Source of the DNA: Pararhodobacter sp.
Lineage (GTDB): Bacteria > Pseudomonadota > Alphaproteobacteria > Rhodobacterales > Rhodobacteraceae
DNA: 60,053 bases
Direction of reading: 5' to 3'
Assembly: GCA_020832665.1 (NCBI GenBank)
Contig: JAFIEG010000018.1
Coordinates: 1-60,053 of the forward strand
The position numbers and the translations under genes are program-made. Of this stretch, positions 1 through 60,053 are shown piece after piece (positions within the stretch are counted from its first letter, which is position 1; the number at the start of each line of letters is the position of its first letter). Below the pieces are notes generated by a model, which did not search any database, was not told the origin of the DNA, and saw only the letters and a list, made by a program, of their open reading frames with translations.

Positions 1-72
1 ACAAACACAAAATGGGAATCCCCTTTCGATTCAGAGAAAGGCTGAGCCGCTCTAGTGAGGAAAGTAACTGTC

Positions 73-444
73 ATGTCGAAACGCTCCGTGCTTACCTTCG
101 CCCTTGTCGCGGGAACCGCGATGGCGGCCCTGTCGCAGCCGGCTGCTACCGCCGACGAAGGCGGGAGTTTCCTGGTCCATGGCGCCGGAATGGCCAGTTG
201 CCAGATGTATGTCGAAGCGACGGCAGAACAGCGACTGCACGCCGAAACCTGGTGGGCAGGCTACACGACGGCGATGAACCGGGTCACCGACGACAACTAT
301 GACTTGCTCGGCGAGCGCGATTTTGCCGACGCCAATGCCTGGCTCGAAGCCTGGTGCGGCGACAATCCCGAAGCGTTCTATGTCCACGCCGTGCACCAGA
401 TGCTGGAAAGCTTCTATCCCGACCGGACACGCCGCGCCCCCTGA
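73..444 (+). CDS. small exported protein of unknown function
   Basis: A 123-residue protein with a clear signal peptide: a basic start (MSKR) is followed by a hydrophobic stretch to about residue 27 with an AxA-like cleavage region. The mature part has two cysteines (C43 in GMASCQMY and C95 in AWCGDNP), which could form a disulfide in the periplasm. The spacing of Cys, the WWAGY segment and the late WCGDNP motif resembles small HdeA/Rap1a-like periplasmic proteins common in alphaproteobacteria, but I cannot assign a function. The ATG at 73 is preferred over the GTG at 55 because a GAGGAAA ribosome site lies about 10 bases upstream of it. The gene ends about 90 bases before radC on the same strand. 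Confidence 0.7.
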   Translation: MSKRSVLTFALVAGTAMAALSQPAATADEGGSFLVHGAGMASCQMYVEATAEQRLHAETWWAGYTTAMNRVTDDNYDLLGERDFADANAWLEAWCGDNPEAFYVHAVHQMLESFYPDRTRRAP

Positions 445-530
445 GCGGGGCGGCAGCTGGCGGCGAGCTGTCAGTGCGATGGCCGGCCAGGCTTAACCAT
501 TTGCTAACCAGGTCTCGCCAGACTGGCGGC

Positions 531-1373
531 ATGCGCCGTATTGCCGACAGCCTGGCCGAGCCGTCCCTGCCGCTCTTCGCGCCCGCGCCTTTGGCCGGGC
601 GCGAAGCCGCGGCCATGGCTGCAGCCGGCGAGGCCGAAACACCCCTGGCGCCGACTACCCATGCCGCGCCAGCCGTGCCGGCGGCGCGCGGGGTGCGCCA
701 GCCTTCCTATCTGCGCGACCACCGCAAACGGCTGCGCGCGCGCTTTCTCGAAGGCGGTGCGGCGGCGATGCCCGATTATGAATTGCTGGAAATGCTGCTT
801 TTCGGCGCCATCCCGCGCGCCGATGTCAAACCGCTGGCGCGGGCGCTGCTCGAACGCTTCGGCGATCTGGCATCGGTGGTCAGCGCCAGCCCGGCGCAGC
901 TGCGGCAGGTTGACGGGGTGGGCGAAAGCGTGGTCTGCGCGCTGAAACTGGCCGAGGCGATGGCGGCGCGCCTGGCGCGTGCGCGGGTGATGAACCGCCC
1001 GGTGATTTCAAGCTGGCAGGCGCTGCTGGATTACTGCCATACTGCCATGGCCCATCGCGAGGCCGAGCATTTTCGCGTGCTCTTTCTCGACCGCAAGAAC
1101 GCGCTCATCGCCGACGAGGAGCAGGGCCGCGGCACCGTCGATCATGTGCCGGTCTATCCGCGCGAGGTGCTGCGCCGGGCGCTGGAACTCAACGCCTCGG
1201 CGCTGATCCTGGTCCACAACCACCCCTCGGGCGACCCCACACCCAGCCAGGCCGATATCGCCATGACCGAACGCATCCGCCAGGGTGCCGAGGCGCTTTC
1301 CATCGCGCTGCATGACCATCTGATCATCGGCCGCGAGCGTGAGGCAAGCTTCCGGGCCCTTGGCCTGTTGTGA
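531..1373 (+). CDS. radC: RadC-family JAB/MPN+ domain protein
   Basis: A 280-residue RadC family (UPF0758) protein. The N-terminal half carries the helix-hairpin-helix-like segment of the family (LLEMLLFGAIPRAD through QVDGVGESVVCALK). The C-terminal half is the JAB/MPN+ domain with the metal-binding motif HNHPSGDPTPSQAD at residues 229-242, and all expected His, Ser and Asp residues are present. The family was once linked to DNA repair; its biochemical role is unsettled and a metal-dependent hydrolase activity is only inferred. The frame stays open upstream to 354, but the ATG at 531 follows a short AT-rich stretch and gives the usual family length. The gene is single, upstream of sodB. Confidence 0.9.
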   Translation: MRRIADSLAEPSLPLFAPAPLAGREAAAMAAAGEAETPLAPTTHAAPAVPAARGVRQPSYLRDHRKRLRARFLEGGAAAMPDYELLEMLLFGAIPRADVKPLARALLERFGDLASVVSASPAQLRQVDGVGESVVCALKLAEAMAARLARARVMNRPVISSWQALLDYCHTAMAHREAEHFRVLFLDRKNALIADEEQGRGTVDHVPVYPREVLRRALELNASALILVHNHPSGDPTPSQADIAMTERIRQGAEALSIALHDHLIIGREREASFRALGLL

Positions 1374-1538
1374 AGCCGGACAGGGCGCGCAACTCCACCT
1401 TTGATCCGCTTGACGCTCAGTATTGCCCGTTGAACCAAGGGCGCAGGCGCCGGTTTGCGGCCCCGCCCCCTTGACGCTGGCCCCGCGAAGGCTCTTATCT
1501 CTGGGCAGCGAATTCAACATTTATGGAAAGGACATCCC

Positions 1539-2141
1539 ATGGCTTTCGAGCTTCCCGATCTTCCCTACGCCCATGATGCGCTGGCAGATCTTGGCATGAG
1601 CCGCGAGACGCTGGAATACCATCACGACATCCACCACAAGGCCTATGTCGATAACGGCAACAAGCTGATCGCCGGCACCGAATGGGAGGGCAAGAGCCTC
1701 GAGGACATCATTCGCGGCACCTATCAGGCCGGTGCGGTGGCGCAAAACGGCATCTTCAACAATGCCAGCCAGCACTGGAACCACAACCAGTTCTGGGAGT
1801 GGATGGCCCCGGGCGAGAACAAGGGCATGCCCGGCGCGCTGGAAAGCGCGCTGAACGAGGCGTTCGGTTCGGTCGACAAGTTCAAGGAAGCGTTCGCCGC
1901 CGCCGGGGCGGGCCAGTTCGGCTCGGGCTGGTGCTGGCTGGTCAAGGACAAGGACGGCGCACTGAAGGTCACCAAGACCGAAAACGGCGTTAACCCGCTG
2001 TGCTTTGGCCAGACCGCGCTTCTGGGCTGCGATGTGTGGGAACACAGCTATTACATCGACTTTCGCAACAAGCGCCCGGCCTATCTGACCAACTTCCTTG
2101 ACAGGCTGGTGAACTGGGAGGCCGTGGCCGCACGGCTTTGA
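1539..2141 (+). CDS. sodB: superoxide dismutase, iron type
   Basis: A 200-residue Fe/Mn superoxide dismutase, which converts superoxide to hydrogen peroxide and oxygen in the cytoplasm. The metal ligands are visible as H28 (in EYHHDIHH), H82 (in QHWNHNQFW), D165 and H169 (in CDVWEHSYY). The second-sphere glutamine lies in the NNASQHW segment (Q78), which is the iron-type position; manganese enzymes have it in the C-terminal half, where this protein has glycine (KTENGVNPL). The start ATG at 1539 has a GGAAAGGA ribosome site directly upstream. Two strong hairpins just after the stop codon probably terminate the transcript. Iron versus cambialistic use cannot be settled from sequence. Confidence 0.95.
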   Translation: MAFELPDLPYAHDALADLGMSRETLEYHHDIHHKAYVDNGNKLIAGTEWEGKSLEDIIRGTYQAGAVAQNGIFNNASQHWNHNQFWEWMAPGENKGMPGALESALNEAFGSVDKFKEAFAAAGAGQFGSGWCWLVKDKDGALKVTKTENGVNPLCFGQTALLGCDVWEHSYYIDFRNKRPAYLTNFLDRLVNWEAVAARL

Positions 2142-3868
2142 GCACAGCCCGGCCGGCAACGGCAAGCGTGCCCCCGGCTGCTGCCGGGGGTGCCTTGGCG
2201 CCACCGCTGCGCCTTACATGGGCAGCCCCCGCCGGGGCTGCCCTCTTTGCATTGCTGCTCTGGGGCGTGGCGCAGTCGCTGCCGCATCTGGCCTGGTTCT
2301 GGGTGGCGCTCATCTGGCTGGTGCTGGCCGCGCCGGCGGCGCTGGTGACGGCCTGGCTGGCGGCGCTGCGCGCGGGCCATGATGCGCGCCGCTGGAGCGA
2401 GCGGGTCAGGCGCAGCTTCTTTCGCGGCGGGGTGCGGGTGGCGCTGGCCGGCCTGGCAGGGCTTGCCATTGCGCCCCTCATGGTGCTGCGGCTGGTCGAG
2501 GCCGGCCCGCCAATGTGGCTGGCGGCGGCTGTGGCGCTGTTCGTACCGGTTGCGCTGCTGCCGCGCCTTGCGCGCCGGCTTTCGGGGGTGGGCCACGGGC
2601 CGCATGCGCTTTCCATCGCGGTGCGGCTGGCTGTGACGATCGCGGCGCTGGCGGCGCTGGCGGTGCATCTGGGGTTTTCCTGGCTGCTGGGCTTGCCGCA
2701 AGCCGCGCAGCCCGCGCCCGAAGCCGCCTCGGTGCTGGTGGGCGAGGCGCTGATCCTGGCGCGGCTCTGGGCCGGGCTCGAAGCCTTCGTACTGGGCATT
2801 GCCGCCGAGTTCGGCGATTGGGGCCGGCTGGCGGCGGCGCTGTTGTCGGCGCTGGGCATGCTGGCCGGTTTTGGCTCGCTGGCGCTGGCCGGGGTGGCGG
2901 CGGTGCTGGGCGCGGGCGAGCTGGGCCGGGGGCTGGCGCCGGCCTCGGATGCGCTGCCCGCACCGCGCCCGGGCGGTGCCGGGGTGGCGGCGGCGGTGTT
3001 GCTGGCGGTGTTGCTGGTATCAGGCACAGGGCTGGCAGAGCGCCGCCTGGCCGCCGCGCCGCCCGAGGCCCGCCCCACGGCGCAGCTGCAATCCGCCGCA
3101 GAGCTTATCGGCGATGCCCTTTACCGCGCCGGCACGCATGAGGCGCTGATGGCGCTGCGCGCCGAGGCGCTGGCCGAGGATGCCGCGCTGGCGCAATCGC
3201 TGGAGGCGACGCTGGAAGCGGGCTTCGATGCCATGGAGGCCAATGTCGATCGGTTTCTCGACGGATATTATTCGCTGGGCGCCGAATATCTGCGGCTGTT
3301 TCACTGGGCGACGCGGGGTTTGGAGGGGCATCTGCAGGCGCAGTTGGAAAGGGCGCTGCTGGCCGGCGCGCCGCATGCGGGTTTCGAGGCGTTGCTGGAA
3401 CAGGCGCGCGATGAAAGTGCCGAGCGCCACGCCGCCTTTGCCGCGCGCGAGGCGGCGTTGCTCGAGGCCAACCGCATCGAGGGCGCCAACCCGGCGCGGC
3501 TGCGCCTTGGCGCCAGTTTCCCGGCGCTGCCGGTTTTCGAGGCGCGTTTCGCGCGCGATCTCGAACAGGCGCAGATACGCTGGGGGCTGGCGGCCGGCAC
3601 CGGGCTGGCCAGCGCCGTGATCGCGGCGGGGGTGGCGCGGCGGCTGGCAGCGCGCGGCGTGCTGCGCGGCGCGGCGGTGGCGCTGTCGCGCGTGGCTGGG
3701 CTGGTGCTGGCCTTCGGTGTGGATTACGCGCTGTTGCGCATCGACGAGGCGCGAAACCGCGATGATTTCCGCGCCGAGATCATGGCCGAGATCGACGCGC
3801 TGCGCCGCGAGGCGCTGGACAGCCTGCCGCCGGTCGAGGGGCAGGCGGCCCTGGCGGGGGTGGATTGA
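2138..3868 (+). CDS. polytopic membrane protein of unknown function
   Basis: Up to 576 residues. The N-terminal ~300 residues contain several hydrophobic helices (for example ALFALLLWGV, FWVALIWLVLAAPAAL, AVALFVPVALLP, and a segment ending VLLAVLLVSGTGLAE). A long soluble, Glu/Ala-rich helical region follows (about residues 310-475), then one or two more membrane segments (AAGTGLASAVIAAGV, VALSRVAGLVLAFGV) and a charged tail. I do not recognise the family. The start is uncertain: the first possible codon is TTG at 2138, overlapping the sodB stop, but two hairpins lie between it and the first membrane helix. In-frame TTG at 2252 or GTG at 2267 are real alternatives. Codon use is strongly GC3-biased like the surrounding chromosome. 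Confidence 0.65.
   Translation: MSTARPATASVPPAAAGGALAPPLRLTWAAPAGAALFALLLWGVAQSLPHLAWFWVALIWLVLAAPAALVTAWLAALRAGHDARRWSERVRRSFFRGGVRVALAGLAGLAIAPLMVLRLVEAGPPMWLAAAVALFVPVALLPRLARRLSGVGHGPHALSIAVRLAVTIAALAALAVHLGFSWLLGLPQAAQPAPEAASVLVGEALILARLWAGLEAFVLGIAAEFGDWGRLAAALLSALGMLAGFGSLALAGVAAVLGAGELGRGLAPASDALPAPRPGGAGVAAAVLLAVLLVSGTGLAERRLAAAPPEARPTAQLQSAAELIGDALYRAGTHEALMALRAEALAEDAALAQSLEATLEAGFDAMEANVDRFLDGYYSLGAEYLRLFHWATRGLEGHLQAQLERALLAGAPHAGFEALLEQARDESAERHAAFAAREAALLEANRIEGANPARLRLGASFPALPVFEARFARDLEQAQIRWGLAAGTGLASAVIAAGVARRLAARGVLRGAAVALSRVAGLVLAFGVDYALLRIDEARNRDDFRAEIMAEIDALRREALDSLPPVEGQAALAGVD
2171..2190 (+). terminator. hairpin after sodB (first)
   Basis: A perfect 7-bp stem (CCCCCGG / CCGGGGG) with a six-base loop starts 30 bases after the sodB stop codon. 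There is no T-run behind it, so alone it is a weak terminator, but it is followed by a second, stronger hairpin. Confidence 0.4.
2220..2248 (+). terminator. likely intrinsic terminator of sodB
   Basis: A perfect 10-bp stem (GGGCAGCCCC / GGGGCTGCCC) with a four-base loop is followed directly by TCTTT. This is a good rho-independent terminator for sodB. It lies inside the first part of the next reading frame, which argues that the next gene starts downstream of 2248 or has its own promoter. Confidence 0.6.
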
Positions 3869-4440
3869 CGGCGGATCATGGCTTTTTGTCCGCGCCGGCG
3901 CCAGTGGCAACGAGTGCCGAGAAACCACAGCGGAGATTCTGGACAAGCTGTTGAAAAGAAGGCTCGCCCGAGCAGCTTCGAATTCCGTGCCTCAGAATTG
4001 CAGTCTTGAGCAAGGCTTTGCAGATAAGGCGTTTTCCTGCAAGCCGGTCCTGAACTGGCCTGTTTCAGGTCAATGCCTTGGGTATTTGATCCCATGTTTT
4101 GATGGCGCGCTTCAAGTTGTTGACTGCCCTTGCTTGCCCGCCCTGGTCACTGTTCTTGACGATCCAGTGGGCGAACTGTGCAATCGCCCGACCTTTTATG
4201 AAGCGGAGAACGGCTCATCCGCGGCGCCCAGCGACGATAGGGAACACCGCAAGCCATGACGATCAGGGCGTTTTGTATTTTACCTGACCCATTTTCCCTG
4301 CGTCACCACCTGCTCGTCTCTGACCTGCGATCAGGTTGACTGTTTCCCTCGGTTGCGGTGCTCATCGCCACAACGCAATCGAGTGGATAGCTTTCGGTTT
4401 CAGGCGCTTCGGACGGTGGCGCGTAGAACTGGACCTCGTC
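3869..4440. other. intergenic region with possible decayed coding remnant
   Basis: About 570 bases with no convincing intact gene, lower in GC than region 1. On the minus strand a frame reading RFIKGRAIAQFAHWIVKNSD and onwards (about 4200-4065) stays open for about 45 codons before a stop and looks protein-like, but it has no start and no family I recognise. It may be the worn edge of the accessory cluster that begins at 4441. Confidence 0.3.
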
Positions 4441-5829
4441 TCATGCTGACCTGCGCGCAAGCGGGTGATCGGATCTGGGCATACCCAGGACTTGCCGAAT
4501 CTGCCCTTTCGCGATTCTGAGCTTGTTGACCAGATCGATCCGCATTGCCTTGCCGCCGCTGACATCATTGACGTATTTCAGCGCCGCCGCCTCGTCTTGA
4601 AGTTGCGTTGTCAGCGAGGTGGGATCGTCGAAATTGTTGCAAAACGCATTGGCGATCTTTTGCTGGATCGTCGTGGTATCGGCCTTCCCGTCACTGCCAT
4701 ACTGTGCGATCAGCAAACGCTGCGCGGCGGGCGTGATCTTTTCCAGCAGCAGGTTGTTGAAGGCGTTGGTCGCCTTGCCGATACGCTTGAAATAAGTGTC
4801 GAACGTGGCGTTCATCCAGTCTTCGCTGAAGTCACCCTCGGGGTTTGCCGCCACGGCCTCCAGCAGCACCCGGATCTGGCGGTAACAGTTGTTCGCGCCC
4901 TGACCGCCTATCGGGTCCATTGCGTTGGCCGTGTCGCCCAGCGCCATCACCTTCGCGCCCGAGGGCAGGGTGCCGACCGGCTTCTTGACGCAAGGGCGCA
5001 CGCTGCCCCTGAGCCACCCCTTTTCGTCGGCCAGTTCGGCATCCTTGATCCAGTCATAATCCCACGGGATATGCTGCCTGAACAATTCCTTGACCCGGGC
5101 AATCACCTTTTCGCCGGTGTCGCAATCGCCGAACTTGTCGAAGGCGCCGCCGGGCCTGGCCTCGAACAGTGCGTTCCAGCACTGATAGCCGTCCTTGTGC
5201 CAGTAGGGGATCGAGAATTGCTCGCCCTCGGTGGCGAAGAAATTGAACTTGATGGCGTGAACAAAGGGAATGCCATCCTGGCGACGATCCATGCGCACGT
5301 TGCGAAAGACGAACATGGTCAGATTGCGCTGGGCCTTGTCATAATCGCTGCGCGACTCGTCCACCTCGAACAATTGCCCGATCGCAGCCTTTCCCGCAGC
5401 GACCAGTGTCAGATCGGCCTCGGCGGCGATCTCCTCCAACTGCGGAATGTCAATGTTTCCGACAACGACCTTGCCGCCCAGCGCTTCGAAATCATGCGTC
5501 CAGCGATGCGATTGCGCGCGAACGTCGATGGCCAGCGCCATCCGGTCAAAGCGCCCCATAAGATCGATGAGCTGCCGGCCCAGCTTTGGGCTGAATGTCA
5601 GGTGAATCCCGTGGATCGGGGTCGAGTCTTCCCAGTGGTTCACCCCCAGTTCACGCTCCAGATCAAGCGAGCTTGAAAAACGGCAGGCGGTGCCGGTGGG
5701 CGGGACCTTGGTCAGCCAGTCGTCGGCACTGAGCGCCGAATAGATCGTGACATCGTGCCCCATCTTGCGAAGCCCGATGCCGGCGACAAGACCGGTCACC
5801 CCCGATCCTATGATCGCGATCTTGCTCAT
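4441..5829 (-). CDS. StyA-like FAD-dependent monooxygenase
   Basis: A 462-residue single-component-type flavoprotein monooxygenase of the styrene monooxygenase (StyA) group. Visible features are the N-terminal FAD dinucleotide fold (GSGVTGLVAG, residues 8-17), the conserved segment TLVAAGKAAIGQLFE (about 141-155), and the FAD-binding GDTANAMDPIGGQGAN motif at about 298-313. StyA enzymes epoxidise styrene and also oxidise indole, using FADH2 supplied by a separate flavin reductase. No styB-type reductase is adjacent; the reductase at 13971 in the same cluster could serve. The gene is the last of the minus-strand side of the cluster, with an AraC regulator directly upstream and a pair of TATCCGGATA-like sites about 105-140 bases before its start. 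The substrate is an inference. Confidence 0.8.
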   Translation of the reverse strand: MSKIAIIGSGVTGLVAGIGLRKMGHDVTIYSALSADDWLTKVPPTGTACRFSSSLDLERELGVNHWEDSTPIHGIHLTFSPKLGRQLIDLMGRFDRMALAIDVRAQSHRWTHDFEALGGKVVVGNIDIPQLEEIAAEADLTLVAAGKAAIGQLFEVDESRSDYDKAQRNLTMFVFRNVRMDRRQDGIPFVHAIKFNFFATEGEQFSIPYWHKDGYQCWNALFEARPGGAFDKFGDCDTGEKVIARVKELFRQHIPWDYDWIKDAELADEKGWLRGSVRPCVKKPVGTLPSGAKVMALGDTANAMDPIGGQGANNCYRQIRVLLEAVAANPEGDFSEDWMNATFDTYFKRIGKATNAFNNLLLEKITPAAQRLLIAQYGSDGKADTTTIQQKIANAFCNNFDDPTSLTTQLQDEAAALKYVNDVSGGKAMRIDLVNKLRIAKGQIRQVLGMPRSDHPLARRSA

Positions 5830-5933
5830 GCGTCATCTCCCTGTCGTGCGGTCGTGTCAGCGTCAGTGCGCCAATCACACTGGCGCGCCGACCGCTCCGT
5901 GCGTTCATGGTCTGACAGGGACCGTCTGCCGAT

Positions 5934-5969
5934 CTATCCGTATAATGGCGTTGCTATCCGGATATTGCG
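5934..5969. promoter_or_regulatory. paired operator-like sites upstream of StyA-like gene
   Basis: Two similar sequences, CTATCCGTATAATGGCG (5934-5950) and CTATCCGGATATTGCG (5954-5969), repeat with a 20-base period. The second contains the perfect palindrome TATCCGGATA. The same pair type occurs before the SDR gene (7160-7196). The spacing is typical for AraC-family half-sites on one face of the helix, and an AraC regulator gene lies next door. Confidence 0.55.
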
Positions 5970-5995
5970 TGAACCGCCCGCTGGCGCGGCTGAGA

Positions 5996-7021
5996 TCACG
6001 ATGTCCGCTGGCGTGCGCGCCTGAGGGTTTGCGACGGAGCTTCTCCGAAGGCTTCGGCGTAATCAGCCGCGAACCTGCCCAGATGCTGAAACCCCCAGCA
6101 CATGGCAACATTGGCTACGGTTGCGCAGGGATCTGGGTTTTCCAGCGCCGCGCGCGCCCTATGCAGGCGTTGCTGGCGGACGAAGCGCATCGGCGTTACG
6201 CCTCTGAACTGTCTGAAGCCGTCAAACAGCGAGCGCGGCGAACCGCCGGAAACGGCGATCAGATCGGCGATCGAGATCGGTTGGTCCAGATGTTCTCGGA
6301 TGTATTCCTCGGCCCGATGCACAGTTGCGGGGCAAGCCGTGGACAAGCGTCCAGCCGCAATCGGCACGGTGTAGTCACTGGGCTGCAGGAACAGCAGCGA
6401 ATAGAGAAACGTCTGTTCGGCGCTGGCAGAAATCAGGTCGTATCCCGGGCCTTTCTCGGTGCGGGCAAGGCTTGCCAGCACGCCCACGGCATGACGAAGG
6501 GCGGCGTGTCGGTCGCTTGACCAGTCCAAATGCATGCGGAAATCAGGCGCGCGGTTGATCGTGGTGCCAAGATGGGTCTCAAGGCATCTGACCAGCTTGC
6601 GCCGGTCGATGCGCACGATCAGTTGACGGGCATTGTCCGACCAACATGTGCGAAACTCGCGTTCGGCCGGAATAAGAACCGCCGCGCCTGGCCCGACTTC
6701 CACCTGTTCCTTGCCGCTGATGACACTTACTTCGCCTTCGATCGGAACAACCATCAGGTAATAGTCGCGTAGCGGATCGGGCAGGATCGTCACCTCGCGC
6801 CCGTAATCGAAATAGCAAAGCGACAGCGCGTCGAAGCCACAATGACTGATGGTCACGGGGCGAAAGCTCTGGCGCGAGGGCGCGTTCAGGCGATGATCCA
6901 CGAAGATACGCGAGACCTGCGCGCGGGCTTCATCCAGATCGCCGGTGTCCACCAGAAGGTTGCGGGCCACAATGTCGCAGCCAGGCGTGATCATTGCCGG
7001 ATCGAGATGCGCTTCCAGCAT
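5996..7021 (-). CDS. AraC-family transcriptional regulator
   Basis: A 341-residue regulator. The N-terminal ~210 residues look like the AraC-binding-like ligand domain (AraC_binding_2 type: SHCGFDALSLCYFDYGREV ... DPLRDYYLMVVPIEGEV ... PGAAVLIPAEREFRTCWS). The C-terminal ~100 residues hold two helix-turn-helix units (ISIADLIAVSGGSPRSLFDGF and VANVAMCWGFQHLGRFAADY). It sits divergently from the SDR gene and directly upstream of the StyA-like gene, and paired TATCCGGATA-like sites flank it on both sides, so it probably controls both units in response to a cluster substrate. The ATG at 7021 gives a full-length domain. The effector is unknown. Confidence 0.85.
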   Translation of the reverse strand: MLEAHLDPAMITPGCDIVARNLLVDTGDLDEARAQVSRIFVDHRLNAPSRQSFRPVTISHCGFDALSLCYFDYGREVTILPDPLRDYYLMVVPIEGEVSVISGKEQVEVGPGAAVLIPAEREFRTCWSDNARQLIVRIDRRKLVRCLETHLGTTINRAPDFRMHLDWSSDRHAALRHAVGVLASLARTEKGPGYDLISASAEQTFLYSLLFLQPSDYTVPIAAGRLSTACPATVHRAEEYIREHLDQPISIADLIAVSGGSPRSLFDGFRQFRGVTPMRFVRQQRLHRARAALENPDPCATVANVAMCWGFQHLGRFAADYAEAFGEAPSQTLRRARQRTS

Positions 7022-7159
7022 GCGTTACCTCCGGTCTGTGGCGCAGCACCCGCAAGGCAAAGCGACCTGATGCAAACGGCCACGACCCAATGAGGCTACA
7101 GCCAACAGGAAATATTTCAAGTGCAAAGCAAAGGCGTTCGAAGCGGACATGAGGAGTGA

Positions 7160-7196
7160 CTATCCGGATCATGTCGCGCACTGTCCGGATAACGCG
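7160..7196. promoter_or_regulatory. paired operator-like sites upstream of SDR gene
   Basis: CTATCCGGATCATGTCGCG (7160-7178) and CTGTCCGGATAACGCG (7181-7196) repeat with a 21-base period in the gap between the divergent AraC and SDR genes. They match the pair upstream of the StyA-like gene. TGTCGCG and CGCGACA also form an inverted repeat here. Confidence 0.55.
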
Positions 7197-7302
7197 ACAA
7201 ACCCCAGGCCCGGGCAGCACCTGCAGCACAAAGGCTTTGTGCGCCTGAAAGGACGCTCCAGAATGCGCGAACAAGTATGCGTCAGGACAGGAGGGCATTC
7301 TC

Positions 7303-8091
7303 ATGAAACAATTCACCGACAAGGTCGCCATCGTCACCGGCGCATCCACGCTGATCGGCGCGGGAGTCGTGCGCGCCTTTGCCGAGGCGGGCGCCAGCGT
7401 GGTCATGGCCGATATCAACGAGGCCGACGGCGAGAAGATCGCCCGTGAGCTCGGCGCCAGCGTGGTGTTCCGTCTGACCGATGTCACCAATGATGAAGAC
7501 ATCGACGCCTGCATCGCCTTCGCGGAGGAACATTTTGGAGGTGTGGACTATCATGTGAACCTGGCCAGCACTTATCTGGACAACGGCATCAACACCTCGC
7601 GTCAGGACTGGCTGACCTCGCTCAATGTCAATCTGGTCAGTGCGATGGTCTTCGCCGACAAGGTCGCGCCGGTAATTGCCCAACGTGGTGGCGGGGCGAT
7701 CGTCAATTTTGCCAGCATCGCAGGCAAGGTCGCGCAACCGGGCCGGATGACCTATTCCGCCGCCAAGGCGGCGATGCTTCAGGTCACCAGGAACGCAGCG
7801 ATGCAGTTGCGCGAGCACAACATCCGCGTCAACTCGGTCTCGCCGGGCTGGACATGGTCTAACATCATGGTCCAGCTCACAGAAAACAAACGTGAAAAGG
7901 CCGATAGCGTCGCCAGACCCTTTCACATCCTCGAGCGAACCGGCGATCCTGCTGAAGTTGCTGCGGCGGTGCTGTTCCTTTGCTCGGACCAAGCGAGCTT
8001 CATCACCGGAACGGATATCGCGGTCGATGGGGGATACACCGCGATTGGGCCTGAAGGGATGGTGGATGCGGTGAGCATGCTTGCGGAGTGA
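7303..8091 (+). CDS. short-chain dehydrogenase/reductase (SDR)
   Basis: A 262-residue classical SDR, an NAD(P)-dependent alcohol or dihydrodiol dehydrogenase. The cofactor motif is TGASTLIGAG at residues 13-22 (the usual GIG has become LIG). The catalytic set is N110, S138, Y151 and K155 (MTYSAAK). The NNAG strand motif is replaced by VNLAS (85-89). D37 after the second strand (ADINEADG) suggests NAD preference. In iif-type indole clusters an SDR oxidises indole-2,3-dihydrodiol, which would fit here, but the substrate is inferred from neighbours only. The gene stands alone on the plus strand, divergent from the AraC gene and about 100 bases downstream of the paired operator-like sites. Confidence 0.9.
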   Translation: MKQFTDKVAIVTGASTLIGAGVVRAFAEAGASVVMADINEADGEKIARELGASVVFRLTDVTNDEDIDACIAFAEEHFGGVDYHVNLASTYLDNGINTSRQDWLTSLNVNLVSAMVFADKVAPVIAQRGGGAIVNFASIAGKVAQPGRMTYSAAKAAMLQVTRNAAMQLREHNIRVNSVSPGWTWSNIMVQLTENKREKADSVARPFHILERTGDPAEVAAAVLFLCSDQASFITGTDIAVDGGYTAIGPEGMVDAVSMLAE

Positions 8092-8220
8092 TCATCATCG
8101 CACGCTTGGAATGTGCGCAATCATTTCCGGTATATGAGCAGTAGTTATGGGGCATGGAGCAGCCTGATGGCATGCGACCGTTCGGTTCTGTTGCGCCGGC
8201 CGTGCATGGCAATCTGCCCA

Positions 8221-8859
8221 TCACGAGGGCTGTCCCGCCAGCAATACCGCTGTCTCATGAACCATCGGCTTGAATCCAAGACGCAGCACTTCGACGATCG
8301 GCTTGGGTGTCAGCAGCCCGACCGTGCCGGTTACCGATGTTTCTCGCACCGTGTAGCCGTCAAAGCCCCAGTTCATCTGCCGCCCATTCCAGATCAGCAC
8401 GGCTTGATTGCCATCTGCGAAGATTGTGCCGTCGGGTAGATCCGCGACCTGAGCGCTGTGAACCGGCTTGCGCCCCTTCCGATCGATCCGGTTTGCGTGC
8501 AGCGTTCTGTCGATGCTCTTTGGGAGTGTCCGGCCAGGCTCGGGGTCACCATGCGCCCGGCGCCAGTATTCCGTGAACTCCCGGTAACGTGAGCGCCTGC
8601 ATTCGGCACAGGGCCGGTGACCGGCGGCGAATGCGGTGGCTTCATCGAGGAAGAAGAGCTCGGTATATCTGCCGGGCGCCATGATCTCTCGCCGCCGCTC
8701 CTTGAAGTTGAGCGTGCAGGTGACCCAGTTCTGGTGCACATGGGTCCGGGTGATATTTCGTTCGCCGTCATGCAGGATGCCCCTGTTTCCCATAAGGCTG
8801 CCTTTCGCGGCCACTGCGTGAAAACAGCCGAAGGGATCGACACGGTTCTGGTGAGGCAT
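8221..8859 (-). CDS. conserved hypothetical protein with HRPCAECR motif
   Basis: A 212-residue protein. The first two thirds resemble a conserved hypothetical family that I recall from alphaproteobacteria (NRVDPFG near the start, MAPGRYTELFFLDEATAFAAGHRPCAECRR at about 60-89, quoted here in parts only as MAPGRYTELFFLDE and HRPCAECR). The Cys-x-x-Cys-Arg arrangement recalls metal-binding segments of the Ada-N type, but no function can be assigned. The ATG at 8859 is preferred because family similarity begins there. The gene lies between the SDR and the second AraC gene and has no obvious link to the catabolic pathway. Confidence 0.7.
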   Translation of the reverse strand: MPHQNRVDPFGCFHAVAAKGSLMGNRGILHDGERNITRTHVHQNWVTCTLNFKERRREIMAPGRYTELFFLDEATAFAAGHRPCAECRRSRYREFTEYWRRAHGDPEPGRTLPKSIDRTLHANRIDRKGRKPVHSAQVADLPDGTIFADGNQAVLIWNGRQMNWGFDGYTVRETSVTGTVGLLTPKPIVEVLRLGFKPMVHETAVLLAGQPS

Positions 8860-8869
8860 GCCGGGCTCC

Positions 8870-9157
8870 TTACATCTGCGCCTGGCGCTGCGCACGCTTG
8901 AAGAAGTGCCGCGTCGCCTGCTCGCGGGCGTCCTTGTCGGTCATGACGATATTGCGCATCTCGTTATCTTGCTGGAACTGCTTGACCATCCCATGGAACT
9001 GGATGCTTGAGAAGGCATTGCCGCATGAGCATTGGCCGGCCCCTGTTCCGTCCCGGCGCTGGTGATGTGAGCGCCCCGACAGCGTCGATGTGCCAAGGTG
9101 GGTGAGTGAGAATCCACAATGGAAGGCGGTCACATCGTCAAGCCCAATCAAGGACAT
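8870..9157 (-). CDS. small hypothetical protein
   Basis: A possible 95-residue protein ending 10 bases before the start of the downstream hypothetical gene, so the two could be co-transcribed. It contains a CSCGN segment near residues 43-47 and a charged, helical C-terminus (TDKDAREQATRHFFKRAQ). No family is recognised. It could be a real small gene or a chance frame; the tight spacing favours a gene. Confidence 0.4.
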   Translation of the reverse strand: MSLIGLDDVTAFHCGFSLTHLGTSTLSGRSHHQRRDGTGAGQCSCGNAFSSIQFHGMVKQFQQDNEMRNIVMTDKDAREQATRHFFKRAQRQAQM

Positions 9158-9179
9158 GGCCAAGTCCCCGATCGCTGCA

Positions 9180-10253
9180 CTATTTCCTGTATCGTTTCGT
9201 TATCGACGGAAGTTCGCCGAAGCGTCGACGATAAAGCGCCGAGAATCGCCCAACATTATTGAATCCCCACTTTACAGCGATATCCGTGATTGATTCCGAA
9301 CTGTTATTATCAAGCAAATCCATACGGGCGCGATCAAGCCGGCAATTCCTCAAAACCTCCATTGGAGTGGTCTGTCGAAAACGACGAAAACTTTCATACA
9401 GGCTTCGAACACTTGTTCCCGACAGCTTTGCTAGGTCCGAGACAGAAATATCAGACTCGGCGTGGCTGCGAATATACTCTTCGGCGATCCGCACGGATCG
9501 TGGAGCAATTGCTTTTGAAGGAGCAAGTAATCTGGCAGAAAAATTGTGGGGAAACCGCATCAGAAGAAGAGACATGACAGTTTCTTCAAGCTGCCTTCTC
9601 CCAATCGGGCTTCTGAAAAATGAATACCCCTGTTCAATTTCCTTGCTGGCGAATTGAAGAATGCGGTGATATTCGGCGCTGACATCCGACAGGGCATCGG
9701 GATCCAGCAGAAATTCGATTGGTTCATTCACCTCATCATGCAGCAGATGGGATAGCTGCTGAGTCAGGGCGGCACGCTCGATTTTGGTGACGAACTGACC
9801 GCATTCGGGCGTCCAGCGCATGCGCAGGCGCAGCGTTGGCGAACTGATCGCCGTCAACCCAGGCGCCACCGCCACTTCGTTGCGCCCGATCATGGTGCTG
9901 CAGGGGCCACCCTGCGCCGTATGAACCATGAACCAGCGTTCCGGTTCTCCGGCATCGATTTCGACAGCTTCCCCGTAGGTTACATAGCTGTAGGTTATCC
10001 GGTCCAGCTCGGCGAGTGTTTGAAGGAACGACAGTTTCCGCCCACGCCCAGTGTAGTCGATCGTGTGCCGGCAGAATACCTTGCCGACCCGTTCACAGGC
10101 CTCGTCGATGTCGCTTGTCGAAAAGTGAAGGTGTTGCGACAGGGGCAGCGCCGCGTCCGCATCGCGGGGCCTTGTGGGTACGAAGCGACTTTTCTGCACG
10201 ATCGGAACACTCCCTGCACAGAATGGATAGACCGCGAAACGCAACGCGCGCAT
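9180..10253 (-). CDS. second AraC-family transcriptional regulator
   Basis: A 357-residue regulator of the same architecture as the one at 5996 but clearly diverged. The N-terminal region holds the ligand-binding-like domain (ELDRITYSYVTYGEAVEID, APGLTAISSPTLRLRM). The C-terminus has two helix-turn-helix units (ISVSDLAKLSGTSVRSLYESF and ITDIAVKWGFNNVGRFSALY). It is divergent from the cupin-led operon and probably controls it. GC and codon use are lower than in region 1. The start is uncertain, because the first ~35 residues are not conserved-looking and a later start is possible. Confidence 0.85.
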   Translation of the reverse strand: MRALRFAVYPFCAGSVPIVQKSRFVPTRPRDADAALPLSQHLHFSTSDIDEACERVGKVFCRHTIDYTGRGRKLSFLQTLAELDRITYSYVTYGEAVEIDAGEPERWFMVHTAQGGPCSTMIGRNEVAVAPGLTAISSPTLRLRMRWTPECGQFVTKIERAALTQQLSHLLHDEVNEPIEFLLDPDALSDVSAEYHRILQFASKEIEQGYSFFRSPIGRRQLEETVMSLLLMRFPHNFSARLLAPSKAIAPRSVRIAEEYIRSHAESDISVSDLAKLSGTSVRSLYESFRRFRQTTPMEVLRNCRLDRARMDLLDNNSSESITDIAVKWGFNNVGRFSALYRRRFGELPSITKRYRK

Positions 10254-10323
10254 CTTTTTCGAGAACAGTCACGGATAAATACTGCCTGTCAAGAAAAATG
10301 AATCTGATCGGTATGTCTTGATT

Positions 10324-10338
10324 ATCTCGCACCGAGAT
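10324..10338. promoter_or_regulatory. inverted repeat in the AraC/cupin divergent promoter region
   Basis: ATCTCG-CAC-CGAGAT is a perfect 6-3-6 inverted repeat located between the divergent AraC (starts 10253) and cupin (starts 10419) genes. It may be an operator. The TATCCGGATA element of the other two promoters is not present here. Confidence 0.35.
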
Positions 10339-10418
10339 TTTCAGGAGGCGGAAAATGCTGCCTTAAAATCAGGCCGAATAAGAGTAACTGCACAGAGAAA
10401 TCAGAAGGGAGATACGAC

Positions 10419-10847
10419 ATGACGTTCAGTAAAGGTCTAATGCCAGCTGACAAAAGCTTTCGGGATCAGGCGTGGAATATTCTGGGCGAGCCTTACAGGC
10501 CCATTCAGATGACGCCCTCATCCTTGCTCTTTCATGCCGAGTTCGCACCCGGCAGCGGCGTTCCCGCCCATATCCACGAAACGCAGGACGAGATCTTGCA
10601 CATTCTTGAGGGGGCAATGCAATTCGAGATGGAAGGGCAAACCATCATCGCAGGCAAGGGGGACACGGTGACCCTGCCGATGGGCATTGCGCATGCGCTG
10701 TTCAACCGCTCATCCGCCCGTGCCGAAGCGCTGGTTGTCGTTTCACCAACTGGAAAGTTCCATGACTACATGGCGGCCATCTCGGGCCTGACCGACCCGA
10801 CAGAAGTGATCCGCCTTGGTGCGGAACACGAGATCACATTCGTCTGA
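10419..10847 (+). CDS. cupin-domain protein
   Basis: A 142-residue single-domain cupin. Motif 1 is seen as HIHETQDEILHILEG with H51, H53 and E58, and motif 2 contains H92 (MGIAHALFN), so the usual metal site appears intact. Small cupins of this type act as dioxygenases, isomerases or binding proteins. Here it is the first gene of an operon that continues with the SnoaL-like protein, monooxygenase, esterase and flavin reductase, so it probably acts on a pathway intermediate. The ATG has an AAGGGAGA ribosome site upstream. The exact reaction is unknown. Confidence 0.85.
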   Translation: MTFSKGLMPADKSFRDQAWNILGEPYRPIQMTPSSLLFHAEFAPGSGVPAHIHETQDEILHILEGAMQFEMEGQTIIAGKGDTVTLPMGIAHALFNRSSARAEALVVVSPTGKFHDYMAAISGLTDPTEVIRLGAEHEITFV

Positions 10848-10953
10848 GCGATCCGGCTCAAGGATCATCCCAAGCAACAAGACAGACCCTGGCGCGCGGC
10901 GATTGGCTGCTGTGCCCGGGCTCTGGCTGGCCGAAAACCAACAGGAGAAGAAC

Positions 10954-11355
10954 ATGAGTGTGAAGAACGTAACCGAGGCTTTCTGGAAGGCCCATAACGC
11001 GGGCGATCACGCCGCGCTGAAAGAGGTCATGGCCCAGGATGTCACCTGGACGGTTGTGGGCGGCACCTGCCCTATCGCCAAGACCTATGAAGGTTGGGAC
11101 GGTTTTTTTGGCGAGCTTCTGGGCGGGCTTGGCGAAGCGTTCAAGCCGGGCACCCTGAAGATGCACCTCAAGGGGCTCTATGTCGACGAGGAACAAGGCA
11201 CTGGCGTTCTGCATCTTGAGGAGACGGCCACGCTGCAAAACGGAAACGAGATCGCGCTGGAGATTGTCGATGTGATCACGGTGCGCGACGGCAAGATTGT
11301 CGCCGTGCGCGAGGTCATGGACCTTGCCGCCGTGAACAAAGCGTTCGGCTTTTGA
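10954..11355 (+). CDS. SnoaL-like/NTF2-fold protein
   Basis: A 133-residue protein of the SnoaL-like (NTF2 fold) superfamily: an N-terminal helix (VTEAFWKAHNAGDHAALKEVM) followed by the cone-shaped beta sheet, with conserved-looking DVTWTV and DVITVRDGKIVAVREVMD segments. Members include cofactor-free oxygenases, cyclases and isomerases. In iif (indole) and iac (indole-acetate) clusters a protein of this class sits next to the flavin oxygenase and acts on an oxidised indole, which is the basis for the pathway guess. The ATG at 10954 follows an AGGAGAAG ribosome site. It is 11 bases upstream of the monooxygenase gene, clearly in the same operon. Confidence 0.85.
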   Translation: MSVKNVTEAFWKAHNAGDHAALKEVMAQDVTWTVVGGTCPIAKTYEGWDGFFGELLGGLGEAFKPGTLKMHLKGLYVDEEQGTGVLHLEETATLQNGNEIALEIVDVITVRDGKIVAVREVMDLAAVNKAFGF

Positions 11356-11366
11356 GGGAGAGTGCC

Positions 11367-12560
11367 ATGACGATTGCCTTTCGCCACTCCGAGATCGCAA
11401 CGTTGATGGCCCGGGTTCATGAGATCGGCCCGGTGCTGCGTGACAATGCTGCCCAGGCCGACCGTGACCGCCGCGTGCCAGAAGCCACTATCGCGGCGCT
11501 GGAGCAGGCCGGGGTGTTTGGCATCAACACGCTGGCCGCCAATGGCGGGCACGAGACCGGCGCGCGGGCGTTGCTGGATGTGACCACCGCGATCGGCACC
11601 TATTGCCCCAACGCAGCCTGGATCACCGTCATTTCAAGCGTATCGTCCTTGTTGCCGATGCGCTTTCCGGCCTCGGTTCAGGATCGGATATTCAAGGATC
11701 GCAAGCCCGTGCGCATGGCTTCGGTCATTGTCAGCGCTGGAAACAGCATCGCTTTGCGTGATGGCGATGGGTACCGCATCACCGGCGAATGGCCTTTTGG
11801 TTCGAATATACTCAATTCGGAATGGGCAATCGGCGTTGTGCAGATCAAGCAGAGCGCCGATGCCGAACCGCAGCCCGGTTTCATGGTGATGCACCGCGAT
11901 CAATTCACCATCAAGGATACCTGGTTCACGATCGGCATGCGCGGCACCGGCAGCAACAACTTTCTAGCGCAAGACCAATGGGTACCCGCCGATCAGGTGA
12001 TCGGCGCCGGTGTGCTGGTGGGGCCCGGGCAGGAAAGCGCGGCCGAGGCGCATTTCCTGCAACGCCTTACCCCGCTGTCGATGTTTCCCACAGTCATCCT
12101 GTCCGGCCCGCTGGGGGCGGCAAAGGCCGCCCTGTCGCTGACCGCGCAGGCGGCGGAAAAGCGTGGCATCACCTATTCGAAATACCACCCACAGAGCTCG
12201 TCGGGGGTTTTCGTGCATGGGGTTGGCGCGGCGCGAGCCAAGATCGAAGCCGCCGAAATGAGCCTGCAGCGCGCGGCTGACATGATTGACGCGGCCGCTG
12301 CAGGGACTGTGCCGCTGTCACCGACCGAGCGCGCGCATATCCGCAATCTTTGTGCCCATGCCGCGCAGAATTTGGCCGACGCCATGAACGATATTGCCTG
12401 GCTACACGGCACGGCCACCTTTTCCGAGGCAAATCCGATCGGCCGGTTGTGGCGCGATGTGAACACCGGCGTGCGTCATGCCATCGCCGCCAGCCCGCTG
12501 GGTTATGAGATCGGCGGCGCGGGGTATCTGGGTATCGAGCCACCCTCTCCCCTGGTGTGA
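11367..12560 (+). CDS. acyl-CoA-dehydrogenase-fold flavin-dependent monooxygenase
   Basis: A 397-residue oxygenase component of a two-component flavin monooxygenase with the acyl-CoA dehydrogenase fold (relatives HsaA, HpaB-type D1/C2, IacA, IifC). Visible segments are the N-terminal helical domain (VPEATIAALEQAGVFGI), the central beta domain (GYRITGEWPFGSNILNSEWA, TWFTIGMRGTGSNNF) and the C-terminal four-helix bundle with WLHGTATFSEANPIGRLWRD, typical of the monooxygenase branch rather than true dehydrogenases. It should use reduced flavin from the reductase at 13971 to hydroxylate an aromatic or indole-type ring. The ATG at 11367 has GAGGGAG upstream. It overlaps nothing but is tightly spaced (4 bases) to the esterase gene. 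Confidence 0.85.
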   Translation: MTIAFRHSEIATLMARVHEIGPVLRDNAAQADRDRRVPEATIAALEQAGVFGINTLAANGGHETGARALLDVTTAIGTYCPNAAWITVISSVSSLLPMRFPASVQDRIFKDRKPVRMASVIVSAGNSIALRDGDGYRITGEWPFGSNILNSEWAIGVVQIKQSADAEPQPGFMVMHRDQFTIKDTWFTIGMRGTGSNNFLAQDQWVPADQVIGAGVLVGPGQESAAEAHFLQRLTPLSMFPTVILSGPLGAAKAALSLTAQAAEKRGITYSKYHPQSSSGVFVHGVGAARAKIEAAEMSLQRAADMIDAAAAGTVPLSPTERAHIRNLCAHAAQNLADAMNDIAWLHGTATFSEANPIGRLWRDVNTGVRHAIAASPLGYEIGGAGYLGIEPPSPLV

Positions 12561-12564
12561 GGCC

Positions 12565-13971
12565 ATGACCAAGAAAGAAAGCCAAGCCCGGGGTGGGATT
12601 GTCACCCCACCCCGGGCCGGGTTGCGCAGAGATGGGCTGCAAGGGCAACTGCGTGACGGTGTCGAATGCTGGTATGGCCTTCGTTATGGTGCCCTGTCCG
12701 ATTCCGCCAACCCGCGCTCGGCTCTGGTTCCCTGCACGGGTCAGATGGCGGTGGATGATCTGACAGAGGTGCCGGTCTTCGCGCAATTGCCCAGCAGGCT
12801 GGAAAGCCTCATGGGCCCCGGGATCAGGGACAACCCGCAAGACGTGAATGCGTTTTACCTGAATGTCTGGGCGCCCGCCGGGGCCGATGGCCTGCCGGTT
12901 CTTGTCTTTCTTCATGGCGGCGCCTGGGCAAGCGGCGGCGGGTCAGCACGCTGGTATCGCGGCGCGCAGCTGGCAAAGGAAGGGGTGGTGGTTGTCACCC
13001 TGAGTTATCGTCTGGGACCGGCGGGGCATTTTGCTGATACCCCCGATGACGGCCTGCACCGCCCGATGGGTGACTTGCTTGCCGCGCTGCGCTGGGTTCA
13101 GGACCGGATCGCCGGTTTCGGCGGCGACCCCGCCCGCGTTACCCTCGCAGGCCAGTCGGCGGGTGCCTGGTATGGCTGGGCCCTGGCGGGTTATCCGCCG
13201 GCAAGGGGGCTTTTCGACCGTGCGGCACTTCTGAGCGTCCCAGCGATCACCCCTTGGACACGCGAAGAACGCCAGGCCATTGCCCTGACAGCCGAGCGGC
13301 ATGCGACGGCGCTTGCCCGGAATGGAACCGACATGACGCAAGCCTGGCTTCTGGCCGGTGTCCGCGCGCTGTCCGAGCGGCCACATCTGCCCGGCACCAT
13401 ACCGCCCATGTATTTGCCAACCTGGCCAGATGCCCCGGCCCCCGAAGTTGCGGAGAGGCATGTATCGGCAGTCTATGTGCGCATGACGGCGCATGAGATG
13501 TCGGCCTTTCTGCCTTCGCAGACCACGCCGGAACAGGAAGCTGGCCTTCTTTCCGCCCTGCGCGAAGGTACCCCGGCCGATTTGCCGCTTGCAAATGGCG
13601 CGCCGGATTGGTCCGCGGCGCGCGCAGAGATTGTGGCGCGCGCGACCTGGCAGGCTTTCGGCTGCTTTGCAAATGAGATCGGCAAGGCAGTGCAGGGCCG
13701 GTGCGCACTGGTCCAGCGGGGTTTTTCGGCGCTTTCAGGCGGGCCTGACAGCCCGGGCGCCACTCACTGCGTTGATCTGCCGTTTCAGTTCGGAAACCTG
13801 GAAGACTGGCATGACGCACCCATGCTGAACGGTTGGGACATTATGCAGTTCGATACCCTGAGCCGGCAAGTCCGCAAGGACCTTGCAGATTTCGCAAAGG
13901 GGCATGCACAAGCCTCGTGGGAAAGGCATGGCGAAGGATTCGGCCCCAAACAGCAAGAGGATATCGCGTGA
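12565..13971 (+). CDS. type B carboxylesterase
   Basis: A 468-residue alpha/beta hydrolase of the carboxylesterase type B family. The oxyanion-hole motif is HGGAW (117-121) and the nucleophile serine is S198 in GQSAG. The segment QDVNAFYLNVWAP (92-104) is the counterpart of the usual EDCLYLN motif but lacks its Glu and Cys. It hydrolyses carboxyl esters, amides or lactones; the substrate is unknown. Its position between an oxygenase and its likely flavin reductase, with a 4-base gap upstream and a stop/start overlap downstream, makes it a true member of the operon. It could open a lactone or ester made by the monooxygenase. Confidence 0.85.
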   Translation: MTKKESQARGGIVTPPRAGLRRDGLQGQLRDGVECWYGLRYGALSDSANPRSALVPCTGQMAVDDLTEVPVFAQLPSRLESLMGPGIRDNPQDVNAFYLNVWAPAGADGLPVLVFLHGGAWASGGGSARWYRGAQLAKEGVVVVTLSYRLGPAGHFADTPDDGLHRPMGDLLAALRWVQDRIAGFGGDPARVTLAGQSAGAWYGWALAGYPPARGLFDRAALLSVPAITPWTREERQAIALTAERHATALARNGTDMTQAWLLAGVRALSERPHLPGTIPPMYLPTWPDAPAPEVAERHVSAVYVRMTAHEMSAFLPSQTTPEQEAGLLSALREGTPADLPLANGAPDWSAARAEIVARATWQAFGCFANEIGKAVQGRCALVQRGFSALSGGPDSPGATHCVDLPFQFGNLEDWHDAPMLNGWDIMQFDTLSRQVRKDLADFAKGHAQASWERHGEGFGPKQQEDIA

Positions 13972-14492
13972 TGGCGTTGGCGAATGATCTGATCGCCGCG
14001 TTTTGCCAGGCGTTCAGGATGCACCCCATGGGTGTTTCCGTTATCTCGGCCATGACCGAAGATGGCCCGCAGGCATTGACCGTAAGTTCCTTGATCTCGA
14101 TAAGCGCCACGCCGCCACTCGTCGCGTTTTCCTTGTCCGGGCAATCGGTCCGTTCAGCGGCGATACTGACGGCTGAAACGGTCGTTGTGCATTTCCCTCG
14201 GCCTGCCGATCAGCAACTTGCGCAACTCTGCGCGACACCTGGTGCCAATCGTTTTGACGGCTCGCATCGATGGGAACTTCTGGAAACCGGAGAACCGAGA
14301 TTCACCGAGGTAGCAACCTGGTTTCGCGCAAGCCTGGAAAGGCAACTGCCGCTCGAAAACGCTACCCTGGTGATAGCCAGATTGCGGGAAGGGGCAGCCC
14401 CTGATTCAGAGTGCTCGGCAGGCGAGCCATCGCTGGTCTATGTGAACAGAGGTTGGCACCATGTAGCCGTCGATCATTCCCGGCATCCATAG
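13971..14492 (+). CDS. flavin reductase (HpaC-like)
   Basis: A 173-residue protein of the flavin reductase domain family (HpaC/IacG/IifD type). Family segments are MGVSVISAMTEDGPQALTVSSLISIS (about 20-45), PPLVAFSLS and the late GWHHVAV end. It reduces free FMN or FAD with NAD(P)H for use by a partner monooxygenase. The ATG overlaps the esterase stop codon (TGATG), indicating translational coupling. It is the only flavin reductase in the window, so it may supply both the monooxygenase at 11367 and the StyA-like enzyme at 4441. It ends the operon. Confidence 0.85.
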   Translation: MALANDLIAAFCQAFRMHPMGVSVISAMTEDGPQALTVSSLISISATPPLVAFSLSGQSVRSAAILTAETVVVHFPRPADQQLAQLCATPGANRFDGSHRWELLETGEPRFTEVATWFRASLERQLPLENATLVIARLREGAAPDSECSAGEPSLVYVNRGWHHVAVDHSRHP

Positions 14493-14647
14493 ATGCTGAT
14501 TTTTTTCAAAGCCGGATCCTACGCGAAAGGTTGCAGTCGAGAACTGCGGCTTCTGGGCACAGAACCGGAACCGAAGACGCGCTCCGATCCCGCCGCCAAA
14601 CATTGCCATCTGATCACTGCGCCATTGCGGTACGTCTGAAAAGACTG

Positions 14648-14881
14648 CCTTCACAGGCGAGATCAGGTGTGTTCCGGCGATTCGCCAGGCAAACCAAGGT
14701 TCCCGATGACATCAGGATGCTGGACACCAGGGCGGGCGCGATCACCGAGGCGAGGACGAAACGCGCGTCACACTACGACCTGCGCGATGCCGCTGGCCAC
14801 CGCCAGCTTTCCACCACCGATCGCTACGCCAGAGACAGATCGGCGGGCAGCAGCAAGGTGCTGAAACTCCGCCGCTCGTGA
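14648..14881 (+). pseudogene. tyrosine recombinase (integrase) C-terminal remnant
   Basis: A frame of about 75 codons resembles the C-terminus of phage-type tyrosine integrases: an MLDTRAGAITEA segment, an AAGH box (DAAGHRQLSTTDRY) containing the catalytic His and Tyr, and a KVLKLRR end. The catalytic arm with the first arginine and the whole N-terminal region are missing, so it is a broken gene. It lies between the catabolic operon and the mobilization genes and may be a scar of the element that brought either region. Confidence 0.6.
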
Positions 14882-14938
14882 ACGAAGAAGCAACCTCGTT
14901 CCAACCGCCACACAGGGTTTCGGGCTAAATCGTTGAAA

Positions 14939-14947
14939 AGATGGCGC
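14939..14947. other. candidate left attachment-site core (weak)
   Basis: AGATGGCGC here is identical to 39852-39860, which covers the CCA end of the tRNA-Arg gene at the right end of the element. Only nine bases match, so this may be chance, but the position just left of the mobilization genes is where attL is expected. Confidence 0.25.
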
Positions 14948-15007
14948 ACCTCGACGGAGAAAGTTCGAACACTCTGTTTGAGGCACTAGCCGAGTGGGAA
15001 CGTCATC

Positions 15008-15041
15008 TCGCATCAATAGACGCTAAGCGTCTTAGGTGCGA
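15008..15041. promoter_or_regulatory. nested inverted repeats before mobC (operator or oriT candidate)
   Basis: AGACGC-TAA-GCGTCT (15018-15032) is a perfect inverted repeat. It is enclosed by a second, nearly perfect pair, TCGCAT (15008) and GTGCGA (15036), and overlapped by CTAAG-CGT-CTTAG. The dyad covers the ribosome site of mobC. It fits an autoregulatory site of the relaxosome or the oriT stem that a relaxase recognises. Confidence 0.45.
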
Positions 15042-15043
15042 TC

Positions 15044-15466
15044 ATGACGAATTCGCGCCATAATTTCAATAATATAGCCAAGGATGAGGCGGCGAAGCCG
15101 AAGTATCCGCCGCCGTTCTCGCTGCGCCTGACCTATGAGGAGCGGGCGCGGCTGGATGCCGAACGGGGCGATCAGCCCCTCGGCGCATATATCCGCGAGC
15201 GGTTGTTTGGCGATGATGCTGCACCGCGAAAGCGGCGCGGCAACAGCCCCATTCAGGACAAGGAAGCCCTTGGCCGTGTGATGGGCGCGCTCGGACAGTC
15301 GCGCCTGTCCGCAAATCTGAATCAGCTCGCCAAGGCGGTGAACACGGGCTCCCTGCCCGTGACACCGGAAACCGAGGCGGAGCTGAAGCAAGCCTGCCGC
15401 GAAGTCTCTGAAATCCGCGACGTGCTTATGCGGGCGCTCGGCAAGAACCCGGAGCGCGCGCCATGA
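15044..15466 (+). CDS. mobC: MobC-like relaxosome accessory protein
   Basis: A 140-residue plasmid mobilization relaxosome protein. The N-terminal half has the ribbon-helix-helix-like start (PFSLRLTYEERARLD) and the C-terminal half the MobC signature LGQSRLSANLNQLAKAVNTG (about 91-110). MobC proteins bind oriT and help open the DNA for the relaxase. The stop codon overlaps the relaxase start by four bases, the typical mobCA arrangement. A strong palindrome covers its translation start region. Confidence 0.85.
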   Translation: MTNSRHNFNNIAKDEAAKPKYPPPFSLRLTYEERARLDAERGDQPLGAYIRERLFGDDAAPRKRRGNSPIQDKEALGRVMGALGQSRLSANLNQLAKAVNTGSLPVTPETEAELKQACREVSEIRDVLMRALGKNPERAP

Positions 15467-16791
15467 TCCTGAAGGCTAAAGAACGGGGCAACGCCCCGCA
15501 GCTTGCCCGCTACCTTCTCGCCATGCGGGATAACGATCATGTCGAACTGCATGATGTGCGCGGCTTCATCAGCGATGAACTGGTGGAGGCCTTCGGCGAA
15601 GCCGATGCCATCGCGCGCGGCACCCGCTGCGAAAAGCATCTCTTCTCGATGAGCTTCAATCCGCCCGCCGGGGCGGAGGCCAGCATCGAGGACTTCGAGA
15701 AGGCCATCGATCAGGTCGAAGCAAAGCTCGGGCTCGAAGGCCAGCCCCGCGCCATCGTTTTCCACGAGAAGGACGGGCGGCGGCATGCCCATGCCGTCTG
15801 GTCGCGGATCGACAGCGAGCGGATGCGGGCGATCAATCTTTCTCATTTCAAGAACAAGCTGCGCGACGTGTCGCGACAGCTCTTTCTGGAGCACGGCTGG
15901 AGCATACCGCGCGGTCTGGAAGATCGCCGCCTGCGCGATCCGCTCGGCTTCACACGGGAAGAATGGCAGCAAGCGCGGCGGGCGGGTCTCGATCCGAAGG
16001 AGCTGAAGGCCGTCTTCCAACATGCCTGGAAGGCATCCGATAACCGTGCCGCCTTCGAACAGGCACTCAAGGAGCGCGGGTTCTGGCTCGCCAAGGGTGA
16101 TCGGCGCGGTTTCGTCGCCGTCGATTATCGCGGCGAGGTCTATGCCATCGCCCGCTACAGCGGTGTGAAGGCAAAGGACGTGGAAGCCAAGCTCGGCGAT
16201 CCGCAAGCGCTGCGCTCGGTTGAAGAGATCAAAGCGGAGATTTCAGGCGGCATAACGGCCAGGTTGCAAGACTTCATCAAGCAGGCCGAACGGGACGCGG
16301 CGCGGCGGTATTTGCAGATCGACTTCCGCAAGGCGGAGATCGTCGGACGGCATCAGGAAGAACGCCGCCAGCTAACCGAAGCGCAGGAAGAGCGTTGGAA
16401 GGCGGAGACGCGCAAGCGCGCCGAACGTCTGCCCAAAGGGTTTTCCGGTATCTGGCATCGCCTGACGGGGCGCTATGCCAAGGTCAAGGCGCAGAACGAG
16501 CGCGAAGCGCTCGAAGCCCTGCACCGTGACCGCGCCGAAAAAGATGCGCTGATCATCAAGCAGATCGAAGAGCGGCAGGCAATCCAGCGCGACATACGGG
16601 CACAGCGCGAAGCGGCTCAGCAAGAGTTGCTACGGCTGCGCGAGGACGTCGCCCGCTACAAGAACCTTGATCGGCATGAGCCCGATTACAGGCAAACACG
16701 TAAGCGCGAGAAAAACCGCGATGATGACGACAGGCAGCGCGGGCACAAGCCGCGACGGCGGCGCAGACGAGGACCCGAGATCGGGTTCTAA
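15463..16791 (+). CDS. relaxase/mobilization nuclease (MobA/VirD2 type)
   Basis: A 442-residue relaxase, which nicks one strand at oriT and stays bound to the 5' end during conjugative transfer. The metal-binding motif HEKDGRRHAHAVW lies at about 101-113 (HxxxGRxHxH form) and the catalytic tyrosine should be in the N-terminal region, where Y17 (ARYLLAMRD) is a candidate. After the nuclease domain comes a long charged, coiled-coil-like region (about 300-410) and an Arg-rich tail. It overlaps mobC by four bases. Together with the coupling protein at 35561 it supports transfer of this element with a pore borrowed from another element. Confidence 0.88.
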   Translation: MILKAKERGNAPQLARYLLAMRDNDHVELHDVRGFISDELVEAFGEADAIARGTRCEKHLFSMSFNPPAGAEASIEDFEKAIDQVEAKLGLEGQPRAIVFHEKDGRRHAHAVWSRIDSERMRAINLSHFKNKLRDVSRQLFLEHGWSIPRGLEDRRLRDPLGFTREEWQQARRAGLDPKELKAVFQHAWKASDNRAAFEQALKERGFWLAKGDRRGFVAVDYRGEVYAIARYSGVKAKDVEAKLGDPQALRSVEEIKAEISGGITARLQDFIKQAERDAARRYLQIDFRKAEIVGRHQEERRQLTEAQEERWKAETRKRAERLPKGFSGIWHRLTGRYAKVKAQNEREALEALHRDRAEKDALIIKQIEERQAIQRDIRAQREAAQQELLRLREDVARYKNLDRHEPDYRQTRKREKNRDDDDRQRGHKPRRRRRRGPEIGF

Positions 16792-16813
16792 CAACAAGCA
16801 GAAAGGAAAAGCT

Positions 16814-17302
16814 ATGAATGAAGATCACGTCTTTCCCCCTGAATGGGAATGGAAGCGCTATGAACCTGTGATGCGTGAGTGGATGGCTCAATGCGCGCGG
16901 ATCATTGACGAACAGAAACGAGTCCCCGAAGCACAAACACACGCGCACCAGATGCTCTCGGAACACTGGCGCTCCGATCAGGAACAAAGAGGCCACTTCC
17001 CGCCTTTTGAAGAGCGCGAGAAATACGGTGAGAAATACATCAAATGCCTCGACCGTCTCTTGAAGGAAGCACAAGACGATCTGCGCGCAGGTCGTTTGAG
17101 GAACGGCCAAGAGCATTTGTCGCGCCGTAATCAGAGATGGACGCTCCAACAACAGGGGGCCTTTGATTTGACGGACTGGGATAATGTCCGACCTGAAGAC
17201 TTGGATCAGACGCTGAAAACCCGAATAATGAATAAGCTTGTGAACGCCTGTGAGGAGCTTGAAGTCAAGAAGCTTGAGCGGCGGCGGCGCAGACGCCGCT
17301 AG
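16814..17302 (+). CDS. hypothetical protein of the mob operon
   Basis: A 162-residue, highly charged, mostly helical protein with no membrane segment or recognised motif, ending in a run of seven arginines. It begins 22 bases after the relaxase stop with a GAAAGGAAAA ribosome site, so it belongs to the mobilization operon. The basic tail suggests nucleic-acid contact. Function unknown. Confidence 0.65.
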   Translation: MNEDHVFPPEWEWKRYEPVMREWMAQCARIIDEQKRVPEAQTHAHQMLSEHWRSDQEQRGHFPPFEEREKYGEKYIKCLDRLLKEAQDDLRAGRLRNGQEHLSRRNQRWTLQQQGAFDLTDWDNVRPEDLDQTLKTRIMNKLVNACEELEVKKLERRRRRRR

Positions 17303-17377
17303 GGTAGTTCACTGCGAGTTTGCGCCTTACTGTATGTGTGAGACGTTACGCGACAACGAAGGCCGCAAGCACTCTTC

Positions 17378-17402
17378 TAGCCCGCGTCGAAGACGCGGGC
17401 TA
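17378..17402 (+). terminator. hairpin ending the mob operon
   Basis: A perfect 11-bp stem (TAGCCCGCGTC / GACGCGGGCTA) with a GAA loop stands 75 bases after the last mob-operon gene and before the convergent lipoprotein gene. There is only a short T stretch behind it (AGTTTCCC). Confidence 0.5.
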
Positions 17403-17477
17403 AGTTTCCCACTTCGATCACGAGATTGGATGGTAGATAAATTCCGAGAGATTGAATTTTAGCGAGCACCCAGAGCC

Positions 17478-17810
17478 TTAGATGCCGCACTCCTTCTGAA
17501 TGGATGTCTGTTCAAGCACATCATACTGATTAACTAGCCTACGGTATTGGGTATCGTCACTCCGAGAGCGCCTATGACCGCGAGAAATTGCGTAGGCAGC
17601 CAATGCTGTGTCAAGAACCTGCCCAGTCGCGTTCGCCCGCTCAGCTTGTTCGAGCCTCCCAGATAAACGTTGCATTTCTGCGCTGATTTGGTTGCAATTA
17701 TAGTTCGCGTAATGATTTGGGGAGACGTATGCAGGGTCTGATTTTGGAGAACTCGCGCACCCTGACACAATCAATGTTAACCCAAGCGTTAAAAAAAATC
17801 TCTGCTTCAT
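17478..17810 (-). CDS. small lipoprotein of unknown function
   Basis: A 110-residue protein with a lipoprotein signal: MKQRFF, a hydrophobic stretch and the lipobox VSGC with C18 as the lipidation site. The mature part contains NYNCNQISAEMQRLSGRLEQAE, a coiled-coil-like helix pattern seen in small lipoproteins of mobile elements, and a second Cys near the C-terminus (KECGI). Function unknown. The region around it is AT-richer than the mob genes. Confidence 0.7.
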   Translation of the reverse strand: MKQRFFLTLGLTLIVSGCASSPKSDPAYVSPNHYANYNCNQISAEMQRLSGRLEQAERANATGQVLDTALAAYAISRGHRRSRSDDTQYRRLVNQYDVLEQTSIQKECGI

Positions 17811-18060
17811 TGCACCTTCTCCTCACGAAAAATGAAAACCTATCCATCTATGCAGTTAAGGTCAACATTTTATTTTACTTCATATGGCAACACTTAATAT
17901 AACTGAAAACTCCACTGAAAGATTGGACGAAGAAAGTTCAATTCGAGACAATTTGGATTCCGGCACTGGGCGATGCCTTTTAAATTTGCTTGCATTAATG
18001 AATGGACCATCTTTAAGATCGTAACAGCATCTTCGAATAAACCAAATTTGAAAGCGATCT
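17811..18060. other. AT-rich intergenic region
   Basis: About 250 AT-rich bases between two divergent exported-protein genes. It probably holds both promoters. I see no gene or clear repeat in it. Confidence 0.4.
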
Positions 18061-18495
18061 ATGTTTAAACTACTGGTATTTACAATATGCGCCCTTCTTA
18101 TATCGCAGGCTGTTAGCGCCTCGGAAGAAAGAAAGGTTCAAATTCGACACTCCGCATCAGTTTATGCGGGGTTTGGACAGTGCTCAGCCAAAATTGCCGT
18201 TTACAGTCACGATGGGGATATGGAAGCTCTAGATTTAGCTGTTTCGGTGTTTGACAGTCAAGAGCAACTTATTACCACTGACACGCTCACACTCCACGCG
18301 CGTGACCTCTGGCGATGTAAGCCCGGCACCTGTGGAGCACTGTTCTTCGAACACGAAGCTGCATGCAACGACGGACTAAAAATCAGGGTTGATCGCGCTG
18401 AGGCAGTTATAGATGGACAAGAAGTGGACCTCATTGAATCGGGCATCCTAGCCGTCAGGGACTTCAATCCATTCAAAATACAAATTGGTGACTGA
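18061..18495 (+). CDS. small secreted protein of unknown function
   Basis: A 144-residue protein with a signal peptide (MFKLLVFTICALLISQAVSA, cleavage after about residue 20). The mature part is beta-rich with four cysteines (QCSAK, WRCKPGTCG, AACNDG), suggesting disulfides in the periplasm. No family is recognised. It is followed by a strong bidirectional terminator, so it is a single-gene unit. GC is lower than in its neighbours, suggesting recent gain. Confidence 0.65.
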   Translation: MFKLLVFTICALLISQAVSASEERKVQIRHSASVYAGFGQCSAKIAVYSHDGDMEALDLAVSVFDSQEQLITTDTLTLHARDLWRCKPGTCGALFFEHEAACNDGLKIRVDRAEAVIDGQEVDLIESGILAVRDFNPFKIQIGD

Positions 18496-18523
18496 CGCAT
18501 AAAATACGGCTTAGAAAAAATGC

Positions 18524-18550
18524 AAGGGCGCTCTATGAGCGCCCTTCGTT
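18524..18550. terminator. bidirectional intrinsic terminator
   Basis: A perfect 10-bp stem (AAGGGCGCTC / GAGCGCCCTT) with a TAT loop has CGTTTTG on the right and an A-run (TTAGAAAAAA) on the left. It can therefore stop the plus-strand gene ending at 18495 and the minus-strand gene ending at 18533, which it overlaps. Confidence 0.75.
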
Positions 18551-18775
18551 TTGTGGCGGGGTGTCGTCCAGCGGAGCCCGCAGGACGATCCGTCCGTTGA
18601 TCGGGCAGGTTTCAAGCTGGAGCGTGAAGCCCTGTCCGTCCTTGTGCGCCCAGGCTGCGCCGACCTTGTTCCAGAAGGATTTCTCGCCCTTCTGCGTGAC
18701 GTGCCAGGCCAGAAAGGTCGGGGCGTTGGGGGCCTGCTGGTTGCTGGGTGTAGTTGTCGATTTCTCGCGTGCCAT
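18533..18775 (-). CDS. small conserved hypothetical protein of mobile elements
   Basis: An 80-residue protein with a compact conserved-looking core: AWHVTQKGEKSFWNKVGAAW, HKDGQGFTLQL and NGRIVLRAP. I recall small proteins of this pattern from alphaproteobacterial plasmids and integrative elements, where they have no known function. A GGAGATGAAA ribosome site precedes the ATG. Confidence 0.7.
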   Translation of the reverse strand: MAREKSTTTPSNQQAPNAPTFLAWHVTQKGEKSFWNKVGAAWAHKDGQGFTLQLETCPINGRIVLRAPLDDTPPQNEGRS

Positions 18776-19364
18776 GATTTCATCTCCTTTGTTTGGGGTG
18801 GCTTGCTAACACCCTCCCGACAGGCCGAAGGCATAGGCGCGGGCTTCATGGTCAACACGGTCTCGCCGTAGCGTAGCGAAGGTGGAGTGGCGCGGGCAGA
18901 GCATTGAAGGCCGTGCCGCGTTCGGCCAAGGAAATCGCAAAGCGAATTTTGGGTGTCCTCATGCAAGCCCGCCCCGATCAAACGGGGATGAGTGGTGCGC
19001 GGTCAGAAAAACGGCGGCTGCCCACGAGAACCGACAGGCCAGCCGCATCCGGCGTTCCCTGCCGCACGGTTCCAGCATCTTCTTGGCGATAATCCGCATC
19101 TGGAAGCTCTCGCGCTGCCGCTGGCGCGCGCATGGGACGGCGGGCAAACGCGGTGCCTGCCTCTTTACCGATCAATCCGCGATCAATCCTGCGGTGCTCT
19201 GGGCGATGCCCTCCGCAAACCGTCGATGCGTTCCCTCTCGCATCCGCCTGTGACGTTCATGCGTCAGCCCGAACCATCAGCGCCTTCATGGGCCGATGAT
19301 GATGTGTGCGGGGCCGAAAGGCCCTGAGCGGTTCGGGGCCTCCTTGAAGCCAAAGGAGGATGAC
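18776..19364. other. non-coding region upstream of a small-protein gene
   Basis: About 590 bases with no frame I would defend as a gene. Near its right end, GGGCC-GAAA-GGCCC (19311-19324) forms a short GNRA-loop hairpin, and AGGCCC/GGGGCCT around it can pair further, directly before the ribosome site of the gene at 19365. This may be a structured leader. Confidence 0.35.
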
Positions 19365-19544
19365 ATGAAACTTGTCTCTCGATTTGAGGCGGCAACGCTG
19401 AGCACAGCCGAATTGTACGGACTGCGCAAAGAGGCGTTCATCGCTTTCACCGCCGCTCCGCGCGGCTCGCAGGAACAGCGCGAAGCGCTTGCGACGATGC
19501 GCAATATCGAAGATGAGCTGGCGACCCGTGCGCCAGGTCTCTGA
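19365..19544 (+). CDS. very small conserved hypothetical protein
   Basis: A 59-residue soluble helical protein (MKLVSRFEAATLSTAELYG ... MRNIEDELATRAPGL). It has an excellent AAGGAGGA ribosome site six bases before the ATG. I recall small proteins of this kind in alphaproteobacterial mobile regions; function unknown. It is followed directly by the left copy of a duplicated terminator hairpin (19549). Confidence 0.7.
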   Translation: MKLVSRFEAATLSTAELYGLRKEAFIAFTAAPRGSQEQREALATMRNIEDELATRAPGL

Positions 19545-19548
19545 AGGG

Positions 19549-19592
19549 GATGCGGCTGGCCGCGAGGCCAGTCGCGAAATTCTCTGACCGCC
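19549..19592 (+). repeat. terminator hairpin repeat, left copy
   Basis: GATGCGGCTGGCCG begins a hairpin (GCGGCTGGCC / GGCCAGTCGC, loop GCGA) followed by AAATTCTCT. The same ~45-base sequence, about 85 percent identical, recurs at 22509-22554. The two direct copies exactly flank the helicase gene. Confidence 0.65.
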
Positions 19593-19594
19593 AA

Positions 19595-22345
19595 CTATGT
19601 CTCCCATGCATCTCGGAAGTGATCGTGAAGGGATTCAATCAGATCAGGGCACTTTCCACTGAAAGTAATGCCAAGGTAGGTCGCTGCACGCGTTGCGCCA
19701 ACGTACAGGTATTTACTGTAGAGGTCAGGATGGTTCTCAATTGTCTGGTCTAGACCAGTGAAGAAAACGGCTTCAAATTCGAGACCCTTAATATATTCTA
19801 TATTGAACACCCGAACATCTCGATCATTTCCGACAACCTTGCCATCTTTGCAGGCGACCGCAGAGAGATTTATGTCCTGAAGGCGATGGTCAAGCGCCTT
19901 AGCTAGTGGCTCTACTTCCTGTTCGTCATTTACCAGAACAGCAATTGTAGGAACTTTTCCGACGATAGTCTCGATCTCTTGAATTCGCTCGAACAGCCAA
20001 TCAGCTTTGTCGGCGTCCGAAGTTAGGTGCATCTTCCAAACTGGCGGCACGCCCTCAATATCCAACCTCTCTGGAAGCTCAATCTCGTCAGGCTCAGTGC
20101 CACTCAAAGTAGCCACAGCTTTCGCGAGACGGACGAGTTCCCCGCTTTGTCTATATGATACGGTGATGGAGCGCCGTTCAATATCCGAAGTGATCCAGTC
20201 GATCTCACTACTGGACTTGATACCCCAACCAGTAAGTCTCTGGTTCAAATCGCCACACATAAAGAAAGATCGCGTGAGTGGATGACTTAATTCATACATA
20301 CTGGCGAGTTGCAGCACCGAAAAGTCTGTCGCTTCATCAACCAGAATTTGATTCCTATAGAGCGTACGGACACCGCCAAGAATGCCTCCTTCGGGAAGAT
20401 CGGCAGCGGGCATACGTCTGTATGCGGACATAACTTCACCTGCGACACGCAGGGTTAGCAGAACAAGTAAGTCCAATTCGCGCCAGGAAATATCTGAGCT
20501 TCGACTAGGGAGGCTGGCATACCAGCGCCCCTCCGTGCTTCTTTGTGATCGGAATTTTCGGTAGTTTGTAGCGATGCTCCGAAACACAAGGGCGTTGAAG
20601 CTGGAAAAGCGGCGTAGTCTAGCCTGACTTGCCGCGATGACTCCGAGCGCCTTTAGGTCGTCATCAGTGGGTATGCGGGTCTCGCCTAGCCACTTCAGAA
20701 GTCGTCCACTACGCCCTTTTTCCGAAACACTACGGCGGCGTGCCTGGGCGCGCGCAAGAGTGCTAACCGCCTGCGTGTAGCGCCGCTTGACCTCTTCACG
20801 ACTAACCGTCCGAGCGCCGCCTGGCAGGCTTTCTTCATCTTCCAAAGCGTCGATTTCATCATCTTGGTCTTCGGCGTCTTCAAAATCAGCTTGAGCAAGC
20901 TGGCGCTCAATTTCCTTCTTCAGCGCTGAAGGGAATTCTCGGTCGTCATGAACAAGGCGGTTTAGCGTGCGAGTTACAATCCGCTGGCTCTCGTTTCTTC
21001 CCAGATCTAAATGTTTCTTGATCTCGTCCTGAAGCGCAGCCAATTCAGGTGGCATATGGGAGATGACATTGTGCAACACGGACGAGTCTATTGCCCGCAA
21101 TAACTTCTCGCCAAGTTTGGCGAGTGATGGATCAACGCTTTTAGATAGCCATGTTGCATCGGCAGCCAAACCTGAATGCAGGTTTTTCCGGTAGAACGTA
21201 TCAAAGTCATCAAACCATTCTGTAGCTTGATCTGTAATTGACGGTACGTCCATGTGTGAGTCTATATCGCGTTTTTGGAACGCACCACCGCCAGTACTTG
21301 TACGAAGTAGACGAAGGTAGTCGCGCGCTATTGCATCGCGAAAATTCGTCCAAGTGTATATGTGGTTGTCGGATGCGGCAAAACCCTCCCGAGCAAACGC
21401 TTCTTTAACATATTGCCGCAATAGTTCAGTAGGCGAAAACATTGCCCAACTCGTTCGATGGTTGGTGCCTGTTTCCTGTGACGCCCTTTCGATAAGTGAA
21501 CGTTCTGTTGGAAGCAGCGCTTCCTCATCTTCCAAGTCGATCTTTTGACCGAGGCGTCTAATTAGTGTTGTCGTCTTCCCCGTGCCAGGTGGGCCGGACA
21601 AGAAACAGCGTGTGTTGATTGGAAGGCGAAAAATTTCGTCTTGGAAACGATCAAGTATCGGCTGATCACGCAGACCCATATGAGACAGAACTGCTCGCCG
21701 AATACCTTCCAAAACGTTGGCTTTTTGATCGGCACTTTCCCATGCATCCCAAGCATCTTCAGCAATGGTGGCATCGACAGGATTTAGTAGCTCGCGGAAG
21801 GAAACAACCGTGAACTTACCGTTGGCGCCTAAGTCGACTACGCTGTCGCGAGAATCCCAAACCTCTTCCACCTTCTGCGGCGCAATTGGCTTGGTGACAT
21901 TAAGAATCTCGATTTCCCGTTCGATTCCGCCAATTCGGACTGTCGCATCGTCACCAGGTTCAAGAGATGCAACGCGGCTTAAAGGTGAGTTTCTGGTTGC
22001 GATGGTGTAACCCGAATTCGCGGGCGGCGAGCCTCGGGTTATGTAAATGGTGCCGGTCTTGCCGTCCTCATCTATAAACTCGACACGGGCTACCACTGGC
22101 TCCGCAATCAATTTTTGCAGTGCAACGCGTTCATTGTCACTTATGGCACGCAGGTTTCCAACCTGCGCTCCGCCAGTAAAAGTGTTCACAGATGCAAATG
22201 CATCAGGTCTTCCGCCTCCATGTGTCCGAAGCGCCTTCTCCGCACCAACAGCGACAGATTCAATACAATCCAGCGTATCGCGCGCGATTTCGTCTAACTC
22301 GTATTCAGTGGTGCTCTTGGATGAGCTCGGCATGGATTCAGCCAT
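19595..22345 (-). CDS. SF1 (UvrD/HelD-like) helicase with GreA/B-like domain
   Basis: A 916-residue superfamily 1 helicase. Walker A is GPPGTGKTTT at 251-260, the Walker B region is ILVDEATDFS near 667-676, and late motifs SYRQSGELVRLAK, YIKGLEFEAVFF and YVGATRAATYLGI fit the UvrD/HelD C-terminal helicase half. Before the helicase, residues about 83-151 (VARVEFIDEDGKTGTIYI, RNSPLSRVASLEPGDDATVR, REIEILNV) resemble the C-terminal FKBP-like domain of GreA/GreB. A charged coiled-coil insertion spans about 430-545. These features suggest a helicase that may contact RNA polymerase, as HelD does. GC is lower than its neighbours and it lies between duplicated terminator hairpins, so it is probably acquired cargo, perhaps defensive. 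Confidence 0.8.
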   Translation of the reverse strand: MAESMPSSSKSTTEYELDEIARDTLDCIESVAVGAEKALRTHGGGRPDAFASVNTFTGGAQVGNLRAISDNERVALQKLIAEPVVARVEFIDEDGKTGTIYITRGSPPANSGYTIATRNSPLSRVASLEPGDDATVRIGGIEREIEILNVTKPIAPQKVEEVWDSRDSVVDLGANGKFTVVSFRELLNPVDATIAEDAWDAWESADQKANVLEGIRRAVLSHMGLRDQPILDRFQDEIFRLPINTRCFLSGPPGTGKTTTLIRRLGQKIDLEDEEALLPTERSLIERASQETGTNHRTSWAMFSPTELLRQYVKEAFAREGFAASDNHIYTWTNFRDAIARDYLRLLRTSTGGGAFQKRDIDSHMDVPSITDQATEWFDDFDTFYRKNLHSGLAADATWLSKSVDPSLAKLGEKLLRAIDSSVLHNVISHMPPELAALQDEIKKHLDLGRNESQRIVTRTLNRLVHDDREFPSALKKEIERQLAQADFEDAEDQDDEIDALEDEESLPGGARTVSREEVKRRYTQAVSTLARAQARRRSVSEKGRSGRLLKWLGETRIPTDDDLKALGVIAASQARLRRFSSFNALVFRSIATNYRKFRSQRSTEGRWYASLPSRSSDISWRELDLLVLLTLRVAGEVMSAYRRMPAADLPEGGILGGVRTLYRNQILVDEATDFSVLQLASMYELSHPLTRSFFMCGDLNQRLTGWGIKSSSEIDWITSDIERRSITVSYRQSGELVRLAKAVATLSGTEPDEIELPERLDIEGVPPVWKMHLTSDADKADWLFERIQEIETIVGKVPTIAVLVNDEQEVEPLAKALDHRLQDINLSAVACKDGKVVGNDRDVRVFNIEYIKGLEFEAVFFTGLDQTIENHPDLYSKYLYVGATRAATYLGITFSGKCPDLIESLHDHFRDAWET

Positions 22346-22508
22346 GAGAAAATCCCTTCATAATTACAAAAGGATAAACCATAGCATTCTCTTCCAGATA
22401 TCGCAATTTTGGTGTCGCCCGTGCAAACCTAGGCTGATCCTGTAGCATCTACTTTCCAACCGCAAGTGTGAGATTTCGTTACCATTGACTGACAGCTCTT
22501 AGAGTCTT

Positions 22509-22554
22509 GATGCGGCTGGCCGTGAGGTCAGCCGCAAATTTTTCTCTCCCGTCA
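22509..22554 (+). repeat. terminator hairpin repeat, right copy
   Basis: GATGCGGCTGGCCG starts a hairpin (GCGGCTGGCC / GGTCAGCCGC, loop GTGA) followed by AAATTTTTCTCT, a good intrinsic terminator on the plus strand. It directly repeats 19549-19592. The repeat ends at the stop codon of the minus-strand gene at 22552. Confidence 0.65.
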
Positions 22555-22812
22555 GAACAGGTTGAGCTGCGCCCCGCTCCAGCCGCTGCGCGCGGCCTCG
22601 TGGTCGAGCCATGCGGTCACGAAGGCAATCGCGCCGCCGTGATGCGCGACGGTGCCCTTGTCCATGAAGTGCGAGCGGTAGCCCGTTTCGGTGACGGGCA
22701 GCGGTGCTTTGTTCTGCGTGCGCAGCTCGATGTGATCGACCATGCCGAACGAGTCCGGTGTGTAGGTGATCTCGATCTGAACACCGCGCCATGTGATTGT
22801 GTGCTGTTCCAT
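22552..22812 (-). CDS. small conserved hypothetical protein
   Basis: An 86-residue protein starting MEQHTITWRGVQIEITYTPD, with a mixed alpha/beta pattern (MVDHIELRT, TGYRSHFMDKG, FVTAWLDHEA). I recall similar small proteins next to ArdC-type genes on alphaproteobacterial plasmids and islands. Function unknown. It follows the ArdC gene by 32 bases on the same strand and probably shares its transcript. Confidence 0.7.
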   Translation of the reverse strand: MEQHTITWRGVQIEITYTPDSFGMVDHIELRTQNKAPLPVTETGYRSHFMDKGTVAHHGGAIAFVTAWLDHEAARSGWSGAQLNLF

Positions 22813-22844
22813 TGTCTTGCCCTCCGCCGTGGCAGAGCCGCCGC

Positions 22845-23780
22845 TTACGCGGCGACTCCTTCTTTGGTTTCGGTGGCAGTGGCTTGGAAGCCCGCCTGCG
22901 CCAAGGCTTCGGCGGACAAGCCGTGCAGGAAATCTGCTGCCTTCTGCGCATGCGCTGCGGCGGAAAAGATCGCCCGCTTGTCTTCCTTCAAGACCTTCAG
23001 CCAGCTCTGGATATAGGCGGCATGCTCGGTGCCGGGTTCCGGTGTCAGGCCAAGATCGGCACAAAGGAACGCTGCGCCCAGCTCGGCGACAAGTTCTTCC
23101 CGTGCGTAGCCTTCATCGCCCCAACGCTTGCGCCCGAATTCACGGTCGAGACGCTTGGGGTGCTTCGTCCAGTGAGTCAGTTCGTGCGCCAAGGTCGCAT
23201 AGTAGGCCTCGGGGCTGCGGAAACACTCGAAAACAGGCATCTGAACATGATCGCTGCCGCCGCTGTAATAGGCTCGATTGCCGCCGTGCCAAACGTCTGC
23301 GCCTGTTGCCGCGAAAAACCTGTCGGCGTTCGCATCACGCTGCGCTGGATCGATGACGGGCTCGGGCTTGACGTAGTAGCGCTCGGGCAAGCCGTCGATC
23401 TGCTCGACGTTAAAGACGGTGTAGGCCTTCATAAACGGGATGGTGCGCTCTTCCTCCGAGCCGTTTTCCTGTTCCTCGGTCTTGGTGATGGTGTTGGCAT
23501 AGACAACGGGGTTGCCGCGCTCGCCCTTCCTGACATGCGCGCCAAGCTCTTGCGCCTGGCGGTAGGTCATCCAGTACGGGGAGCAATAGCCCGACTCCAT
23601 CGCCGCGCCCCACAGCATCAGCACATTGATTCCGTTGTAGGTCATACCATTATGGCGCAGGGGCTTCATCACGCGCCCATCCATGTTGCCAGCGCTCCAC
23701 GGCTTCAGCCATGTGAGTTCGCCTTGCTCCAGATCGGCGATGATCTTGTCTGTGACTTTCTGGTAAACATCCTTTTTCAT
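22845..23780 (-). CDS. ArdC-type antirestriction protein/zincin
   Basis: A 311-residue ArdC-like protein. The N-terminal ~130 residues match the ssDNA-binding ArdC-N domain (VYQKVTDKIIADLEQG, WLKPW, GMTYNGINVLMLW, WMTYRQAQELG). The C-terminal part is a zincin metallopeptidase domain with HELTH at 199-203 and a following EELVAELGAAF that supplies the third ligand. ArdC proteins protect entering single-stranded DNA from restriction during conjugation. This fits a mobilizable element. The ATG has a GGAGAAAAGAC ribosome site. Confidence 0.85.
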   Translation of the reverse strand: MKKDVYQKVTDKIIADLEQGELTWLKPWSAGNMDGRVMKPLRHNGMTYNGINVLMLWGAAMESGYCSPYWMTYRQAQELGAHVRKGERGNPVVYANTITKTEEQENGSEEERTIPFMKAYTVFNVEQIDGLPERYYVKPEPVIDPAQRDANADRFFAATGADVWHGGNRAYYSGGSDHVQMPVFECFRSPEAYYATLAHELTHWTKHPKRLDREFGRKRWGDEGYAREELVAELGAAFLCADLGLTPEPGTEHAAYIQSWLKVLKEDKRAIFSAAAHAQKAADFLHGLSAEALAQAGFQATATETKEGVAA

Positions 23781-24188
23781 TGTCTTTTCTCCTTTTCATA
23801 GTCGGTTGCGCATGCAACCGGACTAGGCCCGCGCCAATGAGCGGGGGGAGACCGTCAAGACCGCAGACAGCGGAGGGGGATCACCCGTCCTGCACAAGCC
23901 AACGGCGCGGAAGGACGGGGAGACCGCTGGATGCGCCCGCAGCAAATGCGGAGGGCTTGGTCTTGACGGAGGACGGGGTCGCAGACCCCTAACCAAAAAA
24001 GGGAAAGTCAGCCCGCCAGGGCTGGCATCAGATCAGCGCAAGGGATGGAAGCCGTATGGCCGAGACCGCCGCAGGCGGGCTCGGTTCACGACAGCCCGGC
24101 CCGAAGGGGTGCGCCAAAAAAGGCTGTGATTGAGGGCAGATTCCTGATCTACTGTGCTTGGATTTACACAACGAACCCGGAATAACTA
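23781..24188. other. non-coding region with hairpins upstream of ardC
   Basis: About 400 bases without a gene. It contains AGCCC-GCCA-GGGCT (24010-24023) and a longer stem CCGAG-A-CCGCC / GGCGG-G-CTCGG with a GCA loop (24060-24084), followed by GACAGCCCGGCCCGAAGGGG. I recall a similar block upstream of ardC-like genes on rhizobial plasmids, so it may be a conserved structured or cis-acting element. The promoters of ardC and of the gene at 24189 must also lie here. Confidence 0.4.
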
Positions 24189-24812
24189 ATGACGAAAGAA
24201 CCCCTCCAAAAAACCACAGTCGGAATACTGGCCTACGGCTCTCTGATTTCCAACCCCGGAGCCGAGATTAAGAAAGCTCGGACTAACATCATCAACGACG
24301 TCATAACGCCCTTTCACATTGAATTTGCACGCAGCAGCAGCGGACGTGGCGGCGCACCGACTCTCGTGCCGGTCACAAGTGGTGGTTCACACGTCAAAGG
24401 CCAGGTCTTCGTGATGGATGTTTCAGAAGCTAAAGCGGCCGATATCCTCTACCGCCGTGAAATCGATGAGGTGGGCAATATGACGCGGAGCTATACGCGT
24501 CCAGACCCAGTGACTGACAAAAAAGTCTTGGTTGAGCGCCTGAGCAATTTCGCAGGTCTGGATGTTGTTCTTTATACGCAAATCGCTGCCACCATCACGC
24601 CCTTGACTGCGGAACATCTTGCCAAACTCGCCATCGCAAGTGTCGCCGAGGCCGATCCTGACCTCGATGGTATCAGCTACCTGATCGCTGCAAAGAAACA
24701 CGGCATCGAGACCGCCTTGTCTCCAGCCTATGAAGCTGAAATCTTGAAAGAAACGAAGTCCAAGAGTTTGGATGAAGCGCTTGAGAAACTGTTAGCCAAG
24801 GCGACCAAGTAA
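24189..24812 (+). CDS. gamma-glutamylcyclotransferase-like protein
   Basis: A 207-residue protein of the GGCT/AIG2 fold. The diagnostic YGSLI motif is at residues 16-20 (ILAYGSLIS) and an acidic YRREIDEVG segment at about 89-97 is in the place of the catalytic glutamate. The family releases 5-oxoproline from gamma-glutamyl compounds or cleaves related amide adducts. Here it sits alone, convergent with the ABC-3C operon inside a defence-like island, so a role in conflict or nucleotide/peptide modification is possible but unproven. It shows lower GC than the element backbone. Confidence 0.75.
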   Translation: MTKEPLQKTTVGILAYGSLISNPGAEIKKARTNIINDVITPFHIEFARSSSGRGGAPTLVPVTSGGSHVKGQVFVMDVSEAKAADILYRREIDEVGNMTRSYTRPDPVTDKKVLVERLSNFAGLDVVLYTQIAATITPLTAEHLAKLAIASVAEADPDLDGISYLIAAKKHGIETALSPAYEAEILKETKSKSLDEALEKLLAKATK

Positions 24813-24896
24813 TTTTGTAGAAGTTTCACAAAACGCGCGGCTTTCGTCTCATCAGGCATGAGAAAAGGCCCCAGCGTTCGAATTGATCGCGGTGTA

Positions 24897-26747
24897 CTAC
24901 TCTTGGGGAAAGAATCCGTAGCGCCCCACACCTGGATTCCTTGTGAACACCGTGACTGGCGCTTCCTTCTCGACAAATTCCGGGGGGTGCTCATTCTCAA
25001 TAATGATTACCTGATTAACTTTCGACATGCCTAGCAGATATCGATAAAACTTTTCTTTGAGATCAGAGCCCCGCAAATCGTCTGCATCTCCTTCCGGCTT
25101 CCAGTAGGCAAGCAAAGGAGAATCAAGAACGATGAAGCCGGGATGCGGAAGATCGCGGTCACGGCAAAACTGCATCAATCCGATGGTAAATGCCGCATGC
25201 GTAATGGCGCGTAGGCCTTTACCCGTGCTGCCGCGCTCCTTGCCGGAAATCTGAATGTCCTTCTTAGACTCATCAAAAAACACCCTTGAAGCATCGGGAT
25301 AGTCCCAATCCTCAAGTATTTGCTGAATCTCTTGTGCAAATTCATCCAGTACGGATTTAGGTATCAGTGTTTTTGTCGTTTGCGATGATCCGTCATCGCT
25401 ACCACCTTCTTCATCCAAATCCGCTCGGCGCTGCATGAGAGAGTTGAGGCGATCAATCTTATCGAGAGAAGATCTGACCGTACCAAGCTCTGTCATTAAT
25501 TCATTATAGGATGCCCTTTCTTGAGAAACCGCTGGAGATGCAACCTCGCCGAGCTCGGTGTCAATCCTATCATACTTTGATTGAAGAGCTGGCACACTCT
25601 CACTCAATTGAGAAAGCTCCGCTTTCAGGGTCACTAACGTATCGTCAAGTTCGGCGCGCAACCTGCGAATCTTCTCAATTTCGGAATCGGCGGCCATGAC
25701 GACGGCCTCTGTGTTGCCATCACATTCGCTTTCTAGATGTTGGTCGCCGGGATGAGCGCCGCATAGCGGACAAGGCTTGGCTTCCAGATGGACAAATAGC
25801 GTGCCTGATTCATGAATGGCCTGAAGCCTGTTCACATCGCTTTCATAGTGACGATCAAGAAGAGTAAAGCGGTCGACGAGCTCGGAGAGTTCAACCATTC
25901 TGGCTTTGGCGCGCTTAAGGTCTGTCGCAGCCTCGGCCCGGGAGCCCATAAGAGACGAAAACTCGCGTTGAACGGCGCTCAGGGCTTGCGTGCGCGCTTC
26001 AAGGGAGGCTTCCAGTTTCTCTTTCTGGTCGTTGAGTTCGCCCTCATCGACGCCGTCTTCATCCAGCTCATCTTGTAGCTCGCCGATCATTTGATCAAGA
26101 AGCTCGATCTTGCCGCCATCACGTTCCCGTCGAGCCGGGCTGTCATTAGTTGAAACGAGCGCCCGGTCATCACTGCCGGTGAGCATCAATTTGAAGGCAG
26201 CATACTCGGCTGTCGATGCCACCCACTGCCCCGAAAGGACAGGCGAGCTGCGCCGCTGAATTTCCTCCTCGGTAACGACGCAAAGACGCGCCAAATCACG
26301 GAAACTCAGTGATCGGGTCGCTCCTGCGGCGTTCTTACGCAGAACGCAACCTGCGTAGCCAATACGGTTTAGAAGTTCATAAGACAAAGTATCTGTGCGT
26401 GATGCCGCGTGCTTCCAGCGAACCGTGCGCGGTTCCTTAGAGGGTTGATCTTCATAAAGTATTTCGTCATAGGCACGGAAGTTCCCGCCCTCAACACTTC
26501 GATCCAGCGTCAATGGAGGGTGGTCGGCGCTTTCGATCACAAGGCGTGTGCGGTCATACCCGGCCCGCTCAGGGATATCGCGAACGGGCTTTTCCTGCCC
26601 GAGCATAAAATCGATGCTTTCGGCAATGAAAGATTTGCCGGTTTCCGATGCACCGCAGACCACATTCAAGCCGGGCTCGAATTTCAGCGCGGCCGGACTT
26701 CGATCAGGCCCAAAATAGGCCAAGTAGCGGATCATGAGATCACTCAT
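24897..26747 (-). CDS. ABC-3C system ATPase (DUF3732, SMC/Rad50-like)
   Basis: A 616-residue ABC ATPase of the Rad50/SMC architecture. Walker A is GASETGKS at 32-39, a zinc-hook-like CPLC lies at 326-329 between two coiled coils (about 215-310 and 350-445), the ABC signature region is GSTGKGLRA at 506-514, and Walker B is FIVLDS at 538-543. This matches the DUF3732 ATPase of ABC three-component (ABC-3C) conflict systems described by comparative genomics. Its start overlaps the middle-component gene by four bases, so the three genes form one operon. The likely role is to sense foreign or damaged nucleic acid and trigger the nuclease partner. Confidence 0.85.
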   Translation of the reverse strand: MSDLMIRYLAYFGPDRSPAALKFEPGLNVVCGASETGKSFIAESIDFMLGQEKPVRDIPERAGYDRTRLVIESADHPPLTLDRSVEGGNFRAYDEILYEDQPSKEPRTVRWKHAASRTDTLSYELLNRIGYAGCVLRKNAAGATRSLSFRDLARLCVVTEEEIQRRSSPVLSGQWVASTAEYAAFKLMLTGSDDRALVSTNDSPARRERDGGKIELLDQMIGELQDELDEDGVDEGELNDQKEKLEASLEARTQALSAVQREFSSLMGSRAEAATDLKRAKARMVELSELVDRFTLLDRHYESDVNRLQAIHESGTLFVHLEAKPCPLCGAHPGDQHLESECDGNTEAVVMAADSEIEKIRRLRAELDDTLVTLKAELSQLSESVPALQSKYDRIDTELGEVASPAVSQERASYNELMTELGTVRSSLDKIDRLNSLMQRRADLDEEGGSDDGSSQTTKTLIPKSVLDEFAQEIQQILEDWDYPDASRVFFDESKKDIQISGKERGSTGKGLRAITHAAFTIGLMQFCRDRDLPHPGFIVLDSPLLAYWKPEGDADDLRGSDLKEKFYRYLLGMSKVNQVIIIENEHPPEFVEKEAPVTVFTRNPGVGRYGFFPQE

Positions 26748-27241
26748 TCAAAGAGGTCCTCCTGCACGCCAATATCAATGGGCTGAAATTCGGTTGTCCA
26801 TGCCGAAAAGAAGCGCTTAACTAGAGCGCTCAACTCATCATCACCTAAAGGATCAAACGTTGTAGCAACCCATTCGGCACGCTCTCGAAGCCGATGGAGG
26901 TAAGGCGCCTTGAGATTGTCAATAAAGGCACCGGCGGTCTCTTCGGCGCGGTAGTGCATACCGCCCTCACTGAGAGCGCGGGAAGCAAGATTGCGGCTCA
27001 TGAGCAGGCGCAAGCCTGCTTCAACCAGACCGCGCCTTACAAGAAGCTCGCCCGTTCTGAGCGGTAATGGGGGATGCAGGCTCGGCGGTCCATCGGCATC
27101 TTCTGAGTGAACAACCAGATAATCGTACTGGACAAGCCTGCTCAGGTCATGGGCGCGCGGATAAGAGGCGACGAGTACCGTCAGCGTACGGACGCCTGTT
27201 TCAAGTGCGCTGTTGAACGGCGATGGATAGGTCGCGCTCAT
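26744..27241 (-). CDS. ABC-3C system middle component
   Basis: A 165-residue helical protein resembling the ABC-3C middle component type 2: YDYLVVHSEDADGPPSLHPP, RTGELLVRRGLVEAGLRLLM, a YRAEETAGAFIDNL segment and a LRERAEWVATTF helix. These proteins are thought to link the ATPase to the effector. It overlaps both neighbours by four bases, showing tight translational coupling. No catalytic motif is visible. It is conserved only as part of such three-gene systems. Confidence 0.8.
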   Translation of the reverse strand: MSATYPSPFNSALETGVRTLTVLVASYPRAHDLSRLVQYDYLVVHSEDADGPPSLHPPLPLRTGELLVRRGLVEAGLRLLMSRNLASRALSEGGMHYRAEETAGAFIDNLKAPYLHRLRERAEWVATTFDPLGDDELSALVKRFFSAWTTEFQPIDIGVQEDLFE

Positions 27242-28344
27242 GACTTCTTCACCCAGGTAAGCCGGTCTTCATTGGCCAGTTGATGACAGATTCCCTGCCG
27301 GTCTGCGACCGCAGATACTGCAAAGAGCGCGTTGCCGCCTACGCTGACTTGGCCGGCAGCGATCACGGCAGCTCTCAGGCGCGCCAGACCGTTGGGATGA
27401 TCGTCATCGCAGATATCGATCACGCCGTGAAAGATATCATCTTGCAACGACGCAAAGGTCTCTGGTGGCGTCCGATCCCGGGCAAAATTTCGCAGCGATT
27501 CAGCACTGTAGAAGAGAACCCGCTGCCGGTCGTAGTGTCTTCCCAGCGTCTCGTCGAGGGCATCTGGCGCGGCAACTTCAGAGCCGAGGTGGTCGCCATA
27601 GGCGTCCAGAAGCTTGCGCAGATAGTTGCTCTCCTGCTCGGCGGGCTTAGATGGCGGTAAATCAGCCGGACCCTTTGGGGGTAGACCTCCGCCAAATCGC
27701 GGCGCGTGAAAAGGTGTCTTGCTGTGGGTCGCAATTAGATCAACAGCAGCAATATCTTCGAAAATCGAGAAATCAAACGCATTAAAATATGCAAGCAGGT
27801 CACCAGCTAGCGGAGCAACCAGACCCTTCTCAACTTTGGGAACGCAGTCTTTGTCCCAATGTACCCTGATCTCCTCCTTGAAACGCTTCGGGTCTTTTAG
27901 CAGCCGCCCAACGGAAATGCCGACGCCGTGCGGGCAAACAAAAACATGTTTTCGCGGCACGCGCTCCTTTTGATTGAAGGGCGGAGTTTTCTTAAAGGAG
28001 TGATAAATGAGCTTGGCAACTTCCCCGTAGATATCGCCAGGATAAAGTGCATGGTCATAATGCTTGCACTGAAAGCTGTCCCATGGGTCATCGAAATTCT
28101 TGTCAGATGTAAACGCTACAAGATCGAGCCCCATATCGCCAGAGCCGGAATATTTTTTCGCGTCATGGTAGGTTCCATCGTCTTTGTAGAACCAAAGCCA
28201 TTCATGCGTGAACTGTTCCCAATCATCTGCGGAGAGAACTGGAAGCAAGCTGACGGGAGGGATCGGCAAACCATGCGACATTTGTGCCGCCGTCGGGACG
28301 ATGTTCGCCAATTTGGGCTCAATGTTGCTAAGAACATCATTCAT
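27238..28344 (-). CDS. ABC-3C effector: nuclease-like domain plus ABC-3C C-terminal domain
   Basis: A 368-residue protein. Residues about 40-130 look like a restriction-endonuclease fold: WEQFTHEWLW, then SGSGDMGLDLVAF with D74, then SFQCKHY with Q92-K94, giving the acidic-D-QxK pattern of Mrr-like nucleases. The C-terminal ~130 residues (NYLRKLLDAYGDHLG, RQRVLFYSAESLRNFARD, FHGVIDICDD, LTWVKK) match the C-terminal domains used in ABC-3C systems to bind the middle component. It is the first gene of the operon. The likely output is DNA cleavage once the ATPase is activated. Confidence 0.8.
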   Translation of the reverse strand: MNDVLSNIEPKLANIVPTAAQMSHGLPIPPVSLLPVLSADDWEQFTHEWLWFYKDDGTYHDAKKYSGSGDMGLDLVAFTSDKNFDDPWDSFQCKHYDHALYPGDIYGEVAKLIYHSFKKTPPFNQKERVPRKHVFVCPHGVGISVGRLLKDPKRFKEEIRVHWDKDCVPKVEKGLVAPLAGDLLAYFNAFDFSIFEDIAAVDLIATHSKTPFHAPRFGGGLPPKGPADLPPSKPAEQESNYLRKLLDAYGDHLGSEVAAPDALDETLGRHYDRQRVLFYSAESLRNFARDRTPPETFASLQDDIFHGVIDICDDDHPNGLARLRAAVIAAGQVSVGGNALFAVSAVADRQGICHQLANEDRLTWVKKS

Positions 28345-28428
28345 AGGTAAAGTTTCATATCACAAAACAGAAACAATTTCCAATAATCAAGGAATCACAG
28401 AATATATCTAAAGAAGTAGGTTGATAAT

Positions 28429-31400
28429 TCATTTGTCATCACCGTCCTTGATCTCCAGTTCCGGTAGGCCGCGCACAATCTTCGTCGTTTCGAGGCTGAC
28501 GGTGATTACGCGCTGGAACAGCTCCAACGGATAGGCAGGGTTGCCGACTGTTTCGTTGGCGTAGCGGTTTGCATCGTTCACGATGCCGCTGGCCTTGTCG
28601 GTCTTCACAACCTGCCGCTCCATCACCCATTCGAGAGCGGGCTTCCCGTTCACGACGTAGTCATAGGCTTCGAGCGGGATGCCCTGCATGGTGATGTTGG
28701 CGTTGTAGATGACAGTAGACTTGTCTTTCCCCCGCGCACTCCCGCCGAATTTCATCTTAGTCACGCGGTAGAAGGCTTCAGGGTCTTTGATCACCGCCGT
28801 CCGCAGGTCGCCCTGCTTAATCACAGCCGGGTAGGGATCAACGCTTTCATAGTTCACATGAAGCTCACCGAGAGTACGACCGGCCTGGCTAAACGCCCAG
28901 AAATCTTTGGACTTCTTAACGCACGGAATACGGGGCATTTGCTTCGAGAGATTATCAGCAAAGCGTTCGCGGTAGTCCTGAGAATGAAGAATTCCGTAAA
29001 CATAATAGAATATGTCCTCGTCAGTAATTCCCTCATTAGGATACGCACTCTGGAATCGCGAAACCCCTTTCTTGGAAATAGCGGTTTTTTTCGAAACAGC
29101 CTCACCCGATGAAAATAGGCCGCCTTCATCCTCATCCGCGACACCCTCGAATAAATAAAGAGGGAAATTTTGACCATTGTAGTGGGTCTTGTACTCAGGT
29201 ATTGCCCCAAGCATCAGAGCGGAAAAGTCCTTGGCTTCTCCAGTTCCAGTCACGCATATGACTCTATTCTCAACTGACGGCTCAGGAAAAATCTTCCCTA
29301 ACTGCGCCTGCCTCTCATTTAAGTACTTGTTAAAGTACACATACTGCTTAGAAAACGGTCGATATTCGCTAACGCGAATTGAAGCTTCGGAGAAATCTAG
29401 TTTCCGCCCACGCAAAATTTCCTTCTTCAGGTTGTTGCTCCAACTGATCTTCTGGCTGTCAGATGAAACAAATCTGTCCAGTTCATTGGCTGGCCTATTT
29501 TCCAAGCTCCATCTATTAAGCTCATGATTGTAGAAGCCTATCATCCTTTCGATATTCGATTTCAGCTCGGATGATGAAGAGTTGAAGCACCATGAATCAC
29601 GGGTAGTCATTACACCCAATGAATAGTTTTCAAATATCACCACATCTTCTGTTTTTGATTTGTCACCAATGGCGATAAGATGTGAAAAAGAAGAGTCTCT
29701 CTGACGAACCCAATCATTGTGTTCATTCGGAGTAATATCAACCCAGCCATCCACACTAGAAATACCACCAATACTGCCGAATCCTCTGATAATCTCTAAC
29801 TTTTTCTTTTGGTCCAGATAGTTTCCAATATCATGAAAATGAATCTTCCCATGCTCTTTAGCGCTAGGATTCTTTACAAGAACACTGATGGCGATGGGTG
29901 CTCTGCTACCCGAGCCAAATATTTTCCCCCCTTCACGGCGAGATTGCTCACCGCTTGTTCGCTGATTTCCTCGTAGATGGAAGATGTATAGATCGCTAAA
30001 TTCCTCAGCAAAACAAGCGCGCAAGCCGTCTGCCGCATTCCCATCGATCCAGCCCGCGTTCGTTACATATGCCATCACGCCAGCATCACCAATACGATCG
30101 GATGCCCACCGTATCGCGCGGATGTAGCTGTCGTATAACGCATTTTTCAGCGTTGCTTTTGATCTAGCTGCGTAGGTCTGCTTAATACGCTCATCCAAAC
30201 AAGGATATGAAACATTTGCGTTATTGTCATTTTCACTTCCCTGACCGGACGAGTACGGTGGGTTCCCGACGATCACCCGGATATCCGTCGCCTTCTGCCG
30301 CTTCCGACGCTCGGAGTTGTCGGGCATGTAGTGCGAGATCAAATCCTCGCGCTCATACATCTGGAATGTATCAGTCAGGCAAATGCCCTCGAAAGGAACG
30401 TAATCGCCGCCCTGAAGGCCGTGGTAGACGGCCTCGATATTGATCGCGGCGATGTAGTAAGCCAAAAGCACAATCTCGTTGGCATGGATTTCATTGCGGA
30501 ACTTGTTCTCCATTTCTTCGGGCTTGATAAGCCCTGATTGGAGGAGGCGTGTGATGAATGTCCCCGTGCCTGTGAAGGGATCGATGATGTGGACGCCTTC
30601 CGAGCCGAGGGTCTGTCCGAACTCTTCCTGCAAGACCTCGTTCACCGAGTGGATGATGAAGTCCACGATCTCGACTGGAGTGTAGACTATACCGAGCTTC
30701 TCTGTTGTGCGTGGGAAGGCCTTACGGAAAAACTTATCATATAGCTCGACGATTAGACGTTGCTTGGCTTGCGGATCGTCAATGCCCTTTGCGCGCATTT
30801 GCACGCTAGCGTAGAACTTTTCGAGGTCTTTAGATTCCTTGTCGAGGTTGGCCTCGTTAAGCACGTCCAGCACGCGCTGTATAGCCCGAGATACCGGGTT
30901 CTCACTTGTGAATTGGTGGCCTTCGAACAGCACCTCGAACACGGGACGCGTGATGATGTGCTGCGCCAACATTTCGATGGCGTCGGCTTCGGAGATGGTG
31001 TCGTTCAGGTCATCGCGAAGCTCGGCCAGAAACGCGTCAAACGCCTTGCGCGCCGCCGTGTCGGAGTCTTCCAGGATGCCCATGAGCCGCGTGATGTGGT
31101 TCTTCGCGATCTCGGCGATGTTGACCGCCCAGTCTTCCCAATAGTCCCGCGTCCCGCACTTTTTGACGATCTTCGCCATGATCGCACGTGAAAACTCGTC
31201 CACCGAGAAGTGCATTTCCGTTTGCTGCGGGGTGCTGTCACCGTCGCCCTTGCCCTCGGCACCGCCGCCGCTGCCTATCCCTGAGCCCGACTTCTTGGCG
31301 CGGGTTGGCAAGTCCTGCACTGTGGCGGTCACGGCGTCCAGTTCAGCGCTGCTCGCGCCCGTAATGCCGATGATCTCGATGTTGCTACTCACGTCCTGAC

Positions 31401-33390
31401 CGAGCGAGGCTTTGTTGATTGTGGCGTCGAAACGGTCGTCGTGCGCGCGGAGTGCGTTCAGAATCTGCCAGACAACGCGGTACTTCTCGTTGTCGTTGAG
31501 AGCCTGTTCAGGCGGAACGCCTGCGGGTACGCCGACGGGCAGGATGACGTAGCCCATCTTCTTGCTTGGCGCGCGGCGCATGACGCGCCCCACGGACTGC
31601 ACAACGTCTATCTGGCTCTTTCGCGGGTGCAGGAACATGATCGCGTCGAGCGCGGGAACATCGACACCTTCGGAAAGGCACCGCGCGTTGGTCAGGATGC
31701 GACAAACATCGTCGCCCGCGTCGGTCTTCAGCCAGTCGAGAAGAGCTCCACGCTGCTTCGCGTTGAACGTGCCGTCAACGTGTTCGATTTCGCAACGAAG
31801 CTGCCCTTCGGGGCTGTCGTCTTCTTCCTCAAAGAGCGAGTCTACGCCGAGGAATTCGTCCACCACGGCGGAGAATTCGTCACGGATCAGTTTCGAGCTG
31901 CGGATATCTCTGCAAAAAGCGAGCGCGCGGCGCATGGGATGCGGATCGGCCGCGACATCGACTTTCATGTCGGTCTTGGTAAGCGCTTTGTAACAACCGA
32001 CAATTTTCGTTGCGTCATCGAGGACAAGCTCACTCGCGCCGTCGCCAAGTCGCTTCTGAACGGAAGAACTGACAAGACCTTCGTCCATCGCAAGGACGAT
32101 GACCTTGTAGTCGGTCAGCAAGTTGTTCTGCACCGCCCACGAGAAACCGCGATAGAAGAGCGTTTTACCGAACAGGGACTCGTCGTCCATCGACGCGAGC
32201 ACGGCGTCCACTTCCTCGGCTTTTGATTTCACGTTGTCGCCGAAGATGCGCGGTGTGGCGGTCATGTAGAGCCGCTTCTTCCCACGTATCACGTCGTTCG
32301 AGTGAACTTTGACGAAATTGGACTCGTCTTCGCCCGCGAGCGTTGCACCTGTGGTTCGATGCGCTTCATCGCAGATGATGAGGTCGAAGTCAGGAAGGCC
32401 GTGTTCATTCTGCGCGTCCGCGATCACCTGGATCGACTGGTACGTCGCAAAGACTACGTTCATCTTGTCCGCGAGCATCGTCGCGGCCTTGCTCGCGAGC
32501 TTTGCAGCGTCTGTAGTGGCAGGGAAAGCTAGATCGAGCACATCGATCTCAGCAACATCGTCGTTGTTCTGGCGGCGCTTGCCGACCTGCGTATCCGAGC
32601 AAACAGCGAAAGAGTGCAGCGGTGTTTCCGTGTCGGTCGTCCACTCGCGGACGGTCTGCGCCATGAGCGCAAGGGAAGGCACGAGATACAGGACAAGATT
32701 GCCTGCTCCCACCAACGCTTCTGCGATTTTCAGACTTGTGAAGGTCTTTCCTGTGCCGCAAGCCATTATGAGCTTGCCGCGATCCGCTTCCTCGAAACCC
32801 TTTCGAACGGCGGCGAGCGCTTCCTCTTGGTGCTTGCGGAGTTTCTTCTTGTCCGCAAGGACCACTTCGCCCTTAGCGGCGAACGTTTCCCATAGGATTG
32901 GGCTTTCCTGCAATTCGTTCAACCCAATGCGAATTGTAGGGATCACTTGGCCGCGCAGCATCGCCTCGGCGTTCTCGCTCCATGGCTTTTCCGTGGTATC
33001 GATAATCACGCGGCGCTTGAACGGTTCTTTACCAGATGCGGAAATGAAGCTGTCTATATCCTCCTTTCGGATACGATAGCTGGCATCGAAAAACTTACAC
33101 TGAATGGCCGCAAATCCCTCCTCGTCCTTCAGCTTCGCGACGAGATCGATTCCCGTGTCACGACCATCCCAACCGCGAGCTTTTGCCCAATCCGCGTAGG
33201 ACAGCACGCTTTCATACTGCTCAGCCTGAATGGGGTCATTACAGAGGAATGCTACCGCAAATCTCTCGAAATATGTTCCTTTGTCGCGCTCGGTTCTGGC
33301 CGCATCACGATAGGATCGAAGCAACGTAAGAAGCGTTTCGGATGTGATTTCGGCCTCGTTGGCGACAATATTTTCGGCGTGTTCGGTCAC
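28429..33390 (-). CDS. type ISP-like single-chain restriction-modification enzyme
   Basis: About 1653 residues combining all activities of a type ISP (LlaGI/LlaBIII-like) enzyme. In order: an Mrr-like nuclease (GRDTGIDLVAKL near 77-88, IQCKF near 96-100), a superfamily 2 translocase (ACGTGKT near 210, LIICDEAHRT near 345, motif VI QSVGRVMRRA), a connector, an N6-adenine methyltransferase (DPFTGTGTF near 1000 and NPPY near 1085), and a C-terminal target-recognition region of about 500 residues. The GTG at 33390 is chosen because CCGAGG stands six bases before it; an ATG at 33465 is possible but lacks a good site. The C-terminal third is AT-richer. No separate methylase is needed. It lies upstream of the ABC-3C operon on the same strand. 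Confidence 0.88.
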   Translation of the reverse strand: MTEHAENIVANEAEITSETLLTLLRSYRDAARTERDKGTYFERFAVAFLCNDPIQAEQYESVLSYADWAKARGWDGRDTGIDLVAKLKDEEGFAAIQCKFFDASYRIRKEDIDSFISASGKEPFKRRVIIDTTEKPWSENAEAMLRGQVIPTIRIGLNELQESPILWETFAAKGEVVLADKKKLRKHQEEALAAVRKGFEEADRGKLIMACGTGKTFTSLKIAEALVGAGNLVLYLVPSLALMAQTVREWTTDTETPLHSFAVCSDTQVGKRRQNNDDVAEIDVLDLAFPATTDAAKLASKAATMLADKMNVVFATYQSIQVIADAQNEHGLPDFDLIICDEAHRTTGATLAGEDESNFVKVHSNDVIRGKKRLYMTATPRIFGDNVKSKAEEVDAVLASMDDESLFGKTLFYRGFSWAVQNNLLTDYKVIVLAMDEGLVSSSVQKRLGDGASELVLDDATKIVGCYKALTKTDMKVDVAADPHPMRRALAFCRDIRSSKLIRDEFSAVVDEFLGVDSLFEEEDDSPEGQLRCEIEHVDGTFNAKQRGALLDWLKTDAGDDVCRILTNARCLSEGVDVPALDAIMFLHPRKSQIDVVQSVGRVMRRAPSKKMGYVILPVGVPAGVPPEQALNDNEKYRVVWQILNALRAHDDRFDATINKASLGQDVSSNIEIIGITGASSAELDAVTATVQDLPTRAKKSGSGIGSGGGAEGKGDGDSTPQQTEMHFSVDEFSRAIMAKIVKKCGTRDYWEDWAVNIAEIAKNHITRLMGILEDSDTAARKAFDAFLAELRDDLNDTISEADAIEMLAQHIITRPVFEVLFEGHQFTSENPVSRAIQRVLDVLNEANLDKESKDLEKFYASVQMRAKGIDDPQAKQRLIVELYDKFFRKAFPRTTEKLGIVYTPVEIVDFIIHSVNEVLQEEFGQTLGSEGVHIIDPFTGTGTFITRLLQSGLIKPEEMENKFRNEIHANEIVLLAYYIAAINIEAVYHGLQGGDYVPFEGICLTDTFQMYEREDLISHYMPDNSERRKRQKATDIRVIVGNPPYSSGQGSENDNNANVSYPCLDERIKQTYAARSKATLKNALYDSYIRAIRWASDRIGDAGVMAYVTNAGWIDGNAADGLRACFAEEFSDLYIFHLRGNQRTSGEQSRREGGKIFGSGSRAPIAISVLVKNPSAKEHGKIHFHDIGNYLDQKKKLEIIRGFGSIGGISSVDGWVDITPNEHNDWVRQRDSSFSHLIAIGDKSKTEDVVIFENYSLGVMTTRDSWCFNSSSSELKSNIERMIGFYNHELNRWSLENRPANELDRFVSSDSQKISWSNNLKKEILRGRKLDFSEASIRVSEYRPFSKQYVYFNKYLNERQAQLGKIFPEPSVENRVICVTGTGEAKDFSALMLGAIPEYKTHYNGQNFPLYLFEGVADEDEGGLFSSGEAVSKKTAISKKGVSRFQSAYPNEGITDEDIFYYVYGILHSQDYRERFADNLSKQMPRIPCVKKSKDFWAFSQAGRTLGELHVNYESVDPYPAVIKQGDLRTAVIKDPEAFYRVTKMKFGGSARGKDKSTVIYNANITMQGIPLEAYDYVVNGKPALEWVMERQVVKTDKASGIVNDANRYANETVGNPAYPLELFQRVITVSLETTKIVRGLPELEIKDGDDK

Positions 33391-33616
33391 TGAGCACCTC
33401 GGATACTTTTCGCAAGCATAGCAGCCATGTAGTCGAGGCGCATGCGAGAATCGAACGATATCCACAACCCGCGGCCGTGAGAAGCTCCGCTTTGCGTTCG
33501 GGGCGGCGATCTACCCCCGAGAGTGATCCATCTTCGGCAAGATGGCGGCATCCAATCCGCGCAGGGTTGGTCAGGGTTCCAAGGGGCTCGAAGGCTCCGT
33601 GGTCGATGGGTTGGGT

Positions 33617-33921
33617 CCAGGGAAGGGTAGCGCGAATGCTCCCTTCCCTGGTCTCGATGAAGTCGTCTCCATGAAGTGGTCATGGGGGTATCGGGGGAGC
33701 AGGAACGCGCCCCTGATTGGTGATGCAACGGCCAGACGGTGCGAGTGGGTTTCAAGGGGCGCGATAGCCCCTGATCCTCCTGAAGGGATCGATGGGTGCA
33801 GGGAGAGCGAAGTCTCCCGCGAGTGATTGAACGGCGATACGTTCTGCTGGCTCCGGCATGGGTTCAATGCCCTGACGGAGCCACGGCCTGGGGGATGCAA
33901 CGGGGGCGCGCAGCGGCCCCC
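33617..33921. repeat. array of strong hairpins in a non-coding region
   Basis: Between the restriction enzyme start and the phosphatase-like gene, at least five stable hairpins follow each other: 33617-33651 (11-bp perfect stem CCAGGGAAGGG plus inner AGC/GCT), 33755-33772 (AGGGGC/GCCCCT), 33801-33818 (GGGAGA/TCTCCC), 33849-33882 (GGCTCCG/CGGAGCC with inner GGCAT/ATGCC) and 33902-33921 (GGGGGC/GCCCCC). Several loops start with GCG. No protein-like frame explains them. Confidence 0.6.
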
Positions 33922-33925
33922 TTGC

Positions 33926-33997
33926 CAAGATGGTTTTGTACTACAAAACACATCTTGCGGTTCCGCCTTACGGCTACCGTAGGTCTTTGTACTACAA
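33926..33997. promoter_or_regulatory. large palindrome and repeated TTGTACTACAA sites
   Basis: TTTTGTA-C-TACAAAA (33934-33948) is a perfect palindrome around one base. It is embedded in outer arms CAAGATG (33926) and CATCTTG (33951). A second TTGTA-C-TACAA stands at 33987-33997. Two such symmetrical sites 50 bases apart look like operators for one dimeric repressor. Confidence 0.5.
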
Positions 33998-34046
33998 TGG
34001 TTTGTTGCGGCGCATCAAGCTGCGCCAACTCTACTTTGCAGCAACC

Positions 34047-34385
34047 TCAACTGACGCTGAGGATGCTGGCAAGACGGGGCTCAACCTTCGACCGCAGAAG
34101 CTCGATCAGCGCGGGATCGCCCCGCTCATACTCATCGGGGATGTGCAGGGTGATGATCCTGCTGTCGGCTGGCCGCTGCTTGTACTTTTTCCTGATGCGT
34201 TCGCGGTGGTGGGTCTCCATCGCGAAGATCAGGTCGGCACTGGCGACAAGCTCCTTGGTCAGCGGTCGCGGTGCTTCGGCATCCGTGCCCGCCGACAACG
34301 CCTCGATGCCAGGGTGATCCCTGAACACGTCCTCGGCGGTCGGGCTTCTGAGCTTGTTGGCGGTGCAGACGAACAGGACTTTCAT
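34047..34385 (-). CDS. low-molecular-weight phosphatase-like protein
   Basis: A 112-residue protein with the LMW-PTP/arsenate-reductase fold start: VLFVCTANKLRSPTAE, where C7 to R13 form the CX5R phosphate loop. An AAPRPLTKEL and DLIFAMETHH segment follow, with the acid/base Asp of classical enzymes not clearly present. It is shorter than typical LMW-PTPs (~150). It follows the unknown gene at 34430 by about 45 bases on the same strand, so the pair may be a unit. The substrate is unknown; a role in the element's defence cargo is possible. Confidence 0.75.
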   Translation of the reverse strand: MKVLFVCTANKLRSPTAEDVFRDHPGIEALSAGTDAEAPRPLTKELVASADLIFAMETHHRERIRKKYKQRPADSRIITLHIPDEYERGDPALIELLRSKVEPRLASILSVS

Positions 34386-34429
34386 GCGGGGATTATAGCC
34401 CATCATGCTGCGCAGCGGAATCCGCTTTC

Positions 34430-35311
34430 TCAGCCCTCGCCGATGTCGGCAACCCGCACCATCTCGATCTGATAATCGGGATACAGCGGGTCGGAATGCG
34501 ATGTACCGAACATCCGGCCAACACCGCCATTGAAGGTCATGGAACCGCGAAGGGTGAGAGGGTCGTTTCCGATCCTGTACAAATGATGGAGCCGCGTCTC
34601 CATAACGGTGCGGGTCGCCATAATATAACGAGGCACGCGGCGACTTGATTCGCCAAAGGCCACCATGATTCCGCCAGCCTGCTCGGGCAGCCTACCATCA
34701 GCGAAGCTTTGGATAGCCGGATTGAGCGAAGAGTTTATCACAGATTCAGAAACCATCAGCGCATCGACCTTCTCCATCGGTTTCATTTCGATTTCAGCAT
34801 ATGCCATTTTCGAGGCCATTGGCCGTGGTGGCGGCGCTTTAAATTCGTAGCCGTCGAGAATAGTGATCTCCATCGCACCGTCTTTGGTTTCGGGTCGCTT
34901 GTCCGTGCTCGCCCATGCCTGATAGCGGCCTGCAAGCTCTGTGATATCCACAGGGCCGGGTAACTTATGTGAAAAGAAATGCGCCATCACCGCCGCGCTC
35001 TGCTCAATATCCGGCGGCGGGACGCTGCCAAGATAGCGGGCAATGGCATCGATAAAGTCGTTGGGCTGGCGTCGTTTTTCAACTAGAAACCGTGCGACAC
35101 GTTTGCCGCCTGCTTCGAATTCCAGCGGGAACTTCGTCTTTCTCGTGATGTCGTCAGCCAGCGCCTGGTAGCTGATCTTCATCGCATCTCGATACTCGTG
35201 CAAGGCCGTGCGGAGCCGTTCCCGCTCCTCATCCGAATAGTGAACGTACCGCTCTGCCAAGGTGCCGTGTCCAAGTTGTGTCCAAGACGAATCCCGAATT
35301 CTCGTGTTCAT
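34430..35311 (-). CDS. hypothetical protein paired with phosphatase-like gene
   Basis: A 293-residue soluble protein of no recognised family. The N-terminal ~90 residues are helical and charged (YSDEERERLRTALHEYRDAMKISYQALADDITRK), with a possible DNA-binding-type helix arrangement (VARFLVEKRRQPNDFIDAIARYLG). The C-terminal half is beta-rich (MEITILDGYEF, IMVAFGESSRRVPRYIMATR, LRGSMTFNGG). This layout, a helical regulator-like front and a sensor-like back, is speculative. The ATG at 35311 is preferred over 35329 on general context. It is divergent from the coupling-protein operon. Confidence 0.6.
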   Translation of the reverse strand: MNTRIRDSSWTQLGHGTLAERYVHYSDEERERLRTALHEYRDAMKISYQALADDITRKTKFPLEFEAGGKRVARFLVEKRRQPNDFIDAIARYLGSVPPPDIEQSAAVMAHFFSHKLPGPVDITELAGRYQAWASTDKRPETKDGAMEITILDGYEFKAPPPRPMASKMAYAEIEMKPMEKVDALMVSESVINSSLNPAIQSFADGRLPEQAGGIMVAFGESSRRVPRYIMATRTVMETRLHHLYRIGNDPLTLRGSMTFNGGVGRMFGTSHSDPLYPDYQIEMVRVADIGEG

Positions 35312-35356
35312 AGGAGGCCAGCAAACCAACCACCGTCAACGAAAGGAGCTGACATC

Positions 35357-35485
35357 ATGACACCCCAAGAACAGTACGCCAAGCAAGTTGGTCAGAACGG
35401 CGGCACCGTTCCGACCAACGGCATGGCCTACCAGCAGAAGGAGCGCATCGATGCTGCCGTGAACAGCGGCAAGCAAGGGAAGTGA
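35357..35485 (+). CDS. very small protein upstream of the coupling protein
   Basis: A 42-residue, Gln/Gly-rich soluble peptide (MTPQEQYAKQVGQNGGTVPT ... AAVNSGKQGK). It has an AAAGGAGC ribosome site eight bases before the ATG and leads into the T4CP gene 75 bases on. Function unknown. The strong ribosome site is the main support that it is translated. Confidence 0.6.
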   Translation: MTPQEQYAKQVGQNGGTVPTNGMAYQQKERIDAAVNSGKQGK

Positions 35486-35560
35486 TGCGCTTGCGGACAA
35501 GGCGGCGAGCGCCGCCTTGTCCATCCCCTGAACCTCAAGTCTGACAAGGTGAGGAAGGAC

Positions 35561-37234
35561 ATGAACAACGGCCCGAACCCCAAACGCAGTTCCCCGACTG
35601 GTGCGCTACTGGTCGGCGTGTCCTTCTTCGCTCTCGCCGCGTACATGCCGCAAATCATGGGCGGCACGCCTGACGCAGCTGACGATCTCTACGCAGGCTT
35701 CTTTAAGTTCATTGGCGTCATCGCTGTCATGGGCGCGCTCGGCGGATACTACAAGGCCCTCCAACAGCGTGAAAAGCGCAAGGCTTCCGAACAGCCCTCT
35801 GGCATCTTCGGCGACGCTGCGTTTGCGACGCTGGAAGAGTGTGCGCAGGCAGGGATGCTCAATCCGCAAGGCCTGTATCTCGGCCTGCTCGATGATCAGC
35901 CCCTCTTCTATAGTGGCAGTGCGCATCTTCTGACCTGTGCGCCCGCGCGGCAAGGCAAGGGTATCGGCTTCGTCATCCCGAACCTGCTGCACTATCAGGG
36001 CTCGGTGATCGTGACCGATCCCAAGGGCGAACTCGCTGCCGTCACGGCGCAGCATCGCCGCCAGCGCCTCGGCCAGCGTGTCGTCGTGCTGAATCCCTGG
36101 GGGCTTCATGGCCTGCCGCAGGATCGCATCAATCCACTGCAAGGCTTGATCGATCTCGCCAGCGATCCGGCGCGTCATCGCGGGCTGACGGATGAGGTCA
36201 AGGCTATTGGTCTTCAACTCCTTGCGGAGCCCGAAGACAGCAAGAACTTTTTTTTCAGGGAAGGCTCGCGCGGCATCATCCGCCCCGTGACACTCTACCA
36301 GGCAATTCACGATCCTGCGCACTGCACGCTTCCCGAAATCTGGAGGATCATAGCGAACCCGAAACGGCTGGCCCGACTTGTCGATGCGATGTGCCGTTCC
36401 GACGCGCTCGGCGGACTTCTTGCCGATCTCGGCGATGATCTCGCCCACCAGATGGAAGATAACCCCGATCAGTTCGCGGACTTCCGGGCAGGCGCGGTGC
36501 AAGCGCTCGATATCTATGCACCAGGCGGATATCTAGCCGATGCCGTCAGCAACTCGGACGTATCGCTTGCCGATCTGAAGTCGGGCAACGTCAGTCTGTA
36601 TCTGGCCTTCCCGCAGGACCGGATCGCCTCGCACGGTGCTGCCCTCGGCCTGATCGTAAACCAAGCCATTACGGTGGTCGCGCGGTCGAAGGAACGGGGA
36701 GAAGTGCTGTTCATGCTCGATGAGTTTGCCAATCTGGGCAAGCTCGCAGGCCTTGCGGAAAGTCTTACGGCGCTGCCTGGTCTGGGTGTGCGGGTCTGGA
36801 TGATCGTGCAGGAGCTCGCTGAGCTGGTGCGCATCTACGGTCCGCATACGGCCAAGACGATCCAGTCGCAGGCCGAAGTACGGCAGTATTTCGCGGTGAA
36901 TAGCAGTGAGCTTGCGCAATCCCTTTCGCGCGAGCTCGGCCAGAAGACCGTAAAAACCAAGAGTCACAATCTCGGGCGCTTCGACACCGATGAAATCGGC
37001 GAAAGCCTGGCCGAGTCCGGCCAGCCGCTCGTGCGGGCTGAAGAGATCATGCAACTGAATCGCAGGCAGCAACTGCTGCTGGTCAAGGGCGTGAAGCCGA
37101 TCCTCGGGGGACGACTGCCATTCTGGTTCTTCGCGCCCTGGCGCGACTGGGCAGACGTCAACCCCGTGGAAGGCGATTTCCCGAACGTAAAGCCGCTGGT
37201 GCGGCTCAGCTACAGCGCCATGCGCGAGGAATGA
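35561..37234 (+). CDS. type IV coupling protein (VirD4/TraG family)
   Basis: A 557-residue coupling protein that links the relaxosome to a conjugative pore at the inner membrane. Two N-terminal membrane helices (about 14-32 and 47-63) precede the ATPase domain. The P-loop region is APARQGKG at 127-134, the VTDPKGE motif is at 151-157, and Walker B is LFMLDE at 383-388. The ATG at 35561 has an AGGAAGG ribosome site; the GTG at 35549 is part of that leader. The element carries no pore genes in this window, so the protein must use a helper's secretion channel. It begins an operon with three small genes leading to the recombinase. Confidence 0.9.
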   Translation: MNNGPNPKRSSPTGALLVGVSFFALAAYMPQIMGGTPDAADDLYAGFFKFIGVIAVMGALGGYYKALQQREKRKASEQPSGIFGDAAFATLEECAQAGMLNPQGLYLGLLDDQPLFYSGSAHLLTCAPARQGKGIGFVIPNLLHYQGSVIVTDPKGELAAVTAQHRRQRLGQRVVVLNPWGLHGLPQDRINPLQGLIDLASDPARHRGLTDEVKAIGLQLLAEPEDSKNFFFREGSRGIIRPVTLYQAIHDPAHCTLPEIWRIIANPKRLARLVDAMCRSDALGGLLADLGDDLAHQMEDNPDQFADFRAGAVQALDIYAPGGYLADAVSNSDVSLADLKSGNVSLYLAFPQDRIASHGAALGLIVNQAITVVARSKERGEVLFMLDEFANLGKLAGLAESLTALPGLGVRVWMIVQELAELVRIYGPHTAKTIQSQAEVRQYFAVNSSELAQSLSRELGQKTVKTKSHNLGRFDTDEIGESLAESGQPLVRAEEIMQLNRRQQLLLVKGVKPILGGRLPFWFFAPWRDWADVNPVEGDFPNVKPLVRLSYSAMREE

Positions 37235-37248
37235 GAGAGGGCAGAAAC

Positions 37249-37605
37249 ATGGGCAAGTTTGAGGTCAAGGTTCTCGGCGCCAAGCCGCCAAAGCGTTCTG
37301 ACGGGCCGATCAAGCGGCTGCGTCGCCGCATTGGCGCAGGGGTCAAGGCTGTCTTGCTGCGCCCTCGAATGGTTGTTCTGGCGGGCGCTGCGGGCTTCAT
37401 CTTGTTCATCGGCACGCCGCATGTCGGCTGGGACTACCAGTGCAGGCATCCGGTGCGGGGCTTTGGCACCTGCAATTCGGTTTCTTGGTGCGCTTACTAC
37501 GGCATCCAGGGACGCCGCATCGAAAGGCCGGATTACGCCACGCGCTGCAAGCTCGTGACCTTCCTGCCTGTGGACTGGAACAAGCTTATCGAAGGGCGCT
37601 GGTGA
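37249..37605 (+). CDS. small membrane protein of the coupling-protein operon
   Basis: A 118-residue protein with a basic N-terminus, one membrane helix (MVVLAGAAGFILFIG, about 48-62) and a Cys-containing outer part (YQCRHPVRGFGTCNSVSWCAYYG, in pieces, and TRCKLVTF). It starts 14 bases after the T4CP stop and its own stop overlaps the next start (TGATG). Function unknown; probably a transfer-associated protein. Confidence 0.65.
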   Translation: MGKFEVKVLGAKPPKRSDGPIKRLRRRIGAGVKAVLLRPRMVVLAGAAGFILFIGTPHVGWDYQCRHPVRGFGTCNSVSWCAYYGIQGRRIERPDYATRCKLVTFLPVDWNKLIEGRW

Positions 37606-37889
37606 TGGCCGAGTACTTCTACACGCTCGATCTCGGGTCGATCTACGGGGCGAAGTTGGAGCGGCTAGCGGCATTCACCTCGCATGATGACCGCGAAGCC
37701 TTTGCAGCGATGCTTCTCGCCCGCGCAATCGATGAAATGGAAACGTGGATGCATGCGGAACTTTACGCCGCGTTTGAGGAAGACATCACGGCGCTCCGAG
37801 AAAAGTACAAGATCAGAAACGAAACTCACCTTAAAAATAGGAAAATCGAAAATGAAACGAGTGAAGTCGATGACGGCATACCCTTCTGA
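37605..37889 (+). CDS. small hypothetical protein
   Basis: A 94-residue soluble helical protein (YTLDLGSIYGAKLERLAAF, DDREAFAAMLLARAIDEME) with a charged, AT-rich C-terminal tail. Its start overlaps the preceding stop codon (TGATG), so it is translationally coupled to the upstream membrane-protein gene. Function unknown. Confidence 0.65.
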   Translation: MAEYFYTLDLGSIYGAKLERLAAFTSHDDREAFAAMLLARAIDEMETWMHAELYAAFEEDITALREKYKIRNETHLKNRKIENETSEVDDGIPF

Positions 37890-37978
37890 AACCCGCAGAA
37901 TTTGCGGGATTTCAGAGAATTATGGTAAAATAAAGATGGGTATTGAGAAATACCCGTCTCCGAAATGAGGAGATGACT

Positions 37979-38305
37979 ATGAAAGATGAATTCAAAAACT
38001 CGGAGCGTGGAAACGTTCTCGACAACGCGACTACGGACCCGAAATCGACACTTACTATTGACGCCGAGAAGTACCAGGCATTTCTTGACGGATCGGACAT
38101 GACCGAGGCGCAGAAAGAAGAGTTTCTGCAAGCCCTCTGGTCGATCATCGTGTCCTTTGTCGAACTGGGCTTCGGGGTTCATCCGTTGCAAGAAGTCTGT
38201 GGAAAACCTACGGCGCTCGGCGGTGAGGGTGCAAAAGATGCCTTCGATGGGGTATGCTCGAATAAATCCAGAACAGAAGAAGAGGACAACGGATTCAAGC
38301 CCTGA
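37979..38305 (+). CDS. small hypothetical protein upstream of recombinase
   Basis: A 108-residue protein with a central DMTEAQKEEFLQALWSIIVSFVELGFGVHP segment (given in part: MTEAQKEEFLQALWSIIVSF) typical of small proteins encoded directly before large serine recombinases in alphaproteobacterial elements. It may be a recombination directionality or accessory factor, but this is inference from position. An ATGAGGAG ribosome site supports the ATG at 37979. Confidence 0.65.
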   Translation: MKDEFKNSERGNVLDNATTDPKSTLTIDAEKYQAFLDGSDMTEAQKEEFLQALWSIIVSFVELGFGVHPLQEVCGKPTALGGEGAKDAFDGVCSNKSRTEEEDNGFKP

Positions 38306-38323
38306 AGGCTGATCGGAGGCGCG

Positions 38324-39949
38324 ATGCACAATTTTGAAGACAAAGATCAGGGGATTACGAAGGCGGTCATATACTGCCGCGTGTCGAGTGCGAAGCAAAC
38401 AGTGCGCGGCGACGGCCTCGGCTCGCAGGAAACCCGCTGCCGCGAGTTTGCCAAATACAAGGGCTATGAGGTCGTAGAGGTCTTCCGCGACGATAGCTCC
38501 GGCGGGCTGACGACTCGCCCCGGCATGCAAGCCATGCTGAGCTATCTGAGATCGCAGCGCAAAGAAGACCATGCGGTCATTATTGATGACATCAGCCGCC
38601 TGGCGCGCGGATTGATGGCGCATTTCGAGTTGCGGGTGCAGATCAGCGAAGTGGGCGGCGTGCTGGTCAGCCCGTCGATTGAGTTTGGCGAGGATTCGGA
38701 CTCCCAGCTTGTCGAAAACCTGCTGGCATCCGTCTCGCAGCATCAGCGCCAGAAGAACGGCGAGCAAACCGTGAACCGCATGCGGGCACGGGTACAGAAT
38801 GGATATTGGGTTTTTCAGGCTCCGGTCGGCTATCGCTATGAGCGAGTAAGCGGCCACGGCAAGCTGCTGGTGCGTGATGAGCCCAACGCGTCCGTGCTTC
38901 AAGAAGCGCTCGAAGGCTATGCTTCGGGGCGATTCGAGACGCAGGTTGAAGTGAAGCGTTTCCTGGAGCGGCAACCGTCCTTCCCGAAGGACTTGCCGAA
39001 CGGCGAAATCCGCAACCAACGCGTCTATGATATGCTGACGCGCCCTGTCTATGCGGGCTATGTCGAGGCCCCGAACTGGAACGTGTCGCTGCGCAAGGGG
39101 CATCACGAAGGTCTGGTCAGCTTTGCCACCTTCGAGAAGACTCAGGCGCGCCTGAAGGGCACGGCCAAGGCTCCCGCCCGCAAGGATATCAATGCAGACT
39201 TCCCGCTACGCGGGTTCATCTTGTGCGATGATTGCAGCAAACCGCTCACGGCTTGCTGGTCGCAGGGGAAAAACCAGAAGTATCCCTACTATCTATGCCC
39301 CACGAAGGGCTGCGAAAGTTACCGGAAGTCTATCAGGCGCGAAGAGCTGGAAGGCGAATTCGAAGATGTACTGAAGCGCATGGAGCCTTCACACGGGCTT
39401 TTTGCGCTGGTGAAGGCGATGTTCCGCGACGCTTGGGACATGCGCCTTGCGCAGGCTTCCGAGGCCAAGCGGACGCTGAAGGCGCAGATCGGAACGCTCG
39501 AAAAACAAATCGATCAGCTCCTTGATCGCATCGTCGATGCAAGCAGCGACTCCGTGGTCTCGGCCTATGAGAAGCGGGTCGCCAAGCTGGAGCGCGAGAA
39601 GCTTCTGGCGCAAGAACAGCTCTCCAAAACGGGCGTACCCAAGTACACCCTGGAGGAGTCGTTCGAACACGCCATGCTGTTTCTGGCAAGTCCTTGGAAA
39701 ATATGGAATAATGCCGACTATGCGCTCAAGAAAACCGTCCTGAGACTGGCCTTTGCAGAGCCTTTGCCCTACCGCCGGAATCAAGGACTTCGAACACCAA
39801 ATTTAGCCTTACCTTTCAAGGTCTTAGGCCAAATTTGCGGCAACAAATGTGAGATGGCGCGCCCGAAGAGATTCGAACTCCTGACCCCCAGATTCGTAGT
39901 CTGGTGCTCTATCCAGCTGAGCTACGGGCGCGCAATGGCGCCGATCTAA
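38324..39949 (+). CDS. large serine recombinase (element integrase)
   Basis: A 541-residue large serine recombinase that should integrate and excise this element. The N-terminal resolvase domain has the catalytic serine at residue 21 (YCRVSS) and conserved RCREFAKYKGYEV, DDSSGG and IIDDISRLARG segments. The recombinase domain follows (PVGYRYER to NQRVYDMLTRPVYAGYVE), then a zinc ribbon (FILCDDCSKPLTACW, YYLCPTKGCESY) and a coiled coil (about 390-435). The last ~30 residues (ARPKRFELLTPRFVVWCSIQ) are the antisense reading of the tRNA-Arg gene, so the natural 3' end is shared with the attachment site. It starts 18 bases after the small gene upstream. Confidence 0.9.
   Translation: MHNFEDKDQGITKAVIYCRVSSAKQTVRGDGLGSQETRCREFAKYKGYEVVEVFRDDSSGGLTTRPGMQAMLSYLRSQRKEDHAVIIDDISRLARGLMAHFELRVQISEVGGVLVSPSIEFGEDSDSQLVENLLASVSQHQRQKNGEQTVNRMRARVQNGYWVFQAPVGYRYERVSGHGKLLVRDEPNASVLQEALEGYASGRFETQVEVKRFLERQPSFPKDLPNGEIRNQRVYDMLTRPVYAGYVEAPNWNVSLRKGHHEGLVSFATFEKTQARLKGTAKAPARKDINADFPLRGFILCDDCSKPLTACWSQGKNQKYPYYLCPTKGCESYRKSIRREELEGEFEDVLKRMEPSHGLFALVKAMFRDAWDMRLAQASEAKRTLKAQIGTLEKQIDQLLDRIVDASSDSVVSAYEKRVAKLEREKLLAQEQLSKTGVPKYTLEESFEHAMLFLASPWKIWNNADYALKKTVLRLAFAEPLPYRRNQGLRTPNLALPFKVLGQICGNKCEMARPKRFELLTPRFVVWCSIQLSYGRAMAPI
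39855..39931 (-). tRNA. tRNA-Arg (anticodon ACG)
   Basis: The minus strand folds as a complete tRNA: acceptor GCGCCCG/CGGGCGC, D-arm with TAGCTCAGCTGGATAGAGC, anticodon stem CCAGA/TCTGG with loop CTACGAA (anticodon ACG, arginine), T-arm GTTCGAATC, discriminator G and encoded CCA (39855-39857). The gene is intact. Its 3' end faces the mobilizable element, the usual orientation for a tRNA attachment site. The recombinase frame reads across it on the other strand. Confidence 0.92.
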
Positions 39950-40015
39950 CGCCCCGTGCGGCGCAATGCAAGGGGCAATTGGCCGGAAATGGGGGGAAAC
40001 CCCCGCCCCTTTGGG

Positions 40016-41083
40016 TCAGGGCTGGTCAGGGCGCGGCGAGGGTAGAATGGCCTCGACCGCCATGCCCGGCGGGCGGGCGTCATGGCCCTCGAGCAGCAGA
40101 TCGGCCATCGCTTCGGCCAGTTTCGGGGCCATGCCGAAGCCGGTCTTGAAGCCGCCATTGAGCACGAAATGCCCCGCGCGCCCCGGCCACGGCCCCAGCA
40201 CCGGCAGGCGAGAGCGCGCGCGCGGGCGCAAGCCGGCCCAGCGCTCGAGCACCGTCGCGCCTTGCAGCGCCGGGCACAGCGCGCTTGCGTGGGCGATCAC
40301 GGCATCGAGCTGCGAGTCGGTGGCGGCGGGGTCGTCGAATTCCCGCTCGGACGTCGAGCCCAGCGCCAGCGTGCCATCGGCATGCGGCACCAGATGCAGC
40401 CCCGGCGCGTAGATTTGTGGTGCGTCGTGCCAGTCGGCGGCCAGTAGTGCGGCCTGCCCCTTGACCGGCCCGCCCGCCTGCACGCCCAGCGCCGCGCCCA
40501 GATCGGCCAGCCCGGAAACGCCATTGGCCCAGACCACCTGCCGAACGTTGGGCGGCGGGGTGGTGCCCTTCTCCACCGCCACCCCCAGCGCCGCCAGCGC
40601 CGCCATGAGCGCCGCCAGCGCCCGTCGCGGCGCCAGCCGCGCGCTCAACGTATCAAATGCCACCAGTCCGGTGTGGCTTTCCAGCGCCAGACCAGGCGCA
40701 TCGCGCGCCGGCAGCACGCGCCATTCGGCCCGCCCCTGCCACAGTTGCGCCGCTGCCTTTGCCTGCGCCCTCGCGCGCACCACCGCTTTTTCGTCGGCAA
40801 GCGGCTGCACCCTTCCCAGTCGTGCATAGCCGGGCTCAACCCCGCCGGTTGACGCCACATCGGCCCAGAACTCCCTTGAGGCAAGCAGGCTTTCGAGCTG
40901 GAACTGCTTCATGGCGTTCCAGCCCTCGGGCGCATGCGGGGCCAGCGCCCCGACCAGCCCGCCCGACGCCCCCGCGCCGGGTTTTTCGGCCTCGATCACA
41001 ACCACCGCCGCGCCGCGCCGGGCCAGGGTAAAGGCCGCGCTCAGCCCCAGAATGCCCGCCCCCATCACCGCGATGCCGGCCAT
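40016..41083 (-). CDS. FAD-dependent oxidoreductase, MnmC C-domain-like
   Basis: A 355-residue DAO-type flavoprotein. The FAD motif is GAGILGLSAA at 8-17 and the C-terminal FAD segment is RWAGLRPRARSRLPVLGPWP with GGFKTGFGMAPKLAE after it. Divergent from mnmD, it fits the oxidase half of MnmC, which converts cmnm5s2U34 to nm5s2U34 in tRNA; in E. coli both halves are fused, here they are separate. A glycine oxidase-like activity is the alternative. The start ATG at 41083 is 56 bases from the mnmD start on the opposite strand. Confidence 0.8.
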   Translation of the reverse strand: MAGIAVMGAGILGLSAAFTLARRGAAVVVIEAEKPGAGASGGLVGALAPHAPEGWNAMKQFQLESLLASREFWADVASTGGVEPGYARLGRVQPLADEKAVVRARAQAKAAAQLWQGRAEWRVLPARDAPGLALESHTGLVAFDTLSARLAPRRALAALMAALAALGVAVEKGTTPPPNVRQVVWANGVSGLADLGAALGVQAGGPVKGQAALLAADWHDAPQIYAPGLHLVPHADGTLALGSTSEREFDDPAATDSQLDAVIAHASALCPALQGATVLERWAGLRPRARSRLPVLGPWPGRAGHFVLNGGFKTGFGMAPKLAEAMADLLLEGHDARPPGMAVEAILPSPRPDQP

Positions 41084-41139
41084 TGCCTTTCCCCCCTCTG
41101 CGCTTCATGGTCCGGCCCGCCATAACCGAGACACCCCGC

Positions 41140-41823
41140 ATGAGCCAGAGCGCCGCCATAAGCTGGACGGGGAACGACACCCCGCAAAGCATCCGTTTCA
41201 ACGATGCCTATTACAACCCCGAGGCCGGGCTCGGCGAGGCGCGGCATGTGTTTCTTGGCGGCAACGACCTGCCGGCGCGGCTGCGCGCGGGCTTTCATGT
41301 TGCCGAGCTGGGCTTCGGCACCGGGCTGAACCTGCTGGCGCTGGCCGATGTCTGGGAAGGGCCGGGCACGCTGCGCTTCACCTCGTTCGAGGCCTTTCCG
41401 CTGGCGCCCGCTGACATGGCGCGCGCGCTGGCGCCCTTTGCGGGCGCGCTGCGCGCGGGGCTGATCGAGGCGCTGCTGGCGAGTTGGGCGCGCGCCGAGG
41501 GGCCGCTGCGCCTTCTGTCGCTGCCCGGCATCGAAGCCAAAGTGCATATCGGCGATGCGCGAGAGACGCTGCCGCGCTGGCCGGGCCGCGCCGATGCCTG
41601 GTTCCTCGACGGCTTCGCGCCCGCGCGCAACCCGCAGATGTGGGAAGCCACGCTGATGGCCGAAATCGCCGCCCATACCGCGCCCGGCGGCAGCTTCGCC
41701 AGCTTCACCGCCGCCGGCCATGTGCGCCGGGCGCTGGCCGAGGCGGGCTTTGCCGTCACCCGCCTTCCCGGCTTTGGCCGCAAGCGCCACATGAGCGCCG
41801 GCCGGCTGGAGCAGACGCCGTGA
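41140..41823 (+). CDS. mnmD: tRNA (mnm5s2U34) methyltransferase MnmD
   Basis: A 227-residue Rossmann methyltransferase of the MnmD/MnmC-N family, which methylates nm5s2U34 in the wobble position using S-adenosylmethionine. Conserved features are ETRHVFL-like EARHVFLGGNDL near 32-43, the SAM motif ELGFGTGLNLLAL near 54-66, the family box DAWFLDGFAPARNPQMW near 152-168 and the end GFGRKRHM. The ATG at 41140 removes a poorly conserved leader. The stop codon overlaps the GTG start of the DMT transporter. Confidence 0.88.
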   Translation: MSQSAAISWTGNDTPQSIRFNDAYYNPEAGLGEARHVFLGGNDLPARLRAGFHVAELGFGTGLNLLALADVWEGPGTLRFTSFEAFPLAPADMARALAPFAGALRAGLIEALLASWARAEGPLRLLSLPGIEAKVHIGDARETLPRWPGRADAWFLDGFAPARNPQMWEATLMAEIAAHTAPGGSFASFTAAGHVRRALAEAGFAVTRLPGFGRKRHMSAGRLEQTP

Positions 41824-42698
41824 AGGCGCAGAATTACCGCGCCGGTGTCATCCTGATGGCGGGCGCCATGTTCATCTTCGCCGTGCAGGACGCAATCTCG
41901 CGCCATCTGGCGTCGGAATACAATGTGCTCATGGTAATCATGGTGCGCTACTGGTTCTTCGCCGCCTTCGTTATCGCGCTGGCGGCGCGCAAGGCCGGCG
42001 GCATCCGCGCCGCCGCGCGCACCAACCGCCCGTTCATGCAGGCCGGGCGCGGGGTGCTGCTGGCCGCTGAGGTTTGCGTAATGGTGCTGGCCTTCGTGCT
42101 GCTGGGCCTGATCGAGGCGCATGCCGTCTTTGCCGTCTATCCGCTTTTGATCGCCGCGCTTTCCGGCCCGCTTCTGGGCGAGCGCGTGGGCTGGCGGCGC
42201 TGGGTGGCCATTGGCATCGGCTTTCTGGGAGTTCTGATCATCCTTCAGCCCGGATTCGGCGTTTTCCGGCCCGAGGCGCTGGTGGCGCTGCTGGCGGCAC
42301 TGATGTTCGCGCTGTACGGGCTGATGACTCGCCATGTCGCGCGCGATGACAGCGCCGCGGTCAGCTTCTTCTGGACGGGTGTGGCGGGGGCGGCTTTCAC
42401 TACGCTGGCCGGAATCTGGTTCTGGCGACCACTGGCCCCGACCGACTGGGGCTGGATGGCCATTGTGTGCCTGACCGCCGCCGTCAGCCACTACCTTCTG
42501 ATCCGCGCCTATGAAGTGGCCGAGGCCAGCGCCATCCAGCCCTTCGCCTATCTTCAGCTGGTGTTCGTCAGCATCATAGGCATCGGCATTCTGGGCGAGA
42601 CGCTGCGGCCGAATGTCGCGCTGGGCACCATCATCGTGGTGCTGGCCGGGCTGTTCACGCTCTGGCGCACGCGCAAGGTGGAAACTGGCGGAGGCTGA
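41820..42698 (+). CDS. DMT/EamA-family transporter
   Basis: A 292-residue inner-membrane protein with ten predicted helices and two EamA repeats (AGVILMAGAMFIFAVQDAIS at the start, LVALLAALMFALYGLMTRH opening the second half, and ETLRPNVALGTIIVVLAGLF at the end). Such carriers export metabolites or amino acids; the substrate is unknown. The GTG start at 41820 overlaps the mnmD stop, showing coupling. A hairpin at 42709 ends the transcript. Confidence 0.85.
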   Translation: MKAQNYRAGVILMAGAMFIFAVQDAISRHLASEYNVLMVIMVRYWFFAAFVIALAARKAGGIRAAARTNRPFMQAGRGVLLAAEVCVMVLAFVLLGLIEAHAVFAVYPLLIAALSGPLLGERVGWRRWVAIGIGFLGVLIILQPGFGVFRPEALVALLAALMFALYGLMTRHVARDDSAAVSFFWTGVAGAAFTTLAGIWFWRPLAPTDWGWMAIVCLTAAVSHYLLIRAYEVAEASAIQPFAYLQLVFVSIIGIGILGETLRPNVALGTIIVVLAGLFTLWRTRKVETGGG

Positions 42699-42708
42699 TC
42701 AAGTCACT

Positions 42709-42731
42709 GGGATGGGCCGATTGCCCATCCC
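42709..42731. terminator. hairpin between convergent genes
   Basis: A perfect 9-bp stem (GGGATGGGC / GCCCATCCC) with a CGATT loop lies between the convergent ends of the DMT transporter and the small exported protein gene. It lacks a clear T-run but its position suggests a shared terminator. Confidence 0.5.
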
Positions 42732-42742
42732 GCCGACATGGA

Positions 42743-43048
42743 TCAGCGCGCGCAGCTTGCCTCAGCGGCCTGGCCATAGGCGCGGTAGCGTTGCCAGAAC
42801 TCGGAATCGCCGGGCGCGCGCGACATGCGGATGTCCTGCGCCTGCTGCGGGTCGCGGAAGAAGCGCGCGGCGCGGCGCTGTTCGGCGCGCGTCAGGTGCT
42901 GGCGAGCAACCTGGTCGATGCAGCGGCACAGCGCGCGATTGGCGCCGGGCCTGTCCGAGCGGTTGCAGGCATTCTCGATCGGGCCGGCCAGCGCCGGGGC
43001 GGCCATCATCAGCAGCGCAGCGGCTGCGGCAATCAGGGGGATTTTCAT
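42743..43048 (-). CDS. small exported Arg-rich protein
   Basis: A 101-residue protein with a signal peptide (MKIPLIAAAAALLMMAAPALA, cleavage after about residue 21). The mature part has four cysteines (NACNR, ALCRCID, EASCAR) and many arginines, and the spacing NRALCRCIDQVARQHLTRAEQ looks like a small helical disulfide protein conserved in Rhodobacteraceae. Function unknown. A GGCAGAAATG start region fits the ATG. Confidence 0.75.
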   Translation of the reverse strand: MKIPLIAAAAALLMMAAPALAGPIENACNRSDRPGANRALCRCIDQVARQHLTRAEQRRAARFFRDPQQAQDIRMSRAPGDSEFWQRYRAYGQAAEASCAR

Positions 43049-43267
43049 TTCTGCCTCTGTCCTCGGTTCAGGGGGCTTGCGGGGGGTTCTCGCCCCTCTT
43101 CATACCCTCACATTATCCAGATCTGCTTACCGAAAATGCGCCGATTCGGCAATCGCTACGGTTAGCCAGCGGATAGGTTTCGCGCGCCATATATGGGTCT
43201 CGCCGGCCATTGCGGTGGCGACAGGCTCTGCTACTCTCGCCCCGCTCCAGCTTTTCGGGAGAGGCCC

Positions 43268-44854
43268 ATGTCGGACTGGGATTACATCATCGTCGGCGCC
43301 GGCCCCCCCCCCCCCCCCCATGACAACCCCTTGAGCGACCCCCAACCCGCTCGGATCATCGAGGCCGGCCGGCCGGCCAAAAAACTGTGGGTGCATGTGC
43401 CCATCGGCTATCTGTATTGCATCGGTAATCCGCGCACCGACTGGTGCTTTCGCACGCGCGACGAGCCTGGCCTGGGCGGGCGGTCATTGATCTATCCGCG
43501 CGGCAAGGTGCTGGGCGGGTGCTCTTCGATTAACGGCATGATCTACATGCGCGGCCAGGCCGCCGATTACGATCACTGGCTCCAGATGGGGCTGACGGGC
43601 TGGGGCTGGGATGATGTGCTGCCGCTCTTCACGCGTCACGAGGATTACGCCGCCGGGGCCGCCGACCCGGCTCTGCACGGCACGGGCGGCGAATGGCGGG
43701 TGGAAAACCAGCGCCTGCGCTGGGACATTCTCGACGCCTGGGCCGAGGCCGCGCAGCAAAGCGGTATCCCGGCCAGCAATGATTTCAACACCGGCGACAA
43801 TGAGGGCGTGGGATATTTCAAGGTCAATCAGCGCGCCGGCTGGCGCTGGAATTCGGCGCGCGCCTTTCTCAACCCGGTGAAGCACCGCGACAACCTGAAG
43901 ATCGAGACCCACGCCCAGGTGATGGGGCTGAGTTTCGAGGGCGCGCGCTGCACCGGCGTGCGCTACCGCAAGGGCGGCACCGAGCATGCGGCGCGCGCGG
44001 GGGGTGAGGTGGTGCTTTGCGCCGGGGCCATCGGCTCGCCGCAGTTGCTGCAGCTTGCCGGTATCGGGCCGGGTGGTTTCCTGCAGTCAATGGGCATCGA
44101 GGTGCGGCGCGATTGCGACACGGGCGAAAACCTGCAGGACCATCTGCAACTGCGCATGGCGTTTCGCGTCGAGGGGGCGAAGACGTTAAACACCATGTCG
44201 GCATCCATGCTCGGCAAGGCGCGTATCGGGCTGGAATATGTGCTCAGGCGCTCGGGGCCGATGTCGATGGCGCCCAGCCAGCTTGGCGCCTTTGCCCGCT
44301 CAAGCCCCGATATCGATCGCGCCGATCTGGAATACCATGTCCAGCCGCTGAGCCTGCCCGCCTTTGGCCAGCCGCTCGACCCGTTCCCGGCAATCACCGC
44401 CTCGGTTTGCCAATTGCGCCCGGAAAGCCGAGGCCATGTGCGCCTTGCCACGCCCGACCCGCTGCAAGCGCCCGAGATCGCGCCCAATTACCTGTCGGCC
44501 CCGGCCGACCGGCTGGTGGCGGCACGCGCCATCCGGCTGACCCGGCGCATCATGGAAGCACCGGCGCTGGCGCAATACCAGCCGCAGGAGTTCCGCCCCG
44601 GCGCGCAAGCGCAGAGCGACGAGGAACTGGCAATCGCCGCCGGGCAGATCGGCACCACCATCTTTCATCCGGTGGGCACCTGCCGCATGGGCACGGATGC
44701 GCGCGCCGTTGTGGGCGCCGATCTGTGCGTGCAGGGGGTGGAGGGGCTGCGCGTGGCGGATGCCTCGGTGATGCCCACCATCACCAGCGGCAACACCAAC
44801 GCGCCAACACTGATGATCGCCGAGAAATGCGCGGCGATGATGCTGGCGCGCTGA
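43268..44854 (+). CDS. GMC-family oxidoreductase, sequence damaged near start
   Basis: A 528-residue glucose-methanol-choline oxidoreductase (choline/alcohol dehydrogenase type). Family features are WDYIIVGAG at the start, the GMC signature GRSLIYPRGKVLGGCSSING, the second signature GAIGSPQLLQLAGIGP, and the C-terminal HPVGTCRMGTD with the catalytic His and the late NTNAPTLMIAEK. Just after VGAGP the sequence becomes PPPPPHDNPLSDPQPARI because of a 17-C run; the expected continuation is SAGCVLANRLS-like. The frame happens to stay open, so it would be annotated as intact, but this stretch is probably an assembly error. The FAD-binding loop is therefore unreliable here. The substrate is unknown. 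Confidence 0.85.
   Translation: MSDWDYIIVGAGPPPPPHDNPLSDPQPARIIEAGRPAKKLWVHVPIGYLYCIGNPRTDWCFRTRDEPGLGGRSLIYPRGKVLGGCSSINGMIYMRGQAADYDHWLQMGLTGWGWDDVLPLFTRHEDYAAGAADPALHGTGGEWRVENQRLRWDILDAWAEAAQQSGIPASNDFNTGDNEGVGYFKVNQRAGWRWNSARAFLNPVKHRDNLKIETHAQVMGLSFEGARCTGVRYRKGGTEHAARAGGEVVLCAGAIGSPQLLQLAGIGPGGFLQSMGIEVRRDCDTGENLQDHLQLRMAFRVEGAKTLNTMSASMLGKARIGLEYVLRRSGPMSMAPSQLGAFARSSPDIDRADLEYHVQPLSLPAFGQPLDPFPAITASVCQLRPESRGHVRLATPDPLQAPEIAPNYLSAPADRLVAARAIRLTRRIMEAPALAQYQPQEFRPGAQAQSDEELAIAAGQIGTTIFHPVGTCRMGTDARAVVGADLCVQGVEGLRVADASVMPTITSGNTNAPTLMIAEKCAAMMLAR
43303..43319. other. 17-base C homopolymer, probable assembly artefact
   Basis: A run of 17 C falls exactly in the conserved dinucleotide-binding loop of the GMC oxidoreductase, where the family never has poly-proline. 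A similar run marks the damaged contig end (59968). Confidence 0.75.
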
Positions 44855-44897
44855 CGCCCGGCCAAAAGCGGGCGCCACACCGGTCGGAACCCCTTTG

Positions 44898-44967
44898 CTT
44901 CATCTTGCCAGGAAACACGCCGGGGGGAGTCCGCGCAGCGGACCGGGGGGGCAGCGCCCCCCGAACC
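44898..44967. repeat. Rhodobacteraceae-type intergenic repeat, copy A
   Basis: CTTCATCTTGC followed by GGGGGGAGTCCGCG, AGCGGAC and CAGCGCCCCCC. The same ~70-base pattern recurs at 58957-59025. Both copies lie between convergent gene ends and fold into two hairpins (GTCCGCG/CGCGGAC-like and GGGGGG/CCCCCC), so they can act as bidirectional terminators. Confidence 0.7.
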
Positions 44968-45030
44968 ACGCCCCCGGAGCTGCCTCGGCGGCCTGGTGCA
45001 AGCACACGCCTTGATGGCGCGAGAACTCGC

Positions 45031-46149
45031 TCAGACCGCGTAGCGCAGAATCGCGGCCAGCGATTCCTGCTGCGGGATGTCGTCGCGGCGCACCGCCAGC
45101 ACCCGACCGCCCGAGACCAGCACGCGGCCGGCGATCTCGTCGACCACGCCATAGCTGGCGGCGCTTTCCTTGTCGCTGAAGGTTACTTCGCCATTGTCGT
45201 CGACGGTGCCGGGCATCACCTCGTCGATATCCACCAGCAGCGTGTCCACCGCGCCAAAGGTGGCGGCACGAGCGGCGCGGGCGACCTGGGTAGTGGCGCG
45301 GCCCTCGTTCTCGCGCGCCGAGAACAGCGCGTGCACCTCTTCCAGCGCCTTTTCGTGCAGCCCGTCCAGGATCGGGCGCGCCTGTTCGGCCAGATCGGTG
45401 GGGGTGATGCGAACCGGGCTGGTGCGGATGCCCTCTTCGGCCAGCCCCTCATGGCTGCACACCGAGCGGAAGATTGACCAAAGCGGCTCGGCCGCAGCAA
45501 TGATCAGCGGTTCGGAACGCCCCGAAAGCACCGGGCGCAGCGCCGCATCGACCTTGCGCGCGTAGGCGCGCAAGAGCACGTTCTGCCCTTCCGAGCCACC
45601 CTTGCGGTTGGAATAGTTGCGCGAGTTCACATTCGCCGTGCCCACGGCCGAGGCCGCATCCTTGGGCATGCCGGGAATGCGCACCACCTGCGCCGGCAGA
45701 TCGGCAAAGACCTCGATCAGGCGGATTTCGTTTTCCGCCAGCGCCAGCACGAAGGCGTGCTGCTGCACCGAGACCGCGCGCAGGATCGGCTTGATGTGGA
45801 AGCGGTCGGAAACCTGCACAATGGCCTTCAGATGGTTGGGCAGGCGAAAGGCGCGCAGGCTGTCGGGGGTGACGAAGACGGCCAGCGAATTGGCCTGATG
45901 CGCCCAGAAATCATCGTCATCCATGAGATCGCCGACCTGTTCGGAAATCGGCCAGATGCTGCGCTTGGGCGTGCCCGCCGCCTCGAGCTGCGCCTCGGCC
46001 TCTTTCAGCAGGTTGCCCAATTCGGTGCGCGCCTGGCCGATATTCTGGGTCTCGGGCGTGGTCGGCAGGTAGAAGGACACCATCGCCTCGCCGCGCGCGG
46101 CGACCAGCTTTTTCAGCTCGGGCATGGTGGGGATATCGACATACAGCAT
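45031..46149 (-). CDS. bacterial archaeo-eukaryotic release factor (baeRF)-like protein
   Basis: A 372-residue protein resembling the baeRF families, relatives of eukaryotic release factor 1. Segments that I associate with them are VSFYLPTTPETQNIGQAR near 19-36, FVTPDSLRAFRLPN, the central RVVR-like DRFHIKPILRAVSVQQHAFVL, and the C-terminal ARAATFGAVDTLLVDIDEVM, VVDEIAGRVLVSGGRVLAV. Some members keep the catalytic GGQ-like loop; here SNRKGGSEGQNVLLR (about 215-229) lies in that position. A role in ribosome rescue or peptidyl-tRNA hydrolysis is inferred. The ATG at 46149 has a perfect AGGAG site, ruling out the longer frame. Confidence 0.7.
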   Translation of the reverse strand: MLYVDIPTMPELKKLVAARGEAMVSFYLPTTPETQNIGQARTELGNLLKEAEAQLEAAGTPKRSIWPISEQVGDLMDDDDFWAHQANSLAVFVTPDSLRAFRLPNHLKAIVQVSDRFHIKPILRAVSVQQHAFVLALAENEIRLIEVFADLPAQVVRIPGMPKDAASAVGTANVNSRNYSNRKGGSEGQNVLLRAYARKVDAALRPVLSGRSEPLIIAAAEPLWSIFRSVCSHEGLAEEGIRTSPVRITPTDLAEQARPILDGLHEKALEEVHALFSARENEGRATTQVARAARAATFGAVDTLLVDIDEVMPGTVDDNGEVTFSDKESAASYGVVDEIAGRVLVSGGRVLAVRRDDIPQQESLAAILRYAV

Positions 46150-46241
46150 GGCTACTCCTGACAGAATGGTTTGCCCGTGGCGTAGAGAGACAGCGCCACC
46201 GGCGCAACCGCTAATCGCCGCGCCGCGCGGGGAACCGCCCG

Positions 46242-46259
46242 TGCCTGCCATGCAAGGCG
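46242..46259. repeat. 18-base exact direct repeat, copy 1
   Basis: TGCCTGCCATGCAAGGCG occurs here upstream of the baeRF-like gene and identically at 48200-48217, on the other side of the repeat membrane-protein gene. Confidence 0.6.
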
Positions 46260-46317
46260 ACTTACGAAATCTGTTTGATCGGTTTCGAAGCCTTGTCTTG
46301 TATGCCCGACCGTGCCG

Positions 46318-48078
46318 TCAGGCGGTCGGTTTGCGCTGGATGATGCCGGTGACGGCGGCGGCGGCGAGCGCGACGACGATCCAGCCGGCGATGGACAGCA
46401 CCCAGCGCCCCCACCAGGCGGTAACGCCCCACCACCCGCGCGCGGTCGAGGGCGCCCAGGCATCGCTCTGGCCCAGATGCAGGATCGGCACGACCACGTC
46501 GAAACCCCAGGCGTAGCGGTTGAAGCTTTCCCAATCCTGCCCCAGTGCGCCCGGGGCGGTCCAGTATCGCGCCGGGTGCGGGCTGTGGGCGAGTGCCTGC
46601 CAGCCGGGCGAGGTGAGCACCACATCGGAATTGGGCACCATCGCGCCCGAGCGCCAGGCCATCTGGGCCAGAGACACGGCCAGGAACAGCAACACCGCCA
46701 GCGCCATCAGGCTGCGAAAGGGCTTGTAGCCATAGCCGATGACAATGCGCTGCACGATGTCCCACACCCACCGCACCGAATTGGCCAGATACACCCCCGC
46801 ACGGCGTAGCGGGGCAAGCCGCCCCTGTGGCACCTGCGCCAGCGCACGGCGGCGGATGTGAAAGCGGATCAGCCTTCCCTGCTCGACCAGCACATCGCGC
46901 GCCGCACGCTCATGCCCCATTTCGCGCAAGACCTTCGCCAACTGGGCATAGGGCTGGGGGTGGAATTCCCCTTTCCACACCGTCCCGCGCGCCAGCCAGT
47001 CCAGCCGCTGCCTACTGTCGGTAAAGGCGCCGGAAATCCGCTCATAGGTGAAGCCGTCAAGAACCAGTCTGCCGCCTTGCGGCCAGCTTTCCATATCATC
47101 CACCAGATCCCCAACACGGGCGGAACTCAAGTTCACCACCCCCGCTTCCACCACCACTCCACGCCAGAGTAAACCCTCGGACACCCTCGCGCTTTGGGCG
47201 TTGAGGGCAAGGCCACTCAGCCTATTCGCGTCTTCCTTCGCTGCCTTGAACTTGCCACCCGTGCAGTCCAATTGTCCGTCGATCCGCGCGCCAGACAGGT
47301 TGACCGCACCCTCGGTTGCGAAACCGTCGCGCAGGAACACACTGCCTGTCACTCGCGCGCTATGGGCGCTAAGGGCAAGACCAATCAGGTTGCCACGTTC
47401 GTCCTTCGCCGCCTTGAAGTTGCCGCCGTCACAGGCTAACTGCCCGCCGATAGTGGCACTGGACAGGCTGACCTCACCCTCGGAGTTGAAGCCGTCGTTC
47501 AGGAACACACCGCCCTTCACCCGCGCGCCCTCGGCGTTCAGGGCGGGGCCGGTGCGCCTGCCCTGTTCTCCCTTCGCTGCCTTGAAACTGCCGCCGTCAC
47601 AGGCAAGTTGCCCGCCGATGGTCGCGTGGGTCAGGTAGACCTCGCCCTCGGCTTCGAAGCCGTCGCGCAGAAACACACTGCCAGTTGCTTGCATACCCAT
47701 GGCCAAGAGGCCGGGAAGGGCACTGCCATCGAGCAAGAAAAGATCGAACCGGGTTTGCTGGGCGTTCACCGGATATTCGAAGCGGCAGCGGAACAAACCG
47801 GTTTCCCCCCGCGCCGTAGCGAAGGACAGGTCCAGCGCGCCGGTCACATAGGCTCCTGCCAGCCTTACCCCATGCTCGTGCACGCGGCAGGAATCACAGC
47901 CGCCAAGGATCAGGTAGCGCAGCAATTCGGCGCGAATGGTGCGTTTGGGGTCCGGCCCTTCGGGGCGCTTTCCGTCGCCCAGCACACAGGGCTCGCCCGC
48001 CTTGCAGGCGGCGATCAGTTTCCGCTCCGGCTCTGTCGGTTCAAGCCGTTCGATATCCGCCCAGTGCCGTGCCGTCAT
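46318..48078 (-). CDS. membrane protein with beta-helix-type repeats
   Basis: A 586-residue protein. Residues about 130-330 contain at least three imperfect repeats of about 56 residues built on the pattern GSVFLRDGFEAEGEV, IGGQLACDGGSFKAAK and LALNAEGARV, similar to pentapeptide-like or bactofilin-like right-handed beta helices. The C-terminal ~200 residues carry membrane helices (LMALAVLLFLAVSLAQMAW and GRWVLSIAGWIVVALAAAAV), separated by a YAWGFDVVVPILHLGQSDAW segment that I recall from proteins loosely called membrane-associated oxidoreductases; that label has no visible support. The ATG at 48078 is preferred; the frame stays open upstream only as GC-rich shadow. Function unknown. Confidence 0.75.
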   Translation of the reverse strand: MTARHWADIERLEPTEPERKLIAACKAGEPCVLGDGKRPEGPDPKRTIRAELLRYLILGGCDSCRVHEHGVRLAGAYVTGALDLSFATARGETGLFRCRFEYPVNAQQTRFDLFLLDGSALPGLLAMGMQATGSVFLRDGFEAEGEVYLTHATIGGQLACDGGSFKAAKGEQGRRTGPALNAEGARVKGGVFLNDGFNSEGEVSLSSATIGGQLACDGGNFKAAKDERGNLIGLALSAHSARVTGSVFLRDGFATEGAVNLSGARIDGQLDCTGGKFKAAKEDANRLSGLALNAQSARVSEGLLWRGVVVEAGVVNLSSARVGDLVDDMESWPQGGRLVLDGFTYERISGAFTDSRQRLDWLARGTVWKGEFHPQPYAQLAKVLREMGHERAARDVLVEQGRLIRFHIRRRALAQVPQGRLAPLRRAGVYLANSVRWVWDIVQRIVIGYGYKPFRSLMALAVLLFLAVSLAQMAWRSGAMVPNSDVVLTSPGWQALAHSPHPARYWTAPGALGQDWESFNRYAWGFDVVVPILHLGQSDAWAPSTARGWWGVTAWWGRWVLSIAGWIVVALAAAAVTGIIQRKPTA

Positions 48079-48199
48079 GCCCCGCCCCCGCGTGGCGCCT
48101 TGTCCTTGTCGCGACTGATCACCTGCCCTCCGCCTTGCCCGGTCAAGGGCGACTATTGCAGATCGACCATGCCGGGTGAAGCGTGAAGCCGGGCCGCGC

Positions 48200-48217
48200 T
48201 GCCTGCCATGCAAGGCG
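48200..48217. repeat. 18-base exact direct repeat, copy 2
   Basis: Identical to 46242-46259. It lies in the 290-base divergent promoter region between the repeat membrane protein and the XRE regulator. It may be a regulatory or genome-wide short repeat. Confidence 0.6.
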
Positions 48218-48367
48218 TCAATCCCGCGGCCGTGGGCATGAAGGGAAAATACCCGCAGCCGTGAAAAAATTGGTGAAAATTTCATCGCACATGCTGTAAC
48301 GTCCCGACGAGCGCGGATTCGCGTTCGAATGTTCAACGCCGGGCGCGGGGAAAGGGCGGCAAGGGCC

Positions 48368-48937
48368 ATGCCGGAAGACAGGAACAGGGCGGTCTCGATC
48401 GGCGCCGATCTGCGCGCCCTGCGCCGCGCGCGCAAGCTTACCCTGCAGGCAGTGGCCAGCCGGCTGGGCCGTTCGCTGGGCTGGCTCAGCCAGGTCGAGC
48501 GCGACATTTCCTCGCCCTCGATCACCGAGCTGCGCCGCTTCGCCGGGCTATACGGCGTGCCGCTGTCGCTCTTTTTCGGCACCGCCAAGGCCCCCGCCGA
48601 AGAGGCCGGGCGCGTGGTGCGCCAGGGCGCGCGGCGGGTGATCTCGGACCCGGGCACCGGTTTGCATGAAGAGCTGCTCTCGCCCGATCTGGGCGATGAT
48701 TTCGAGGTGGTGCGCTCGACCTTCGCGCCGCGCGCCGCGCTGCGCGAGGCCTTTCGCCGCGCCACCACCGAGATCGTCTATCTGGTTTCGGGGCGGCTGA
48801 TAATTTGGCTGGACGGCGAGCGCTTCGAGATCGCCGCCGGTGACAGTTTCCGCATTCGCGGCGAAAGCACCCGCTGGGAAAACCCCGATGACACGCCGGC
48901 GGTGGCCATATGGGCGATCTCGCCGCCGATCTACTGA
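48368..48937 (+). CDS. XRE-family regulator with cupin domain
   Basis: A 189-residue regulator. The N-terminus is a helix-turn-helix of the XRE type (GADLRALRRARKLTLQAVAS, SLGWLSQVERDISSPSITEL) and the C-terminal half is a cupin (TEIVYLVSGRLIIWLDGERF, AGDSFRIRGESTRWENPDD), the PuuR-like layout. Such proteins sense small amines or carboxylates. It stands 12 bases upstream of the dehydrogenase gene on the same strand and probably autoregulates this pair. The ATG at 48368 is chosen by an AAGGG site; 48329 is an alternative. Confidence 0.85.
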   Translation: MPEDRNRAVSIGADLRALRRARKLTLQAVASRLGRSLGWLSQVERDISSPSITELRRFAGLYGVPLSLFFGTAKAPAEEAGRVVRQGARRVISDPGTGLHEELLSPDLGDDFEVVRSTFAPRAALREAFRRATTEIVYLVSGRLIIWLDGERFEIAAGDSFRIRGESTRWENPDDTPAVAIWAISPPIY

Positions 48938-48949
48938 AAGGAACACGCG

Positions 48950-51436
48950 ATGGCCGAGGCAGAGAATGACAGACCGGGCGGCGCCGGCGATGTGAGCAAT
49001 GTTCCCGGCTCGGCGCGGGTGGTGATCATCGGCGGCGGCGTGGTGGGCTGCTCGGTTGCCTTGCATCTGACGAAGCTGGGCTGGCGCGACGTTGTGCTGC
49101 TGGAGCGCAAGAGGCTGACCTCTGGCACGACATGGCACGCTGCCGGGCTCATCGGGCAGTTGCGCGCGACCGACAACATGACAAGGCTGGCGCGCTATTC
49201 GGCCGAGCTTTATGCCTCGCTCGAGGCCGAGACGGGCATCGCCACGGGGTTTCGCCAGACCGGCTCGATCAGCGTGGCGCTGAGCGCCGAGCGCCATGAG
49301 GAGTTGTTGCGCCAGGCCTCGATGGCGCGCGCCTTTGGCGTGCCGGTCGAGCCGCTGTCGCCCGAAGAGGTGGCGGCGCGTTATCCGCATGTGAATCTCG
49401 ATGGGGTTGTCGGCGGGGTCTGGCTGCCCACCGACGGGCAGGGCGATCCGGGCAATATCGCGCTGGCCATGGCCAAGGGCGCGCGCCAGCGCGGCGCCTT
49501 GATCTTCGAGAACACCCGCGTGAGCGCCATCAGGCGCGAGGGCGCAAGGGTGACCGGGGTGGAGTGGCATTCCGGCGCCGAGCGCGGACATATCGCCTGC
49601 GAGGCGGTGGCCAATTGCGCCGGCATGTGGGGGCGCGAGATTGGCCTCATGGCAGGCGTTCAGGTGCCCTTGCAGGCCTGCGAGCATTTCTACATCGTCA
49701 CCGAGCCGATTGCCGAGCTGGGGCAGTTGCCGGTGCTGCGCGTGCCCGAGGAATGCGCCTATTACAAGGAAGATGCCGGCAAGCTGATGCTGGGCGCGTT
49801 CGAGCCGCGCGCCAAGCCCTGGGGCATGGCGGGCATTCCCGAGGATTTCGAGTTCGACGAGTTGCCCCCCGATTTCGACCATTTCGAGCCGATTCTGGAG
49901 GCAGCAACGTATCGGATGCCGATGCTGGGAGAGGCCGGCATTCACACCTTCTTCAACGGCCCCGAGAGCTTTACCCCCGATACCGCCTATCATCTGGGCC
50001 TGGCGCCGGGCACCGAGAATGTCTGGGTGGCGGCCGGGTTCAACTCGATCGGCATCCAGTCGGCCGGCGGGGCCGGCATGGCGCTGGCGCAATGGATGGA
50101 GGATGGCGCGCGCCCCTTCGATCTGGGTGATGTCGACATCGCGCGCATGCAGCCCTTTCAGAACAACCGCCGCTATCTGCGCGAGCGCGCCACCGAGGCG
50201 CTGGGCCTGCTTTACGCCGATCATTTCCCCTACCGGCAGAAGGAAACGGCGCGCGGGGTGCGCCGATCGCCGCTGCATCATCTGCTCATCGAGCGTGGCG
50301 CGGTGATGGGCGAGCTGGCCGGCTGGGAGCGCGCCAACTGGTTCGCCGCGCCGGGGCAGGCACGCGAATACCGCTACAGCTGGGGCCGGCAGAACTGGTT
50401 TGACAACGCCGCCGCCGAGGTCGCCGCCCTTCGCAACGGTGTGGGCCTTTACGACATGTCGAGCTTCGGCAAGATCAGGGTGGAAGGGCCCGATGCCGAG
50501 GCTTTCCTCAACCGCGTCTGCGGCAATGATGTGGCGGTGGCGCCGGGGCGGTTGGTCTATACCCAGTTTCTCAATGCGCGCGGCGGGATCGAGGCCGATG
50601 TCACCGTCACCCGCCTTTCGGAAACCGCCTATCTGGTGGTCACCCCCGCCGCCACGCGCCGCGCCGATCAGGACTGGCTGGAGTGCCATCGTGGCGATGA
50701 ACGGGTGGCGATTGTCGATGTCACGCCGGGCGAGGCGGTGCTGGCGGTGATGGGCCCGCGCGCGCGCGAGGTGCTGGGCGCGGCCAGCCCTGATGATTTC
50801 TCTGCGCAGGGCTTTCCGTTCGGCACCGCGCGCGAGATCGAGCTGGGCCTCGGCCTGGCGCGGGCGCACCGGGTTTCCTATGTGGGCGAGTTGGGCTGGG
50901 AGATCTATGTCAGCGCCGACATGGCCGTGCATGCATTCGAGACGCTGATCGAGGCGGGCGACGCGCATGGGCTGAAACTGTGCGGGCTGCACGCGATGGA
51001 TTGCTGCCGCATCGAGAAGGCGTTTCGCCATTTCGGGCATGACATCACCTGCGAGGATCACGTGATCGATGCGGGGCTCGGCTTTGCCGTCAAGACCGGC
51101 AAGGGCGAATTCATCGGACGCGAGGCGGTGCTGCGCCGGCGCGAGAGCGGGCCCGAGCGGCGGCTGGTGCAGTTCCTGCTGAATGATCCCGATCCGATGC
51201 TGTATCACAACGAGCCGATCCTGCGCGACGGCCAAGTGGTGGGGCATCTTTCATCGGGGGCCTATGGCCATCATCTGGGCGGCGCCGTGGGGCTGGGCTA
51301 TGTGCCCTGCGCGGGTGAGGCGCTGGCATCGCTTCTGGCCTCGGACTGGCAGATCGAGGTGGCGGGGCGGCGCGTGCCCGCCACGGCTTCGCTCAAGCCG
51401 CTATATGACCCGGCGGGGGAACGGATGCGCGGCTGA
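48950..51436 (+). CDS. dimethylglycine/sarcosine dehydrogenase-like GcvT-family flavoprotein
   Basis: An 828-residue two-part enzyme. The N-terminal DAO flavoprotein domain has GGGVVGCSVA near 29-38 and SGTTWHAAG near 58-66, where the His is the covalent FAD attachment site in dimethylglycine dehydrogenase. The C-terminal ~400 residues are a GcvT-like folate-binding aminomethyl domain (GLYDMSSFGKIRVEGPDAEA, SYVGELGWEIYVSADM, GREAVLRRR). It demethylates an N-methylated glycine or related amine and passes the carbon to tetrahydrofolate. The substrate is not fixed by sequence. Its regulator is directly upstream. A double hairpin follows the stop. Confidence 0.87.
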   Translation: MAEAENDRPGGAGDVSNVPGSARVVIIGGGVVGCSVALHLTKLGWRDVVLLERKRLTSGTTWHAAGLIGQLRATDNMTRLARYSAELYASLEAETGIATGFRQTGSISVALSAERHEELLRQASMARAFGVPVEPLSPEEVAARYPHVNLDGVVGGVWLPTDGQGDPGNIALAMAKGARQRGALIFENTRVSAIRREGARVTGVEWHSGAERGHIACEAVANCAGMWGREIGLMAGVQVPLQACEHFYIVTEPIAELGQLPVLRVPEECAYYKEDAGKLMLGAFEPRAKPWGMAGIPEDFEFDELPPDFDHFEPILEAATYRMPMLGEAGIHTFFNGPESFTPDTAYHLGLAPGTENVWVAAGFNSIGIQSAGGAGMALAQWMEDGARPFDLGDVDIARMQPFQNNRRYLRERATEALGLLYADHFPYRQKETARGVRRSPLHHLLIERGAVMGELAGWERANWFAAPGQAREYRYSWGRQNWFDNAAAEVAALRNGVGLYDMSSFGKIRVEGPDAEAFLNRVCGNDVAVAPGRLVYTQFLNARGGIEADVTVTRLSETAYLVVTPAATRRADQDWLECHRGDERVAIVDVTPGEAVLAVMGPRAREVLGAASPDDFSAQGFPFGTAREIELGLGLARAHRVSYVGELGWEIYVSADMAVHAFETLIEAGDAHGLKLCGLHAMDCCRIEKAFRHFGHDITCEDHVIDAGLGFAVKTGKGEFIGREAVLRRRESGPERRLVQFLLNDPDPMLYHNEPILRDGQVVGHLSSGAYGHHLGGAVGLGYVPCAGEALASLLASDWQIEVAGRRVPATASLKPLYDPAGERMRG

Positions 51437-51445
51437 GAGTTGCCT

Positions 51446-51522
51446 GTAGGGTGGGCAATATGCCCACCCCGGAATCGACACTGGCCCAAACGGCTGAGGT
51501 GGGCAAGGATTGCCCACCCTAC
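51446..51522. terminator. double hairpin between convergent genes
   Basis: Two hairpins, GGGTGGGCA-ATA-TGCCCACCC (51449-51469) and GGTGGGCAA-GGA-TTGCCCACC (51498-51518), face each other between the ends of the dehydrogenase and the permease genes. GTAGGG at the left and CCCTAC at the right make the whole block symmetrical. It is likely a bidirectional terminator and belongs to a repeat type common in this bacterial family. Confidence 0.65.
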
Positions 51523-51536
51523 GGACTTTGCGGGCC

Positions 51537-52916
51537 TCAGAAGCTGCCGAAAAGCGTGCCCAGCGTGATCAGCACGATCAGCGCCAGGATCGGGATCAGC
51601 ACGGCGACGACGGCGATATCCTTGTAGGCTTCGCGATGCGTGAGCCCGCAGATGGTGAGCAGCGTGATTACCGCGCCGTTATGGGGCAGCGCATCCAGCC
51701 CGCCGGTGGCCACCGCCGTGACCCGGTGCAGCAGTTCCGGCGATATTCCGGCGGCTGTGCCCAGCTCCAGATAGGTCTCGCCGAGGGTGGAGAGCGCGAT
51801 CGACATCCCGCCCGAGGCCGAGCCCGTCATCCCCGCCAAGAGGCTGGTGCCGATGGCCAGCGAGATCAGCGGGTTGTCACCGCCCGCCGTCACCACCCAG
51901 TCGCGGATCATGACAAAGGCGGAGAGCGAGGCGATGACGGCGCCGAAACCCACCAGCGAGGCGGTGTTGAAGATGGGCTTGAGCGAATCCTTGGCGCCGT
52001 CGTCGAGCGTCTCGCCCAGGTTCTCGGCAAGCCGGCGCCAGTTCAGCGCCACCAGCACCAGCGAGGCGATGGTCAGCGCCGAAATGACCGACCACACCCC
52101 GCGCACCGATCCGACATCGGTTTCGCCGTATTCGGGCAATGCCAGATAGGCGGTATCCATCGCCGGGATCACCGCGAAGGTGAAGGCCAGGTTCAGCACC
52201 AGCACCAGCACCAGCGGCGCGGCGGCCACCCAAAGCGGCGGGGTGTCCTGTTCGCCGGTTTTTACGGTATCGTCCGCCTCTTCGCCATAGCCCGGCCCCA
52301 GCGCACGCGCCCGCCATGCCAGCCAGGCCCAGCCCAGCCCCAGCATCATGGCGGCGGCGATGAGCCCCAGCCCCGGCGCGGCGAAGGGGGTGGTGCCGAA
52401 ATAGGGCATGGGGATGGCGTTCTGGATTGCCGGCGTGCCGGGCAGGGCGGTCATGGTGAAGGTAAAGGCCCCCAGCGCGATGGTGGCCGGGATCAGCAAC
52501 TTGGGCAGCTCGGCCTCGCGAAACAGGGCTGAGGCGATGGGCCAGACGGCAAAGGCCACCACGAAGAGCGATACGCCGCCATAGGTCATTGCCGCGCAGC
52601 ACAATATCACGGCCAGAATGGCATGGCCCGGGCCCAGCCCCCTTATGATGGCATCGGCCAGCACCCGCGCCGAACCCGAGGCCTCGATCAGCTTGCCGAA
52701 GACCGCGCCCAGAAGGAAGAGCGGGAAGAACTGGATGATGAAGCCGCCCGTGGCCTGCATGAATACCTGGGTATAGCTTGCCAGCACCGGCCCGCCCTCG
52801 GCTGCCAGCACGGCGATCAGCGCCAGCGCGGGGGTCAAGAGCAGCAGGCTGAGCCCGCGATAGGCGAGATACATCAGCGCGCCCAGCGCCAGCGCGATCA
52901 CGGCAATGCCGGTCAT
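51537..52916 (-). CDS. GntP-family permease
   Basis: A 459-residue inner-membrane transporter with about 12 hydrophobic helices. The GntP/ion-transporter pattern is seen in GGFIIQFFPLFLLGAVFGKL, CCAAMTYGGVSLFVVAFAVW, TALPGTPAIQNAIPMPYFGT and GMTGSASGGMSIALSTLG. GntP members take up gluconate or other hydroxy acids with protons. It is convergent with the dehydrogenase gene and divergent from the ABC transporter operon, without a clear pathway link. The start at 52916 (ATG) fits the first helix. Confidence 0.87.
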   Translation of the reverse strand: MTGIAVIALALGALMYLAYRGLSLLLLTPALALIAVLAAEGGPVLASYTQVFMQATGGFIIQFFPLFLLGAVFGKLIEASGSARVLADAIIRGLGPGHAILAVILCCAAMTYGGVSLFVVAFAVWPIASALFREAELPKLLIPATIALGAFTFTMTALPGTPAIQNAIPMPYFGTTPFAAPGLGLIAAAMMLGLGWAWLAWRARALGPGYGEEADDTVKTGEQDTPPLWVAAAPLVLVLVLNLAFTFAVIPAMDTAYLALPEYGETDVGSVRGVWSVISALTIASLVLVALNWRRLAENLGETLDDGAKDSLKPIFNTASLVGFGAVIASLSAFVMIRDWVVTAGGDNPLISLAIGTSLLAGMTGSASGGMSIALSTLGETYLELGTAAGISPELLHRVTAVATGGLDALPHNGAVITLLTICGLTHREAYKDIAVVAVLIPILALIVLITLGTLFGSF

Positions 52917-53146
52917 GGTGCCCTTTCATGCCCGCATCGGGGCGAGAAGCTGCAGGAATTCTGCGCCGCAGCATATCGCTGCGATGCGGCGAGGTAAAGG
53001 TGGCGGCTGTCACGTCAAGGCGCTTGCCGGTGCGTTGGATGTTGACACCGAGCGCAATCGGCTGTCACCTGAGGCCATTGCGAGCACAGGCGCGCAAGGT
53101 CGCGTCCGTAACGAACGCAAGCGAAATCAAGACCAGGGAGATTGTG

Positions 53147-54742
53147 ATGTCATTCATGACCAAGACAGGAACGCTACGCACCGCGCTTATGGCCGGCGTG
53201 GCAACGGCGGCGATGGCCTTTACCTCGGTGCCGACAGATGCCGAGACGCTGCGCTGGGCACGCGTCGGCGATGCGCTGACACTGGATCCGCACAGCCAGA
53301 ACGAAGGCCCGACGCATACGCTCAACCACCACATCTATGAAACCCTTGTCGGCCGCGCCGTCGATGGCACGCTGACACCGCGCCTGGCCACCGACTGGTA
53401 CATCCATGACGAGGACGACACCGTCTGGGTCTTCGAGATCCGTGAGGGGGTCACTTTTCACGAAGGCCAGGAACTGACCGCGCATGACGTGGTATTCTCG
53501 CTCGATCGCGCACGCACGCCGCCCTCGGGCATGGCCGCGCTGCATGCTGCGGTCGAAGAGGTGACAGCCGTTGACGACTATACGGTTCATGTGCGCCTTG
53601 CCGGCCCGGCGCCGCTGTATGTGCAGAACCTGACCAACACCTTCGTCATGTCGCGCGAATGGGCCGAAGAGCATGGCACCGAAACCGCGCCCAACTTCGC
53701 CGCCGGCGAGGAAGCCTATTCGGTGCGCAACACAAACGGCACCGGCCCCTACATGCTGGTCGAGCGCGAGGCCGAGGAGCGCACCGTGCTGCGCGTATTC
53801 GAGGGCCATTGGGACGACGCACCGCAGGTGACCGAGATCATCTACACCCCGATCTCGGAAGCCGCGACGCGGGTTTCGGCGCTGCTGTCGGGCGAGGTCG
53901 ATATTGTGCAGGACGTGCCGGTGCAGGATATCGCGCGGCTCGAACAGACCGATGGCGTGAGCGTGGTGCGCGGGCCCGAGAACCGCAACATCTTCTTCAG
54001 CTACGACATGACGTCCGAGACGCTGGCCTCGACCAATGTCGATGACAACCCCTTCGCACATCCGGAGATTCGCGAAGCGATGGCGCTGGCGCTCGACCGC
54101 GATGCCATCCGCCAGGTGGTGATGCGCGGCGAATCGCAGCCCTCGGCGGCGCCGCTGCCGCCCTTCGTCAATGGCTGGACCGAAGAGATGCACGCCTATG
54201 ATGCGCCCGATATCGAGCGCGCCAGCGAACTGGTGAGCGGCATCTACCCGAACGGCTTCTCGGTCGATCTGCACTGCCCGAACGATCGCTACCTCAATGA
54301 CGAGGCGATCTGCCAGGCGCTGGTCGGCATGCTGGGCCGCATCGGGATGAATGTGAACCTCGTTTCGCAGACACGCTCGCTGCACTTCCCGCTGATCGAG
54401 AACTGGGAGACCGATTTCTACCTGCTCGGCTGGGGCGTGCCCACCTTTGACAGCCAGTATGTGTTCGACTTCCTGGTGCACACCCGCGAAGGGGCCTATG
54501 GCGCCTTCAACGGCACGCGCTATTCGAACGCCGAACTGGACGCGATGATCCAGTCGCTGGCCACCGAGACCGATCTCGAAGCGCGCGACGCCACCATCGC
54601 GGCGATCTGGGACCAGGTGATGGAAGACCGCATCTTCCTGAACGTGCACAACCAGATGCTGGCCTATGCAATGCGTGATGGCATCAATCTCGACGTGCAT
54701 CCCGAGAACCAGCCGCGGATGACCTCAGTCACCTTCGACTGA
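53147..54742 (+). CDS. ABC transporter substrate-binding protein, peptide type
   Basis: A 531-residue periplasmic binding protein of the DppA/OppA/NikA family (SBP type 5). A signal peptide covers about residues 1-33 (TALMAGVATAAMAF ... TDAETL). Family features are GDALTLDPHSQNEGPT, IYETLVGR, FEIREGVTFHEGQELTAHDVVFSLDR and the later IREAMALALDRDAI. It delivers peptides or similar small molecules to the permeases encoded next. The ATG at 53147 follows GGGAG. It begins a complete transporter operon (substrate protein, two permeases, two ATPases). Confidence 0.9.
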   Translation: MSFMTKTGTLRTALMAGVATAAMAFTSVPTDAETLRWARVGDALTLDPHSQNEGPTHTLNHHIYETLVGRAVDGTLTPRLATDWYIHDEDDTVWVFEIREGVTFHEGQELTAHDVVFSLDRARTPPSGMAALHAAVEEVTAVDDYTVHVRLAGPAPLYVQNLTNTFVMSREWAEEHGTETAPNFAAGEEAYSVRNTNGTGPYMLVEREAEERTVLRVFEGHWDDAPQVTEIIYTPISEAATRVSALLSGEVDIVQDVPVQDIARLEQTDGVSVVRGPENRNIFFSYDMTSETLASTNVDDNPFAHPEIREAMALALDRDAIRQVVMRGESQPSAAPLPPFVNGWTEEMHAYDAPDIERASELVSGIYPNGFSVDLHCPNDRYLNDEAICQALVGMLGRIGMNVNLVSQTRSLHFPLIENWETDFYLLGWGVPTFDSQYVFDFLVHTREGAYGAFNGTRYSNAELDAMIQSLATETDLEARDATIAAIWDQVMEDRIFLNVHNQMLAYAMRDGINLDVHPENQPRMTSVTFD

Positions 54743-54836
54743 TCCGGGCTACCTAGGCGCCCGCGCGGGTCAGACCGCGGGGGCGCTGAGATTCGAGACA
54801 GCAAGACTGACCTGATCCTGTGAGGGGTCACCGCCA

Positions 54837-55823
54837 ATGATCGCCTTCATCATTCGCAGGCTTTTACAGTCGCTCATCGTCATGCTGGCGGTGGCGCTGG
54901 TGTCGTTTTCGCTGTTTCGCTTCGTCGGCGATCCGATCGCTTCGATGGTGGGGCAAGAGGCCACGCTGGCCGAGCGCGAAGCCCTGCGTCAGCAGCTGGG
55001 CCTGAACGACCCGTTCGTCATGCAGTTCCTCGGTTTCATCGGCCGCGCCATACAGGGTGATTTCGGCATTTCCTACCGGCTGCAGCAGCCGGTGATGGAG
55101 CTGATCCTCTCGCGGCTGCCGGCAACGCTGGAGCTGGCGCTGATCTCGGGCTTCTTTGCCTTCGTCTTTGGCGTGGCTTTTGGCGTCTATACCGCGCTCA
55201 ACCGGCGTGGCTGGCTGTCGAACTCCATCATGACCCTGTCGCTGATCGGCGTGTCGCTGCCCACCTTTTTGATCGGCGTGCTTCTGATCTGGGTCTTCGC
55301 GGTCGAGTTGCAATGGCTGCCCTCGTTCGGGCGCGGCGAGACGGTGTGGATCGGTGACTGGTGGCGCACGGGATTGCTGACGCATTCGGGGCGCGTCTCG
55401 CTCATCCTTCCCGCAATCACGCTGGGGCTCTACCAGATGACGCTGATCATGCGCCTGGTGCGCGCCGAGATGCTGGAAGTGCTGCGCGCCGACTACATCA
55501 AGTTTGCCCGTGCCCGCGGTCTGTCGAATCGCGCGGTGAATTTCGGCCACGCGCTGAAGAATACCATGGTGCCGGTGATCACCATCACCGGCCTGCAGCT
55601 GGGCTCGATCATCGCCTTCGCCATCATAACCGAAACCGTCTTCCAGTGGCCCGGGGTGGGCGCGCTGTTCATTCGCTCGGTGCAGTTTGTCGATGTGCCG
55701 GTGATGGCGGCCTATCTGATGCTGATCGCGCTCATCTTCGTGGTCATCAACCTGATCGTCGATCTGCTCTACTATGTCGTCGATCCGCGCCTGCGCGTTG
55801 ATCGCGCCAGCGCCCGGCATTGA
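54837..55823 (+). CDS. ABC transporter permease, DppB type
   Basis: A 328-residue inner-membrane permease with six helices. The N-terminal signature is IIRRLLQSLIVMLAVALVSF and the EAA loop is RAEMLEVLRADYIKFARARGLSN. It forms half of the channel of the peptide-type importer. It follows the binding protein after 94 bases and precedes the second permease by eight bases. Confidence 0.9.
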   Translation: MIAFIIRRLLQSLIVMLAVALVSFSLFRFVGDPIASMVGQEATLAEREALRQQLGLNDPFVMQFLGFIGRAIQGDFGISYRLQQPVMELILSRLPATLELALISGFFAFVFGVAFGVYTALNRRGWLSNSIMTLSLIGVSLPTFLIGVLLIWVFAVELQWLPSFGRGETVWIGDWWRTGLLTHSGRVSLILPAITLGLYQMTLIMRLVRAEMLEVLRADYIKFARARGLSNRAVNFGHALKNTMVPVITITGLQLGSIIAFAIITETVFQWPGVGALFIRSVQFVDVPVMAAYLMLIALIFVVINLIVDLLYYVVDPRLRVDRASARH

Positions 55824-55831
55824 GGCGAGTC

Positions 55832-56791
55832 ATGGCCGAAACCGACCCCACAATCGACACAAGCCAGATTAAACCCCGCAGCCGGCTTTACCGGATGTGG
55901 GACAGCGACATCGCCTATTCGTTCCGCACCTCGCCGGTGGCGATGCTGGCGGGGCTGGTATCGGTGATCATCATTGCCGCCGCCGTGCTGGCGCCGTGGC
56001 TTGCGCCCTACAACCCCTATGACCCGGGGCAGTTGAACCTGATGGATGGCTTCACCCCGCCGATGGAGCCCAACCAGTTCACCGGCAATGTCTACTGGCT
56101 TGGCGCCGACAATCAGGGGCGCGATGTCTTTTCCACCATCCTTTACGGTGCGCGCATCTCGCTCTTCGTGGGTTTCATGGCGGTGCTGTTCGCGATGACG
56201 CTGGGCATCACGCTGGGGCTGATCGCCGGCTGGCGCGGTGGCTGGCTGGACAGCCTGCTGATGCGCGTGGCCGATGTGCAGCTGTCTTTCCCCTCGATCC
56301 TGATCGCGCTTCTGATCTTCGGCGTGGCGCGCGGCTTCATCCCGCCGGCCTATCGTGAAACCATGGCCATCTGGGTGCTGATCGTTGCCATCGGGCTTTC
56401 CGACTGGGTGCAGTACGCCCGCGTCGTGCGCGGTGCGACGATGGTCGAGAAGAGCAAGGAATATGTGCAGGCGGCGCGCGTGATCGGCTCGCATCCGGTG
56501 AAGATACTGGTGCGCCACATCCTGCCCAATGTCATGGGCCCGGTGCTGGTGATCGCCACCATCGGGCTGGCGCTGGCCATCATCGCCGAGGCCACGCTGT
56601 CGTTTCTCGGTGTCGGTGTGCCGCCCACCCAGCCATCGCTTGGAACGCTGATCCGCATCGGCCAGGGCTTTCTGTTTTCAGGCGAGTGGTGGATCCTGCT
56701 GTTCCCGTCGGTGACGCTGCTGGCGCTGGCGCTGTCGGTCAACCTGCTGGGCGACTGGCTGCGCGATGCCCTGAACCCGAGGCTCAGATGA
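55832..56791 (+). CDS. ABC transporter permease, DppC type
   Basis: A 319-residue permease, the partner of the previous one. The N-terminal helix is AMLAGLVSVIIIAAAVLAPW, followed by the typical WLGADNQGRDVFSTILYGARISLFVG segment (in part) and the EAA loop VRGATMVEKSKEYVQAARVIG. The ATG at 55832 has a TGAGGCGAG ribosome site. A 180-base gap with a hairpin follows before the ATPase genes. Confidence 0.9.
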   Translation: MAETDPTIDTSQIKPRSRLYRMWDSDIAYSFRTSPVAMLAGLVSVIIIAAAVLAPWLAPYNPYDPGQLNLMDGFTPPMEPNQFTGNVYWLGADNQGRDVFSTILYGARISLFVGFMAVLFAMTLGITLGLIAGWRGGWLDSLLMRVADVQLSFPSILIALLIFGVARGFIPPAYRETMAIWVLIVAIGLSDWVQYARVVRGATMVEKSKEYVQAARVIGSHPVKILVRHILPNVMGPVLVIATIGLALAIIAEATLSFLGVGVPPTQPSLGTLIRIGQGFLFSGEWWILLFPSVTLLALALSVNLLGDWLRDALNPRLR

Positions 56792-56814
56792 TGATGTTCC
56801 CTTCGCCCCTTGTT

Positions 56815-56839
56815 CTGCCCGTGCCGCAGACACGGGCAG
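56815..56839 (+). promoter_or_regulatory. intraoperonic hairpin between permease and ATPase genes
   Basis: A perfect 9-bp stem (CTGCCCGTG / CACGGGCAG) with a seven-base loop stands 24 bases after the second permease stop in a 180-base gap. It has no T-run, so it may protect or attenuate the mRNA rather than end it, setting different levels for channel and ATPase subunits. Confidence 0.45.
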
Positions 56840-56972
56840 CACCCGACGGCCCCCCGTCACGCCGATGGTGTGCCTTCGACACGACGCGGGCGCTTCGCTT
56901 CCGCCGGTGGTCGGGCACCGCTCGTGCGACCCGCAAGCTTGCGCTGGGGGGGCGCCGACTGGAGCCATGCCC

Positions 56973-57951
56973 ATGACCGAACCGCTCCTCTCCGTCCGCG
57001 ACCTGGTTGTCGAGTTTCCCACAAGGCGCGGCACGCTGCGCGCCATCGATAAGGTGTCTTTCGACATCGCCGAGGGCGAGGTGCTGGGCATGGTTGGCGA
57101 ATCGGGCGCCGGCAAGTCGATCACCGGCTCGGCGATCATCGGCCTGATCGAGCCGCCGGGCCGAATCGCCGGCGGCGAGATATGGCTGCGCGGCCATCGC
57201 ATCGACAACCTGCCCCGCGAAAAGCTGCGCCGCATCCGCGGCAAGCGCATCGGCATGGTGTTCCAGGATCCGCTGACCTCGCTCAACCCGCTCTACACCG
57301 TCGCCGATCAGCTGATCGAGACCATCCGCACCCATATCGATGTCGGCGAGAAAGAGGCCCGCCGCCGCGCCATCGCATTGCTGGACCGCGTCGGCATCCC
57401 CGCCGCCGCGCGCCGGATCGACGACTACCCGCACCATTTCTCGGGCGGGATGCGCCAGCGGGTGGTGATCGCGCTGGCGCTGTGCGCCGAGCCCGAACTG
57501 GTCATCGCCGATGAGCCCACTACCGCGCTCGATGTCTCGGTGCAGGCGCAGATCATCGACGTGCTCAAGGAAATCTGCGCCGAGCGCGGCGCTTCGGTGA
57601 TGCTGATCACCCACGACATGGGCGTCATCGCCGAAACCGCCGACCGCGTGGCGGTGCTCTATGCCGGCCGCCTGGCCGAAATCGGCCCGGTGCGCGATGT
57701 CATCAAACATGCCGAGCACCCCTATACCGCCGGGCTGATGGGCTCGATCCCCACGCTAACCCAGACCAGCAAGCGGCTGGTGCAGATACCGGGCTCGATG
57801 CCGCGGCTCAACGCCATCCCGCCCGGCTGCGCCTTCAACCCGCGCTGCGAACAGGCATTCGAGCGCTGCCGCACCGAGCGGCCCGAGCCGCTGGCGCGTG
57901 GTGGCGGGAGGCAGGTGGCCTGCTGGCTCTATGACCGGGCGGAGGCACGCC

Positions 57952-57959
<8 letters not shown>
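56973..57959 (+). CDS. ABC transporter ATP-binding protein, DppD type
   Basis: A 328-residue ATPase. Walker A is GESGAGKS near 42-49, the signature is FSGGMRQRVVIALAL near 156-170, and Walker B is LVIADEPTTALDVS. The C-terminal oligopeptide/dipeptide extension is present (PPGCAFNPRCEQAFERC). It couples ATP hydrolysis to import. The ATG at 56973 is preferred over 56967, which would sit too close to the GGAG site. It overlaps the next gene by eight bases. Confidence 0.9.
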
Positions 57960-58938
<979 letters not shown>

Positions 58939-58956
58939 CCCGTTCCCGGTTTCCCT

Positions 58957-59025
58957 CTTCATCTTGCATAAAATACGTCCGGGGGGAGTCCGCGAAGCGG
59001 ACAGGGGACAGCGCCCCCCATACCC
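58957..59025. repeat. Rhodobacteraceae-type intergenic repeat, copy B
   Basis: The same pattern as 44898-44967: CTTCATCTTGC, then GGGGGGAGTCCGCGAAGCG, GGAC and CAGCGCCCCCC. It lies between the convergent ends of the transporter operon and the TonB-like gene and can form two hairpins, so it likely terminates both. Confidence 0.7.
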
Positions 59026-59957
59026 TAGCCCTGAAACCTCACCGGCAGGTTGAAGCGATAGCTGCCCCCGCCCAGCCCTTGCGGGGCGCGGGGCAGGCGC
59101 GCGCGCTGCGCGGCCTCGATGGCGGCACGGTCGAGCGCGGCATGACCCGAGCTTTCCAGCACCTGCACCGAGGCCAGCCGGCCATCGCTGTGCACATCAA
59201 GCTGCAGCCGCACCGTGCCGCCCATCCGCCCGCCGGCGGGATGGCGCTGCTGGCGCTGTATGGCGGCGCGAATCTGCCCACCCCATTGCGCCACCAGCGC
59301 CCCGCTATCGGCACCGGCGCGGCTGGTGCTCTCCGAGCGGCCGGCGCGCCCCTCTTGCGCTTGTGCGCCGCTGCCGGCTGCGCGTGCAGAGGGCGCGGCG
59401 GCAGAGGGCGGCGTGCTTGTGGGCCGCGCCTGTTGCGTGCGCGGTTCGGCGCTCGCCGGCGCTGCGGCGCTGACGGTCGGTGCGCTGCGCTCGGGGCGGG
59501 GCGTGGGCCGGGGCGAGCGTAGCGGCGCCGTGTCGCCCGACATGGCAACCGCCGGCGGTGGCGATGAGGTGTCGGTATCCGACTGCTGCGCTTCGGTCGG
59601 GGGCGGGGCGAGGGAAGCCAGGGCGGGTGGGACGCTCCGCTCAGGTTCCGGCGTGAGGGGCATCTCGGGCGTGGCGTCGGTTTCGGGCAGCGCATGCGGC
59701 ATGTCTGGAAGCGCAGGCAGCCTGGGCAGCGGCGTCGGTGCCTCGACCTGCGGCGGCGTGCTGTCGGCTTGCGGGCGCGGCGGGGTGGCCAGTTCGGGCA
59801 GGCGCGTGGCCAATGCGGCGGGCGTCGGGCCGGAGGGCGGCAGGGCGTCGGCAGTTGCAGGTGGGGGCGGCGCGTCGGGCGCATCGGCGGCATGGGGCGG
59901 GGCCTCCCACTCGGCGACCAGCGCGGCCAGTGCCGGCGCGGCGCCCTCGATGCTCAC
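59025..59957 (-). CDS. TonB-family C-terminal protein, partial
   Basis: At least 310 residues, cut off at the damaged contig end, so the true N-terminus with its membrane anchor is missing. A long Pro/Ala-rich linker (as in periplasm-spanning TonB proteins) leads to a C-terminal domain of about 85 residues: GGQIRAAIQRQQRHPAGGRM, GTVRLQLDVHSDGRLASVQV, SSGHAALDRAAIEAAQRAR and the final YRFNLPVRF. TonB-type proteins carry inner-membrane energy to outer-membrane receptors. Some sequence near 59958 is unreliable. Confidence 0.75.
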   Translation of the reverse strand: MSIEGAAPALAALVAEWEAPPHAADAPDAPPPPATADALPPSGPTPAALATRLPELATPPRPQADSTPPQVEAPTPLPRLPALPDMPHALPETDATPEMPLTPEPERSVPPALASLAPPPTEAQQSDTDTSSPPPAVAMSGDTAPLRSPRPTPRPERSAPTVSAAAPASAEPRTQQARPTSTPPSAAAPSARAAGSGAQAQEGRAGRSESTSRAGADSGALVAQWGGQIRAAIQRQQRHPAGGRMGGTVRLQLDVHSDGRLASVQVLESSGHAALDRAAIEAAQRARLPRAPQGLGGGSYRFNLPVRFQG

Positions 59958-60053
59958 CGCCGCCTCGCCCCCCCCCCCCCCCCCCGCGGGGGGGGGCCCG
60001 CCGGGGGCGGGGCCCGCCCCCCCCCCGGCCCGCCCGGGGCGGGGGGGGGGCGG
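59958..60053. other. low-quality contig end
   Basis: An 18-C run (59968-59985) is followed by almost pure G/C homopolymer blocks. This is not biological sequence of the TonB-like gene and should be ignored. Confidence 0.85.

Follow-up and report, generated by a model that had tools for sequence, protein, structure and literature searches.

Do the oxygenase genes at 4441–14492 of a 60,053-nucleotide stretch of a Pararhodobacter sp. genome (the window) form a single operon, and on which substrate do they act? A first-pass annotation had read nine genes here as one indole-type catabolic cluster with the composition of the iif clusters, to which a StyA-like oxygenase, a cupin and an esterase had been added. 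A Pfam search confirmed all nine genes, at their positions and with the folds then assigned. Together with a tenth ORF and two intergenic regions, they are arranged as follows:

4441–5829, minus strand: StyA-like group E FAD monooxygenase of 462 aa, module A (Pfam Smoa_sbd, 3e-20)
5996–7021, minus strand: AraC1, AraC-family regulator, module A (Pfam AraC_binding_2 and HTH_18)
7022–7302: AraC1/SDR divergent intergenic region, likely promoter (by position; aligned with congeners G001 and G002)
7303–8091, plus strand: short-chain dehydrogenase (SDR), IifB-like, module A (Pfam; tblastn)
8221–8895, minus strand: tenth ORF, between the two modules (no Pfam or NCBIfam match at 1e-3)
9180–10253, minus strand: AraC2, AraC-family regulator, module B, divergent from the operon (Pfam AraC_binding_2 and HTH; same place in L010, L011, L013 and L016)
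10254–10418: AraC2/operon divergent intergenic region (by position)
10419–10847, plus strand: single-domain cupin, module B (Pfam Cupin_2)
10954–11355, plus strand: SnoaL/NTF2-like protein, module B (Pfam SnoaL_2)
11352 (TTG) or 11367 (ATG) to 12560, plus strand: ACAD-fold group D flavin-dependent monooxygenase, XiaF-like, module B (Pfam)
12565 (ATG, the better start) to 13971, plus strand: type-B carboxylesterase, module B (Pfam COesterase)
13971 (ATG, the better start) to 14492, plus strand: flavin reductase, module B (Pfam Flavin_Reduct)

Two separately regulated modules

The region consists of two modules and not of one indole operon. Module A (4441–8091) comprises the StyA-like oxygenase (oxygenase A), AraC1 and the SDR, and module B (9180–14492) is a compact operon of cupin, SnoaL, ACAD-fold oxygenase (oxygenase B), esterase and flavin reductase genes, divergent from AraC2. 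In the operon, the esterase stop codon overlaps the reductase start (TGATG), and with a TTG start the oxygenase gene overlaps the SnoaL stop, the alternative ATG lying 11 bases downstream. Each module has its own AraC gene and its own divergent intergenic region, and a shared-motif comparison of these two regions found no common 9-mer. Thus, what had been taken for one cluster resolves into two conserved units.

AraC2 and the five operon genes occur in identical order in four further genomes (L010, L011, L013 and L016), so this order is not due to chance. Module B is complete in five alphaproteobacterial genomes: that of the window, the congener G001 (the source of L010), two Stappia and Pseudochelatococcus. 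Its core genes are partly kept in Shinella and three actinobacteria, and the conserved cupin-SnoaL-oxygenase-esterase core spans two phyla. The order, class and phylum searches scored at most 4–6 candidates per genome; rows below 60 bits, and SDR rows below 35% identity, were left out of the pairwise comparison.

Oxygenase B groups with XiaF

Among PDB entries, XiaF is the nearest solved relative of oxygenase B (271 bits; the next entry scores 100 bits). The two proteins grouped with supports of 95/99 in a tree of 26 rows and 100/99 in a tree of 24 rows, from which two long rows (own_C29 and own_C137) had been dropped. Tree tests rejected a joining of oxygenase B to SulX (p = 0.004) or to HsaA/2or0 (p = 0.0001). 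A SulX-type sulfonamide enzyme is thereby ruled out, as is an HsaA-type steroid enzyme, for which the NCBIfam HsaA model also gave 156 bits against a cut-off of 450. In the accessible part of PMC5481743, XiaF is an indole-ring hydroxylase which, of six aromatics tried, transformed indole alone and left indole-3-acetate untouched. By analogy, this argues against a 3-substituted substrate for oxygenase B. The XiaF docking residue Phe123 is replaced by Ile in six alphaproteobacterial module B rows, including the window's, and is Phe in four actinobacterial-type rows. A second docking residue, Ser121, is kept in module B oxygenases and also in HsaA and 2or0, and all 26 oxygenase rows have His371, so neither of these is diagnostic.

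The cupin has an intact metal-site motif, HxH...E...H, whose residues are present in 7/7 aligned sequences, two of them actinobacterial; its predicted model was poor (pLDDT 66) and its structural matches were therefore left unused. The predicted SnoaL model (pLDDT 91.5) matched NTF2-like structures, with limonene epoxide hydrolase entries among many. Of the Arg-x-Asp...Asp triad of limonene epoxide hydrolase, the SnoaL protein keeps the last Asp (D123), and on visual inspection it seemed to lack the Arg-x-Asp pair. The xiaG gene, which adjoins xiaF, encodes a limonene-epoxide-hydrolase homologue, and this fold class is also represented among the structural matches of the SnoaL model. Unlike the xia genes, those of module B form a catabolic-looking operon with a cupin and an esterase. 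Both esterase motifs, GQSAG and HCxDLPF, are present in 8/8 aligned sequences. The reductase shares 55–78% identity with those of three other module B copies, 28% with that of Shinella and 24% with an IifD-position reductase.

As excerpted from PMC7225977, the iac cluster also holds an ACAD-fold oxygenase, an SDR, a SnoaL-fold protein and a flavin reductase, as the window does. Neither a Rieske oxygenase nor an amidase was matched by Pfam or NCBIfam among the ten interval proteins, in agreement with the earlier remark that the iac-type Rieske oxygenase is absent; the four Ring_hydroxyl_A matches of the window's genome all lie on other contigs. The window regulators are of AraC type rather than of the MarR type of iac. 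An iac context was likewise lacking at four genome loci and at six plasmid loci with distant oxygenases (five judged by ORF lists, L064 by annotation). Across nine loci, the ORF lists contained no Rieske motif, a weak form of absence because the crude caller missed some genes, for example the L080 Rieske alpha.

Could module B degrade a phenolic ester or a similar non-indole aromatic? The esterase would then free an acid, the ACAD-fold oxygenase would hydroxylate it para to the existing group, a gentisate-type dioxygenase (GDO) would open the ring, and module A would be an unrelated neighbour. ACAD-fold enzymes acting on phenols and steroids are widespread, and in Shinella module B runs directly into genes for a GDO-like protein, an FAH-family hydrolase, and nitrilase-family and arylmalonate-decarboxylase-family proteins. 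GDO-FAH pairs resembling that of Shinella also lie elsewhere in the window's genome (75/67% identical) and in G001 (73/76%). However, the Shinella protein scores 301.8 bits, below the gentisate cut-off of 442 bits (NCBIfam TIGR02272), no GDO homologue was found at 1e-15 in either Stappia genome, Arthrobacter C2 or Paeniglutamicibacter, and oxygenase B itself falls with XiaF in the trees rather than with HsaA or SulX. We consider a phenolic ester less likely than an indole-type substrate, though the most serious of the alternatives. An indole-type substrate is the best available reading, as first proposed, because of the XiaF grouping and because module B adjoins an indole cluster of known type in Pseudochelatococcus (see below).

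Module A resembles a diverged iif core

In Acinetobacter baumannii, the iif genes encode a dienelactone hydrolase (DLH; IifA), an SDR (IifB), a StyA-like oxygenase (IifC), a flavin reductase (IifD), a MetA porin (IifE) and an AraC regulator (IifR), according to excerpts of PMC4577076 and PMC7225977; the latter also assigns a SnoaL fold to the C-terminal domain of IifA. The iif oxygenase is therefore the StyA-like protein and the earlier mapping was inverted: the StyA-like gene, described as an addition, is the counterpart of IifC, and the ACAD-fold gene is not an iif gene but of Iac/XiaF type. Module A shares with iif the StyA-like oxygenase, the SDR and an AraC protein with AraC_binding_2. 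By tblastn, its SDR shares 50% identity with the one encoded next to StyA/IifC in A. baumannii (L009) and 51–61% with SDRs beside other StyA genes of its own genome and of congeners; AraC1 shares 30% identity with the L009 AraC in the IifR position. An SDR tree had good support for 2/12 inner branches and contained one excessively long outgroup row, and it was left unused; a 42-residue C76 row in the wrong frame had been removed on account of its length.

Several features set the window apart from iif: (i) its StyA-like protein is 34% identical to that of L009, with three fingerprint places changed; (ii) the gene lies behind AraC1 on the same strand; (iii) the interval's genes include no MetA porin or IifA-type DLH protein (none of the ten interval proteins has a Pfam DLH match, whereas the L009 protein does), and, in place of a DLH with a SnoaL domain, the SnoaL protein and an esterase from a different family are encoded separately; and (iv) the reductase is not IifD-like. 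On these comparisons, we regard module A as a diverged relative of the iif core. A canonical StyA-SDR-reductase set is also present in the same genome, on contig C75.

The best PDB matches of oxygenase A are 7z4x and 9lrq (234 bits, over residues 1–420 and 1–408), as against 79–84 bits for styrene-type entries, and its C-terminus is about 40 residues longer than that of indole monooxygenases. It was rejected as a styrene monooxygenase, scoring 157 bits against a StyA model cut-off of 550 and falling outside the styrene clade. The published indole-monooxygenase fingerprint is S46-Q48-M50-V/I73-I76. S and Q are kept in 12/12 indole-type rows and M in 10/12; the window, G001 and G002 proteins have G, A and R at places 46, 48 and 50, and I at both 73 and 76. 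The window protein thus departs at three of the five places checked and keeps two (published numbering, mapped to 9lrq by an inferred one-residue offset; place 96 was left out). Consequently, the argument that StyA enzymes also oxidise indole does not simply carry over to this protein.

In a second StyA tree, from which the Nocardia_L068 row was dropped, oxygenase A joins L008 and A. vitis with a support of 98/94, a placing that is weakened by long branches, and the tested group was named after the tree was seen. L008 is a ska-like Acinetobacter plasmid locus with a Rieske alpha gene three genes before StyA, a spacing that fits gene1684 and gene1687 of the skatole degrader p38, the second of which has been described as a putative skatole monooxygenase. 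Enzymes of that kind are reported to carry neither of the two published fingerprints. Judged by sequence, oxygenase A branches with this skatole-type homologue, outside the canonical indole monooxygenases. Compared with ska through L008, the window differs in a StyA-like protein only 34% identical to that of L008 and in having no Rieske components.

Linkage, mobility and flavin supply of the modules

The StyA-AraC1-SDR unit is conserved in G001 and G002. G001 is the only congener among the searched genomes with close copies of both units, its StyA gene lying 13.5 kb from the ACAD-fold oxygenase gene, and G002 has module A and lacks module B. No StyA homologue was found at 1e-20 in the two Stappia genomes, Arthrobacter C2 or one searched Shinella record, all of which have module B; the Stappia genomes in particular show that the modules are separable. 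The Pseudochelatococcus module B is 1.3 kb away from a StyA gene, with a MetA porin gene between, followed by SDR, AraC, cyclase and FAD oxidoreductase genes. This indole-type cluster has no reductase of its own, and the only one found there is that of module B. Except for the reductase, the Providencia GS cluster (PMC9871250, in excerpt) and an annotated Azospirillum locus have the same make-up. The StyA proteins of Pseudochelatococcus and the window share only 31% identity, which makes this an independent second case of StyA paired with module B.

Both modules are best read as cargo, carried by a mobilisable island that sits at a tRNA-Arg gene. Congener homology reaches the tRNA in one of four stretches (G010); in the other three, its start lies within the next gene, about 220 bases beyond. 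The left flank (1–4440) matched none of the four congener stretches compared, no direct repeat of at least 11 bases joins the island ends (3500–4500 and 39500–40150), and no near-identical DNA was found among plasmids. The two modules might be unrelated cargo that landed side by side by chance, as their separate regulators and intergenic regions, and the occurrence of each without the other, would allow; yet a StyA-type gene lies near module B in both Pseudochelatococcus and G001 at the distances given above, and we judge chance to be quite improbable.

Eight reductase queries detected only the module B reductase in window positions 1–20000, and near StyA in L016/L082, G001 (L034) and G002 (L036) they turned up no second one. 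Lacking its own reductase gene, module A probably depends on module B, or on some other cellular reductase, for reduced flavin. The earlier idea of one reductase for two oxygenases is thus plausible from the neighbourhoods, but the window's genome contains other reductases, one of them 55% identical. That both oxygenases act on indole itself, fed by this single reductase, is very doubtful: indole oxidisers exist in both families and no other reductase gene was found beside StyA, but the fingerprint departures, the tree position of oxygenase A and the canonical set already on contig C75 all speak against it.

A model for the two-oxygenase cargo

What, then, might these modules do? We propose, with a probability of roughly 40%, that the two-oxygenase cargo of the mobilisable island acts on an indole-type substrate. 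Module B would be a two-component oxygenation operon under AraC2, in which the reductase makes reduced flavin and the ACAD-fold oxygenase hydroxylates an aromatic ring, most likely of indole type; the unstable product would be converted and hydrolysed, in the direction of a simple aromatic acid, by the SnoaL protein together with the metal-binding cupin and the esterase. Module A would be a diverged iif-type trio under AraC1, in which the group E oxygenase may epoxidise another indole across C2-C3, probably one with a substituent at position 3, and the diol thus formed would be oxidised by the SDR, as indole dihydrodiol is by IifB, with reduced flavin probably borrowed as above. The two conserved units, the XiaF grouping, the Pseudochelatococcus neighbourhood and the branching of oxygenase A with L008 argue for this proposal. 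The exchange of Phe123 for Ile, the StyA fingerprint departures, module B without StyA, G002 without module B, the lack of a shared 9-mer and the other reductases of the genome argue against it.

A bolder version, which we regard as a long shot, is that oxygenase B forms a gentisate-type compound by hydroxylating anthranilate or a related product of the indole ring, and that this compound is then opened by the GDO-like enzyme (in the same operon in Shinella, elsewhere in the window's genome) or by the module's cupin. Aerobic indole breakdown would then have its missing gentisate-type branch in module B.

The enzymes are members of known families, and module B as a gene set was not found described in the portions of the literature that our search covered. 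The analysis tells apart two oxygenase families that had been mixed up and draws attention to a StyA-like branch in which the indole fingerprint is not fully kept. The accessible part of a 2018 review describes gentisate as seen as an intermediate of indole breakdown, with its genes not found, and lists this route as open (PMC6221969); if module B serves indole breakdown, it would offer candidate genes for it.

The nine genes form two conserved modules

The first-pass annotation had read 4441–14492 as one united nine-gene cluster of indole type. All nine genes were confirmed with Pfam and NCBIfam, but BLAST of the window proteins against fetched loci split them: in other genomes the genes recur as two separate modules. 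The cluster is real and conserved, and it is made of two modules.

4441–8091: module A, StyA-like oxygenase A, regulator AraC1 and an SDR
8221–8895 (−): tenth ORF, between the modules, 224 aa, with a CAECRR motif
9180–14492: module B, AraC2, cupin, SnoaL, ACAD-fold oxygenase B, esterase and flavin reductase
12565: better start of the esterase
13971: better start of the flavin reductase

The tenth ORF matched no family in Pfam or NCBIfam. The esterase stop overlaps the reductase start, and the SnoaL/oxygenase overlap holds if the oxygenase begins at TTG. Among the papers listed by the literature searches, no described counterpart of such a cluster was found, and none of those on Pararhodobacter and indole concerned it by title. 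We do not claim membership in the iif, iac or skatole group; the earlier comparison with iif, which took the StyA-like enzyme as an addition, was inverted, the iif oxygenase IifC being itself StyA-like.

The cluster lies in a region of lowered G+C: from roughly 4 to 40 kb, 2-kb steps give values of 0.47–0.65, compared with 0.63–0.72 outside.

4000–39950: island
39855–39931: tRNA-Arg

The island carries MobC and a relaxase adjoining the cluster, a type IV (T4SS) coupling protein, a serine recombinase, the antirestriction protein ArdC, an ABC-3C defence protein and a restriction-modification enzyme of type ISP. DNA homology to one congener (G010) starts at 39854 and to three others about 220 bases further on. 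The serine recombinase ORF reads into the tRNA-Arg. Neither congener DNA comparison nor a direct-repeat search (3500–4500 against 39500–40150) placed the left end.

Occurrence of module B, and an oxygenase that groups with XiaF

By BLAST, all six genes of module B stand together in congener G001 (contig C16), Stappia indica, Stappia taiwanensis and Pseudochelatococcus lubricantis. In Shinella the cupin, SnoaL, oxygenase and esterase genes are retained; a divergent AraC-family gene stands before them, and the flavin reductase after them is only distantly related (28% identical). Oxygenase and esterase are kept in all three actinobacterial loci, each with a flavin reductase nearby; SnoaL was matched in two (L014, L015), and the cupin aligned from L012 and L014. 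In a second Stappia copy, oxygenase and esterase are accompanied by genes for a PaaX regulator, a flavin reductase, a Dabb protein and a metabolite/H+ symporter. The Arthrobacter M4 locus (L012) encodes a PaaX-type regulator, and its module B is flanked by a pair of aromatic amino acid lyases:

7152–8639: aromatic amino acid lyase (PF00221)
16329–17756: aromatic amino acid lyase (PF00221)

An ABC transporter beside this module B appears betaine-importer-like by eye. An aromatic amino acid betaine could be the source of the substrate.

A single scan of genome contigs, yielding 26 stretches, gave 8 loci, of which 7 were full-length relatives. Own genome counted, oxygenase B was found in 2/18 whole genomes of the genus and, in broad searches that scored few candidates per genome, in 1/292 of the order, 1/385 of the class and 5/398 of the phylum (past 1e-45), where the best score elsewhere was 271 bits against 734 for its own.

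The indole-type reading is supported in part. Among solved structures, oxygenase B matched the indole hydroxylase XiaF best (271 bits), then HsaA-type enzymes near 100 bits, and XiaF grouped with module B and actinobacterial-type oxygenases in trees of 26 rows (95/99) and 24 rows (100/99). Putting SulX or HsaA/2or0 in XiaF's place was rejected by tree tests (p 0.004 and 0.0001). Two XiaF residues are not diagnostic: His371 is conserved in 26/26 rows, and Ser121 is shared by the XiaF group with HsaA and 2or0. At the place of Phe123, the six alphaproteobacterial rows carry Ile and the four actinobacterial-type rows carry Phe. In the available text of its description, XiaF converted only indole out of six aromatics, refusing among others indole-3-acetate; the tree there puts it within a larger clade of oxygenases that form indigo and whose natural substrates are unknown, one of them limonene-induced, and gives IacA among additional groups (PMC5481743).

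Module A and its StyA-like oxygenase

StyA-like gene, AraC1 and SDR remain together, by the same BLAST comparison, in G001 (92, 82 and 91% identity) and G002 (83, 60 and 82%). Own genome counted, 10 of 60 relatives have the StyA-like gene at 1e-20; besides the own genome, only G001 and G002 have it at 83% identity or above. Oxygenase A scored 234 bits to two indole-monooxygenase-like solved chains, against 79–84 bits to styrene-type ones; one match, 7z4x, we take to be Variovorax IndA1. With numbering compared at 46, 48, 50, 73 and 76 under an inferred one-residue offset, oxygenase A of the window, G001 and G002 has G, A and R at 46, 48 and 50 and retains I at 73 and 76. The published fingerprint of styrene monooxygenases is N46-V48-H50-Y73-H76-S96 and that of indole monooxygenases S46-Q48-M50-V/I73-I76-A96; skatole monooxygenases carry neither in the available text (PMC13101512).

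In the tree, these three proteins branch with an Acinetobacter plasmid locus (L008) and Agrobacterium vitis (98/94); a wider group including Nocardia was obtained in the first StyA tree (99/99). Placement with the canonical indole monooxygenase group was rejected (p 0.0006), on long branches and with the group named after the first tree. L008 has a Rieske alpha gene three genes before StyA and is thus ska-like by gene order; Acinetobacter piscicola p38 gene numbers 1684 and 1687, in the accessible part of the source, fit this spacing (PMC11434297). The A. vitis plasmid locus, the closest StyA relative outside congeners by tree path, has nucleoside hydrolases, a dihydropyrimidinase and a ribokinase as neighbours, hinting at quite different substrates on oxygenase A's branch.

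Downstream genes and possible reductase sharing

Shinella module B runs codirectionally into genes for a gentisate-dioxygenase-like enzyme, a FAH-family hydrolase, a nitrilase-family and an arylmalonate-decarboxylase-family protein; the dioxygenase scores 302 bits, below the curated gentisate cut-off of 442. The dioxygenase-FAH pair lies away from module B in the window's genome (contig C96, 75/67% identity to Shinella's) and in G001 (C58, 73/76%). At 1e-15, a dioxygenase homologue was found in 4/8 module B genomes searched, those of Pseudochelatococcus and Arthrobacter M4 at only 33–35% identity, and none in both Stappia, Arthrobacter C2 and Paeniglutamicibacter. Gentisate has been observed in indole degradation, its genes then not known according to the available text (PMC6221969). 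That module B makes a gentisate-type compound from an indole-ring product, opened by such a dioxygenase or its own cupin, is a weak suggestion.

On contig C75, the window's genome has a canonical indole-monooxygenase-type StyA-SDR-reductase set; a gene for a 3-hydroxyanthranilate dioxygenase lies 4.5 kb away, and a TRAP transporter (by eye) is also near. Its contig C76 (20000–39999) has a TPP/POR oxidoreductase pair, indolepyruvate-oxidoreductase-like by eye, close to Rieske alpha and beta, CoA ligase, thiolase-like and PF04199 cyclase genes, a set presumably resembling iad-type indole-acetate degradation. An Alloyangia pacifica plasmid has an iif-type AraC-SDR-StyA-reductase set near a gene annotated as salicylyl-CoA 5-hydroxylase, possibly for a 2-aminobenzoyl-CoA route. 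Another Arthrobacter M4 locus has two tandem StyA-like genes behind AraC-SDR; by eye, ORFs with them resemble a cyclase, a TPP enzyme and an FAD oxidoreductase.

At 1e-20, no StyA homologue was found in Arthrobacter C2, in either of two Stappia genomes or in the single Shinella record searched, which speaks against a fixed link between module B and StyA; Arthrobacter M4 and Paeniglutamicibacter have one on contigs other than module B's. One Pseudochelatococcus locus (L016) has both:

13170: end of the module B reductase
14451–15665: canonical StyA

After the reductase come a MetA-type porin, StyA, SDR, AraC, a cyclase and an FAD oxidoreductase. The reductase apart, this StyA cluster has the make-up of an annotated Azospirillum locus and, in the available text, of the Providencia GS indole cluster (PMC9871250). 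Eight reductase queries found none in the other Pseudochelatococcus stretch (L082) or adjoining StyA of G001 and G002; in L016 they matched the module B reductase only, which may therefore serve both oxygenases in Pseudochelatococcus.
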